Shown piece by piece: positions 1-64,000 of a stretch of 64,000 bases of DNA (positions are counted from its first letter, which is position 1; every line of letters begins with the position of its first letter). The position numbers and the translations under genes were made by a program. The stretch lies in assembly GCF_025698545.1 (NCBI RefSeq), contig NC_068569.1:12152001-12216000 (forward strand). Direction: 5' to 3'. The notes beneath the pieces were generated by a model. The model saw nothing but the letters and a program-made list of their open reading frames with translations, had not been told where the DNA came from and made no database searches. This DNA is from Gossypium raimondii. Its lineage: Eukaryota > Streptophyta > Magnoliopsida > Malvales > Malvaceae.

Positions 1-150
1 AGGTCCATTTCTATCTAATATGGAATGACATAAAACTACCCACTTCTTAAATGTGTTAGTTGTTGAGTGACAATTTATATCATTTCTTTTTAATTTGATG
101 ATATCAGGAAATAATAATGACTAGCTTAGAGGAAGTTACCCATCCATGAC

Positions 151-230
151 ATGACACGGCATCAACCAAAGTTCCAAATTTTTTTAATACATGACACGAC
201 ATCAACCAAAGTTCCAAATTTTTTAATCAG
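151..230. repeat. Tandem direct repeat, 40-bp period, two copies
   Basis: The block beginning ATGACACGGCATCAACC at 151 recurs at 191 with a single substitution in the first half and a slightly shorter T-run. It looks like a simple local duplication in spacer DNA. Confidence 0.85.
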
Positions 231-596
231 TCTTACCATGTAGAAAATCATCACCAGTGCAAAATCCATCCACTTCATTACATTTAAAATTATAAGAGAG
301 AAAACACACTAATGGTGTGTATAGATGTACGATACTTTTACTTACAATTAGTATAAAAATAATGGTGATAGTAAGATTAGATACAGTAGCATGAGACAAA
401 AAAAAAGTTAAACACACCGCATCACACCTCTAAATCCACCTTAAATTTGATTAACGAATTTATACAAATGATCCGAGAATTCTATCTTTTAGAATCCAAT
501 ATAATTTATTTGGAATTCCAAATTTTTTAAAAATATTTTAACTCATCAAGATGTTAGCTTTATTTATGCCATATCGTAGATTGTCATGTGTATATT

Positions 597-726
597 ACGT
601 AAGCAATTAATTAATTTTTAAATTTTAAAACTCAAAAATATAAAATTACTAAAAATTTAAACTTATTAAAGAGCCTAAAAATATTTTTAATATTTTTATT
701 TTAAAAAATTAATTAATTGCTAACGT
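597..726. repeat. Imperfect hairpin inside a dispersed repeat
   Basis: The arm at 597-624 (ACGTAAGCAATTAATTAA core) is the reverse complement of the arm at 699-726, with about 75 bp of AT-rich loop. The surrounding 540-800 sequence, including GTGTATGCCACA and AAAGTTAACA words, is matched by 3215-3500, which also contains a folded AT-rich centre. This suggests two members of one small non-coding element family. Confidence 0.6.
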
Positions 727-3214
727 AGTTTACACATTAACTGTCACGTGTATGCCACAATACTAAAGTTAACATACGTTAAATTTTCTATCCATTTTGG
801 GTAATTTGAAAAACAATTCAAATTCAAATGTTAAAAGAGACGAAAATTTATATGAAAAGTTAAAATAATTTTTTATAAAGTCGAGAGTCAAATAATTCAT
901 TAAAAATTATTTTAATTATAATTGTAATCTTAAACTAAATCAAAATAAATTTAGATAAAACTTATATATTAACGAGATTTTATTCGTAATAAATATAAAG
1001 AGAACTTATATATAATTTACATAAAGAATTACTCCAACATGTAGTCTTAAAATTTTCAAAATTTTAGGATTAGTTTGGTTTTAAAAAATAAAAATATGTA
1101 AAATTAGAAGAAAAAATATTTTCATCATTTTCATTAAACATGTTTTGGAAAAATGGAAATGATGAAAACCATTTAAAAAAGAAAATACCTCTTATTTATC
1201 CTTCTTCAAATCCGTTTTGAACTATCTTCTTACAAAAAAAGTGGCTACAAGCTTAATAGCCTAACATTACATTGGAGCACAACTTGATGCAGGCTGAACT
1301 AGATATTAAATAAAAATAGTAATTTTTTTAAATAAAAAAATATTGATAAGTTTAAAATGGGCTTAAGTTAATCATTTACAAATATGAATAGATTTGGATA
1401 AAATTACAAGCTCATATTTTAATCCAATTAAGGGTCTGTTTGTTTACATGTAAAAGATTTTACGGTAAATGCTTTTTGTATTTTTTGTGTTTGTTTCACA
1501 GAAAACAACTTGGTCAACGGAAAATAACTTATAGATCAACGTAAATTAAGTTTTTTTTCTTGTAAAATGGACTTACCCTTAAGTCATCTTCCGGAAAAAA
1601 GTTCATCTATAGGTAATTTTATTTTATAAAAAATTAACTTAAATCAAGCTTAATATTATGATATTGATAATAAATTTTATTTTATTTTTAAAATATTAAT
1701 ATAAAATATTATATTTTATAATATTATTAAACATACATATTTAATTATTTATATTTAGTCGTATAATAAATTATTTAATATTTCAATTTTATTTTAAAAA
1801 TAATAATTTTAAATAATATTCTTCACATATTATTGAAAATATTTCATATTAATATTTTAATAACAAATATTTATTACAATTATAAATATATTAATAATAA
1901 ATGCTTTGTAGTATAAAGGTTAAAACATGTCATAAGTCTATATGCTATTCACAAATTTGCAATTTAGTCTCTATACATTTATTTTAAGAATTTAGTCTCT
2001 CTATTTTTCAGATTTGAAAATCAAGTCCAATTGTTGATATTGTTAATTTTCTTTTGTCAAATTTTTAAATAAAATACTCAATTGGTAGTCATGTAACTAA
2101 AAGATGGAGTTGTAATGAACCTAAATTTAACAAAATATTTTTAATATATGCAAAAACAATGTAAAATATAAATTTATAGATATAAAATAAATTTAAATGA
2201 ACAATGGAAAGATAAGAAAATCTCAAACGTATGTTTGTTTTGTTGAAAACAACTTTTATAAAATATTTTAAGAAATCATCAAACACTAGAAATTATTAAC
2301 TTTTACAGGAAAGTAAATTATTTTACAAAAATCATTTTTCGAAAGTTATTTTTTGATAAACATAAAGTGTGTTAATATCACACGTAAATTTGACCCGAAC
2401 TTAGATTGGCCCATTAACACCTGTATCTCCAACCCAAACCATGATTTTAAATAATAAAAAGCAATAGTAAACAAATAGCTTTTCAAACTAAATCCTATTT
2501 TTAATTCGAGATTTTAACAGAAACAGAAAAATTAAAAATTTGGTTGAAATTACTTTTATCCTTGTTAAAGAAATGTAATATATATTCTATTTTATAAAAT
2601 TATTATTTGAAAAAATTATTTTAATTTTTAAAAAGAAATAATAAATATTATCAAAATTTTCAAAACAAAATTGTGGAGAATTATCAACAGTTTCGTATTT
2701 CAGTTAAAAGAACAAAATACTAAATTGAAAGTTGAAGTTCTTTGCTCATTTTCAACTATAAATGGTCAAAGGATTAATATTATATGGTATCTCATGTCAA
2801 AAAAATTATGAATGCATATATGGTTTGGTAATTTTTAAATTTCATAGAATTTAATATTAAAGTACAATTAATTAAATTAGAATGTTCAATCTTCTTTTCT
2901 TTGCAACTCAGTGGTACATTTTACGTTTATTTATAAGACTAGCAAAAGATTGAGTGTCCCTATCAAATTATCAATTTAGCAGAGGGCAGGTTTTTGGTTA
3001 GGTGTCTACACAGAAAAATAAATCTTTTCGATGTCGACCCATTTATTTATTTATTTATTTATTTATCAAATTTACAAAATTACCCCTTAATTGCAACTTC
3101 CCCTAATAATTTCAAGGCATAATAACTTATTCAGCCCTCCAACTTTATAAAAAGAAATCATTTTAGCCTTTTGTTTAATTTTTCACCTTTTTTAACCCTT
3201 AAATTCATATTTTT

Positions 3215-3500
3215 ATCAAATCACCCTAAAATGAAAGGAAAAGTTAACGTTTGTCAATTTTGCTGACATGACATACTCGTGTATTGCCACACGGATAACA
3301 CATTAATATTTAATTATTTATTAAATATTAAAAAAATATTTTTAAAATTAAAAATTATTAAAATGTATGAAAATTATAAAAAAGTAAATATTTTTAAAAT
3401 TTTTAAAAATTAATAAATGTTAACATGTCATCCACGTGTATGCCACATTAGCAAAGTTAACAAATGTTAACGTTTTCATTCACATTGAGGTGATTTAACA
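3215..3500. repeat. Second copy of the dispersed repeat seen at 540-800
   Basis: Shared words (GTGTATGCCACA, AAGTTAACA, then a GGTGATTTAACA/GGTAATTTGAA block) occur in the same order as at 540-800. The AT-rich centre again folds back on itself. The family is not named; a MITE or foldback origin is an inference. Confidence 0.5.
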
Positions 3501-3553
3501 AAAAATATAAGCTTAAAGGCTAAATGAGACCAAAAGTTGAATAAATGACTAAA

Positions 3554-3568
3554 ATAACTTTTACTATA
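3554..3568. repeat. LINE target-site duplication, left copy
   Basis: ATAACTTTTACTATA here is identical to 9279-9293. The two copies bracket the LINE exactly: the left copy abuts the T9 run that is the poly(A) tail of the minus-strand element. Confidence 0.9.
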
Positions 3569-3895
3569 TTTTTTTTTGTATTAATAGACTGATTATTAAT
3601 TATTATCACTGCTTACAATAAAGAAGTTGAGGAGCCTCTGACACAAAGGCAAAAGAAAATGACAAACAATAGCTGTCCAGCATAAAACAAAGACATAGAG
3701 AGTATCGACCGAATAAACAGAAAAGCAAAATGAAACGCCTTAAAGCAGCAGTTGTGACTCTTCATCCTCCATAACCAGCCAGATTGCTCTCCTCAAAATT
3801 TGTATCAAAATAAGTAAAAGAGGGAGCAAAGCTTTGAAAAATCCGGAGATTACAAAGAACCTTCTCCAAAAATCAAAGCACCAACATCAACATAC

Positions 3896-6800
3896 TTAAG
3901 CCCTCTGTTCCCATGCAAACCGATCCTTCCACACCACCAAATGAACCAACTCCGGTACGTCGGTAGCCCAACTCCCGCAACCACCTCTTCGCCGACCTTC
4001 CATCGCCAGAACGTGCGCTGCCTCATTAACCGCACGAGGCACAAAGGAATATGTAACCTCTACAAAAAACTTGTCCATTTGTTGGATATGGCAGATAATC
4101 GATATAAGAATCAATTTATCCGCTTCTTTTTTCTTGACGGTTTTGATGACAGTTAAAGCATCACCTTCCACAATCAGCCTTGAAGATGCAATTTCCTCGC
4201 GAAGATTAAAGCTCGTTCACAAGCCCGTGCCTCTACCACAAAAGAATCTGCAACGTTTTCAAAAAGATAAGTCTCTGCCCCAACAACATCACATTTATAA
4301 TTTCTAGCTAATACTGCTGTGGTAGCTATCCCCTTCTCTTTTATAAACGATGTATCAAAATTCATCTTAATAATACCCACATCCGGAGGCCTCCACAACT
4401 TCTTAATCTCAGATCCGGTAAGAGAGCAGGGATTCACATGACTCAACCAGATATCCTGTTCATATCTTCTAATAAATCCCACCATTTCATGCCTCGAGAA
4501 TTTGACCCCTTCATGCACAAGCTTATTTCTATGAAACCAAAGGCTCCATAATGAAATAACTATGATATTTTTATGACGGGCATCTGCTGCAAGAAATGTT
4601 TTAATAAAGCTATCTTTTTGGCTCAGTGAATCAACCGACGAAGGAAGCCGAACGTGCAACATAACCCATATATCCTGCAGTACCTCACAAGACCACAATA
4701 AGTGCTCAGAATTCTCCAGGTCAATCATGCATAGTGGACACACTTTTTCCCCCACACAGAGTTCGACGCGCCAGATTACTATAATGAGGCACCAAGTTAT
4801 TAAACAACCTCCACACATGTATTTTAATTTTCTCAGGAATTTTTAGCGACCACAAATCTGTGTAAAAACTCTTTTAATCCTCATCATTAGAGGATATATT
4901 AGATCTACTTTGTACTACCTCTGTCATTAGGGCCCGATAACCACTCTTAACCGTGTAGTCCCCTGAGCCTTCGTACTTCCAGACCAAAATGTCCTCCGGC
5001 CTACTTTCAGAAATGGGAATGGATAGAATTCTAGCTGTTGTATTAACATCAAATAACTTATGAATAAGCTCTCTGTCTCAGGTATTGCCCTCCGTCATAA
5101 TTAATTGATTAATCGTTATCCAAGTAGTCCGAATGTCCTGACCTTGGATTCTGTTGTTCTCCCTTCTAGGTAGCCAGGGGTCGTTCCATATGTTAATACG
5201 ATTACCCATCCCAACTCGCCACAGTATCCCATCTCTAATTAATTCACGCGTATTACAGATGCTTCTCCAGGTAAATGAAGGGTAAGATCCTACCTTTGCT
5301 GATAAAATGTCTGAATGAGGAAAATAACGGGCTTTGAAAACCTTGGCTAAGAGACTATTAGGACGGGATAACATACGCCAAACCTGTTTAGCTAATAATA
5401 CTTTATTAAACATAAACAAATCTTTAAATCCCATTCCTCCACTGCATTTTGGCTTACAAAGCCTTTCCCAATTACTCCAATGAATGTCCTTCATAGATTT
5501 ATTATTAATCCACCAAAATCTGTTCATAGTACTCTCCAGCTTTTGACATAACGTCTTAGGCAGGAGAAAGCATTGCATAGCATAAATTGTAGATGCCTGC
5601 AAAATTGATTTGATAAAGACCTCCTTACCCCCCATTGACAAATAGCGCAAATTCCACCCTTCAATCCTTTTTCTGAATCGATCCACAAAACTGGCAAAAA
5701 CCTACTTTTTCTTCCTCCCCACCATCATAGGTAAACCTAGGTACTTTTCAGGATTGGTAGCCACCCTAACGCCTAACATATTGACAACCTCCTCCTTAAC
5801 ACTAGCCTCCACATTTGCTTCGAAGTAGATAAGGGACTTTTCAAAATTCACACGTTGCCCTGAAGCCATCTCATACTCGCATATTACCTCTCTAACTACC
5901 CCAGCTCCTTCATTAGAGGCATCTCCAAACTATATACAATCATCAGCAAAGAATAAATGGTTTACTGCAAATTTTTCCCTACCAACAGGTGCTCCTACCA
6001 TCCGTCCTTTAAATTTGGCGTCCCGAATGAGTGTCGAAAAACCTTCGGCACAAATTAGGAACAAATAGGGACTAAGTGGGTCTCCTTGTCGTAGTCCTCT
6101 TGAGGGAGAGAACCATTCGCCATGATAACCATTTAGATTGACAGAATAAGAAACAGAACAAACACATCGCATAATAAGAACAATCCAATCCATATGGAAA
6201 CCCAGATGCTTCATCATTCCTGCCAAAAAGTTCCATTCAACACGATCATACGCTTTACTTATATCAAGTTTAAGCGCAAAATGACATTTCTTACCGCGCT
6301 TCTTCATTTTTAGAGAATGAAGAATCTCATAAGCAATCAACACGTTGTCCGAGATAAGCCTCCCTGGTATAAACGCCCCTTGAGCTTCATTGATGTAATA
6401 CTTCAGCATACCACTCATGCGATTCACCAAAACTGTCGCAATAATTTTATAAACAACATTGCACAGACTTATGAGCCTGAAATGTGACATATCTTTTGGC
6501 TTTTCAATTTTTAGAATCAGAACAATGCGCGTTTTATTAAGATCTCCGAATTCAGCTTGACCATTCAGAATAGATAAACAAAACTGTGAGACATCCGAAC
6601 CAACAATATGCCAATACATTTGGAAAAAGATAATAGAGAACCCATCAACCCCAGGTGCCTTCAATGGCGCCATCTGTTTAACTGCATATTCAATCTCCTC
6701 TTTAGTAAACACCTTCAATAATTTATCGTTCATGCTATCCGTGACTTTTCTCTCCACTAAGCTAAATAAGTGTTCATCCCATCCTATATCAGACTCAGAG

Positions 6801-8005
6801 AAAAGATTACTAAAAAAATCGGTTGCAATCTGTAAAAGCTCCTCGTGCGTATTCGCTTTCCTCCCACGATCATCCTGCAACTCCTTAATTCTACCTCAAA
6901 AATGACATTGCACAGCAACCTTGTGGAAATAGCTGGTGTTCCGATCACCATTCTTTAGCCAATTCGCACGTGCCCGTTGCTCCCAGAATAACTCTTCCTT
7001 ATCAGCTTCCAAATTAAGCTCCACTTGGACCTCCGTAATTTCAGCTAACACCTCCTCAGAGATATCTTGATTATACAGCTTAGATAATCTGTCCTCTAGC
7101 TCAATTCTATTCCTTTTCTCTTTCCTGTCAGTAGCCCTACTCCACCTAAGTAAATGATGTCCCAATTCCTCCAATTTGCCCAAAACACTACCAGGCTTCT
7201 CAGCCTACCATGTTTTAATCATCCCCTCAAATGAGCTATCTAAACACCACTTGGCTTCGAATCTAAATGACTTTCCAAAACTGTCTTCATTATTCCATGA
7301 CACTCCCAAAGAGTCCAGCAAGATGGGACAGTGATCAGAAAAGGAGTGATTCAAATGTTCAAGCCGATATCCAGGGAATAGGTTCACCCAACTCAACGTA
7401 GCAACCCCACGATCCAACCGTTCCCTTATATTCGTAGTTACAAATCGTCCTTGCTCCCATGTGAACCATCTGCCAGTAAAGCCTAGATCCATAATATTAC
7501 AATCTTCCAACACATCACGAAAATCCTTCATTTGCCGCTCTGATCGAAGACGTCCACCCTTCTTTTCAAAAGAGTTCGCAATCTCGTTAAAGTTCCCCAA
7601 AACCACCCACGGGATAGCTTGATCATGATCCAACTGACGAAGAAGTTCCCACGATACAATTCTATTCCATTTATCCGGGTTCCCATAGAACCCCGTAAAC
7701 CTCCAAACATTGACACATTCATTATCATGAATTTCAACATCAATATGAAACAAAGAAAAACTTTTAAGCTGTACTAAAGAATTACCTTTCCAGCCCAATG
7801 ATAAACCCCCTTTTGTGCCCACAGCCTCCACATCGATTCCATTCTCAAAACCACATTTCATCCGTACTACCTCCATTCATTTTGAACTTAATTTTGTCTC
7901 CATAAGAAACAAAATATGAGGATTTATGGCTTTTAATTTGTTCCTGAGCCTATTAACAGTTCGTGGTCTCCCCAAACCATGAACGTTCCAGCTTAGTATT
8001 TTCAT
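3896..8005 (-). pseudogene. LINE ORF2 remnant: endonuclease, reverse transcriptase, zf-RVT, RNase H
   Basis: The reading begins at a Met codon complementary to 8003-8005 with the usual start of an APE-type endonuclease (SWNVHGLG, then METKL), and meets an in-frame TGA at 7877-7879. The endonuclease continues to 7205 with GNFNEI, FTWEQ and SDHCPI; the usual motif is GDFNEI, so an acidic active-site residue reads Asn. A linker follows (6896-7183). The reverse transcriptase (5930-6880) shows APGVDGF, LKLDISKAYDRVEW, GLRQGDPLSPYLF and FADD, then stops. The thumb region and zf-RVT domain (CPLC...H..W.C near 4700-4760) run through 5078-5686 and 4174-4818, with RVT_3-type RNase H to 3896. There are at least five frame breaks. 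Such ORFs normally run about 1300 residues uninterrupted. Confidence 0.9.
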
Positions 8006-8266
8006 TGATCCCGGCTGCTCTGATCACCAGAGCTAGCCGAAATATCCATATATCCTGGCCCCACAATAGCATCCATAGAAACCCGTGAACTTTCCACAAT
8101 TCTCTGCCGTTTTTTTCCTTCCAACAAAGCAATTGGGTCATCCTCCTCATTCGAGACCAATTCCATGGCCCCAGACACAAATCCATCAGTTTTCCACAAT
8201 TTGTTCCCCCCACTACGCCCCTTATTTGCCTACTACTATTGCCAACATGGCCATAACCCAAAGGAA

Positions 8267-9174
8267 TCAGATTATATTTTGATTCACCTCAACTCCCCTA
8301 CCATTCCGCCTTAAGTCATTCCCCTCATTGAACGAAAAATCCTGGTTAACCCCTGCAAAGTTTTCATTAATACACTGCGTCCCATCAGCTGCTCGTAACC
8401 ATCTGCTCATCGCCATATTACGACGCCTTCCTGACGCCCGTATCGATAAATCCCAGGCAAATACGATTTTAGAAGGTTCAATTTGTAGTCGGAAAGGGCA
8501 AAAACTCTCCCCATGACCTAATTTTCCACAGATAAAACAGAACAAACTAAGCTTCTCATATTTAAACCTAGCATAAACAACCATCGTCTTCCCTATTAAG
8601 ACTTTCTTCTTACGTTTCAACGGAGCAGTAACATCCAGACAAACACGAATCCGTAAATACGTCTGAAGCCCCAAAGTTGGTATGGAAGTGTCGTACTCAA
8701 TGAAATTCCCACAGAAATCCCCAAATTGCTTCGCCATCGATACATTCATTAGTCCTGGCGGTAGATCATGAACTTGTACCAAAAACTCCGTCAATTTTAA
8801 CTCCATCACTGCCGGATTCCCCCCCCCCCGATTTTTTGCAATATAAGCAAATGATTATTAAAAAACCACGGTATTCCTGCAATTACTCTTGCACAGTCAA
8901 TCTCATTAAAAAATTGAAAAAGATACCTTTTCTCCTCTACCTCCGCAATACAACTTCCCCCAATAGGATGCCAAAGATCCGCCATGGTATTGCGCAAAGA
9001 AGGGAAATGAACGATACTATCTGTTAAACACCAACCCGCCAGGCAGAATTGATAAGCAGTACTCACTACCACTTCAACTTCTTGGATCGCTTCCTCCTCA
9101 TCATCAATCAACCTCATATTTGCCATTGCATCTTCCATCGTAATCCCACAAAAGCAGCCACAGAATGACGGCAA
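8267..9174 (-). pseudogene. LINE ORF1 remnant: DUF4283 and CCHC zinc knuckle protein
   Basis: The first half (8806-9174) reads as the N-terminal DUF4283 region (MADLWHPIGG, FQFFNEIDCARVI, GIPWFFNNHLLIL). The second half (8267-8809) continues it in another frame with TEFLVQVHDLPPG, then a CCHC knuckle, CFICGKLGHGESFC. The two frames join at an 11-base C run on the plus strand (8819-8829), so the break is most simply a homopolymer length change. This protein type binds the LINE RNA in the ribonucleoprotein particle. It ends at a stop just before the ORF2 start region. Confidence 0.88.
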
Positions 9175-9202
9175 AAAAACCTAGAACGGACTAAGAGAAC
9201 CC

Positions 9203-9257
9203 CGTGCCAAAAATGGCAGACTAAAGAGACGTGCCAAAATACGGCAGACTAAAGAGA
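9203..9257 (-). repeat. LINE 5' leader tandem units (27 and 28 bp)
   Basis: Two adjacent copies of a unit with the core GGCAGACTAAAGAGACGTG lie just inside the 5' end of the LINE. A more diverged partial copy precedes them near 9185. Short tandem monomers at LINE 5' ends can act as promoter units; that function is an inference here. Confidence 0.7.
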
Positions 9258-9278
9258 CGTGGCTTTCTTTCTTTTTCT

Positions 9279-9293
9279 ATAACTTTTACTATA
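9279..9293. repeat. LINE target-site duplication, right copy
   Basis: Identical 15-bp word to 3554-3568, located immediately outside the 5' end of the LINE. Confidence 0.9.
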
Positions 9294-12200
9294 AAATTAA
9301 AAGGCCAAAAAAATTATTATACAATACGATTCTTGTACATATAATCAGATTGTTAGATGTAAGTGATATATAGAGTTGAGGGAAATTCCAATAAAAGTGA
9401 GTTCAAATTTATGTTTTAATTTGCAATAAAATATATCCCAAGTATGTGAAATCTAAAAGGTTATGAATTATACGTCCCTTTCTATTTTTTTTTTTAATTA
9501 GAACTTAAGTTTTAGTGACATACATAGAGCATGGACAAATCTAGTGGACCGTATAGGGGTCATGGCTACTCCAAAGATTTTAATTATATAGTTTTATTAC
9601 ATATAAATGCTAAAATCCGGTCATTTACTACCATGACTTTCCTTTTACGTCTTCGTTTTGATCCATTCGGCTTCATTCAATTTCTTTGAGATTCATTGCA
9701 TGTTATCCTAAATATAATTTGGAACGTATGTTTAATAATAAAATAGGTGCATGCATTAATTAGATTTGGCGCAAAGGAAAATATATATGAAGTACAATTA
9801 GGAAAAAGTAGTTCTCAAATGCTATAAATAACACAAGGTTTGCGTAACGCCAAGTTTGCAAATATATATTGTGACTGTAGCAGTTGTTGAAGAGTTACAT
9901 TAACATTTAACATCTTCCCTATTTTTTTGTTTTATTCGGAGGTGGTGTTGTTATTATTTGTATTTTGTTGTTTTTTTTTTCTAAGTCTTTGCTTTTAAAG
10001 TTTTTTTTGTATTTCTTATACATGTAGTCTTGCTTTTGCAAGTAATTTTTAGGGATGGTTTTGTCGCCATCCTCTACAGTTTAGTGGAGGCTTGAATTTT
10101 TTGTTGATTTTTGCCCACTGCTTTGGACCATCCAGGATTGATTTCATTATCGTATTAAATGCTTGTAATCACTCTAGATATGTCGTGCTTGAGTTGTGAC
10201 AGAGCCAATTATTAACGTGCCAAAATATTCTATTAATGCCAAGACTGAAACCGTTGTTGTATTGATGAAGCTTATCTTTAACCGTCAGTATTTTTTATTT
10301 TTTTTATGAAATAATAAATTTCTCTTTCAAAACGTCTTCCCTATTTTTAATAATTCGTTAAGTCAACTTTTTTTAAAAAAAATTGTTGTAATTATATAGA
10401 ATCACTGTTTAAGGACATAATCACCATGTTAATGATAATTAAAGCAACTCCAATAATAATAATATATGAATAAATAAAGTAATTTTATTTTTGCCACATT
10501 AGTTGTTAACTTAAAAGAAGGATGAATAATAATGGATTTGGAGAAACTTCAACGTTAGTGGGGTTTGCATGGAAATTATGTTGGAAATGAGAATAGAATT
10601 CATATGACACTGAAAGAACAAACAATATGGAATTCATATTTTAGTCTTATTTATTATAAGTCTGCTCAATTTCTCTTAAATATAATTTCTCACAAATTTG
10701 TGCCGATAAAAAATAAAATTCCATAAAAATCTGAAAAATAAATAAATAAAAACACCCTTTGTTGTAGTGTAAAGCATCCCAAACTGTTTGATTCTTTCAA
10801 TCGGTCAAAACAGTTTTGACTGGTTCTATTCTAACTAATTAAGCTAAAGTGTCAATTTGTTTACAAATAATTCATTCCCACCTTCATAAGTTATTTTACT
10901 AATTTAATTACTTAATTATTTTTTTAAATAATCTGTCCCACCATTTTACCAACTACAATTGCTTTATATTTTATTTTGAAAAAAAAGAAGAGAAGGAATC
11001 TATCTCTTTCTCCTTTTTAATTTTAAAGAGCATGCATAAAGGAGACTAGAATTCAAATTTAGTAGATGTTATTTATTTATTAAAAATATATGATTAGACT
11101 TTCACAAATTTCTTGAGTTGACTTGGCAATGCTGCAATATTGCATATAATAATCAATAATTTTAATTTATATGGCACATTGCTAAATCAAATTCAAGGTC
11201 TTTGTCCATAGTCAAGATCACCGCTGAAGACAGTCCTGTCTATTTCACTACAGCTCAGAAAGGGTTTTGCTTTGATTCTCCAATTTTAGTCTCTAAAGAT
11301 ATGGGTAAAAAAAGATGGAAAAGTAAAAGGAGATTGAGATTAAGTGGGGACTATGCATTATATATAAACTTTTTTGAGTTAGGGTTTTGGTTTATCCAAC
11401 ATCACAAAGTTAAGCAAAGGGATTCTTGAGGATTCATAGCTTTTATATAATCAAGTGAACTTTTGAATCTAAAAAATAAAGTTGCCTTTATGGAAGACAA
11501 GAACATATGTAGCTACATGTGGTCTAAAAGACCACCTTTTTTCATTCGTTCAACATTCAACAAAGTTCACTGATTCACTTAATTTTCTCCAGCTAAAATC
11601 ATAATATATATAAAAAGATTGCACTCATTCATTCTTCTTCTCATGATGCTCATGTGCAAACTTTCAACCCCCCCCCCCCAAAAAAAAAAAAAAAAAAAAA
11701 GAGGGCTTGACTTCAATGTCAAGTCTCTTAATCTTGATGGGTTTGCTTTTTTTTCCCTACAAATTGATATTTGTAGGCTAATTGGTATTTTCCTAGCCAA
11801 AAATAAAAATAAAAATGCTGAGTTAGGTGTTATCAGCTGGTCCTTTTGAATAAAAATAAGTTGGTCAACAGTTTGAATAATCTTGTTTATGAACAGAAAA
11901 TGTTGCTTATACTTTATCCTTTTATGACTCTTATCTGTTTGTCAAAGGAGCAAGAACTGCTTCTGAAACCCACAATTTTTAGGATCTACTGCCGGGCGAT
12001 GACTGCTAATAGAGTGGGGCTCAAATTTAATCATTCAATCTTTTTCTGTTATATAGAATTAAGCATAGTGGATATTTGGTGACTTAACCTAAAATTAAGT
12101 TTGATCCATAAAACCCTTTTGTCCTTTTTCTTTTCTTTAATCATATTCAAACTCAACTTTAAACTAGTTGAGTTTGATTTTAATTAAGTTTGCTATTATT

Positions 12201-15200
12201 TGTGGAAATAAAATTTTAAAAGCCACTCAAATCAAGCCCTAAATACTACATGAGTTAAGTGAATTTACATAAGAATAGCATTTAAACTTTAGTTCAGCTC
12301 AGTGTCCTAAAGGTTATTTAAATTTTTTTCTAAGGGAGCTTTATACACTTCTAATAAAATTTATTAATTTCAAATTAAAAAACTTGTTATGTATCTACTA
12401 TTTAAAACTAATCATGTGTTACATTCTTAATCCGTGATAAAAAATAATAATTAAGCTATGAAATTTACACATACCATCACAATTCAAGTTAACCATGGCA
12501 TCAACAGGGATGGGGCACATTTTCAACATTAGTGGCTCCAGCGACAATACACTAGTCATTAACTTGGCCACTGCAAGATTCCAAGTTAACCTATGATTAA
12601 TGTCTGCAGCAGAATTCGTCCATTTCGACCATATCCACATGAATCAAGTTGCTGAACGGTTCATTGGGTAGGATCTTTTGACCAAGTTTATCCCATTGGA
12701 TACAACATTATAGGATGGGCAAAATCCAAAAAGTTTGAGCTGAACATGCGGTTCATATAATTGCTTACTTCGAATGCGAACCAGTCGTTTCCTTGATTAA
12801 ATATTTGGTTCCGGCACCTTCCCATCATTTCCTTGAGCTTGTATGTCACAAACTTTGATTTGCTACGTGTATAATTCAACAATCAATCAACTAAACTGCA
12901 GACTTTTTATTATTGTAGATAAAAATGGAATTTGAGGTTAAATCACAAACTTTCAGGAAAACACATAAATATTGGCATGCCGGCGAAGTAGAAATCTGAA
13001 GACAATGCAGCAGAGTAAAGCAAAAGGCCAACCAGGCAACTTCTTAAATGCCCAATATTTAACCAGGATTGTGAGTTAGTCATAATTCTTGCAAAATATA
13101 ATGGAGAGTAAGCAATAGTGCGACACCTTTCTCCTATTATAGTTCAAGAAGGATGAGGCCACTAAAATTGGTGTCCAAGCTCTGGATTTGAAACTTCCTT
13201 GGGAGAGATTGAGATCCTTAAAGGCAACTTGGTCTTGAAGAGGTATAAGTAGGGCCGTTCACTGACCTGCTGTTTATGCTAAAGCAGAATCCGATATCCC
13301 CTGGAAATCCAACTGCCATTTTCTTGCCAAGGTGAAGGAACTTTGTCATTTTAGCATGCAATGTTCTATCATCGAGGAAATGTTTTCTTATTAGACTATG
13401 TGTTATAGATGCTCTAAATTTATGTTTTCACAACTTAGTCATGTGATCCTCTGCATCTATATTGTGTAAGTTGGGTTTTTAGTAGCAAATGGTCGAATGA
13501 AAAATGGAGTTTATTACTGCATACAGGTAAACAAATGTGTTGCATCGTAATGTTCTCAAGCAGAGCATTTTTTCTTTCGGTATCCACTGTCGGTTATAGT
13601 GACTAATTCCCCTCACTACGAGTGCTTTTCGAAGTGGTAAACGGTTGGTCATAAAATGTGCTCCACCAAACTCCCCCGATCTCATGATTAAAGGAACATC
13701 TCATGTAAGAATCACTTTAATATCTCACATACATTGATATTTCGGTTCTATATTATATATCTGCCTTACTGAACTTTGCATTTGTCCTGTTTTTGTCTTT
13801 TTGGCTTCTGAAGTTATTTTTGTTCTTTTTCTTAATATTTTCTTAATCCAGTTTTTGTGCATTATTGATGTTACAGTAATGGTGTTTCAAGAGCAAGTAA
13901 AAAGAAGAGGTTTTTTCTTTTGCTCATCTCATAAGCTTGTTGATATCAAGACAGCGTGCTCTTTTCTTACCTTAATGAATTCAACTTTATTTTTGTACGT
14001 TTATTTTAGAGCATGATACGTTAAGTCTCTGCACCAAATTTTGACTTACAGCTGAAAGTAGGGTTTTACAAGATTAGTTGTCCTTGAGCTGAATCTATAG
14101 TTAAAGCCGTTGTTCGAAGACGTTTAAACCGGGACAAGTCCATCACTACCGCCTTGCTTCGCATGCATTTTCAAGATGAAATTATTAATAAAATAAAAGG
14201 GATAATGACATATTTGCCCCCTGAACTTTGGATAATCTTCTAATGTGGTACTTTTACTTTCAAAATGTCTATTTTGATACTTGTACTTTTGCACTGTTAA
14301 TCAATCTAGTACCTTTGACAGACGACGTTAGTTTCTGACATGGCGAGACACGCGGCCCAGCTATAAGTTCCCACATTTCACATTTTCCAGAAAATATTTT
14401 ATTCCCAAATAATGATAAGGACCTCAAATTAATTATACCAAAAAATATCTTAAGCAAAAAAAGAAGTTTTTTGTCATATTTTCTTATTTGAAATAATGCA
14501 TCAGGACCTAAGATTAAATAATCAAAAGTTTTTTTAAATCTTCACCTTTTTTATTTTTACCTTCAAAACTAATTATTTTAATTAAAATAAATCTGGGAAA
14601 TCTGAATGCTCTTAAAATAAATCTTTAAATCTCAAATAAAATATATTTAATTTAATTTAACATAATTAATAATAATTTTAGAGAACATAATTAAAATGAA
14701 AATCCAATTTTTTCTCTTTTCTTCTTCTCGTTTTTTTATAATTTTCCCATAATTTTGACAGTTAATAATATGGTTAATTGTATATTGATGCAATTAATCT
14801 TTTTGGTATAATTTACATTTTCTCATCAGTGAAAATTGTATTTATCCATGTAGATGAAAAGTAAAAAGAATTTGGTAGGACAAAACTATTTTTATGGGTG
14901 AGTATTTGGTAAATTGAGCAGTGTATTTTTTTTTATTCTATAAGTACGTTTTAAAAATTGACATGCGTCTTTTCTTTTTAAATATCTATTTTTAAAATCT
15001 TCTATTTTACCCTATAAGACATTGGTCAACTCTTTAATTCTATTAACTCTACTTGGCATCTCCAACGCTCAAAATCTTGAATAATCCACTCATGAAACAA
15101 TTGTTCTAAAGGAAAAAAAGAAAAGAAAAGAGGATTTGCTTATCTTATAATATGCATCTCATTACCATTGATTTGTAGAGAGCGATGTTAAGCATCAGAA

Positions 15201-15235
15201 ATCTTTATAATCATTGTTTGCGACAATTCTTGCAG
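9294..15235. other. Spacer with no recognised gene
   Basis: Frames of 60-78 codons occur but none shows a family motif or codon bias. A run of C10 followed by about twenty A lies near 11668-11701. A stretch at 12769-12900 shares blocks with 15915-16110 (CTTGAGCTTGTAT, CACAAACTTTG). Around 14190-14380 sits sequence of a type common in plant spacers (words such as TTTGCCCCCTGAACTTTGG). I see no RNA gene. Confidence 0.6.
12769..12900. repeat. Dispersed repeat, member 1
   Basis: Shares ordered blocks (GTCGTTTCCTTGATT-like, CTTGAGCTTGTAT, CACAAACTTTG, then an AACCAAACTACA-like block) with 15915-16110, where part of the unit is itself repeated. The origin is unknown. Confidence 0.5.
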
Positions 15236-15670
15236 ATGTTTTGAGGATGAGCATGCTAATCTACTTCAGTTTGACAATTTAATTCATTTGAAAATAGGGT
15301 GTTGCCAAAATAATATCATTCCTAGCATTCTTCAGCTTTCACCTCATTTGAAACTTTTAATCATTGATGAGGTAAGTAAAGTTGTGACAATTTCATGATC
15401 ACTTGGACTTGTTCATGACTTGATCACATATATTTTGTTTTGTTCTTCTTCAGTTTCTCTCCAGCACTAAAGCATTCACATGGAGCCTTCAGAAAAGGTC
15501 TCCAAGTGTTTGACATTGCACCTTGAGATGATAGATTAGTTTGAGAATGATGAGAGAAATTGGGCAAAAGAGATGATGGAATATGGTATGGTTAAGAGGA
15601 AGGTTTGGAAGAAAGAAGAAGCCGCATTGGGAATGATCGAATATCTTTGGATAAGGAAAAGATGTGACTG
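15236..15670 (+). pseudogene. F-box/LRR/FBD-type protein, 3'-end fragment (pseudogene)
   Basis: The first piece (15236-15371) reads as leucine-rich repeat tail (FDNLIHLKIG, then ILQLSPHLKLLIIDE) and ends at a good GTAAGT donor. After an 82-bp intron with a TTCTTCAG acceptor, the second piece resembles the FBD domain (EKVSKCLTLHLEMID, FENDERNWAKEMMEY). The FBD part lies one base out of frame with the preceding exon and carries an in-frame TAG, so the copy is broken. FBD F-box proteins are substrate adaptors of SCF ubiquitin ligases and form large, fast-decaying families in plants. The N-terminal F-box is not present upstream. Confidence 0.6.
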
Positions 15671-15914
15671 ACTATAACTTAATTTCTAGATGACAAAGTC
15701 TTCAACAAAATGATGAATTGATGGGGTTTTCCAGGGCTTCTGCCCAATGCCGTATTTCTTTTCCCTAGAAAATAAACATTCTCATCAAATAATGGTGGCA
15801 TTCATTATGAAAATATTTAGGAAGAAGAATTCTCTTGAAGTGTTGTTATTTATTAGGAAAATATTTGGGAAAAGAAAATCTATATATTACTAAAAATAAT
15901 TTGAACTAGTCATT

Positions 15915-16110
15915 TCCTTGATTGCTTGATTTCATTTATGGCACCTTCGAGCTTATATATCGTAAACTCTTATTTACTGAGCTTTGTATATCACCATCTA
16001 CTTGAGCTTGTATACCACAAACTTTGTTTTGCTCCATGTATAATCCCATAGTAATTCTCAACGATGAATTAACCAAACTACACTCCTGGAGCTCCATATA
16101 TAATTCTCAA
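15915..16110. repeat. Dispersed repeat, member 2, partly duplicated internally
   Basis: Blocks around CTTGAGCTTGTATACC and CAACAATGAATTAACC match 12769-12900. The block with GGAGCTCCA/ATTAACCAAAC is itself repeated at about 16040 and 16085. Confidence 0.5.
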
Positions 16111-16767
16111 CAATGAATTAACCAAACACTACACTCTTTGAGCTCCAACAGTAATACACAAACTAACTACAAACTTATGCGTTAAAACTACACCCCCTGG
16201 GCTGGGAATAAAGGTAGAAAAAGGGACACAGTTTTTATTAATACTTCAGTACCATTTAAGAAAACAACAAATGTAAATTATTCATAGTGACAATCCATGA
16301 GAGCAAAGCATTCAATTCCACAGGAGATATCAGCTGCTTCAGGAGATTCATCCAAATTATTCTTCAAGGGGCCTGGTGCAAATGGTCCAGAAAAGGCAGA
16401 ACCAATTGCAGGTCCAAAACTTCCAAAACTAAAAAGTGAATAGTCCGGGGTGTGGACTTGCAGTTGGTTTGGTATGATTACAGATGATGGCTCCTGGTCA
16501 TTTCGCAAATTAAGTATTCACAGCAACCAATGAACCATCTTTGGCTGAAAGAAGAAAGAAACGAGATAAATAAAGTGTTTTAAGTGCATGAAAATGGTAT
16601 CCATAAACTTAGCACACATCCAAATGATAAAATAATAATAATTATAATAATTGTATATCAAGGTAAGAACTAAGTTCTAGAAAAGGGTAGATTTAAGATT
16701 ATTCCAAAGAAGATGGCAAAGAAATAGAACCAGATAAAACATGTGCTTTCACCACAAATACATAATT

Positions 16768-16772
16768 GAGGA
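16768..16772. repeat. Solo LTR target-site duplication, left (GAGGA)
   Basis: GAGGA directly precedes TGTTGACACC and is repeated at 19360-19364. The paralogous empty site near 23093 contains the word once. Confidence 0.9.
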
Positions 16773-19359
16773 TGTTGACACCATTTTTTCAAGAAACGGG
16801 GTCGACTTGAATTTTGAAAATGAAAACGAACACAGGAGTCGCCACCAATCATTTTTGATAAGGTGTGATCGGGTCACCTTGAAAAGTGGTTGTTTTTAAT
16901 AAATAATTAGATTTTATTAAAACAATGATTTTGGTCTGTGAAATTAAAAAAAAAATAGGTTCGGGAGTCGGTTACGTACGAGAAAGAATTAGCACCCTCG
17001 TAATGCCCAAAATTGGTACCTAGTTGATTACTTAATGTCTTAGTGTCGAAAATTAAAAACTCGAAAAGAATTTAAAAATACAATCCCTCTTTATATTGTG
17101 TTATTTTAAAATTAATCGAATAAATCAAAATGTAAAATGTCTCCTTATCTCAAAGTAACAAGATATCACATCCAGTAAGTTAGGACACGGTACCTCGTAT
17201 TTTGAGAGTAAGTTTGCCTTTTATTTTTTATTTAAACCTCATTTGTTTTAATTCTAAAAGGATATTCTGTTATTTAGGATCAACGCGAGAAAAATCAAAA
17301 CCTAGTAAGTTAGGGCACGACTTCTCGAATTTTCTAAATACGGAATATTGCCTTTATTTTCAAAATTTTCCCTTTTTGAATTTGAGTAAGCACCAATAGA
17401 ATATTTAGAAATAATATGCGTGCTATTTTGGTTATATTTGAAAAGAAATCGTTTAAAACGAAAAGGTACCGTCTGCGACCTATAATGATAATACAACATA
17501 TGTTTAAAATAATCATGCCATAATATGCTCATAAAATATACATATAACAATGATACTAACAAATCCTAATGTTAACATGCATGAATAATAATGCAAATGA
17601 CAATATAACAATAATAATAATAACAACAACAATAAATATGATACTAATGAATCTAAGTTTTGAAAGTATTTAAAAATAGCAAATAAATAGATAATGGAAT
17701 GATAGTAATAATAATGGCACAAATGAAATATACAAATCAATATATATATAAAAAATGAAAAATAAATAGAACGAAAGCTAATGTAAGTTTGGTTATAAAT
17801 TGAGAATAAATAATTAAATGAATATTAAATAAAATATTTAATAAAACTGTTTTTGTTTTAAAAAGTAAAAGAAAAGAAAAAAATTTGAAGTTAAATAGGC
17901 CAAGGATCGAATTAGAATTAAAATAAAATTAAAGGGGGAAATTTGAAATGGAAAAGAACAATCAGGGCCCAGATGAAACGCGTGGAAAGATGTGAGGGCC
18001 AAGTGGGAAATCATTCCCCAGCCCTTAAAGTACGTCATTTCGAAATGGGTTAAAATGGAATGGAAATAAAATTATATAGACAAATTTAAAAAACTAAAAG
18101 AACGGTATTGAAACTTAAATAAAACGAGGAGGGGTCAACCGCGAGAATATCCCCTTTTATTCAGCCCATCATGACGCCGTTTTTGTTATAAAGTCAGTCC
18201 ATGGTCAAAGGACCGAATTGAAACAGGAGTAAAATTCTATGTCTAAAATCAAAAAAAGGAAAGAACCCCATTGAACACGCCACAAAGGGGAAGGGATCTA
18301 TTGCGCAAATATCCCTCTAAGAGAAAACACGCGGATCCCCTCCCTGGCGGGTCGGGTTGCGGGTCAAACGTCAAAACGGCACCGTTTTGGCCACTGATAC
18401 CAAGGCCCAAAACGGCGCCGTATTATACCCAATATAAATGCAAAAAAAAAAAATCAGTTTAACCCATCTTTTTTTAAAAAAATTCAGAGAGCTTTCAGAT
18501 TCGCTCTCTCACAGCCCTCCAATCCGGCCAATAGGGCCGTCGCCTACGCCACCATAGATCCACCACGGGCGGTGGCGTGCGACCCGAAGGTCAATTTTAA
18601 CCCGATTTAAAAGGCCGTTTGGTGACGGTGCCTTTCTTGGCCCAAAGACCGAAGGAAAAGGAGACCCTCGTGCCCTCCCTCGGCACGATTTCGGCGGCCG
18701 CAAAGGGCTCCAGCGATGGGACTTGCGGGCGACTCCAGGTATTCCCCTTCTCTTCCTTTCTTTTTTATGTGTATGTTTACTTTTTCTTAACAGATTAAAA
18801 AAACGGATTTGTAAAAAGAAAATTGAAAAAATGAAAAATAAGATAGATAAATCGAAAAAGAGAAAGCAACCTGTTAACTTTTATATTGCTTTTTTTTTTA
18901 TTTCTAATGTTCATAAAAAGGCTAGAAAAAAAACTACAATGTTTGTGTTCGGCTTATATAGCCGATTTTTACAACCCCTAAACTTCTATTTTCTTGTCGT
19001 TTGCAATTTGGATTGTGTTTGTTGTCGTTTTCTGCTTTGTTACTTTGTTTGGTGGTCTTTTGTAGGTGACAGAGCAGTGTCAGACGCATGGAGGAGGTGG
19101 CGTGCGGCAGACTGGTGAGACCGACGATTGGCGAGCTGAGCGACGGTGGCGCTGAAGGCCGACCAGGGGGCGTGCAGTGCTAAGAGGCTTGGCTGGGGCT
19201 AGGGTTTCTGCTGCTAGTTTAGGTTACGGGCTAATTATTTGGGCTTAGGGTTTTTACTATTGGGTTGTTCTGATTAGGTCTATTTTTGGATTTGTAATGG
19301 ACTTGGTTTATTTTGTGTTTGGGTTTGATTTGGTGGGCCGAGCAAAATGGGTTCGTACA
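16773..19359 (+). mobile_element. Solo LTR of a long-LTR retrotransposon (2587 bp)
   Basis: It begins TGTTGACACC and ends GTTCGTACA, and is flanked by a perfect 5-bp duplication GAGGA. No primer-binding site, gag-pol or second LTR follows, so only one LTR remains, as after recombination between the two LTRs. The neighbouring intact gene has the uninterrupted sequence ATAATTGAGGACA at the matching point of intron 8, which is the pre-insertion site. A TATA-like ATATAAATG lies near 18431. Several 60-130 codon frames inside show no protein family. The length and ends suggest a Ty3/gypsy-type element; the family is an inference. Confidence 0.9.
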
Positions 19360-19489
19360 GAGGACAGAGAAGATGGCCAATAGATAGACAAGGTCGGTGT
19401 TCCAATTAGGGATTGGTGATGCATAAGAAACTGGAGTTTGAGGATGTTTCTGTATCAGCATAGAGCATGTGCTTTTGTCATGATCCGTA

Positions 19490-20640
19490 AGCAAAGCTAC
19501 CAGAAGTACTAGATCGAGATCGGAACGATGCGAGCACGAGAAAACCTAGTCACAAAATTATCGAAGTGTCCCAAAAGACTTTAGAAATTCGAAGAAGCGA
19601 TAGATCCTTACAGAGCCGAGTAGAAGATTCCAGAAGCTCTAAAACTCTCCATTCATGTATAGCCTATATAAGTAGAAGCTCTCCTCTCTATTTGTACATC
19701 CAAACTAGTCGTTGGGTAATATATCTAAGTTCTCATGCTTGTCTAGGCTAAGAAGGCATTCTCCAACTTCTCTTGTGTTCGGCCCGTGACAAATGATATC
19801 AGCGCTTTGAATTTGTCCTGTGGTGGTGAACGATGGCAACCGAGTTCAAGAAGGTGAGTGAGCAAGAGGATGGCGTGGTGGAGAACCAAGGTGTTGTGAA
19901 GGGCAAGAAAGGAGGCTCTAAGGACTCTGTGAAGATAATTGAGACCCGGATGGCCGAGGTTGAGTCCGCCATGAGTGATGTCCAAAGCTAGAAGAAACCA
20001 AGGATTCTCTTGAGGCGATCAAATCCGACATGATGGAGTCCTAAGACAAACTCAAAGAACAACTTAGAGAAGAGCTACAATAGGCCATGAAGGAGGCCTT
20101 AGGTGATATTGCCGAAAGTACAAGGCCCTCGAGGTGTAGGTGGAAGTAATGGATGGCGAGATCAAGAGGCTCAAGAGTGGTGGCATGCTAATGGTATCAA
20201 GCTATCGAGTAGATGTTCCGAGGTCAAAGGAGTTCAAAGGCACGAGGGATGCCAAAGGGGTGGACAACTTCTTTTGGAGTGTCGAGTAATACTTTTGTGC
20301 TGGGATCGAGGAGGATTCCGTTAAGGTAAACACCGCTTTGATGTACTTAGTTGATGTTGTCTTGCTTTGGTGGTGTCTTAGGAGTGACGATGCAATGTGT
20401 GAAAGTGCAACCGTGGAAACTTGGGAGATTAGGCTGCAATTCTATCCGAAAATGCGAACAAGAAGCCTCGATTGAAACTTAGGCAGCTTACCCAGCGCAA
20501 AACAATGCGCGACTATGTGCGTTAGTTTTTGGAGTTAATGCTTCAAATTTCAAAATAGACAAAAGTGAGGCTCTATTTAACTTCCTAAATGGGCTAAGCA
20601 ATGAGCAAAAGTAGAGTTTCAGCATAAAGGTCCCCGTAAC
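19490..20640 (+). mobile_element. Truncated Ty3/gypsy element: LTR end, primer-binding site and broken gag
   Basis: From about 19490 there is an LTR-like segment with TATA word CTATATAAG (near 19665) and an end ...CCCGTGACA at 19791. A diverged primer-binding site, TGATATCAGCGC (compare TGGTATCAGAGC, complementary to initiator tRNA-Met), follows. A gag-like frame starts at the ATG at 19833 and breaks at a TAG near 19990. Retrotrans_gag words are then visible across stops (SKEFKGTRDAKGVDNFFW, VKVNTALMYLVD, LLWW). There is no protease, reverse transcriptase or integrase, and the element stops near 20640. It sits within the decayed GIP1-like duplicate. Confidence 0.75.
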
Positions 20641-20860
20641 ATCATCCACTCATATATATATATGAACACATATATATAGTTACACTAACCCCTAGAAAAT
20701 GCACATTTATTTTATGACCAATCTTCATTCCCAACTTTTAGCAGTCTTATCTATCTCTTTTCAAACAAACCAAAATACAATTGACAATAACTTTGCTATT
20801 CTATACAAGGCTTTCTATGCTAGAAAAAACAAAACGAAATAGAACTATTGCAAGATATCG

Positions 20861-21600
20861 ATAATGATTTGGGTGTTCTCAACCACTACAGTTGAAAACA
20901 ATACTGGGCATGTCAAGAGTCCGAGATTATAAACAATACTTGTATATATAGAGAGAAGGTAGGAGATGAATGTTGTGAATATAGTGCTTTCAAAATGTTA
21001 AGTAGAAGCAGCATAAAAAATGCAATCTAAGAACTGGTCCAGATATGTGATACTTCAAGTAGAGAGCGTAGGGGCAACCATGCTAAAAAGAAAGAGTCAT
21101 TCCTCGGACTATAGAGTAGATTTCAACTTAGCCAGACATGTCTACAAGAGAGATCAAATAAAAAGGAATACTTTCAATAAAACAGAAAACAGAAAAGTGC
21201 AATACCGGCGGAGTTGAGGGCAATTGGCAGGTATCTTATCTTGGCCTTGAAACTTGAAACTGGAAGTTTTTTTTAAAGAAAGAAAAACATTCATGCAAGA
21301 ATATTTAATTGAAATAAATATTTCAAGCTCAACCCAGCTTCTCAACACTTCCTGCCAGTGTACTTCCCTTTTTTTTCTGTCAGTAAAAAGGCAATCTTGA
21401 AAACATTATGCTTAATTGGAGTGAGATCCGATCTATTAAAAATGCATACTTTACCCTGCTTAAAGAACGTACAGATAACGGACTGAATACATTCAACCCC
21501 CGGCGTAGAGAGTAGATTTAAGCTCGTCGAGACACCAGATAAGAAACATGATAATTTTTTTTAAGAAAGGCAAATTTTCACTATAAAAAAGGGGAAAGGG
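20861..21600. other. Spacer downstream of the GIP1-like gene
   Basis: No coding or RNA feature is recognised. Two loosely similar blocks (GTAGATTTCAACTTAGCCAGACA near 21116 and a GTAGATTTAAGCTCG block near 21511) suggest an old internal duplication. The 3' UTR of the GIP1-like gene probably begins somewhere in 21600-21856. Confidence 0.5.
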
Positions 21601-21856
21601 GAACAGGGAAACAATGAGGGAGAAAGAGAAGTGAAGGGCAACGTCCACCATCCCAAATTAGCACACTGTGTTCCTAAGTTAACATAACCAGACAATAAAT
21701 AAGTAAAATACAACCTCGTGGCACAGGGCAGTAGCCATTCAAGGTCTCTTCAGACCCCTATCAACCATACATGTAATTATTCAATCGCACGAATGCCTTC
21801 GATTGGCCACTTTCAAACTCACTACCAAGACCCTGAAAAACCCGGAGGTGATAACA

Positions 21857-24800
21857 TTAGTAATTGTTTTGCCACAACTGTTGGGTCTGCTTTGATGGCT
21901 GGCCTTGAGACCCACTCAGGGATCCATCCATAGGGTTTTGCTGCTGATGGTCCCCCAATACTCCTGTTTGTGAATGGTAGAAATTTGGGTATCCAAGAGC
22001 CCCGAAATGCTGCGAAGGTTGTTGCCCTTGTCGAAATCCACCACCCTGCTGGTTTTGCCCCTGGAAGCTGTAATAATTGCTTCCAGGAACAGCAGACATT
22101 GTTCGTGAGCCAGGGCCATGAACCCACATAGCCGAATTCTCAGTCTAACCACATAAACAAAGAAAAGGATGAGCCCACCTTAGATTCAAAGCAGCAGAAA
22201 TTAAAAGAAATAAAATATACAAATACTGTAGAAATATGTGAAATCACCCCCCAGGCCGGGAATAAAGGTAGAAAAAGGAACAGACCTTTTTAATACTTCA
22301 GCACCGTTTAATAAAAGAACAAATGCAAAATATTCACAGAGACATTCCACAGTAATGAGAGCAAACCATTCAATTCAAATTAACATTGTTTGGTACGTTG
22401 ATTACCTGTTGAAGCGACATCAAATGATTGCTGTCCTTGTACTGAGAACTCAGAATATCATCATAGCCAATGGTTGTGCCTGCAGGTGCTGTAGGCGGAT
22501 TCAGAGGAAGTCCTCCAGGAATATTGGTAGAACTCCCAAACCCATAGCCAGATGCAATTGCAGCAGATTGAGGCAAACTGCTAACAGAAACACTATTTTT
22601 GTATTGGGGGAGCACTGCTGCCAGGGACTGAGGGTAGTTACTATTACCAGCAAATCCTTGCTGGAAAGCTGATGGCACATAAGTGTAACTTTGAGGCAAG
22701 AAAGGATAACTAATCATGTTCGCGAAATGTCCCAATGGAAGCGTAGGTTGGGAAAAAGGGTGCATGGCTAGATGCTGAGGAAGAGCAGGTCCCGTGGCAA
22801 CACTGGCACTAGGAAGGGTCTGTGGAGTCGCCTGTGGTGCAGATATACTAGCTGCTCTCAGAGCCTGCAAATGTCCAAATCTATCAGGAAAGGAACAATT
22901 AAATCATATCAACTATAGAAATTTTCAGTTAGACTGAGAAAGTGGCATTTTATTTTTCCTTTTCCCCAACCCCAAACTTATTATTGTTTATGGTCACTTG
23001 GCTCTTTGCTCCTTTTTCCTGACACTGACACAAGCAAATAAAGAAAACATGCAACAAAAGTAAATACAGATCTGGTAGAACCAGATTTATAATTGAGGAC
23101 AAAGAAGATGGCCAAGAAATAGACAAGGTCTGTGTTCCATATTAGGGATCAGTGATGCACAGGAAACTAGAATTTGAGGATGTTTCTGTGTCAGCATAGA
23201 GCATGTGCTTTCACACTAAAATTCCATCTAGTCATACATATAAGCAAAATAGAGCAGGCTTGAAAACAGTAATACCAAGTTTCAGCTAAAATGACTAAAA
23301 ATAGCTTTAACATTATAGTATATAAAGTTCCATATCACTTCAGTGAACTCTTGAAAATTTTCAAACAAACCAAATTCACATGTGCAGTAGCTTTTCTCAC
23401 TATTCTATAGAAGCCTTTTTATGGTAGAAAAAGTAAAACAGAATAATAGTTGGTCACCAGTAGAAGTGCACAAAGAGCAACAAACATCAAAAAATCAACA
23501 AGGTAAAGCAAAGGGCACCTCTGGCATAGAAATTGTGGGGCCACTAATGGAAGAGACTGCATTGGTGTATTTTGTTGGCATTGACTGAGTCACAGGGAAG
23601 GGTGAATATGGAAGATCTGGCTCCCTTGCAGTCTGAACAGTTGATGTCAGCAAAGTGCTTTGCAATGAATTTGTATATGCTTGCTGCAAGGAAAACGTTA
23701 TGGTAAGAAGGGGCACTCAAGATACTAATAATGTATTCAAAGAACATAGTAGGTCAATCAATAATTTCAAACAGTAGAACAGGAAACCTAGAACAATAAG
23801 ACGCAGCTATCAACCAGAAATTTCTACATAAAAGAAACTTTAAAATCAAACTCTAAATTATATGGTTTGGATCATAAGCTAGGAATAATGAAAGTAAAGT
23901 AGTATATGTAATCATACAAGTTACATTACCATTACGCTTGAGAACGGAGTGAGATTCTGCATTTGAGTGCTTGTCTGAGGATGAGTAAAAGCAGGATTTA
24001 ACTGTTGAGAGTTCTCATAGCTATAACCAGATGCAGATGAAGGAAATGCATATTGGTTCCCTTGGGCAGCTTCAGAAGCATCCTGTTTCAGTACTGCTGG
24101 TTGAGAATCTTCAGTAGCTTCATAATTTCCAGTGTTGACAGTACTTCTAATCATTATATTTCCCTCTGCATTACTTCTGAGATGTTCGTCCCCATAATAC
24201 TCGGGATTTCTGCAAGCAAAAATGTTTAACACATATGTTCAAGGAACAAAGAGTAAAGCAAGGCAAATTAAAATCTTAAGATGCAAAAGAATACCTATTC
24301 TCGGAGTGCCCAATAGTAGAGATATCAGCTGATTCAGGAGCTTCATCCAAATTATTCTTCAAGGGCCTTGATGCAAATGATCCAGGAAAGGCAGAACCAA
24401 TTGCAGGTCCAAAACTTCCAAAACTCAAATGTGAACAGTCCGGGGTGTGGACTTGCAGGTGGTTTGGTATGATTACAGATGGATTATCCTCTTCAAATGA
24501 TGCCTCCTGGTCATCATTATGCAAATTAAGTTGCTGCATATTCACAGCAACTGATGAAGAACCATCTTCGGCTGAAAAAAAAAAGAAAGGAACAAGATAA
24601 ATAAAGTGTTTTAAGTACATGAAAATGACCTAGCAGCTATCCATAAACTAAGCACACATAAAAATTATCAAAAACTAACTGTATTACTAGGCAAGAACTA
24701 AATTCTAGAAAAGGGTGGATTTAGGATTACAATGTTTAGTGAATCACAGGTTAAAAGAGCGACTAAAGTATGATATCTTAAATTGTGAGGGTGGGGGGGT

Positions 24801-27262
24801 AGTGGGGAATTCAACAACCCTAAAACCTAAACATCGATATTGCAAGACAATCAGAAATGGGTTGACTTAGAGAATTCCAAAGCTGCAATCACTGTCTGCC
24901 TTCATCGTGTGTAATGCATTCATGTAAAGAACTAGGTGACCTTAATCACGAATCACACAAGATTGAGCGACTTAAAGCACTACACTAACCTTCATCATGC
25001 TCAAAAGCATGCCTTTGAGGCTGATAAGAATTGGCATCCTTATGTAAGTTATTATCATAAAGAGATGAGCCTCCAGAATCATCCTCTTGTATATTTCTAG
25101 TTGAAATAGAAGGAGACTCAACATGATTACCATCAACAGTTTCGACAGGACCATCATCCACTGCCTGAGCTTCCTCTAACTCGGCTTTCATGAGTTGGTT
25201 GATTCTATCCACAGGCAAGTTAGATGCCTCTGCATACAATCCAGATTCTGCAGGTGCTTCTAAGATAGGGTTCACGTTAACAGCAGATGAATTGTCAATG
25301 GGGGGCCATTCATCACTTGGGGAACTACGCTGGTTTGTGGTGATATCAGGCTCGTAAGTGACATCGGACACCTTGGAAGCATGACCATGTGGTGAACGTA
25401 AGTTGGGATGTACTTCTGCAGAATGAGGTACTGCAAGATGCCGATTATTAACACTTTGGTGAGGTGGGTTTGGTATGACAGAAGCCTTGTTTTGTGGTCT
25501 GCCCATCTTCACAATATCAGCCATTGATACTTGACCTGGAGCCCCCAACCAAGCAGACTGGTATCCACAAGGTTGTGAAGATGAAGAAATACCATCAACT
25601 AAACCTGCTGTGGTTGTTTTATGTCCGGCGATACCAGCTTCACTGCAAAACTCACATGAGAGGGAAGTAGGCAAAGCATAAAAAAACATATCACGATGGT
25701 TTACAAATTACAATTACATTGTTTGTGAACCAGACAAACAGAAACGTCATTCCAAGATAGAGATGAGAAGAATAAAACTCAGTCAACTAAATTGTCCTAA
25801 AACTTCTTTCACATGAAAAACAATTACATGTTTAGTGAAACACGCTAGGATGCCTCATGTCCACACTTACCCAGTGAGGCTCAAAGGTGTAAATAAGTTA
25901 ATGAAATTATAAATGATTTGGTATCAACCAATATCATGATTCTCAAGATTCAGTCAAATGCAGGCAAAAGCAAAATACTAATGCAGCAATACATCCCACT
26001 TAATGTCATTATAACTCAAATATAATTGCAGCTTTTCAGCTCCTTAACTGGACTAGACAATGAAGAAATATCACCATTTTCTAACATGGATTACCTATGG
26101 GATGGCGGTCTCCGATTCATGTTGTTTCCTTGCACACCAGATGCAGAAGATGAAGAACCTGCATAAGCGTGAGTTCCATTTTCCCTCTTTTGAGCAGGTT
26201 TACCATGGAAAGGTCCAGACTCTAACCATAAAAAAAAGGAGCACTAAATGGATGAGAAACCATCTAAAAGAGTCCCAAAACATTTTTTAACCAAGTAAAA
26301 GCAGACTCTTCTTCAAAATTGCATAGAGCATGTTCACAGTCATACCATTAGAACTATAATAGGATGAGCCACCACGCCCCATATATCGGTCTGAACCACT
26401 CCTACCACCACGACTCCCAAGGTTGTTGGCACCACGAGACCTGGAATCAACTGTGTCTTTGCTCTGGAGTAGACCGGTAAACAAGTCAAAAAAGAAAACA
26501 GTAAGCAATATAACCATTACAAATGATTCTAGAACCTGACATGACGAACTGCATTTATACCCTTCATTACTAAAATTATATAACGATAATGTAAAAAGGG
26601 GACATGGTAATCAAGGAAACTCAACATCCGCATAAAAGCAACTATTTGGCATAATTTCCACTAGCACACACCTCTTTTTTCTTGTCTCGTTTGCTCTTCA
26701 CCTCGTGAAAAGGATCTACACGTTTGATAAACATCTTATTAGAAACGAAATAAGAGTATCATTACAAGTGCAGAAACTTCATCAGCCCTACAGTTATGAA
26801 ACAAAGCACCGTATATTTTCGCAATCAAACGAGTGTTACGAAAGATAGGGTTTTACGCCATAGGCCTTCTCGTGACCAAACTCAAGCAGATTTTATCTTT
26901 ACCACATTAAAACACCAAAACCCAGAAACCCAAGAGTTACCCGTTTGTATAATGAAGATAAAAATCCTTTTGATTAACAAAAACCCGGGAAATAAACCCA
27001 TCAAATTGAGAACCAAAAAAAATATTTAAAAAATTAAAAGTGGAAAGAAAAAGGGCGGGGAACCTTGAGAGAGGAGGCGATTGACGGCCTCGTTAGGGTC
27101 CATGTTACACTCTTTAAGCATGGCATAGATCTCGGGTTCAGGGCAGTTCACAATCTCCTTCAAGCTCTGTACCATCTTCCGAGACCCAGCCGGAATACCT
27201 GAAATTCCACTATTACCCTTCCCTATCCCATTATTTCCAGCACCTCCTCCTTTCCCGCTCAT
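21857..27262 (-). CDS. GIP1: GBF-interacting protein 1-like (DUF1296), 10 exons, 869 aa
   Basis: Exons in transcript order: 27262-27064, 26715-26672, 26463-26346, 26221-26095, 25642-24990, 24571-24295, 24209-23930, 23683-23519, 22864-22406 and 22144-21857. Every junction is GT-AG, phases close, and the total is 2610 nt. Residues 20-81 form the DUF1296/GIP1 N-terminal domain (SLKEIVNCPEPEIYAMLKEC, then NEAVNRLLSQDPFHEVK, KRDKKKE), a UBA-like fold. The rest is low complexity, rich in Ser, Gln, Asn, Pro and Gly, and ends in a Gln/Asn-rich tail. Arabidopsis GIP1 helps G-box-binding bZIP factors bind DNA and has chaperone-like activity; family members are nuclear or cytoplasmic. The start is the first ATG of the domain exon, after a pyrimidine-rich leader. 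A decayed partial copy lies beyond its 3' end. Confidence 0.93.
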
Positions 27263-27707
27263 CCTCTCTCCGGGTACCCCTCTCCGAAAACAGTTTCTCT
27301 TAGGTCTCTCTCAGATCTGAGGAAAAAAAAAACTATGTCGTGTACGTTACGAGCTTTTTTGTCTTCGCTTCTCTCGACGAAAAAAAAAAAAGCAGCAGGC
27401 AGCAGCGAAGAGGTAAAGGAAGGGATTATATTTCTTTGAAAGTACGCTTTTATAAAAGAAAAAAAAAAAAAAAGCTCTTTTCTCTTTGTCTCCGAAAACC
27501 CTCCGGGCGTAAGCCTCGAATTTTATTATTTATTTATTAAAAACTTGCTTTCCCTTTTAAAATAAAAAACCAAACAAAAGCCCAGTTATGCCATGAAATT
27601 ATTTAATTAGATATTATATCATAATTGTTGGAATATATATTTATATTATACCTGTAATTTAAAAAATAAAAATAAAGCAAAAGAGAAAGTTTCTTCTATT
27701 CGACTCC
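27263..27707 (-). promoter_or_regulatory. Upstream region of the GIP1-like gene
   Basis: About 450 bp separate the start codon from the next structure, a candidate DNA transposon starting at 27711. The 27270-27480 stretch holds several A-runs and GAGA/CTCT words as in a 5' UTR and core promoter, but no TATA box can be assigned with confidence. If the transposon call is right, the upstream promoter lies inside or next to it. Confidence 0.4.
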
Positions 27708-27929
27708 TTACAACATGTTTGGTTGGGGAATAGGAATGCATTCCCCACCAATTCGATAGTCCTACCACCAAACCAACGTTTGGTTGGCTGTAAAAGGATT
27801 ACAACCTGATTCCATTCAGGCCTTATTACAGCTAAAGGCTGTAATAGCCATTCATTGCCCACATACCTGAATAGCTATTCCGTTCGGCTCTCTTTTTTCC
27901 ATTTTCCAAATTTTGCCCTCCTTCATCTT

Positions 27930-28885
27930 CTCCTTCATCTGCCGTCAAACTCTCTACACAATTTCTGCCCTTAAACTCTCTTGCCATATTTCAGATATTC
28001 TCCTTCATCTTCTCCCATAGATCTGTAACTTTCTCTCCTTCTGTTCCCATATTTTAGATAATGGCGTTTTTTCTTATTTGATTTTTCCTTCTTTTAACGT
28101 TTCTCCTCTGTACTTTTTGATCATGTTCTTCTTCTTTTTTTAATTGATTGTTTGCTTAATGAGCATTTCTATTCCCTCTCCTCTCCGCCGAATGCTGATT
28201 CGTTGTTTAAGAAAATCAATTTTACCCCCTTTATTTCTCGCCTAAAAAATGCTCAGACTCAGTCTCACCGACAGCCACTCCCTTCCTTCCTTCAACTCCG
28301 GTAGAGGGAAAACTAGGCAGGTAGCCAAGCAAGCATATGAATATTTGAGTGAAGTTGCGTTTTCCTTCCCACAATCAACGTTTCCATCTCCTCCTTCGCA
28401 ATCTCTTCTCCTTCATCTGCCGTCAAACTCTCTACACAATTTTTGCCCTTAAACTCTCTTGCCATATTTTCGATATTCTCCTTCATCTTCTCCCATAGAT
28501 CTGTAACTTTCTCTCATTCTGTTCCCATATTTCAGGTAATGGCGTTTTTTCTTATTTGAATTTTCCTTCTTTTAACGTTTCTCCTCTATACTTTTTGACC
28601 ATGTTCTTCTTCTTTTTTTAATTAATTGTTTGCTTAATGAGCATTTCTATTCTCTCTCCTCTCCGTCGAATGCTAATTCGTTGTTTAAGAAAATCAATTT
28701 TACCCCCCTTTATTTCTCGCCTAAAAAATGCTCAGACTCAGCCTCATCGACAGCCACTCCCTTCCTTCCTTCAACTCCGGTAGAGGGAAAACCAGGCAGG
28801 TAGCCAAGCAAGCATATGAATATTTGAGTGATGTTGCGTTTTCCTTCCCACAATCAACGTTTCCATCTCCTCCTTCGCAATCTCT
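27930..28885 (+). repeat. Tandem duplication, two units of about 478 bp
   Basis: Unit 1 (about 27930-28407) and unit 2 (about 28408-28885) share almost all their sequence. This includes CTGCCGTCAAACTCTC, TAATGGCGTTTTTTCTT and an open stretch with GKTRQVAKQAYEYLS. Only scattered substitutions and one extra base separate them. The open stretch is not recognised as a known protein. The duplication lies wholly inside the candidate transposon. Confidence 0.85.
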
Positions 28886-30317
28886 CCTCTTTTGCCTCCC
28901 AAACTACCATTTTCGTGACCTCCAAACAATTCCTCAAAAACCATCCCAAAAATCATTCTTTCTTCCCTCTAAACGCTTTCTTCCCTCTTTTTCTTCCAAA
29001 CCCATCCCCAAAAACCATTCTTTCTCATTCAAGACTAATGAGTTTTCTTCTCTTCCTTCTCTCAGTGTTTCTTCTCCCTCTTCAAGAATTTTTTATTTTT
29101 TGCAAATACAATAAAAAGGTTGTTGCTTGATTGTTTATTCAGTTCTTTCTCTATTTATGCTAATTTTGTTATATAAGGAGTTTTTTTCTATTTTCTGGTA
29201 TTATCTGGTTGACTCTGTCATTGATTTTAGTATTTGGTTGGTTATCTTATTTTATAATGTTTGATTTTGGAATTTTAATCAACTTTTGTTACCACTCGAT
29301 GAGGAGGATAATAAAAATATATCTGTTTGAAAATGTATCATTGTTTTGCATTGAATTCAAGATGATCTCTTTTTGTGCAAATGTGAAAAGAATATATTTG
29401 ATGATGATTTGATGAGACTAGACTAGGTTGAGTCATTGTTGAATGAATGCGTTAATTGAGTATGGTGATTATAACTATTTGAGAGCTAATATTGTATGTA
29501 ATCAATGTGATGATTGTGAACCTTAAACAGTTAATAGATGATTATGATCTGTGTTGATGGATGCTCTATGATTGATCGAAGAATGGTAAGCTATCTGTCT
29601 ATTCTTAATGTTTCTTTATTTTGTACGTGTATGTGTGCATTCATGTTCATATGCGTAATGTTCCTTACCAATCTTATGGGTGAGACGTGCAGTGCATGTG
29701 AGGAAATAAAGGTAGCAAAAGATTATGAAAATTGAATTTTTGATATAATACATATTATTCATGGAAAAAAATAATGTAGCAGATAGTTCTTTTATTGTTA
29801 TAGTTGAGTGGTGGAGAGAGAGTGGAGTAGCATAACCAATAGATATCTGGTTCCTTGGTTTTAATTTAATAGCATGCTGCTTCTACCCAACATGTTGATG
29901 CGGTTTACTGCAATGATCCAACTGCAGTTAATTATTTGTTTGTTTAGGCCAATCTACTATTGGTTTTGTACCATTATCATATTGATATATGTGGTGGAGA
30001 AAATGTCATTGCTTACCAATGATATATTTTATCAAATGCTGTTTTGGCCTTGAGTGACAGTATGGTAATAATATTATCCTGTCTAATTAAAGCAGTTACT
30101 TAAGATTTGCATTTCAACTTGAGGTATTATTCAAGTAAGGTAAATGAAAAGGCCATACTTTGTTAACATTTCTTTTTTGACTCATATACCATGGTAGTCT
30201 CAAGTTCAACTCTGTTATAATTAATAATAACAAGAAGCATGTACAAATATGAATTCTCTCCTTTAAATGGATTCTGAATTCTTCAAACTCATGGTAATTT
30301 TGACATGGTTATGCCAG
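28886..30317. other. Interior of the candidate transposon, no gene recognised
   Basis: AT-rich sequence with short open frames (up to 128 codons overlapping the tandem repeat) that show no family motif. The part just before 30318 ends in TTATGCCAG, an acceptor-like site, and may be intron 1 of the captured ribosomal protein gene. Confidence 0.5.
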
Positions 30318-30694
30318 GGCATTTTTGGAGTCAGAGTTACCAACTTTTAAATAGAAAAACCCTCAATTGGAGGTGGTTACTGAACTCATTCGTAGGTAGC
30401 ATCCACATTTGAAAGGCTTTTACAGTAAGTTACTCTTTCTTGGATGAGTTTCAGACATGATGCATTCACGTATGCGATATTTTTAACCATGTCTCAAACA
30501 TGTATCTTGCCAATTTCTCAGAGAACAAAAACGAGCGGATGGTATGCGTGAAGAATATGACTCCTAAAGATATCATTCTTTATGCAACCAAGCTAAGAAA
30601 CGCATTGGGAAGAAAGGTGGTGAAATTGAAGACAGGGCATGTAACTAAACACCCTAGTGTGCAAGGTACATGGACAACTGATGTGAAATTTTGA
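30318..30694 (+). pseudogene. Mitochondrial ribosomal protein L51/S25/CI-B8 family (mL43 type), broken partial copy
   Basis: Two exons are visible. Exon A (30318-30424) reads AFLESELPTFK, stop, KNPQLEVVTELIRR, stop, HPHLKGFY. Its TAG codons are at 30352-30354 and 30397-30399, where plant homologues have Glu and Gln or Gly-Gln. Exon B (30522-30694) is intact and reads NKNERMVCVKNM, ATKLRNALGRKVVKLKTG and TKHPSVQGTWTTDVKF, then TGA. The intron between them keeps a GTAAGT donor and TTTCTCAG acceptor in the right phase, so this is a genomic copy and not a retrogene. The N-terminal exon expected in the family (about 27 residues) is not found upstream. The intact family protein of about 120 aa is part of the large mitoribosomal subunit. 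The two stops rule out a full-length product. Confidence 0.85.
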
Positions 30695-31740
30695 GACACA
30701 GTAGTACCAAGTTCTTCACAATTTTTTCTGTATGTTTCTTTATTGTTCAATGTAGTCATGATGGCAACTTTGCCGAAACATTCACTATTTAGAGGTGAAT
30801 GAAACTGTTGTGTAATGAACAAAGGCTAATGATGTCGTAATAGATGATTGGACCCAAATATTTAATAATTTTAGAGCATCTGTACCTCTTCCAAACATCA
30901 TAGCGTTCAACCTTCTCAGGTTTTGAACTTCTAATAATTTGTCTAATGAAACAATATATGAACAAGAGAGGAAACTCTAGGCAAGCTAAAAATTTCCTCT
31001 TCAACTAACTCTTTAGGGCTATTATTACATCTATCACTAAATTTAGGATCAAATTTAAGCCTATGATAGGTTTAAGATAACGTCTCAAGAACAACTGCCT
31101 GTTGCAATAGATGCTTAATAAATTATGACATATGCTTAATAACATATGGTTTATGACATATAAACTAATGAAATCATGTAGCTTTTTGTTAATATATGAA
31201 TATTATGTTTGGATGTCAAATATAATTCTCAAGTTATTTATTACTTCTAATATTTTGTTTTTTATTATAGAATAATTAAATTATTTGTTTCACTAATGAT
31301 ATTTTAGCATATTAAATATGTATTGCCGTTTAAAAATAATAAAGTAGATTATATATATTTTTATAGTATTATATTATGATTTTAGTAAATTCATATAATA
31401 ATAATTATATTAAGAATTTTATTAAATTATATAAAATTTTATTAAATTATATTTAATAATAATTATGTTAAAATATAGTTAAATTATTTATTATTTTTAT
31501 TAAATCATTTTAATAATAATCTTATTAAAATTTAATAACAATAACAATAATCATCTACCTAAAAGAAATTTATGTTAAGGGTATTCTAGTCATTTTAATT
31601 TTTTTCCTTATGCTATTACAACATCATTCTATTCAACCAAACACAAGAATACTGTTACAGCTCTATTCCATTCCATTCAACCAAACAATTGAATTACTAT
31701 TACAGCTCTATTCCATTACAGTGAACCAAACGTACCATTA

Positions 31741-32298
31741 CATTTTTTTAATATTAATAATAAATAAGATAAAAAATGAAAAAAATAAACTAAGCTCTCT
31801 CCACTAAGTTACAAAGTTGATGGGCTGGCTCATTCCCACAAAATTTCCACAGCCCAATTCATTTTTTTGCTCTTCACTTCTAGGTCCCTTGGAAGTTTTT
31901 CTCGCAGATCGTAAAATTCAAGAAGACCCGATTAAAATTGTTTACATTTCAAAGTTAAATAGTATTTAATAATTATTATGTACTTTTAAATTTAATAAAA
32001 ATAAAGAATACATTAACTAATTAATTAGTTAATTTTTTCTAAATACATTAAAAATAATTGATTCAAAACTAACGAATTCGCTTATCATAAGATCTCTTTG
32101 TTTGAAGGGGAAAATATAAATTAAAATGGTGCGTGGTGAACACCAATGAAGATAGGGTCAACTTCTTATGTTAGGTTTATTTTTATGCTCGTCTTCTTAT
32201 CTAATCAGGTCATGGTCGCCATCCCCGTCTAATCAATAGCTAGGTTAGAGGTCAGATGATTGGGTTGCGTTAAAATTTGTTTTTCAATATACTTTTAA
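31741..32298. other. Spacer, nothing recognised
   Basis: AT-rich spacer between the candidate transposon and a foldback element; no coding or structural signal is visible. Confidence 0.6.
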
Positions 32299-32723
32299 TA
32301 TTAAAATTAGGATAAATATGCATTTGGTATTCAAATTTATCAAGGTTTAAATTGGCTTTTTATTATTATCTAATTTAGTACTTAAATTTGGCTTAAAGAT
32401 TTAATTGGTATCTAAAGTTTAATTCAGTCCAATTAAATACCTGAATTTGGTTTCTTAATTCAAATTGGCATCCAAATTTGGTTTTTTTTGTCCAAATTAC
32501 TATTTAGTTATTTAAATGAATTTAAACTATGAAGCCAAGTTTTGGTACCAATTTGAATAAAAAGCCAAGTTCATGTGCCTAAATGGACCAAAAATAGTTT
32601 AGATACCAAATTAAACTTTGAAGATAAGTTTAGGTACCTAATTGGATAAAAAAAATTCAAGTAACAATTTGAATCTCAAAACCAAATTTAGGTGCCAAAA
32701 AGGTATCTTTACCCTTAAAATTA
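32299..32723. repeat. Foldback (long inverted repeat), arms about 200 bp
   Basis: The left arm (from TTAAAATTAGGATAAATATG) is matched by the reverse complement of the right arm (ending GGTATCTTTACCCTTAAAA). Blocks such as AAATTTGGT/ACCAAATTT and GGTACCTAA are mirrored about a centre near 32510. The arms are diverged with small indels. It resembles MITE/foldback elements that are abundant in dicot spacers. Confidence 0.65.
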
Positions 32724-34261
32724 TAAGGGTGGAGGTAAAAATAGATATTTTAGCAGATAAGTAATAATAAATGGGAGGATGATGCATGGTATTTATATAT
32801 GTGCTTGGATTGCTCAACGGGTTGCCCATTGTTTGTAAGTGCATGAAAATTGGCTGATCCGCTTATCCTAACCCGACGAAACTAATAGGAAGAAATGTGG
32901 AGTGACCGTTTTGTTGACTTTATAGTTTGTTGCTACCGACTCTTGTAACTTTCAAGCCACAGAGCTTTTTGAGCCTTGGACTTGTTTTTATCTAGAGACT
33001 GCTACAACATTTATTTATCAAAGTCACCTTACCTTCCTCATAATGTTATTTGCTATACATATCTTCTGCATAGGCTTAAATTTTGCCAAATGTCTTGCTC
33101 AATGTCTTGTCCACGTAGTGATTGAAAACTGCTAAATCAACTATTTTCTTCAACACCAACTTGCTGTCATTGTTCCTCAGTACAACCCCTATTATTGCTT
33201 CCCTTTTTTTTCCCTCTCAAATGCAACATCACAGTTATCTGCAAATCACATTTTAGAGGATTGTCGATTCCACTTGGCTTAAACAAATGTCATGCAAGAG
33301 GCAGCTAACGAGTCACTAATAATAATTTACTACAGTGACTAACAAAGACTAGGAGGGAGGAGCAATAAGCAAATGGCAACAACAACTTTATCAAGTAAGA
33401 ACGCAAACCCTAACCAATCATTGAGTAATAGTGATTAAGCTTCGAGTCTTCTTGCACTCTCATACAACCTAAATATTTCCTAAACTCGATCCACCAATTC
33501 CATCCGAAATTTTAAAAACAATAAAAAATTATGGATAGCATTAACATACATATTATAATTTCAATAAATAAATAAACAATATATATTTGAGCTTAACAAT
33601 TTCAAATAGGTGCTCCACTAAAAACACAACTGAAATATGGTTACCTAAGCACGAGAAAAACAAGAAAGTAAATAGTAGTTTTGATTGACTCGAGTCATAA
33701 AAGGGTACTTAAATTATAATTACTTTTTAAGTTGATATTTAATTTTTTAATTACAAATGGTATTTAAATTATATTTTATTACTTAAAATAGTACTTAAAC
33801 TATATTCTATTATCTTAGTTATTAAATAAAGTCTTAGTCAATCATTTTATTTAAATATGTCTGAGGGTTTTTTATTTTAAATCCCATGAAATTATATTTA
33901 ACCTTTTCTTTTTAGAAATTTTAGGTAAAATTTGTCATGTGTCATAAAAACTATTCGCTGAGATTTTTTTTAATATAACGAGTATAGTTTTGGATAACGA
34001 ATTCTAATTTAAGTATCACTTGAGAAAATAGGTCTAACTTAAGTAGGTAAAAGTACCAGTGTAGTCCTTATACTTAGAGATGAATTGCATTTCGTTTTTT
34101 ACTAAAAATGAGTAAATTAGTCCTTACACATTTCAAACATATAAATTAACTCCTCCCTTAAATTTTATCCGAAAGGTTAAATCCATGCTGAAAATTATTT
34201 TTATAGGTAAACTATAAAATGATCACCTAACTATGCCTTTTATTCTATTTTAGTCAATTAA
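32724..34261. other. Spacer, nothing recognised
   Basis: No gene or RNA is seen. The 33690-34060 part has stretches like GGTACTTAAATTATA and GTATTTAAATTATA, which look like further decayed foldback sequence. Confidence 0.5.
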
Positions 34262-34320
34262 CTATTAATTTTTAAATTTAGTCATTAAACTTTTCAAAAT
34301 TAAATATTTTAGTTGCTTAG

Positions 34321-35131
34321 AGCTTATGTAGGCTTTTTTTTTATTGATCTAGTAACAAAATTAACTCTCAAATGTTTACATTATATCAATTTGATCCTAA
34401 ATATAAAAATTCAACAAAATTAGCCTTCAATGTTTACAAAGTTTGCCATTTTAATTCTAATTCTAAAAAAATTCAATGATTTTGGCTCTCAACATTTACA
34501 AAATCTATCAATTTAGTCTTAACTCTAAATTTTTAAAATATGTTTTAAAAAAATCATTTTAGCTCTTTATAACCTATTGACTAACCAATGTGAGATATTA
34601 TAAATAAGAAAAATAGTACTCTCTTTCAAATCACTTGCAAATGAGCTCTAAAAAGTTGGGATAAGACACACACACACACAAAATAAGATCCGAAAGAAAA
34701 TACATGTATTAAAAATGTTATTTGTTTTGGCACTAATGCAACCAATTATTTCATATAGGTTTCGAATCAATTGATTTGGTTCAAGTCAAGTTTAAATTAT
34801 AGTAAAAAAATTGTTGCAAGTGATTTGAAAAATGATACTCTTTTTATATTGTAATATTTCACATAAGTTAGTCGATGGGTAATGAATGGCTAAAATGTTT
34901 TTGTTTTTGAATATTTTTAACTTTTAGAGTTAGGACTAAATTGATAAATTTTGTAAAATTTGAGGTTAAATTTATTAATTTTTTAGAATTAGAACTAAAA
35001 GGACAAATTTTATAAACATTAAGGGCTAAATTTATTATATTTAGGATCAAATTAATAGATTGTATAAACATTAGAGAGCTAATATTGTTACTAGACCAAT
35101 AAAAACCCTATACAAACTTAAAGTGTACTAA
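34321..35131. repeat. Large foldback element, arms of about 310-320 bp
   Basis: The left arm 34321-34640 and right arm 34812-35131 are reverse complements along their length: ...TTTCAAATCACTTGCAA pairs with TTGCAAGTGATTTGAAA, and TTATTGATCTAGTAAC pairs with GTTACTAGACCAATAA. The 171-bp loop contains a short CA repeat. Pairing seems to extend outward: left sequence 34262-34320 matches the far side of the adjoining LTR insertion (37458 onward, ACTAAAATATTTAG). The LTR therefore landed in the right arm. Transcribed, this would form a hairpin of roughly 300 bp. Confidence 0.8.
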
Positions 35132-37457
35132 TGTAATACCCCAAAAATTACTACACTAAGAAAGTAGGTATCCTTGATAGTAAAATAAGGAAATAAAGTG
35201 ACAAAAGGGAAATTTTGAGTTATGGCAACATTGGGAATTATATTATGACATATTAATTCAAGAAATGATTAAATCGCAAAAGTGAGAAAAGTTTTGTTGC
35301 CTAAGAGTAAGTACTCGAAATTTGAGGGGTTAAAGTGTAAATATGAAAAAGTTGAAGGACCAATAGTGTAAATATTTCAAGGGTGGAATAATCTAGAAAC
35401 TAAGGAAAATGAATGAATTAGGACCAAATTTGAAAAGGTAAAAAATTTTGAGGGACTAAATCACAATTTCACCAAATTAAGTGATGACTCGAGGATGGAA
35501 TTTTTAAAGATTATAAAGGGCAAAATGGTCAATTAGAAGAGAGAGAAATCTAGAAGGCAATGGTGATGTTGGTGATATTTTAGATTAATTAATTAAATAA
35601 ATATTAGTTTATTAATATTTTAATTTGATTTTTAAATGATATTTTATTATTTTAGTATTATTCTATTTAGTATATATATGGAAGGAAAGATGAAGAATCT
35701 TCATCTTGTTCCCATGCATCCAACGTATGAAGAGAAAAGAAAGAAAGAAACTTTCTTTTCTTTACAATTTGGTACTTTCACCAAAAAATCAACATTTCCA
35801 CTTAGAAATCAAAAGAATTTTCATACCCATCAAGAGAGAAAAATAACAAGGAGACAATGGGGAGCTAGAATATCAAGTTAGATTCAAGAAATGGAAGCGG
35901 GAGGAGAGAGAAAATCAAGTTAAAGATTGAAATCAATAGGACAAGGTAAGAACATCAAGAATTCAATATATTTTTAAGTTTGTTATTATTGAAAAAGCCT
36001 GGAAATGATGTTATAGTAGAGTTTTATTAAATGAAGTCTTATGTTCTTGATATATTAGTGAAGTGAAATAAGAGAAAGTGATGAAAAATATTATAGAGAA
36101 AATGAATAAGGAAGTTATAAACTTAGTAATCAACATTTTGCACTAAAACAGTTTTGGACAGCATCAGTAGGCTAACTTCGAAAAATCACCATAAATTATG
36201 AAAATAGAATTATAGGATGAAAAAAATATGGAATTAAATCTTATTAAGTCTAGTTTCTCATAGAAGAAACGGTGTAAGTAATAGAATTGTAAATCATGAG
36301 ATATAATAAATTATGTGAGACAAGGTCAGAATGAATTCGGGTTCCCCTGTTCTGACTTTGGAAAATCATCAAAAATTGGAGAAAAATAATTATGGGCTTA
36401 AATTTATATGTTTAAAATCCTGAATGAGTCTATTTTCAAGATAAACAAACGGAAACATCATCCAAATCCTGTACGAGGAGATAATTAATTTTTAGTGAAG
36501 AAGAGTCAAAACTGTCAGACAGCAGAACATGGATGACTTTAAAGAATAAACTGTACTTATTGGCTAAACCAAAAATTCTGAAAATTTTATAGTAAGAAGA
36601 TATGCGAGTCTAGTTTCAGAGAAAATTAACGGATCTCAACTCGGAGTTACATAGCTCAAGATATAAATAATTTTGTAACAATGACTCAAGTGGACAGCTT
36701 TGAATGAACAAAAAAATAAATAGTGAAATTATTGATAATGTTACATATAAGCATGTTATATACATTAAGGATGTGGAATGGAGAGGAGGAGGAAAAATAT
36801 ATGATTATTCAACTAGCATGAGTTTTCATTAAAATGGCTAATTTGCATGTTTTAGATTCAGGGCTAAATTGAATAAAAGTAATATTTTAAGGGTAAATTT
36901 GTAAAAATGTTAAAAAGTGACCAAATTGCATGAAATGAATTGTTTTATTATTTAAATTAATAAATTGAATGAAATATTACTTTATATCAAGATTGAGTGG
37001 AAATTCAAAGGAAAATAGAAAATTTTCAAAATATCCTTTAATTTTGGTATTTCGCAATTTAGTCCGTAAGTTCGTGTAACTTGAATTATGTTCTTAGATG
37101 ATTGGAATATATATATTGGATTGAGAAATTGATTTGAATAGTGAACATGAGAAATTGTGAATTGAATGAAATGAAAATGAAGTTTTGAATTACATGAGTA
37201 AATATCGGGTCTCGTAGGTCCTATTTGTTATGGATATAATATTTCGAGAAGATGCTGTAAAGAATTATAAAAGCACGTTAATAATTTAAAAGTTTTAATT
37301 CGGATGAAATTTTGTAACTTGGTTTAATACATATGCAAATGTATGTCTTCTAGTAATGCCTCGTACCCTATTTCGGCGTAGTATACGGGTAAGAGATGTT
37401 ACAATGTGACATCACCAGATTCAGTCATAACGTTTAGACCATGTTATGGGTGTTACA
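35132..37457 (+). mobile_element. Solo-LTR-like insertion (TGTAATACCCC ... GGGTGTTACA), 2.3 kb
   Basis: The ends are TGTAATACCCC and GGGTGTTACA, the start and finish typical of many dicot Ty3/gypsy LTRs. The 3' part has the familiar GCCTCGTACCCTATTTCGGCG and ACGGGTAAGAGATGTTACA words, so an alternative end exists at 37403. A TATA box (TATATATATGG, 35671) precedes a transcribed-looking segment with an 81-codon frame that matches no protein. No internal domain or second LTR is present. The flanks are TAAAGTGTACTAA (35119-35131) and TAAAGTGACTAAA (37458-37470), a 12-13 bp near-repeat, longer than the usual 5 bp. Confidence 0.65.
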
Positions 37458-37796
37458 TAAAGTGACTAAAATATTTAGTTTCGAAAAAAATAATAGTTGA
37501 GCCACTCAAATGGTAAAAAACATAATTGAGTAATTTTTTTATAATTTTTCCATTAAAAATAATTTATAGCATGAATTTAACGTTATGCACAATTATTTAA
37601 TTGATAAAAATTTAATGGGTGAGTTAATTTGCAGTTTTTAAGTAGAGGGTTGTTGTTTATGCTTTTAATTTGAAGGAAGAAAACAAGAAGGGATTTTCAT
37701 CTTTTAAATTCACACGCGCTCGTCCGCGCATGCAAATAGCGGCTTGTAAATAATAGTGGTGGTAACCCCATCTCTTTGCTAACCAAAAGAAAGAAG

Positions 37797-40700
37797 ATGA
37801 GAATCTTACTCTGCAACTGCAACTCTCCACCTTCACTCTCTCTAACGCCACCTCAGAAACCTCCTCCGTCATTATTTCCGGCCGCCGCCGTTTGGACCAA
37901 GAAAACCCTGATTACTGCTCTTTCCGGAGCTCTCTCTTTAACTCTCCTAGTTTCTTCCCCGTCTCCTGCCCTTTCTAGCGATTCGCCGCCTTTTCAACCT
38001 CCTCGACCACCTCAACTTTCAACTCCGCTACCCGATCGTTGCAACGAAGAAGAAGAAGAACAACTACAAAATAAGGTTGTGCTCAAACCTGAATTCGTCA
38101 CCAATGAAGAAATCGTACAAGAAGCTTGGCAGATCGTCAATGATAGCTTTCTCGATACCGGTCGCCACCGCTGGTCTCCTCAATCCTGGGAGGTAATGTT
38201 TATTTTTATCTTTTTGTTTTGTGGCTATTTCCGTTTTCCTGCTTTTATTTTTTGACATCGTTTGCTCGTCGCAGCAAAAGAAGGAGGATATTTTGGGGAC
38301 TTCGATTCAAACGAGGTCTAAGGCTCATGAGTTAATCAAAAGAATGCTGGCGAGTTTAGGGGATCCTTACACGCGATTCCTCTCACCAGCCGAGGTAATT
38401 CTTTACTGAATCACCTTATAGTAACATTCTTTACATGTAAGCTGAAAGTGCATCAAATATAAATATATGCGATATTTATTTACTGATGGATTTTTTAGTT
38501 TTTTCCCCTTTTTACATGGCAATTGGCATTTTGGGTCACTTTTTTGTCACTGTTGAAAGTTCTCGAAGATGGCGAGGTATGACATCACTGGTATTGGAAT
38601 AAACATTAGGGAAGTTCCAGATGATACTGGCAGTGTAAAACTGAAGGTACAAGGACTTATATTGGATGGCCCTGCTCATACTGCAGGAGTAAGACAGGTA
38701 TATATCCGTAGTAGTGCTATACTTGCATTGGTCAATTACTTTGTTGGTTCTAACAACGTTTTTAGTTTCTTTATCTCCGTCTACTCATTTATCTTTAGAA
38801 AAAAAAAATTCTGATATTTTGCTTTCTGCTTAGCTAGATTTTGTGCTATTTTCCCACTTTTCTAATATATCCGCACTGTTTTCTATGGACATATATGAAT
38901 GGCCAAGTCACAGGTATAAATTGCTTGTTTGTTGTTGTCGTTTCATTGAATACCATTCAATGAAACAGTGACTAGAGAACTAAGAATCCAAGATGAGGCG
39001 GGTTAGTGAGATTACAGGAGGACAATAATACTATGGAGAGTGGATGGTGGTGCCTTCTTTATTTATTTAATAGAATAAATAATGCTCTTGCATGTATGCA
39101 GCAAAAAATTGGAAGATTCTATATGCAAGTGTTGATTTAATTTCTCTATAGTGTACATATGTATGGCTTATTTGTTTCGTTATATTAGTAATTTCTTTTG
39201 ATAGGGAGATGAAGTTTTAGCTGTTAATGGAGAGGATGTTGTGGGGAAGTCGGCCTTTGAAGTTTCATCTTTGTTACAAGGTCCTAATGAAACCTTTGTG
39301 ACCATTAAGGTTGTGCTCTAAATTAGCCCTATGAATATAGCAGTTCATTGTTAACCTTGATACATGTTCCTTCTTCACCCAATGATCGTCTCTCAATTTT
39401 AGATCAGGCATGGCAATTGTGGACCTACCCAATCTCTAGAAATCCAAAGACAACTTGTTGCTCGATCACCTGTTTTTTATCGGTTGGAACAAGTTAGTAA
39501 CAGCCCCAGTTCTGTTGGGTATATGAGGCTAAAGGAGTTCAATGCATTGGCTAGAAAAGATCTGGTCATTGGTAATTTTTATTTTTATTTTAGTGGATCT
39601 CACCTGATTGCTATTTATGATGAGCATGTTTGTGATGAATAACTTAAAAAAAATTTTATGTGTCTTTGAAATATAATGCAAGCTATGACTGTTTAAGTGT
39701 TTATTCCCTCCCACTTTTTCCCTCACGCACTTACTGCTTCCAGCATACAAGTTATACCAAAAAATCAAAGCAAATAGATGGGTTAGCTTTGTTAGACAAT
39801 AGGAAACAGATTTTTTAGCACGAAAAACAAATACAAGCCTTTATGATACATTTACAATCAATGGTTGCTTCTTCCGTCTTCTAACAAATTTCTCGAGTCA
39901 TAAGCTGCCAAAACATGAAAAATTTCTTTCTCTGTTCATATTTTTTCCTGTATTGAGGATTTAAGAGTTTTATGTCTTCTGCTATTGAGGTCTATTGTCT
40001 TATAGCTTGAAACTGCGATGCTACGCTAGTGCAACTAACTATGTTCATGGGGTTGGTTTTTCCTTCTCTTATTTACATACTCTTGTACTGCAGCAATGAA
40101 GCGACTTCAGGATATGGGTGCTTCATATTTCATTCTGGATCTTAGAGACAATCTTGGAGGACTAGTACAGGTTTGTTTGATTTTGCCTCCCAGTTAGTTT
40201 TACCTTTCTATCTGACATATAGGTTTGATGATCATCATCTCTGTGACTCTGTTTTTTGTGTATTTCAGGCTGGAATTGAAATTGCCAAGCTATTTCTGAA
40301 TAAAGGGGAAACGGTATGTCATTCATTACGGTTTTAACTTCAAAGAAGGCTTACTGCTTGCTCTCTCTCTCTCTCTCTCTCTCTTTTCTTTCTTTTCTCT
40401 TTTTTAATGTGCTTGCTGTGAGATTTTGAGCTATTTTCTTCTTTATCCCTGTATTTTGGCCTTGTGAAAGTAGCTTGCCTATGATGCAATTGCTACAAGA
40501 AAAACGTTTTATTGATGCATATGTCTGATCTCTTTGACTAATTAAGTAGTTTTGGTGTTTCCTCTTGCTTGTAAAACTGGGCAGATCATTTACACAGTTG
40601 GGAGGGATCCACAGTACCAGAAGAATGTTGTTGCTGATACTGCCCCGTTGGTTACATTGCCTGTAGTTGTATGCACTTTTACATCATCCTAACATTTGTG

Positions 40701-42462
40701 CTTTTAGTTTGTTTTTGTGAACATAGAATGTATGCTTTCACATCGGATTCTAGAGAAGTAGATTCATTCAGTGGGTAATGCCACTTTTGCTGTCATGATT
40801 GTTCAAAAAGAAATGTCTAAGGAACTTTTAAAATTGGATTGACATGGTCTTCAAGGTAGATTTAAATTTCCAGGGCTTCTCTACAATGTTGTTTTCTGCG
40901 ACAGGAGAGAAGCCTGTAGAAATTGTTTGTCTTTAATTTATTGTTGGAAGCAAATTACTTGCCTAAATAATCAGCTTCTGTGCAGGTTTTGGTGAATAAC
41001 AGAACTGCTAGCGCAAGTGAAATTGTGAGTAGACCAGTTGCCCCTTTTATCTATGGTTTTGCTTGTCTTTTACAATGGGATAATGTCTTGTATGGCCTGG
41101 CCCCTGGCTGGTTAGATACTGTCTAAGATGGTACTTGGAATTAGAAAATGTTTGATCCGGTACTTTCCTCAACTTCCAATCCATGTATCAATCTGCTCAA
41201 TGGCCTAACACCATTAAATGGCTTGGCAATCAATCAATAAGATTTTGACACATGCAGATATTGCAATACATCAATCAATAAAATTTTAAAATTGTGAAAA
41301 ATTACTTAAAATAAGTTGTTTTTAAATTATGATTTTGTACTTCCAAAAAGGTAAAATTTTATATTCTTTATTTTTCCATAATCAAATCTTAATATTTATG
41401 AAAAAGGAAATAATTTCTTTTTTGGAATTTCTCAGAAGTTTGATTTTCTCTTCTTTCCTTTTCTCCAAATTTTAATGCTATCTGCTGCTTGTCAATATTA
41501 TGAGGCAGTCCCATGTTATCCGCGTGTGCAATATTTACACGTCAAATTTTTGTTGGCTGGCTAGTACATTATTGACATTTTGTTAACAGTGTAAGGCCAT
41601 GGGGAGATTGATGTACAAATTGAAAGTTAGGTACCTAACTATGCATTTTTTAATCAAGTTCCACATTAGACATATTTTAATAGTTCAGTGGCCATTGAAG
41701 ACAATTTCCCTTCCACGGTTGCATTTACTCTAAATTGCCATTGGTTTCAGGTTGCTTCTGCTCTTCATGATAACTGCAGAGCTGTTCTTGTTGGGGAGAG
41801 GACTTTCGGCAAGGTTTGAAGTTTAGCTCATTTTCTCTAACTCAAGCTCTCCCTCTGCAGTTCTCTTATTTTTTCCTTTATCATTTGTCTACCACGACCC
41901 CCTCCCCAAATTTTCCATCAAGTTGAAATGAACTTTGAACTGTGTCTGGTTGGTGTCTTTGACTCTTTGTTTTTGGTACAATGATGAAATCTTTTATGGC
42001 TGATAACTGAAATCACTATTTTAGTTATAATAGCCCATGTTTAAAGTCTTTCACTGATATGGTTATAGAACTAATGGTGGTAGCTGTTGGCCTTGTTTAT
42101 ATTATTGATGAAAAACATTTCTTCTAGAATCTAAAATAAAACCCTTTTTGTCTGTTACAGGGTCTGATTCAATCTGTCTTTGAACTTCGAGATGGATCTG
42201 GGGTAGTTGTCACTGTAGGACAGTATGTAACACCAAATCATTTGGACATCAATGGCAATGGAATAGAACCCGACTTTAGAAACTTCCCGGGTAATTATTT
42301 CTTTCACGGTTCAAGCAGAGGGGGCCTCCTTAGGCGTTGTAACACTGTGATAAGAAATTGAAGCTGGGCAATATTTGATATCTGATTAACACTGCCGTAT
42401 ATGCAGGTTGGAGCGATGTTTCACAGCATCTGTTGAAGTGCAATTTGCATCAACAAGGCTAG
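37797..42462 (+). CDS. CTPA: Carboxyl-terminal processing peptidase, chloroplastic (peptidase S41A), 12 exons, 473 aa
   Basis: Exons: 37797-38192, 38275-38394, 38560-38697, 39205-39309, 39403-39571, 40094-40170, 40269-40313, 40585-40668, 40986-41024, 41751-41813, 42161-42290 and 42407-42462. All are GT-AG, total 1422 nt. Residues 1-70 look like a chloroplast transit peptide plus a hydrophobic thylakoid-transfer segment (TALSGALSLTLLVSSPSPAL). A PDZ domain covers about 175-255 (GIGINIREVPDD, GDEVLAVNGEDVVG). The protease core has ILDLRDNLGG, VLVNNRTASASEI and GERTFGKGLIQS. Ser387 and Lys412 form the expected Ser/Lys dyad, 25 residues apart as in Scenedesmus D1 protease. The family removes the C-terminal extension of photosystem II protein D1 in the thylakoid lumen. 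Of the plant paralogues this may be the type represented by At5g46390, given its neighbour PRP39. Confidence 0.95.
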
Positions 42463-42926
42463 AAACAGGTTTATCCTGGTCCTTTCTGTTTCTTTTTTTA
42501 ACTCTTCTCTTCCTCCTGGGTAGATAGTTACTACATCTATGTTACGGAATTCTGCAGTTCATATCCTCAAAATTGTTGCTGCTAAATGGAGGTATGATGT
42601 GGATTTGCCTGCCCAGTAGCTGCACTCGAGGGATTTGAGATGAAAATGAAGACTTGAGAGCTGATTTTCCACGCAGGGCTTTGGCTTATATCCTGTATGG
42701 CAAAGTGGGATTATTGTTTAGGTTTGCTGGATTCAGAGTTCAGTCTACAAGAACACCAGCAGAAGTAAAACGGTCTGCCAAGACGGATTTACCATGAGGC
42801 AACGGAGGCAATTGCCCCAGCTGAAAAATCCTAAAATATATTACTTCGTAATTATCATTATCATTTCTTATAAAAAAACAGATTTTACTGTACCAATGAA
42901 AGAAAATATTTATCTGTCCAATTATC

Positions 42927-42932
42927 AATAAA
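42927..42932 (+). terminator. Putative polyadenylation signal of the peptidase gene
   Basis: AATAAA lies 465 bp past the stop codon in AT-rich sequence, in the right position for the 3' end of a plant transcript. An earlier weak signal is possible. Confidence 0.45.
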
Positions 42933-43761
42933 AAAGATCTATTTATCGCTTTGGGTGGATGTTTGTAGCATGGTTTGATCTGACCTGGAAGTTCGAATTT
43001 TGAAAATTATTTTTCATGAGGCAAACAGGTACAGGATAATTCCTGTATATTGTGTATTTATGTAAATTTTGTTTAAGATGTTATGTAAATTTCAACCCAT
43101 AATTCTTTAGACAAATATATGTATTCAATTTCTGTGTTATCTTTTAAAATATTGTTTTCTTATTATGTTGTGCTATTTATTTTTATTTATTGACTTTTTT
43201 GTGCATCCTCTCTAATATGATTTGCATATCATTTATATACTACCATCCCTTTGCCATACCATATCTTAAATTTATCCTCTGCCAACGTTTTGATTCAGTC
43301 CCATAAACAGTAGAAAAGTGACAGAATAAAAAAAGCCACCCAACAACATCAATGTCTCTCTATATATTAATATGATTTCAGAAACACCAGATTTAAATTC
43401 CCAACAGACCAGCCTTTTGCCTTTTCCTCATTCATACATTATTTCCCCCTCTTTTTTGCACCTTCCCTTGCTTGCTAGTTCCAACAACTCGATGCCTCCT
43501 TTCATAAGTTTCCTTTATTCTCCTTTCTCTGTTTCCATCTCTCTTCGATCCAAGGAAGCTTTGATTCTTAATGTTTTAATTTGTTTATTATTATTATTAT
43601 TTTTATATAACAAGTATAAGGATGATTACTAGACTTTTCTTTGCAGTACCTCCATTGGCCCTCGTCTTTGTTTTATTATATAAATACCTATTAGCTTCTA
43701 CATTATTGTTCTTACTAAACAAGATTTTCAAAACCCTCTATTATACAAGCAGATTCAAGAC
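42933..43761 (+). promoter_or_regulatory. Promoter and leader of the X8-domain gene
   Basis: A TATA box, CTATATATTA, sits at 43360-43369, which would put transcription start near 43390-43400 and give a leader of about 360 nt before the ATG at 43762. The leader is pyrimidine-rich and contains an upstream ATG (43622) whose frame runs to 43837, overlapping the main start in another frame. This could lower translation; that is an inference. Confidence 0.55.
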
Positions 43762-45057
43762 ATGGATTTTGGACTTGTTCAGTTCCTTACTATCCTTCTC
43801 TTGCATCTTCTCCTATGTTCAGGTGATTGTTGTATAATTATAACCATGCCTTCATATTTTTTTCTTCTTCATTTCTTGTCATGTTTTTATGTTTCTATGG
43901 GAAATTAGATTCTGTTTTTGCCCCAAAACTTGTTTGGATTTTCTGATAAAGAAGGCTTTTTAATGAGACTTCAATTAAGTTATTCATGTCGTTGGTAGGC
44001 GATAGATGATGTTAGTAAAGAAAATATTTTGTAGGAAGTGCATTTCAAAGAGAAATTAATGCCGGAAACTACTAAACTTGCTTTAATCTCTTCAGGTTCA
44101 AGTGTTTCAAAGAAACCCCCTCTCCAAGAAATCAATCAGAGAAAACAAAACCAAGATTCCCGGATGCTCCTGGACCCTTCAATATCCACTACAGTACTAG
44201 ATAATGTTCCCATTGTCAATCCTACAACTCCTGGCACAACTCCAAACCCAACATCCCCATCAACAGAACCGATCACCAACCCGGTAACCCCAGTCACAAC
44301 TCCGACAGCACCAGTTACAACTCCGACAACCCCAACCCCGACTCCTACAACATCATCAGGAGGTTCCTGGTGTGTTGCAAACCAAGGTGCTTCACCAACT
44401 GCTCTACAGGTAGCTCTAGACTACGCTTGCGGATACGGCGGTGCGGACTGCTCAGCAATTCAACCCGGTGCAAGTTGCTATGAACCCAATACAGTTCACG
44501 ATCATGCGTCTTATGCTTTCAATGATTACTACCAGAAGCACCCTGAACCAACAAGCTGTGTTTTTGGAGGCACTGCTCAGCTTACAAATACAGACCCAAG
44601 TATGATATTGTAGTTAAAAATTAAGTTGTTTCTAAACTACGGTTTAATTATAATCTTCCAGCCTTTCAATTAAAATTTGTTTTTGTGTTGGTGCAGGTAA
44701 TGGTAACTGCCATTATGCAGCATCCTCGCCAACCAGGTAAATATCTTACAATCACCATGTAACCAGCTCTCGTATCAGAATATATATGTGCTTATATTTT
44801 TATTTTATTTAACATGTAAATGCAGTGTGACTCCACCTGCCAGCATAACACCTCCAGCCACTCTACCGCCACCGGCTCCGACTACCATGACCATGACCCC
44901 ACCCTTTCCGATGAGCCCACCTTTTACCGGAGCAGGTGGGGATTCAGTTTATGGTTCAGCAGAGCCAACAGGACTCCCAAGCTCAGCCAGCTGTGTGTCA
45001 TTCAGCTACTTGCTGATCTTTGCCACAATGTCACTTGTTGCTGCAAACAAACTCTAG
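43762..45057 (+). CDS. X8-domain GPI-anchored protein (plasmodesmata callose-binding type), 4 exons, 278 aa
   Basis: Exons: 43762-43822, 44096-44599, 44697-44736 and 44826-45057; total 837 nt, with phases closing. Exon 1 encodes only a signal peptide (MDFGLVQFLTILLLHLLLCS). A Pro/Thr-rich linker (about residues 65-108: TTPGTTPNPTSPS, TPVTTPTAPVTTPT) precedes an X8/CBM43 domain at about 110-195. That domain has SWCVANQ, LDYACGYGGADCSAI, SCYEPN, HASYAFNDYYQ and CVFGGTAQL, with the conserved cysteines. A second Pro/Thr/Met-rich stretch follows, and the C-terminus is hydrophobic (FSYLLIFATMSLVAA), as in a GPI signal. X8 domains bind beta-1,3-glucan, and PDCB proteins act at plasmodesmal necks. 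There is no glucanase catalytic domain. The first ATG giving a signal peptide was chosen over the upstream ATG at 43622. Confidence 0.92.
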
Positions 45058-45346
45058 ATACAAAGGAAGACACTTTCAGTTACTTTACCATGACTGAATT
45101 GCAATTCCTTTGGCTTGACAACAGAGTTCAGAGACTCTCAGCAGACCTTGAGAATCCACAATGAAACCCATATTCTCACCGTTAAGATCTATATATACTG
45201 CTATACTTTTTGATCTATGTATACATAGAAACTGATAAAAGAAAAGAAAAAAACAAAGAAACGAGAATAGAATCTCTTAGGTTCTAGTACTCATAGATAA
45301 GTTAAGAATATGATAGCTGCTTTCTCAAAATGATAGTTAGCTGCAG

Positions 45347-45352
45347 AATAAA
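45347..45352 (+). terminator. Putative polyadenylation signal of the X8-domain gene
   Basis: AATAAA lies 290 bp beyond the stop codon, followed by T-rich sequence. The position suits a plant 3' UTR. Confidence 0.5.
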
Positions 45353-47128
45353 ATTGTTGAAGATGCCCCTCTGCCCTAGGAATTTATGCTTTTTCAGTAA
45401 TGGAAACTGTCTCGTACTTTAAGCTAGTCCATGATAATAGATTTTTACTTCCTTTCTAAATTTTACTTATTCATTTTCTCAAATAAAATCCTTGACGTTC
45501 TCACTTCATTTCAACATCAATATGTCAATGCCATGCTATTTCACCGCTACAATGGGCAAGTGTAGTTACGGATGTACTTTTTCTTTTAATTTTTTTTAGT
45601 ACTTTGGTGTATCATATTTTTACATTCTCATATATATATATATATATATTCATACTTTTACATTGAAATGTCTTAGCAAAAAATTTATAGGAAACTAAAC
45701 TTCTATTCTTTTTCAACTACAAAATTTAAATATGAATTTTCTTTTAAGATAAAATCCAGCTGGTTTCCATTAAGAGACAGAAGAATGTTTCAAATAAAAA
45801 AAAACAACCCTTAGAATAAGTAGCTACAAATGGTCACATTTTCCAAGCAAAAACCAAATAACAACTCGTAATCGTAAAACAAAAGATCAAAAGGCAAGAG
45901 CCTATAAGTTTCCCTCTCCCACATCGTAAATAGCAGAGCACAAAACTAGTTTATTTTTGAGTTGATTTCCCAAAACTTTCAAAATCAAGCTTGAAACCAT
46001 GAAACAAAGTGGGGGAAACAAACCTGGAGTGAAATAGTGAGGCAAAATCCGTGAGTCCTTCTTAATCTTTTTGAAAATGTCATTTCCTATTAATATTTTG
46101 AAACTTTCTTATCAGGGTCAATTGACCTCACAACAAAATAAGAAATAAATATTACTTATAATTTTTTTAAATTTCCTTTTATATAATTGATGTATTAATT
46201 CAAAAAAATGATCCTAAAATAATTGATCCCAACAAAATATTAAGGTTTGAAATTATTGATTCTGTATAAGATTCTTAACATTGTGAGTGGATAATAACTT
46301 TTAGAGTATGATTTATACAAATCCTTAAAGAGATTAGGATTGATTAATACAAACTCTTGAAAAATTAGGATTAATTAAAATTTAACATTTTATTTAGAAA
46401 TTCTTGTTGCTAGTGTGATTATTGTGAATCTTGTTTTTGGAAAATTGATATATTATACTCTCATGACACCAAAAAGTACTTAAGTGACATTTTATGAAGA
46501 TGTTGGCTCTTGAAAACTTCTATGTGTTTAATGCTTAGATATATTTGGTCTAAATGTTTAACATGAATGATAAGAAAAATACTATGCATTAGTTTATATG
46601 ACTTTTATAATCGTTTTAATTTTAAAAAATTGATCCTACAATCCAAATTTTTGGCTTCACCTTGCTTCTTATGATTTTGCAAATTAAATATTTTGTTTGG
46701 AGTTGAAATGTAAATGAAAAAATAAATTTCATGTAATTTTTAATCTTTTCTGGTAACTCTGTTACAAATTGACATTATTTGATTATTTTCTATTGTATAG
46801 GGATTAAATTGATGCATTTAATGATATAAGGACTAATTTGATCTAATCCTTATATTAAAGGGACTAAACGGTTACTTTCACTCATTATCTTGTTTCGTCA
46901 CGATAAATTGCGACCAAATTATATTCCTTTTTAATTCATCAACCCATGATTTCAACCAGGCCCATATTATATTTTGGGCCTACTTTCTTACAAGTACCCA
47001 ATTAAATGCAATAATCTGGTCGGACATTCACATAATAAAATCGTCGAAGGATGATGGGAATCGCCATTGCGCCAATTTGATGCAGAAGGAAGGAAGGCGG
47101 CAGAGTTGTATTTTGATTGGTAGCGAAC
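45353..47128. other. Spacer between the X8-domain gene and PRP39
   Basis: Holds an (AT)n tract near 45631-45650 and anonymous AT-rich sequence. No gene, RNA or transposon end is recognised. The PRP39 promoter must lie in its right part; no TATA box stands out in the last 150 bp, as is common for housekeeping genes. Confidence 0.6.
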
Positions 47129-47847
47129 ATGGAGGTACACATTTCAGGAACAGAAACAGAAACAGAGTGGCATCCTAAGAAAGGAAATTATTTAGGTAAA
47201 CACTTGCTTAAAAAAGTTATTATTATTAATTCTGAACTTTTTGTTTTTTTCCCCTTTGAAATTGTTTGTTCTCGTTCGTGTTTTTGTTCTCCTTTTGTGT
47301 GTGTGTTTTCTAGGCTAACCAGTATCTACTCTTTTTTTTTTTCTGTAGAAGGTTTTGATGAGCAGAAACTCAAAGAAATTATTGCTGAAGGTGAATTAGA
47401 TTTTGATGGGTGGACTAAGCTTATATCGGAGGTCGAGAATTTCTTTCATGTAAGTTTATTTAATTAATTTTCTATTCCTTTGGGTTTGTTTATAATGCTG
47501 ATAAACGGGTTTCTCATGTTTATAATGTTTCATGTTGATCATTTGCAGGATGAAATAGAGAATATATGTTTAGTCTATGACTCCTTCTTGTCCGAGTTTC
47601 CTTTGTGCTATGGTTACTGGAGGAGGTATGCTGATCACATGATGCGCTTATGCACCACTGACAAAGCTGTTGATGTCTTTGAACGAGCTGTGCAATCGGC
47701 AACATACTCTATTGATGTTTGGGTTGACTATTGCGGCTTTTCTGTTTCAGTTTTTGAAGATGATAATGATATTCGACGGTAATCTCAATGCTTGAAATTG
47801 TAGTATGAGTTAAACAACAAAATGTAACCATTTTTTACATAATATTA

Positions 47848-47878
<31 letters not shown>

Positions 47879-50431
47879 ATGTATGTATATATGTATGTAT
47901 CCAACTCCAGATCACCTAAACACAAAACAGAACCCAAATAATCATGCAGAACCCAATAGCATCATCCTCTCAAATGCATAAACAACAATGCTCCTACAGC
48001 ACCAATGTTTCAAATACTCTTAAGACTACATAAAAACTGCATCCTGTTACAGCGAGTTCATCTCTTCCTATGTTCGTACAGTTGATTATGTACGCAAAAG
48101 TTAGCAGGTCACTAACTTCACGAAGTTGGTTTGTTGAAATGATCCTGATATTGGTTTAGGGATAAGGTTGTACAATTGTCTTTCATTTGGATATCTGGAT
48201 TATTACGGATCAATTTGTTTTCAGAAATACAATTCAACTCAACTTGACCAACCTTGAATCGAACTAGCTGGTTTGGCCTTAAAGCACATTTCTTTTCCCT
48301 TTCATTATCTGTGCCTCAACCCAATGAGAAGCTTTACTTATGCTGCATGTATTATGCCCCTGCTCTCTTGTGTTCCCTAGGGTCCTTAATATTCTTGCTT
48401 TATGATATGTCTATGATATATGTTATCTTTCTGGAAATTATTGACAGGCTATTTAAAAGAGCCATGTCCTATGTTGGAAAGGATTACTTATGTCATACCT
48501 TGTGGGATAAGTATGTTGAGTTTGAGTTTTCTCGGGAGCAATGGAGTTCCTTAGCTAATGTTTATATCCAAACCCTAAGATTTCCATCCAAAAAGCTACA
48601 TCATTATTATGAAAGGTATTTTCACTTCTTTATAGAATCTTGAGAGGAGTCTTTAATCCTTCTTTTGTAGTAGTTTATTTGCCTGTTATGTTAGTATTAA
48701 TATTGTTTGCTATGATTTATAAGAATTCTTGTTTCATGTACTGGAAAAGATTAAAAGAACACTTCAGACAAAATGGACTTTCGAAGGCCAGTTGAATTTA
48801 TTGGTATTATTCTTGAATATTGCATCATTGTACAACCTCCACTCCAACTAGTTTACTGAGAAAGTATTTTGGACCGTAAAAGAGTATTTATTTTTGACTT
48901 GCTATGGATCTAACCTTTACATCCAAGAATATGCTGCATCTACCTCATTATATGATCTGCTGCTTGGTGATCATGGTGCATTTACTAAAAGCCCTGATAA
49001 CTTCATGGTACTCTACATACATATATTTATGAGATTCTTCATCTGATTGGTTATTAATGTGGTGGTATTACGCTTCAGCACTTTGATTTGGGTAGCTGTT
49101 AATGTATTAGCTTAGTTTGATATTATCTAGCATCTTTGGTTTTGATGTTTTTATTGTTCCCTTGCATGGTATTTTACCTTTTCTTCTCTGTTTGTTTGCC
49201 TCTTACCATTTGATGCAATGATTTGGTTATGGTAGAACTGTTTGCATTTGTCTTCAGTTTCCAGAAGTTGGTTGCCACTTGGAAAGAGGAGATGCAATGT
49301 CCGAATCATATGGATTTACTGTCAGATCCCAGAGTAGAAAACGAAGTCTCTTCATGTCATACTGATGCAGAAATTTCTTGTATCATCAAAGAGTTGCTGG
49401 ATGCTTCTACTGGCATGGATGGAACTGAAGCACTGGCAAAATACTTGTCCATTGGGAAGCAATTTTACCGGGAGGCTTCTGAGTTGGATGAAAAAATACA
49501 TCACTTTGAGGCTGGCATTCGAAGGCGTTATTTTCATGTGAAGGAACTTGACATCAGTCAATTGGATAACTGGCATGAATATTTAAACTTCGTAGAGATG
49601 CATGGTGACTTTGATTGGGTATGGTATATAAATGTGGTGCTTTTCTTTATATAGTATAACTGCTATCTGAGTCTCATTTTGCATTGTAGGCTGTTAAACT
49701 TTATGAGAGATGCCTAATTCCATGTGCTAATTATCCTGAGTTTTGGATGCGTTATGTGGATTTCATGGAAAGTAAGGGTGGAAGAGAGATAGCAAACTTT
49801 GCACTTGCCAGAGCAGCAGAAGTTTTTCTAAAGGTACTTATCCTTGTATTGTGCTTATACTTTTTCAAAGAAGCCATATGATAGTTTAAATGGATACTAC
49901 CAATTCAGAACACCCTATCTTCTAAATTTGCGATTTGTATCATGTAATTTATCACAATTTGATGTAGGTGTATGGTTGTTTCGAGTTAACTTTTATGTTG
50001 TGTTGGAATATTGAAGAATACTTATTTTCCATCAGAAATAAGAAATTGGGGTCTCAATGTTCCTGCGTTATCCTTTAGGCAACTTGAGTGAAACAGCAAG
50101 TGATTAGCTTACTTATTTTACATTCTACTTTTCCAAAACTCTGTTGGTAATTCCAAAGCAGTTTCTGCCATACTGAAACTTCAATTTATTGCTTCTATTT
50201 ATAGGATGCTTTCTCCATTGCTTTATATGTGACTGGAGATGTTTATGGCCCTCCTCATATGTCCGTTGCAGAGAATGCCAGTGATACACCTTTTCACTGC
50301 TAGGTTTAAGGAGAAAATAAGGGATGTTTCAGGTGCACACATAGCACTTCTTCATTATGAGAAAGAATCAGATCTTAGTTTTGTTGAAACTGTTTCAATA
50401 AAAGCTAACATGGAAAAGCGTTTGGTAAGTG

Positions 50432-50466
<35 letters not shown>

Positions 50467-53400
50467 TTAGACTATATGAATGGGCTTGATTGGGAGTAAT
50501 TACTGATACATGTTGTGCTTTCCCAAATTTGTTAGGGTAACTTTGTAGCAGCTTCTAATACATACAAAGAAGCAATGGAAATTGCTGCTGTGAAGCAAAA
50601 GTTTGACATTCTTCCCATATTGTATATTAATTTTTCACGGCTTCAATACATGGTGGGTAAGGGTTTTAATTCTTAGATTCAACCTAAACTGTCTATGTTT
50701 AAATATATATATACACACACACTCACAGCATTTTGTTTTTAGATTACCAGTAACAGTGATGCTGCCAGAGACATCTTAATAGATGGTATCAAATGTCTGC
50801 CTCATTGCAAATTGCTTTTGGAGGTAGTTATGTTATCTTCAATTTAATATTTGTCTGTTGTGGAATCATGAATAGAACATTTGTGTAGCCTTCAGGTTAT
50901 GTAATATTTATGGAAATTTTGCATGTGTTGCATGAAATTAGAAATCTATTCTCCCTCCCAATTTCCCTACTCCTCCTGTGAATTGTTGTTAAATATTACC
51001 ATTTTATTGGAGTTGGACTGTTATTAGATGATAGAAGTTTTGATCATTCTGGTACTTACGTAGGAACTGATAAAATTTGGAATGATGCATGGAGGGCCTA
51101 GGGACATACATGTTTTAGATGCTATAATAAACGATGTGGTATCTCTACGGCCATCTCAAGGTATGGATGCAAAAGAAGCAGAGGAGATATCAAGCTTATA
51201 TTTACAGGTAAATTAAAAAAAAAAAAAATCCATAGCAGTTTTGAAGTGTGTAAGAGGATGTTATTTCTCCGCATGTTATCTGCTTTTGTGCCCTTTATTG
51301 ATTGTTGACCTCATTTAATCTGTTTTGCCTTTGACTATGGCAAAAAGTGATTAAAAAACTTTTCTGGCCCTTCTTGTTGCTTTCTCTGTATCTTCTGTAT
51401 ATGTGCTCACACAGGAATTTTCTTTGTGAAAAGTAACAAGTCAGTGGACTTGGATTGGGATCTTTGTTTTGATTGGTGTTTGCATATCTTTACATTTTTC
51501 AATGTCATTCTTTTTGCAAATAGAACTAGTTACTGGCTCTCGAAGACCCAGTTTTAACATGCCAGTTGCTGTAGTATCGCCACTGTTTCTTTGTCTCTTG
51601 CCTAGCATTAGGTTTTTTTTCTTGCATCATGTAAATTTATCTGGCAGTTGTAAGATGTCCTGTGAAGCCAAGTTAAAGATAGTGGGAAAAAGGAAAGTAT
51701 TGTTGTTTCTAAATTATTTGAAGCTGATTGTTTAAAATATTTTTATACTGGCCAGTTTGTTGATCTTTGTGGAACCATAGATGATATAAGAAAAGCATGG
51801 AATCGCCACATAAAATGTTTTCCTGAGTCTGCAAGGGGGAGCACATATAAGTTTTCTGTTATCAATGGTATAAAATCTTTACCCTTGAAGATAACTGCTT
51901 GTAGAAGACAAGGGAGTCCTGATCCTTTGCCTTCACATCCATCTGGGGATAGAAGCTTAGACATCCCAGTGCAGTCACCATCACGAGACAATATATTGAA
52001 ACCTTTGGAAAATGATGATGCCCAGCCTAACCATGCTGCTTTGGACTGTGTACCAGACACGATATCACCATTTCTGGAAGATCATGAAATTCCCCTTTAC
52101 CAGGCTACAGTCAACAAGCTTCAATCAGGAGAAGTTGATGAAAGTTTGCAGGGGGGGAGGCAGCACAGCTCTGAGGAGGTTTCAAACAAGCTTCAATCAG
52201 GAGAGGATATAAACACTACTACCAATATGTCATCTCATAATTTAATACAGGATGAAATGAGAAATGGAGTTGAAGCATTAGAAACTTCAGAAGAAAATTC
52301 TAAGGAAAATAAATTCAGGCAAGAGCTTGAACATAAGCCTGAACATGATGTAAATGAACTTCCATTGGAGAGACTTTCATTGGGTCAACTAGATCGTGAG
52401 TCTTTGGATTCAATCAGTTTTGCAAATCAGGAGGGTGAAACTTTTGTAGAAACCAGCTTACCAAATGAAAGCATGGTGGAAAAAGAACCTCCTCAGGAAA
52501 CCAGCAAGCTCAATGGAATTATGCCGGAGGTTGCTCAAAGTAATGATGGATATAACCTGGAATCTAGTCCAAGGAGTGCTCAAGCATCTGATTCTGCTGG
52601 AATTCAAACTGAAATGAGCAGTCCTTCCTCTCTGGCAAGTCAGCAGAACATCAAGAAAACAGAGCCACTTGTGCGGAGGACTCCTCCAGATGATGTTGGA
52701 AGTTGGCATCAAAGGAGTAATGCTGATAGAGTTCACCGAGAAAATAAATTTGGCCATCGAAGGCACTCTCATAAAAGACAGCATCAAAGGCAACAAATGT
52801 CTCCAAAAAGGCAGCATTCGCGAAGTGAAACTGGCACACAAGTGCCTATGAGTCAAGGTTACCCCAGTCAGTCCATGTATTTGCAGAGCCCACAAGTTCA
52901 ACAAGGTGGCCAATCACAGAGTCAATACTCCACATCTGCTGCTCATCCTAATTTAGCTGCTGTTCATAACTGGTCTATGCAGGATGTGCACCAACAGAAT
53001 TTTGCCCCTTCTCAGACTCCACCTGCTCCTGTACCTGGTTATCCTCAAACGCAGATCTCTCAAAATCCCATGCAAAGCAATGAGCAGCTTGGGCAAATGC
53101 AGACTAATCAAGCATATAATCACATGTGGCAATATTATTACTACCAACAGCAACAGCAGCAGTTTCTTTTGCAGCAGCAGCAACAGCCTCTGCCTCAGCA
53201 GCAGCTTGTACAGCAACAGTATCAGCAACACCCACAGCTGCTACAAGTGCAACAGCAATATCTTCAACAGCAACAATTACCCTATCAGCAGCCACAGCTG
53301 CTGCAGCAACAACAATTTATTCAACAGCAACAGTATCTGCAGCAGCAGCAACAACTACAACCGCAAGGCTCATATCAGCAGCAGTTTCCACCACCAAATC

Positions 53401-54343
53401 CCCATCCTTACCGGCAGCAGCAGCAAGAACAAGAAAAAAGACAGCAAGAAGGACAGATTACAGCATCTCAGGTTCAGACACAGAGTGAATTGAGCAAAGA
53501 GGTATGCTTAAATATTGAAACTTTTGGGTTTGTAGTAAAAAGGGAGATAAAAAATTCAAGTGCATATTTGCTGCTGCTATTTTTTTTGAAAAAAAGAAGA
53601 GTAAATATAAATTTGGATAGATGAACCATTCTTGCAGGAGAAAAATACGAGACCCTGAAGCTCATTTTTGAAAAAATTCATGGTTTTTCCAATTCTAAAG
53701 TTCCTATGGAATCTATTTAGGAACACTTGGGTAGACAGTTGGGGTTACTTCGGATATAAGTCTTCTTATTTGAGCAAGCTTGACATTTCTTTAACCTGAA
53801 AATGATCATAATAATTACATCTGTAGCAGTGCCGTCCGCTCTTAAAATGAGAAAGATCTTAGTCATGGGAGGCAGATATAAATTAGAAGTTTTGTACTTA
53901 TGTGTAAGTTGTTATCCTGATGGCAATTTAACATTTCTTGCAGGAATCCATGATGGAACCAAGGCGACAGACAACATTGCAGGTTAGTGAAAGCTCTATT
54001 CTCTTTCAAGGAGAGTTTTATGTGGTGAATAAGGTTAGAGTTTTAGCTAAGATTGGACACTCTAAAGCTGGTGAATAATGATAATTCCTCCTTTATTTGC
54101 CTAAAATTTATTTTTACCTTTCACCTGCTATTTCGTCGACCTTTCTTATGAATTATCATTCCCGTTTCATCGGTGGTCCAGAACAAATTGACATTCAAAT
54201 ATGGGCATGTTAATCGATTTTGGGAATCAGTCTTATACATTGATTTCTTCCGTGTATTGCAGGTCCAAGATCCATTGCCTTGCAGGAATGATGCATCTGA
54301 AACTGTATTATCTACAATATCTCCCAATTCCCAGCAGGGATAA
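47129..54343 (+). CDS. PRP39: Pre-mRNA-processing factor 39-like (U1 snRNP, HAT repeats), 13 exons, 1143 aa
   Basis: Exons: 47129-47195, 47349-47449, 47549-47778, 48448-48615, 49258-49618, 49690-49833, 50272-50424, 50536-50652, 50743-50823, 51064-51207, 51756-53501, 53944-53982 and 54263-54343. All are GT-AG, total 3432 nt. Residues about 30-560 are HAT (half-a-TPR) repeats: [85 protein letters not shown]39 is a U1 snRNP-associated scaffold for 5' splice-site recognition. Exon 11 alone encodes 582 residues: an acidic/Ser-rich part, then a Gln-rich block at about 985-1080. The short plant form (about 770 aa) lacks this tail, so this is the long PRP39-2 type. The upstream ATG-free leader favours the start at 47129. 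Confidence 0.93.
47828..48130 (-). repeat. Copy of the Mei2-like 3' flank/UTR inside PRP39 intron 3
   Basis: From CCATTTTTTACATAATATTAT to CACGAAGTTGGT this matches 60167-60423 nearly base for base, for example CCAACTCCAGATCACCTAAA, ACTGCATCCTGTTA and GAGTTCATCTCTTCCTATGT. The copy stops before the Mei2-like stop codon. A CTGT/GTAT tetranucleotide run (47848-47900) replaces a short TA run in the partner. It occupies almost half of the 669-bp intron. Confidence 0.9.
47848..47900. repeat. Tetranucleotide microsatellite (CTGT)n(GTAT)n
   Basis: About eight CTGT units run into GTAT units inside the duplicated segment of PRP39 intron 3. The partner at 60188 has a plain TA run, so the tract expanded in this copy. 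Confidence 0.9.
53140..53430 (+). repeat. CAG/CAA-rich tract encoding the PRP39 glutamine-rich region
   Basis: Interrupted CAG, CAA and CAACAG repeats in frame in exon 11 encode runs of up to about seven Gln, broken by Leu, Tyr and Pro. The other frames of the same tract give long Ala-rich, Ser/Asn-rich and Leu-rich open readings that are artefacts of the repeat. Confidence 0.9.
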
Positions 54344-54538
54344 TCTCCAATCCAATGATATTGAGCTACTGTTAGGTGTAATGATCTTCAGATCCTCTGC
54401 TTTCAGCCAATGACTTATTCAATGGTTATAATGTAATTTTAGGGCGCATACCATCAAACACTTTCATTTCGTGTGGTAAAATCTCGAAGACATTACTCTT
54501 TATCATCCTCTCTAGACCTAACATGATGCCTTCATTAA

Positions 54539-54569
<31 letters not shown>

Positions 54570-57500
54570 TATACTGATTGCTTCACTGAGAAACGATACA
54601 AGCATGAAAAGCTGAATATTGGGGGCATTGTTAATCAACCAGGGCAGGCTTGTTCCTAACTGACGCTGCACTACACCTAATAATGAAAGCTTAAAGTTTA
54701 AACTTGATCAACTTTGTCTGATAATGAGAAGAAAATGTCAATTGAAGAGCTCCTCGAACATACTGCATATAGCCTAAATATGGACTCTGAAAGTAACCGG
54801 ATGTTAAACAAGTGATGAAATGACAACCATTTACAATGCAGATGGAATTTGGTCTAAAACAACGTAGGTGACATAAAATCAGCAGTTACTTCACTGTAAG
54901 GAGAGTGCCATATAGCTACCCTAACCTCTGGGAAGAGCTATACGTTATCTATACTTGCTTATACGTGGAGAATAAACGGGACAACGAAAGTATAGAAAAC
55001 AGTTCTCTTTTTTTCTCTCTCATGTTATGGCACAGTTGCTTGAAAACATAAATTGTATATTAAGGTTGCATTTCGTATAATGAAAAATAGTCACTTTCCT
55101 GATAATTTAATCACATTTTCAATATCAAAATTTATTTTCTTTCTTTGAAGAGTTATTTCCCATAAACATAGCAATATGATTCTCATTATAAAATATAATA
55201 ATGTTACTTTCCTATGTAGATTGGAAAGTTAAAAAAATATATTAAGACAAAATTAACCCTATTTTATATTGGTTTAAGGTATCAGTCTTTTAATAAATGT
55301 AAAAGGAAAAGAAGAATGAGCTATTGCCTTCTCTCTTCTTTTTACTACTTGATTTTCTATTACTTCAAAATCTTCACAAGTTTTTTCTTGATTTTTTCAG
55401 CTACAAATTTGATTTAGCACTTGTATTTGTATGAAATGCTTATTATTTTTGTAGAAAATATATAGAATTTTTCTATTTAAGTTGTGTGAGAATTGTGGGT
55501 TAGAGAGTGCCTATGTTTCCATTCCTATGATTTAATTATTTGTAGTTTTGCTTAGAACAATACTTGGAATCAATTATTATTTTATATTCTTATGGATTAG
55601 CTTTAGCTAAAATAAAATGTAATTTCAAATTTTTTTAAATTTATTTCAAAACAAGTTTTATACATCGATGATTTTATATAAGTATTATTGGATTATTATT
55701 TGGCACACTAGCAAAGATCTTTTTTTATTCGACAAACAACCTTAAAAATTTACTAAGTATCTCTTTTCTAAATATTTAATTTTTTAATATTCTATTATAC
55801 ATTTATAGGATACTGGTTAACCCCTGACTATACTTGCGAGGTCTAAAAACTCTATTACAATGTACCAAATAATTTTCCTTATTATATTTAAATATATATA
55901 TATATATATGCATGAAAATTTGAAACAATTTTACTTTCATTTAAAATTACATTTTTTATAGAATTAAAATTAAAATTAAAAATTAAAATTTGAGAATAAT
56001 CAATTATGTTATTATCAAATATTTAACCCAAATATTTGTTAAGAATAATGTTTATTGTAAAAATTGGATAGGTGAATATCATTTTTATTTAGGAAGAGTA
56101 AACTCATAAATTATCATTATATTCCTAGAAAAGTACTTAGATCTTCCGATATATACCAAATGTTGCAAAGTACCATTCTTAATAATTTTATTGTTAGCAA
56201 TCATATTCCATTGAAATTATGATATGAGAAAACATCAAACATTACATAAAAATTCGAACAAGGTTAAAATGTAAAAAAAAAAAAAAAGCAAAAATAAAAA
56301 TCTAGGCAATAATTGAGGATGCCTGCACTTTGTTCTTTGATCTGCATTACTGTCTTTGGACCATCTGGAGTGGACCCAAACTATTGAGAATTTGGGTTTT
56401 TCTTTTTGGGAATAATATGGAAATAATATAAAAACAATTTTAATTATTCAATTGACATGATGACTTACGATATGAGATTATATTAGAATCAAACATGATA
56501 ATATCGTAAATCCAAATCAATAACCAACATATTATCTTGGAGTTCCCATGCACAGTTTATATTATTTGCATAAATACAAAAGTTTTGATGTAAATAAAAT
56601 TTTATTCCATATCATTCCCGAAAAGGAACCCGAGAATTTGCAACTACGGTAAATCTAAGATCTCGTACGGCTCGAAGAATCCTGTTGACTAAGGCTTCAC
56701 CACTTGCAATATCTGTTGTCTTCCTCTTCATAAAAATACCAGTTAATGGATTGTTTGAAAATACCATGTTGCGGGCAGCTTATGTACAACTTTTTAAACT
56801 TTTCTCAGTATCCATACAACGACTCTCTGTCTTTTTCTCTAACTTCACAGATTTGTCTTTTGGATTCTGGCAACTCTGGAAGCTGGAAAAAAATTGTCAA
56901 GAATCAAACAGATCATACAAAATGCAAAAGTGGTTCCGACAAGTTGTCTTATTGTATGAGTATTATCAACCATGACTTGGGTTTCAGTTTCAGTTCTAGT
57001 ATTCGTCTTTTCTTTTGGCTACGAAAAGGAGTAATGATCAATGGATTGATTATTTAGAAAATATGTTTCTTTTTTTTAGGTGTTTTCTCGATTTTTGGAT
57101 TCAACATTTCTAAAGGCATGATTTATATTTTCTTTTTTGCTTAATAAGACTTAAAAGGCATGATTTATTGGCCAACCTTAACATATCACAACTGAATCTT
57201 TGGTTTTAAGTATGCACAACATGGCTAGTTGGCAAAAATAAAAAAAAGTTCAATTTATCGTATTTTTTACTATAAATAGGATTTAATCTCAGACAATGCT
57301 CATCATCAAACTATCTACCGGAATAATTAAAGTTGTAAAGGAATCAGCATGTAAAGTGAAAGAAATCAAGAATCAAAGCAAATAAAGACGAGGCAAAACA
57401 AGGAAAGAAGGGGCAGCAGCGGCTGGAAGAAGAACATTAGTTCCTCAGCAACAATGTCCAAAGCCTGAAAAAGGTACCAACATTAGTTCCTCATGACTGT

Positions 57501-59043
57501 TCACAAGCAACCCAACATCATAAACATAGGGCACTGAATAAAGGAAAAACACTGAATTAATTTTCAACCACACATTCAATTTAAATAACAAGAAAAGAAT
57601 ATATATATATATATATAAATCAAGTAAATCCAAGAAAACATTAAGCTAAAAAATGTCGGACCTTTTTATCTATATTTTTTTCCTCAAGCAGCAAAAATAA
57701 AATTGGTTTATTATTATTTATTATTAACTGTATTTATTACCTATTAAAAGCTCTCTAAACAAAGTTTGTGAAAATAAGAACGGAAAATTTTGAGACAAAT
57801 AAGTAATATTATTTATAAGAGTTTGGAGAGTTGATTGCTTGAAAATTGATTCAAAGGTGGCTTTAAGGGTTGAGAGTTAAGTTTTTCTCTTTGTATCTCC
57901 TTTATTGATGCAATGGATTAAGAAAATTGAAGTAACGTTCTTTAACATTTTTTAAGTTCTTCAAAGATTTCTTTGAATTTTAAATAAAACTTCTATTAAA
58001 GCTTTTGATTTTTGAACTTATGATTTCAAAACTTATTAATAGTCATGTTTAATGATTTGGAGATTCCAATACAAATTAAAAGAGATAGTCATAGCTAAAC
58101 TCTTTTGTTTATTATTATTTTATATTAAATTTAAATTGATTATAAATAAAATAAAATTTAGAGAATGTGATATTTTTATAATTATAAAATGATTTAAATA
58201 CTTGATTTGAATTTTGATTGGTTTATAATTTTAAATTGATATAATCTCCCATGATTAACAAAAGGCATAATGAAAATTGAAATTTGAAAGAAACTGATTA
58301 TTTTAGAAGTTGTACAAGTAAGATGGCTTGAATTATATATTGATAGAAGTTTGTTTTAAAAGGAGCAATTCATAGTCGTTTTAACATTGATAAGCTGATC
58401 CCGCCATTAGAGCTGTTATAAGTTCGACTATCCATCTAAACTTGTAGATCTGATCAGATCTGGTCATCAAAAGAAATCAAAACTTTTACAATTACGGCGA
58501 ATTCCTTTATTAAATATGCCTAGTTAGTCTGGATTTCCACTATACCATGTTAAATCCATCGGAGATTACTCTGAGTAATGACGACTTTCTTTCTCCTTTT
58601 ACATGATTTGTATCATATGGCATGCTAAAGATGGTTTGTAAGCTAACCTCTGTGCTACGATATTGTGTAAATGGGGGACCAAATAGCTTTGATCTTGCAC
58701 CCCAAAGCCTCTATCAAATAAGGTAAGCCGCAAACTTTTCATTAAGGCTCCATGTTGATTTTTACCAGGGTCTCTTCCACTCATCTTGTCCACAAGGACC
58801 ACAACTTCGTCTATGTTGGTATGAGAGGTGATATGCGTGTGGGAGTGTGTGTGTATATAATATGTTCTCTTTTCTTTAAGTATGAAGAGAGGTGGAAAAA
58901 GACGTGTTGAGTTTTGCTACCAGATAAAGAACAAGTTGCACTGCAAACAATTAATAATGATTGATTGATTGCAATGTAATATTGTACCTGCATTTTGAAA
59001 ACATTCAAAATATGAGCATTAACCATCTTTAATACTACCATAA
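54344..59043. other. Repeat-rich spacer downstream of PRP39
   Basis: Contains microsatellites (CA)n at 54545-54569 and (TA)n at about 55890-55908 and 57599-57616, an A-run near 56274, and anonymous AT-rich sequence. Open frames at 56685-57057 and 58599-58802 match no family I recognise. A block near 55847-55876 resembles part of the small inverted repeat at 59730-59920. The PRP39 3' UTR occupies the first few hundred bases, but no clear AATAAA is seen. Confidence 0.55.
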
Positions 59044-59556
59044 TTTTTTTTGGCTTAATCACAAATTTAGTCACTAATACTTACATATTTTGTCAAAATG
59101 ACCCTAATTGTACTTTTGAATCTTTTTACCATCAACCTTTGTTTTTTTTCAATATACTTTTTTAACAGATCGAATGAAATGGGGATGATATAGAATATCA
59201 TATGTGAAATATTTTAATGAGATAAAATTTATTATTTAGATAACCCAATAAGATAATTACATATAAAAAATAAAATAAATAAATAATACATTAAATTAAA
59301 AAATAACTCCTAATTTAAAGAAAATAAACATAATTATCTAAAAAATTAACTCAATAGAAAAACTTCTCAATAAACAAATGTATGAAAGAAAAGAAAGACT
59401 GAAACTTTAAAATTTACTCATTAAATTTATTAGAAAAACATATTGAAAAAAGAGCAAAGGTTGATGGCAAAAAAACTCAAAAATACAATTAAGACAATTT
59501 TGACAAAATATGCAAACATTAGTAACCAAATTTATCATTAAGCCTTTTTTTTATAT
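59044..59556. repeat. MITE-like element, about 115-bp terminal inverted repeats
   Basis: The left end GGCTTAATCACAAATTTAGT (59052 onward) is mirrored by the right end ...ACCAAATTTATCATTAAGCC (to 59544). The match continues through TATTTTGTCAAAATGACC, CAATTGTA-like and ACCATCAACCTTTG words to about 59166/59434. The interior is AT-rich and non-coding. T-runs flank both ends, so the target duplication cannot be read with certainty. Confidence 0.8.
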
Positions 59557-59725
59557 AATTAAAATCTTGATTGACTAAATAAAATTTAAAGTTAATCATA
59601 TTTAAACCTACTATAATGAACTAAACAAAAATAATCATAAAAATTACTATTTCAATCATTTTAGCAATTGAATTCTAGTCATACATATTAAAATTAATCA
59701 ATATTAATATAATAAGATATAAGGA

Positions 59726-59920
59726 AAACTATTTTGATACACTGTAAGTGGAGTTTTTAAACTTTACAAGAGGTTAAGAGTTCACCAAGTGTATTATAAA
59801 GTGTAATAGAAAAGAAAAATTAATTATATAGGTAAATATGACACTTATCACACTCAACTCACTTGTAAAATCTAAAAATTCCACCAGCAATGTATCAAAT
59901 AATTACCCAAAATGTAATTC
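59726..59920. repeat. Small MITE-like inverted repeat (about 190 bp)
   Basis: TTTGATACACTGTAAGTGGA...CTTTACAAG near 59733-59771 is matched in reverse complement by CTTGTAAAATCTAAAAATTCC...ATGTATCAAA near 59869-59910. The loop is AT-rich. A related block lies near 55847. Confidence 0.65.
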
Positions 59921-60166
59921 ATTTATTTAATATATATATATTTCTAGTAAAAAGATTAAATGTCAAAAAGAGTTTTAACGTATGAGATGTAGAACATACT
60001 TTCAACGAGGATGCACTGCACAGTCTAATTTTGTCATTTACATCCATTTCATAGAAAACTAAGATATGTGACTAACAAATGTCTTTTTGCACTATACAAT
60101 TTCCTATAAATGGCACCATGTTACATCTTAACCCTCAAAAACCTCAACTCTTGATAGCAAATATAT

Positions 60167-60449
60167 CCATTTTTTACATAATATTATATATATATATATC
60201 CAACTCCAGATCACCTAAACACAAAAAAGAACCCAAATAATCACGCAGAACCCAATAGCATCTTCTCAAATGCATAAACAACCATGCTCCTACAGCATTT
60301 GACCAAAGTCCAAATGCTCTAAGACTACACAAAAACTGCATCCTGTTATAGTGAGTTCATCTCTTCCTATGTTTGTACAGTTGAGTATGTACGAAAAGTT
60401 GTCACTAGCTTCACGAAATTGGTACAAGGGCAATCTCCTTAATAAGCCG
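60167..60449 (-). other. Mei2-like gene 3' UTR and flank (duplicated segment)
   Basis: This follows the stop codon (60450-60452) on the transcript strand. The part 60167-60423 recurs at 47828-48130 in PRP39 intron 3. No AATAAA is obvious on the minus strand, so how far the transcript extends is inferred. Confidence 0.6.
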
Positions 60450-63400
60450 TTAAGAAGTTTCTGGCTCCACATCAGCATCTTTGTCTTTAGCGCCACCTGA
60501 AGAATTACCCGAATTCAACCCATTTGGCTGTCGGATAATATTCAAACTGGAGTGCAATTGCTCTGTGATGCCCTACCAAAAACTCCATTATCGTTATTAT
60601 TATGCATCATGTATATAACCAGCCTTAGTCTTGAATGGAAAAAGATAGCATCTGCTAGTTGAGCAGATTAAAAAATGGTGTCACTTGGTGGAAGTACTAC
60701 GAATAAAATGCATGCCAAAGAAATTTCAACGTATGGGTTATAATACAGCTGAAAGAACAACAAATATTAATGCTACCTGATCACCATTATCTGGGCCTTC
60801 TGAGTGAAAGAGAATTGGGCGACAGCGTTTATCTTCATTCATCAAGCTTGAATTCTGGAAATGGGCAACAAGAGCCACCTTTCCCTGGATTCGAGCATAT
60901 GCCAAAGAAGCAACTTTCTCACTATTAAACTTCTCCCATTTCTTTCCATTAAATGCCTGCATAAGGTTGCTAAAATAAATTAATCCAAAGAAAACATTCT
61001 GAGTCTTCAGTAAGAAGCTCGCCGTTCTCTTCAATTGTAAGCACAAATTTTCTAATTGAGAGAATACATTAAATCCAAACAGTCCTAAGCACACCCATCA
61101 TATAAGCTAAAAAAATAACCTCATAAAATGGAATAATGTGTGAAGGAGAGAGCATATTGATGAAGGCATAGCCCACATTGCACTTATTCTGCACCGCAAA
61201 TGGGAATATTTATCAGTTGCAATTGATTTTTTTTTCCTACAATTAATAAAGACAGCCTAAACTGCCTATCACAACATCAAAGTATTACCTTAAAATCAAT
61301 GGGCAAATAGAGAAAATCATAAGTTCCTTGGTGATTTTCATCAATGGCTGCCAGCAACATCTTTGAGGTATATCTGAGGATCATTATGGAATAGAAATTT
61401 TCAAGTTACCACATCAGTATTTCAAACATATAAATGGCCATTTAATATTCATGAACCAGAAGAGTAAAGAGGATGAACTGACTTATTTGGAATGTTTTTT
61501 ATCATTAGGGTTGTCCGAATATCTTCGCCACTAACAATTTTGTCCAAGTCCAGCTGAAACTTCTTTTTGTTATCAAGCTGGTTATTATTTTCAACTTGTC
61601 TGCTCCGTCCATTCTCAGCCAACCCCTCCATACTATTATGTAGTCCTTGGAATGGGCCATTGCCCAAAAATACAGGACTTAACCTAGGTGAAGACATCAT
61701 TCTCATACTTGAACTATTCTCAGACACACTCCATGGAATGCTAATACCTGAACTAGTAGCAGCACGGGAACCCCGATTAACCATAAAACCTCCATTATTC
61801 TGGCCTACACCTAGGCCTCCAAAGGCAGCAGGGTTCGTGAGTGAAGTATCTGATGATTTGGGGAAGAAACCAAAGTGTCTTCCAAGAGGAACACCAGATG
61901 GAGCAGACCCAATGTGATGATGACCATAGTGGGGGGATGAGCCTGAGAAAGACACTTGCTGACCTGAGTATGGAAAGCCATGTCCCTTTCCATTGGATGA
62001 AAACGGATGTCCCATAGATGACTTTGGCCAGACTGATGGGTTGGTTTGATCTGTATATGAATTTGAATTTCCCCAAAGGAACTGTGACCCAGATAATGTT
62101 TCCATACTGGAACCATTTGAAGGACCAAAAGTAGTTATTGTTCCATTATATTGGCTCAACTTTGGCTCTGGCAATGAATGGGAAAGTTGGAATCCAGTTT
62201 CATGGGTTGAATTTGTACTGGTAAATGAATAATCTACATGACCACCCCTCCCTAGGTCTCTGCCAATAGGTGCAACTTTTATGGAATTTGACCCTTGAGG
62301 GAGCAGAATAGAAGCCAGACCAGGTAAATGGTTACTGGGTGCCGGGCTCATGGTCCTGAAAACAGGGGACTTACTAAGAGAATGCATAGGGCTATGTTCC
62401 ATAGGACTGTTAAACTGTGCCCAGCTACCTGTCAGGAATATTGCAACATCCTCAGTCAAAACACAATCAAACTGTATGTCCGTAGGACTGTAAAATAGCC
62501 TTACCTGGAGGAGAATTAGCCATTGGGGAATCAACTTGATGTCTAAAACCCCGAGACTCTTCTTGTTCAAGCTCTTGACTTAGGTGCAGCATCAAGCTAG
62601 AAGTTCAAAAAGATAATAAAAATTTATCATTGCCATACTTCCAAAAACAACAAAGAAAGGAATCAAACAAGCAAATTTGAATAGAGAGTGTGTTGATCAA
62701 GCATGATGCAGCTAAGATTAAGGATCCAGGTAACCACAGTCCTGCAAGGCCATAACTAAAGTAGTTCCCATTGTTTTGGTTCCCTTTGATGGCCTAAATT
62801 TATAATCTAAGTAGTTTACCTCATCCAATTACAACCAATGCATACATGTAAAAATTTAACACTGTAGCAAAATTGCACACATGCAGAAACTGATTTGCTC
62901 TCTTGCCCAAGTGCCAGAAGAATAAATAGAAGCCACTATCAGGTTACACTCAGACAAATGCACACTCCAATGCTCTCATAGTGCCAACATAATGACAACG
63001 AACTTATTTCAAATGGAAAACATGATTATCAAATAAATAAATATTAAAATTTTTATAAATTAGTATTAATAGAAGAATAAAGCCTAAGATATACCCACCT
63101 GCGACGAGCTCCTCCAGGGCGACTAGGTTCAAGCTTAATTCGTTTACCAGCTATGTCACTTCTATTAAGTGACTTAAGAGCTTGTTCTGCAGCTCTAACA
63201 TCATAAAACTCAATGAACTTATGGTGTCTTTTGTGTGGCGTTTCCCTTATCTGCTTTTACACAATGAATAAAGCATTACAGAAAGGTTAAACATGCAGCC
63301 TCAGGTTAGAAGCAAGGAAAATATTTTGAATAAGGAAAAAGCATCACCTCTTTAACCTCGCCATAAACCCCAAATATTTGAAGAAGATCTTCATTTGAAA

Positions 63401-63720
63401 CTGATGGGTCCAAATTAAAAACTACCAAAGTTCCTTGATTAATATCCTTCTCTGATGGATTATCCTGGTGAGGTTAGGAGAAAAAAGTAAAATGGAGAGG
63501 CGGTTATTAACGAAAACAATTTGATAAAACAAATTATTGGGATTAAAAAAATGCTCTAGACCTTAGGAATTGAAAAGTGAATGTCAAGTTTTCTCCGTCT
63601 TAATGGCTTGTTCTGTAATGCACGCATAGCTGTTCGAGCAGCACGAATGTCATAATAGGATATCATCACAAAGCCTCGGTGTTTACATGCAGTGTACAGA
63701 GTTCTAATATCACCATATTG
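60450..63720 (-). CDS. AML: Mei2-like RNA-binding protein, C-terminal 640 residues (gene continues beyond the window)
   Basis: Exons in transcript order: 63720-63562, 63464-63348, 63250-63099, 62596-62505, 62428-61483, 61373-61289, 61188-61120, 60956-60777 and 60572-60450 (stop). All are GT-AG, 1923 nt visible. The first exons give part of RRM1 (ACKHRGFVMISYYDIRAA, RRRKLDIHFSIP) and RRM2 (GTLVVFNLDPSVSNEDLL, HHKFIEFYDVRAAEQAL). A family-typical linker (LEQEESRGFRH, NSPPGSWAQF) leads into a long Ser/Gly/Asn-rich exon. The Mei2-specific C-terminal RRM3 follows ([72 protein letters not shown]). Plant Mei2-like proteins act in meiosis and meristem development. The N-terminus lies past 63720; exon-intron phase is closed throughout. 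Confidence 0.95.
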
Positions 63721-64000
63721 CTGCAAAAAGGGGGAAATATTATAGCACTCAGATTAGAAAGATAGGAAGTAACTTGAATTAGTTCTCAAACCCTCATAGG
63801 AGTTAAGAAACAACAGGTTTGGATCAACAACAGCAGTCCAACAATTCAAACTCACACTTCAGAATTTAAAGGGACGTGTTTAACTCTAAAATACATGCAA
63901 TACTTTTAGCTCAAAAACTGGAAGGTATTACATAGTCAATTGCAGCATCTAAAACCTACATTTTTGGTTCTAAAGGCAATGTATTCTTTCTAGCAATGCA
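63721..64000 (-). other. Intron of the Mei2-like gene running to the window edge
   Basis: The acceptor TTTTTGCAG (63729-63721) precedes the first visible exon. The remaining 270 bp hold no further exon, so the donor lies outside the window. Confidence 0.75.

Follow-up and report, generated by a model that had tools for sequence, protein, structure and literature searches.

Why should an intron of one plant gene contain a few hundred bases complementary to the 3' untranslated region (UTR) of another gene, and does this complementarity have any consequence? The question is raised by a stretch of Gossypium raimondii DNA of 64,000 nucleotides (the window), which covers positions 12152001-12216000 of contig 5 in a genome of 751 Mb and 281 contigs.

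Two homologous segments in PRP39 and a Mei2-like gene

PRP39 was modelled on the plus strand at 47129-54343, from ATG to stop, with 13 coding exons, GT/AG borders and an open frame. Its first 609 residues, which were the part searched, matched PF23240 (HAT_PRP39_N, 8.5e-59), PF23241 (HAT_PRP39_C, 3.5e-47) and PDB entry 6g70 (Pre-mRNA-processing factor 39, 8.5e-49), which agrees with the initial annotation of a plus-strand PRP39 gene carrying the segment of interest in intron 3. This is the third coding intron (47779-48447, 669 nt), and the PF23240 match spans the exon junction at which it lies. A genome-wide search with a 407-residue query rendered the window copy of PRP39 and, on contig 7, two weaker relatives with identities of 39-63% in the individual pieces. 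The second gene lies on the minus strand, as annotated, and matches PF04059 (RRM_2, 7.4e-55) and PF00076 (RRM_1, 2.8e-19), as fits its Mei2-like assignment; its 3' part was modelled at 60450-63720 as nine exons with the stop codon at 60450-60452, and the gene continues towards the window edge. PRP39 and the Mei2-like gene are convergent, with stop codons ca. 6.1 kb apart, so that an ordinary PRP39 transcript is not expected at the Mei2-like gene and any pairing between the two RNAs would take place in trans.

The segment in PRP39 intron 3 (47828-48130) and a piece downstream of the Mei2-like stop codon, at a distance of 27 to 283 nt from it (60167-60423), proved to be homologous and in the same plus orientation, both by blastn and by alignment. 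Given the strands of the two genes, PRP39 pre-mRNA is complementary to the Mei2-like 3' region 12 kb away, as had been proposed. Within the window, blastn of the intron copy against the UTR copy gave an E value of ca. 2e-82 with a 250-column core at 87% identity, and the left end of the pair holds an additional exact match of 21 nt. The two segments had been described as near-identical, which is right as to their homology but generous as to degree: the global alignment of 308 columns consists of 236 identities, 16 mismatches (12 of them transitions, all 16 falling within 252 ungapped columns) and 56 gap columns. The largest gap, and with it the majority of these columns, is due to a TGTC/TATG microsatellite at 47846-47900 on the plus strand of the intron copy; in the UTR copy, TA repeats occupy this place. 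Chance similarity was rejected on the basis of the E value and of a shuffle control, in which the observed match scored 295 bits and the best of 50 mononucleotide shuffles of the UTR segment against the window scored 36.5 bits. The remaining within-window matches of both segments are of at most 41 nt, with E of 3e-4 or worse, many of them TA-rich.

With the low-complexity filter on, the pair ranks third by score among 11 within-window similarities with E of 1e-6 or better. The window is also populated by other repeats and remnants. Four pieces of the gene region at 22-25 kb (22245-24729), which contains minus-strand ORFs and which we take to be GIP1-like, are found again upstream at 16191-20841, in rearranged order and 78-90% identical. 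A tandem duplication of 489 bases, 96% identical, occupies 27926-28413 and 28404-28892, and inverted repeats are present at 34338-35105 (arms of ca. 300 nt, 78% alike) and, between PRP39 and the Mei2-like gene, at 59052-59544 (arms of ca. 127 nt, 81% alike), the latter a possible fold-back element. Just upstream of PRP39, 46675-46865 gave two repeat-like matches to contig 10 (stretch L016, 7240-7599), which lie next to each other on opposite strands at 76-77%, like fold-back arms. Minus-strand ORF remnants at 4174-9174 presumably derive from a LINE-type retrotransposon, to judge by their translations. Neither Rfam elements at the gathering threshold nor tRNA genes were detected in the window, and exact pattern scans against the collections of genome contigs and of viral contigs rendered no hits in either, as expected for plant DNA.

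A third copy on contig 10

Searches of the 751 Mb genome with each of the two copies scored the same three places: the intron, the UTR and contig 10 at 3019118-3019306. All three candidates were scored, in a search that passes over simple repeats and very common words. A high-copy repeat, the finding that the initial annotation had set against its own proposal, is rejected by this count. On contig 10 the match follows immediately upon the stop codon of another Mei2-like gene, in a block that is collinear, in inverted orientation, with the window Mei2-like gene and that contains a counterpart of the gene at 21568-27270. Window regions 21568-27270 and 60271-64000 thereby correspond to contig 10 at 3014500-3058300 (stretches L004, L017 and L018) at ca. 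75-89% nucleotide identity, and the block can be classed as ohnologous or segmentally duplicated. No match to PRP39 was found in five stretches of contig 10 from 3014500 to 3058300 (43.8 kb), either with its first 600 residues (tblastn, E 1) or with its exons (blastn). The presence of the same sequence in the same place in the contig-10 Mei2-like gene, within a collinear block, indicates that the 3' UTR is the older home of the piece and predates the split of the two genes; judged from the three aligned copies, the one in PRP39 intron 3 is the derived and younger one.

Homology between the two Mei2-like genes is not limited to the piece. From the stop codon to the piece 22 of 29 positions are identical, and past its other end 42 of 63 and 55 of 70, with homology reaching ca. 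60031. The further downstream region that the window gene has in common with the contig-10 gene (60031-60166, minus strand; 76.7% over 129 columns by blastn at 60031-60151) is not found in the PRP39 intron. The piece is thus enclosed by a longer stretch common to both genes, and there is no obvious reason to take its far end for that of a transcript. As a candidate signal for the transcript end, the minus strand between 60450 and 59900 contains a single AATAAA, at 59927, and the coverage of 60167-60423 by the Mei2-like transcript is a predicted one.

In the core of a three-way MAFFT alignment, identities amount to 199/220 between UTR and intron, 161/218 between UTR and contig 10, and 167/228 between intron and contig 10. 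The intron and UTR copies being closer to each other than either is to contig 10, the copying took place later than the split of the two Mei2-like genes. Substitutions after copying were assigned to the intron side in 8 cases and to the UTR side in 10, with 3 unassigned, a split that is rough because the three-way core has 21 mismatches as against 16 in the pairwise alignment, several of them beside gaps (columns 30, 31 and 127-131), and conceals a one-base insertion of the intron copy. Another polarity count (28 intron, 15 UTR, 7 unassigned) was discarded, since the microsatellite was misaligned in it. At three places the intron copy and contig 10 are alike in length and the window UTR is not. 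For fourfold sites, the two Mei2-like genes are at a distance of 0.22, with differences at 44 of 229 sites; this was computed from 599 codon pairs in well-aligned blocks, after all others had been dropped. The intron-UTR distance is 0.067, which at 2e-9 to 7e-9 substitutions per site per year would roughly correspond to an age of 5 to 17 million years for the copy.

The predicted fold of the UTR segment beats those of 197 of 200 shuffles (z -2.74), which might reflect a constrained structure. The intron copy folded in the UTR sense gave z -0.74, and its plus strand folded no better than shuffles (z 0.84). The core hairpin of the UTR fold includes a stretch of 4-5 nt that the other two copies lack, and a functional UTR hairpin was weakened as a candidate because its stem requires that stretch. 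The stem concerned, AGCATTTG/CAAATGCT at 60290-60330, looks as if a quasi-palindrome had been completed after the copying.

Origin and function of the intron copy

In all likelihood, the intron copy goes back to one copying, at the DNA level, of an internal piece of the Mei2-like UTR, probably as repair filler, and is now a passive, neutrally decaying passenger. A break in PRP39 intron 3, ca. 12 kb from the Mei2-like 3' UTR, would have been repaired by synthesis-dependent strand annealing or a like process with the UTR piece as template for filler DNA, and the copy would since have been spliced out with the intron and have decayed neutrally. We infer in this way both a break-repair mechanism and a lack of function. 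An internal piece with abrupt ends and without transposon marks is what break-repair filler would leave, and the segment has these features. At the intron site, the best direct repeat that could represent a target-site duplication is of 5 nt, a length attained by 59.7% of 2000 random sites; visual inspection of the ends of the piece showed no terminal repeats; and outside it the similarity of intron and UTR is at shuffle level (the share of shuffles that attained it was 0.10 to 0.76 in unanchored comparisons, and 0.15 and 1.0 in anchored ones). No added poly(A) is found at the end of the intron copy, only a run of A6 that is common to both copies, located in mRNA sense at the 60167 end of the piece, and the match between them extends 3 nt beyond this run. 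These absences (no terminal repeats, no added poly(A), no target-site duplication beyond the chance level), together with the homology of the Mei2-like genes past both ends, point to a local insertion templated by DNA rather than to retroposition or a transposon. The initial annotation had kept a local transposition in reserve, and in substance this was right, a local duplication of UTR sequence being the better reading.

Retroposition would require that reverse transcription of the Mei2-like mRNA gave a 5'-truncated product, which was inserted in PRP39 intron 3. It is an unlikely origin, although the piece lies inside one exon and close to the 3' end of the gene, and the window contains an ORF remnant (5930-6880) that we take, from its translation, to be reverse-transcriptase-like. 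As a poly(A) tract there is nothing beyond the A6 run of both copies, which the match outruns, and a target-site duplication above chance is lacking. Moreover, homology to contig 10 continues for ca. 135 nt beyond the supposed 3' end, which is therefore probably not a transcript end. There is a small chance that the A6 run at 60167 is the start of a short or decayed poly(A).

The break-repair reading assigns no function to the copy. The initial annotation had raised a possible trans-antisense pair. In a regulatory version of it, unspliced PRP39 RNA or the excised intron would pair with Mei2-like 3' UTR RNA in the nucleus, giving rise to siRNAs or altering 3' end formation or stability of the Mei2-like mRNA. 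We regard this as very unlikely, and complementarity is all that speaks for it. The predicted intron/UTR duplex is strong (-357.6 kcal/mol), but such a value would be obtained for any copies this alike. There are three exact runs of at least 21 nt (30, 21 and the 21 at the left end), and the two segments exactly share 12 distinct 21-mers and 7 distinct 24-mers. With a core of ca. 250 columns, the pairing is longer than the 100 nt given as a criterion for Arabidopsis trans-natural antisense transcripts (trans-NATs) in PMC1794575, provided that intronic sequence is taken as part of the transcript; complementarity of mature transcripts is not found in the gene model, where the mature PRP39 mRNA is without the piece. 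The two sides have diverged to about the same extent (8 vs 10), and the window UTR differs in length from the other copies at the three places mentioned above. G-U wobble is retained at 6 of the 16 mismatches, which is half of the 12 transitions, so that there is no excess of pairing-conserving changes. Nothing in the similar rates of both copies suggests that pairing was maintained. An antisense duplex in the nucleus would be possible but unsupported.

Two further readings can be set aside. That both copies represent a small non-autonomous transposable element, as their defined borders and length of a few hundred bases might suggest, is barely credible for a sequence that scored at three places in 751 Mb and holds the same position in the ohnologous gene at one of them, that has no terminal inverted repeats by eye and no target-site duplication above chance, and whose two borders are crossed by homology to the contig-10 gene. 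A birth of the piece in PRP39 intron 3 followed by copying into the Mei2-like 3' UTR would fit the agreement in length of intron copy and contig 10 at the three indels, but its probability is just as slight, since the ohnologous Mei2-like 3' UTR has the piece with homologous sequence on both sides (contig 10 being one case of a Mei2-like UTR outside the pair that contains it) and the UTR-specific indels fit changes after copying.

Relation to known systems

Filler-DNA copying of gene fragments has been described in plants (PMC7935947, PMC4423477). Our case resembles plant filler DNA made by non-homologous end joining (NHEJ) with synthesis-dependent strand annealing in that a short internal piece of a gene was inserted in an intron, seemingly in a single event and without transposon marks. 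It differs in that the piece is untranslated; the survey of PMC7935947, as its method is presented, located pseudogenes by protein alignment and would be expected to miss such a piece. With plant trans-NATs, as characterised in PMC1794575, the locus has in common that the complementarity between two separate genes extends over more than 100 nt, whereas here the complementary part is intronic on one side and the pair is a predicted one. The antisense small RNAs from rice pseudogenes treated in PMC2708354 offer a further parallel, since a derived fragment might likewise yield RNA antisense to its parent.

A search of one library with both names jointly found no literature pairing Mei2-like genes with PRP39. 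In our view, the fact that both genes act on RNA is a coincidence. The alternative would be that PRP39 intron 3 serves as a nuclear trans-antisense RNA on the Mei2-like transcript, coupling the splicing of what is presumably a U1-associated factor to the dosage of what we take to be an RNA-binding regulator, by way of a UTR piece acquired recently. Such a coupling is highly improbable; were it true, a single small repair event would have created a regulatory link. For the present, the locus illustrates clearly how the copying of an untranslated gene fragment into a neighbouring intron, in a direction that the third copy settles, can produce a potential antisense pair by accident.
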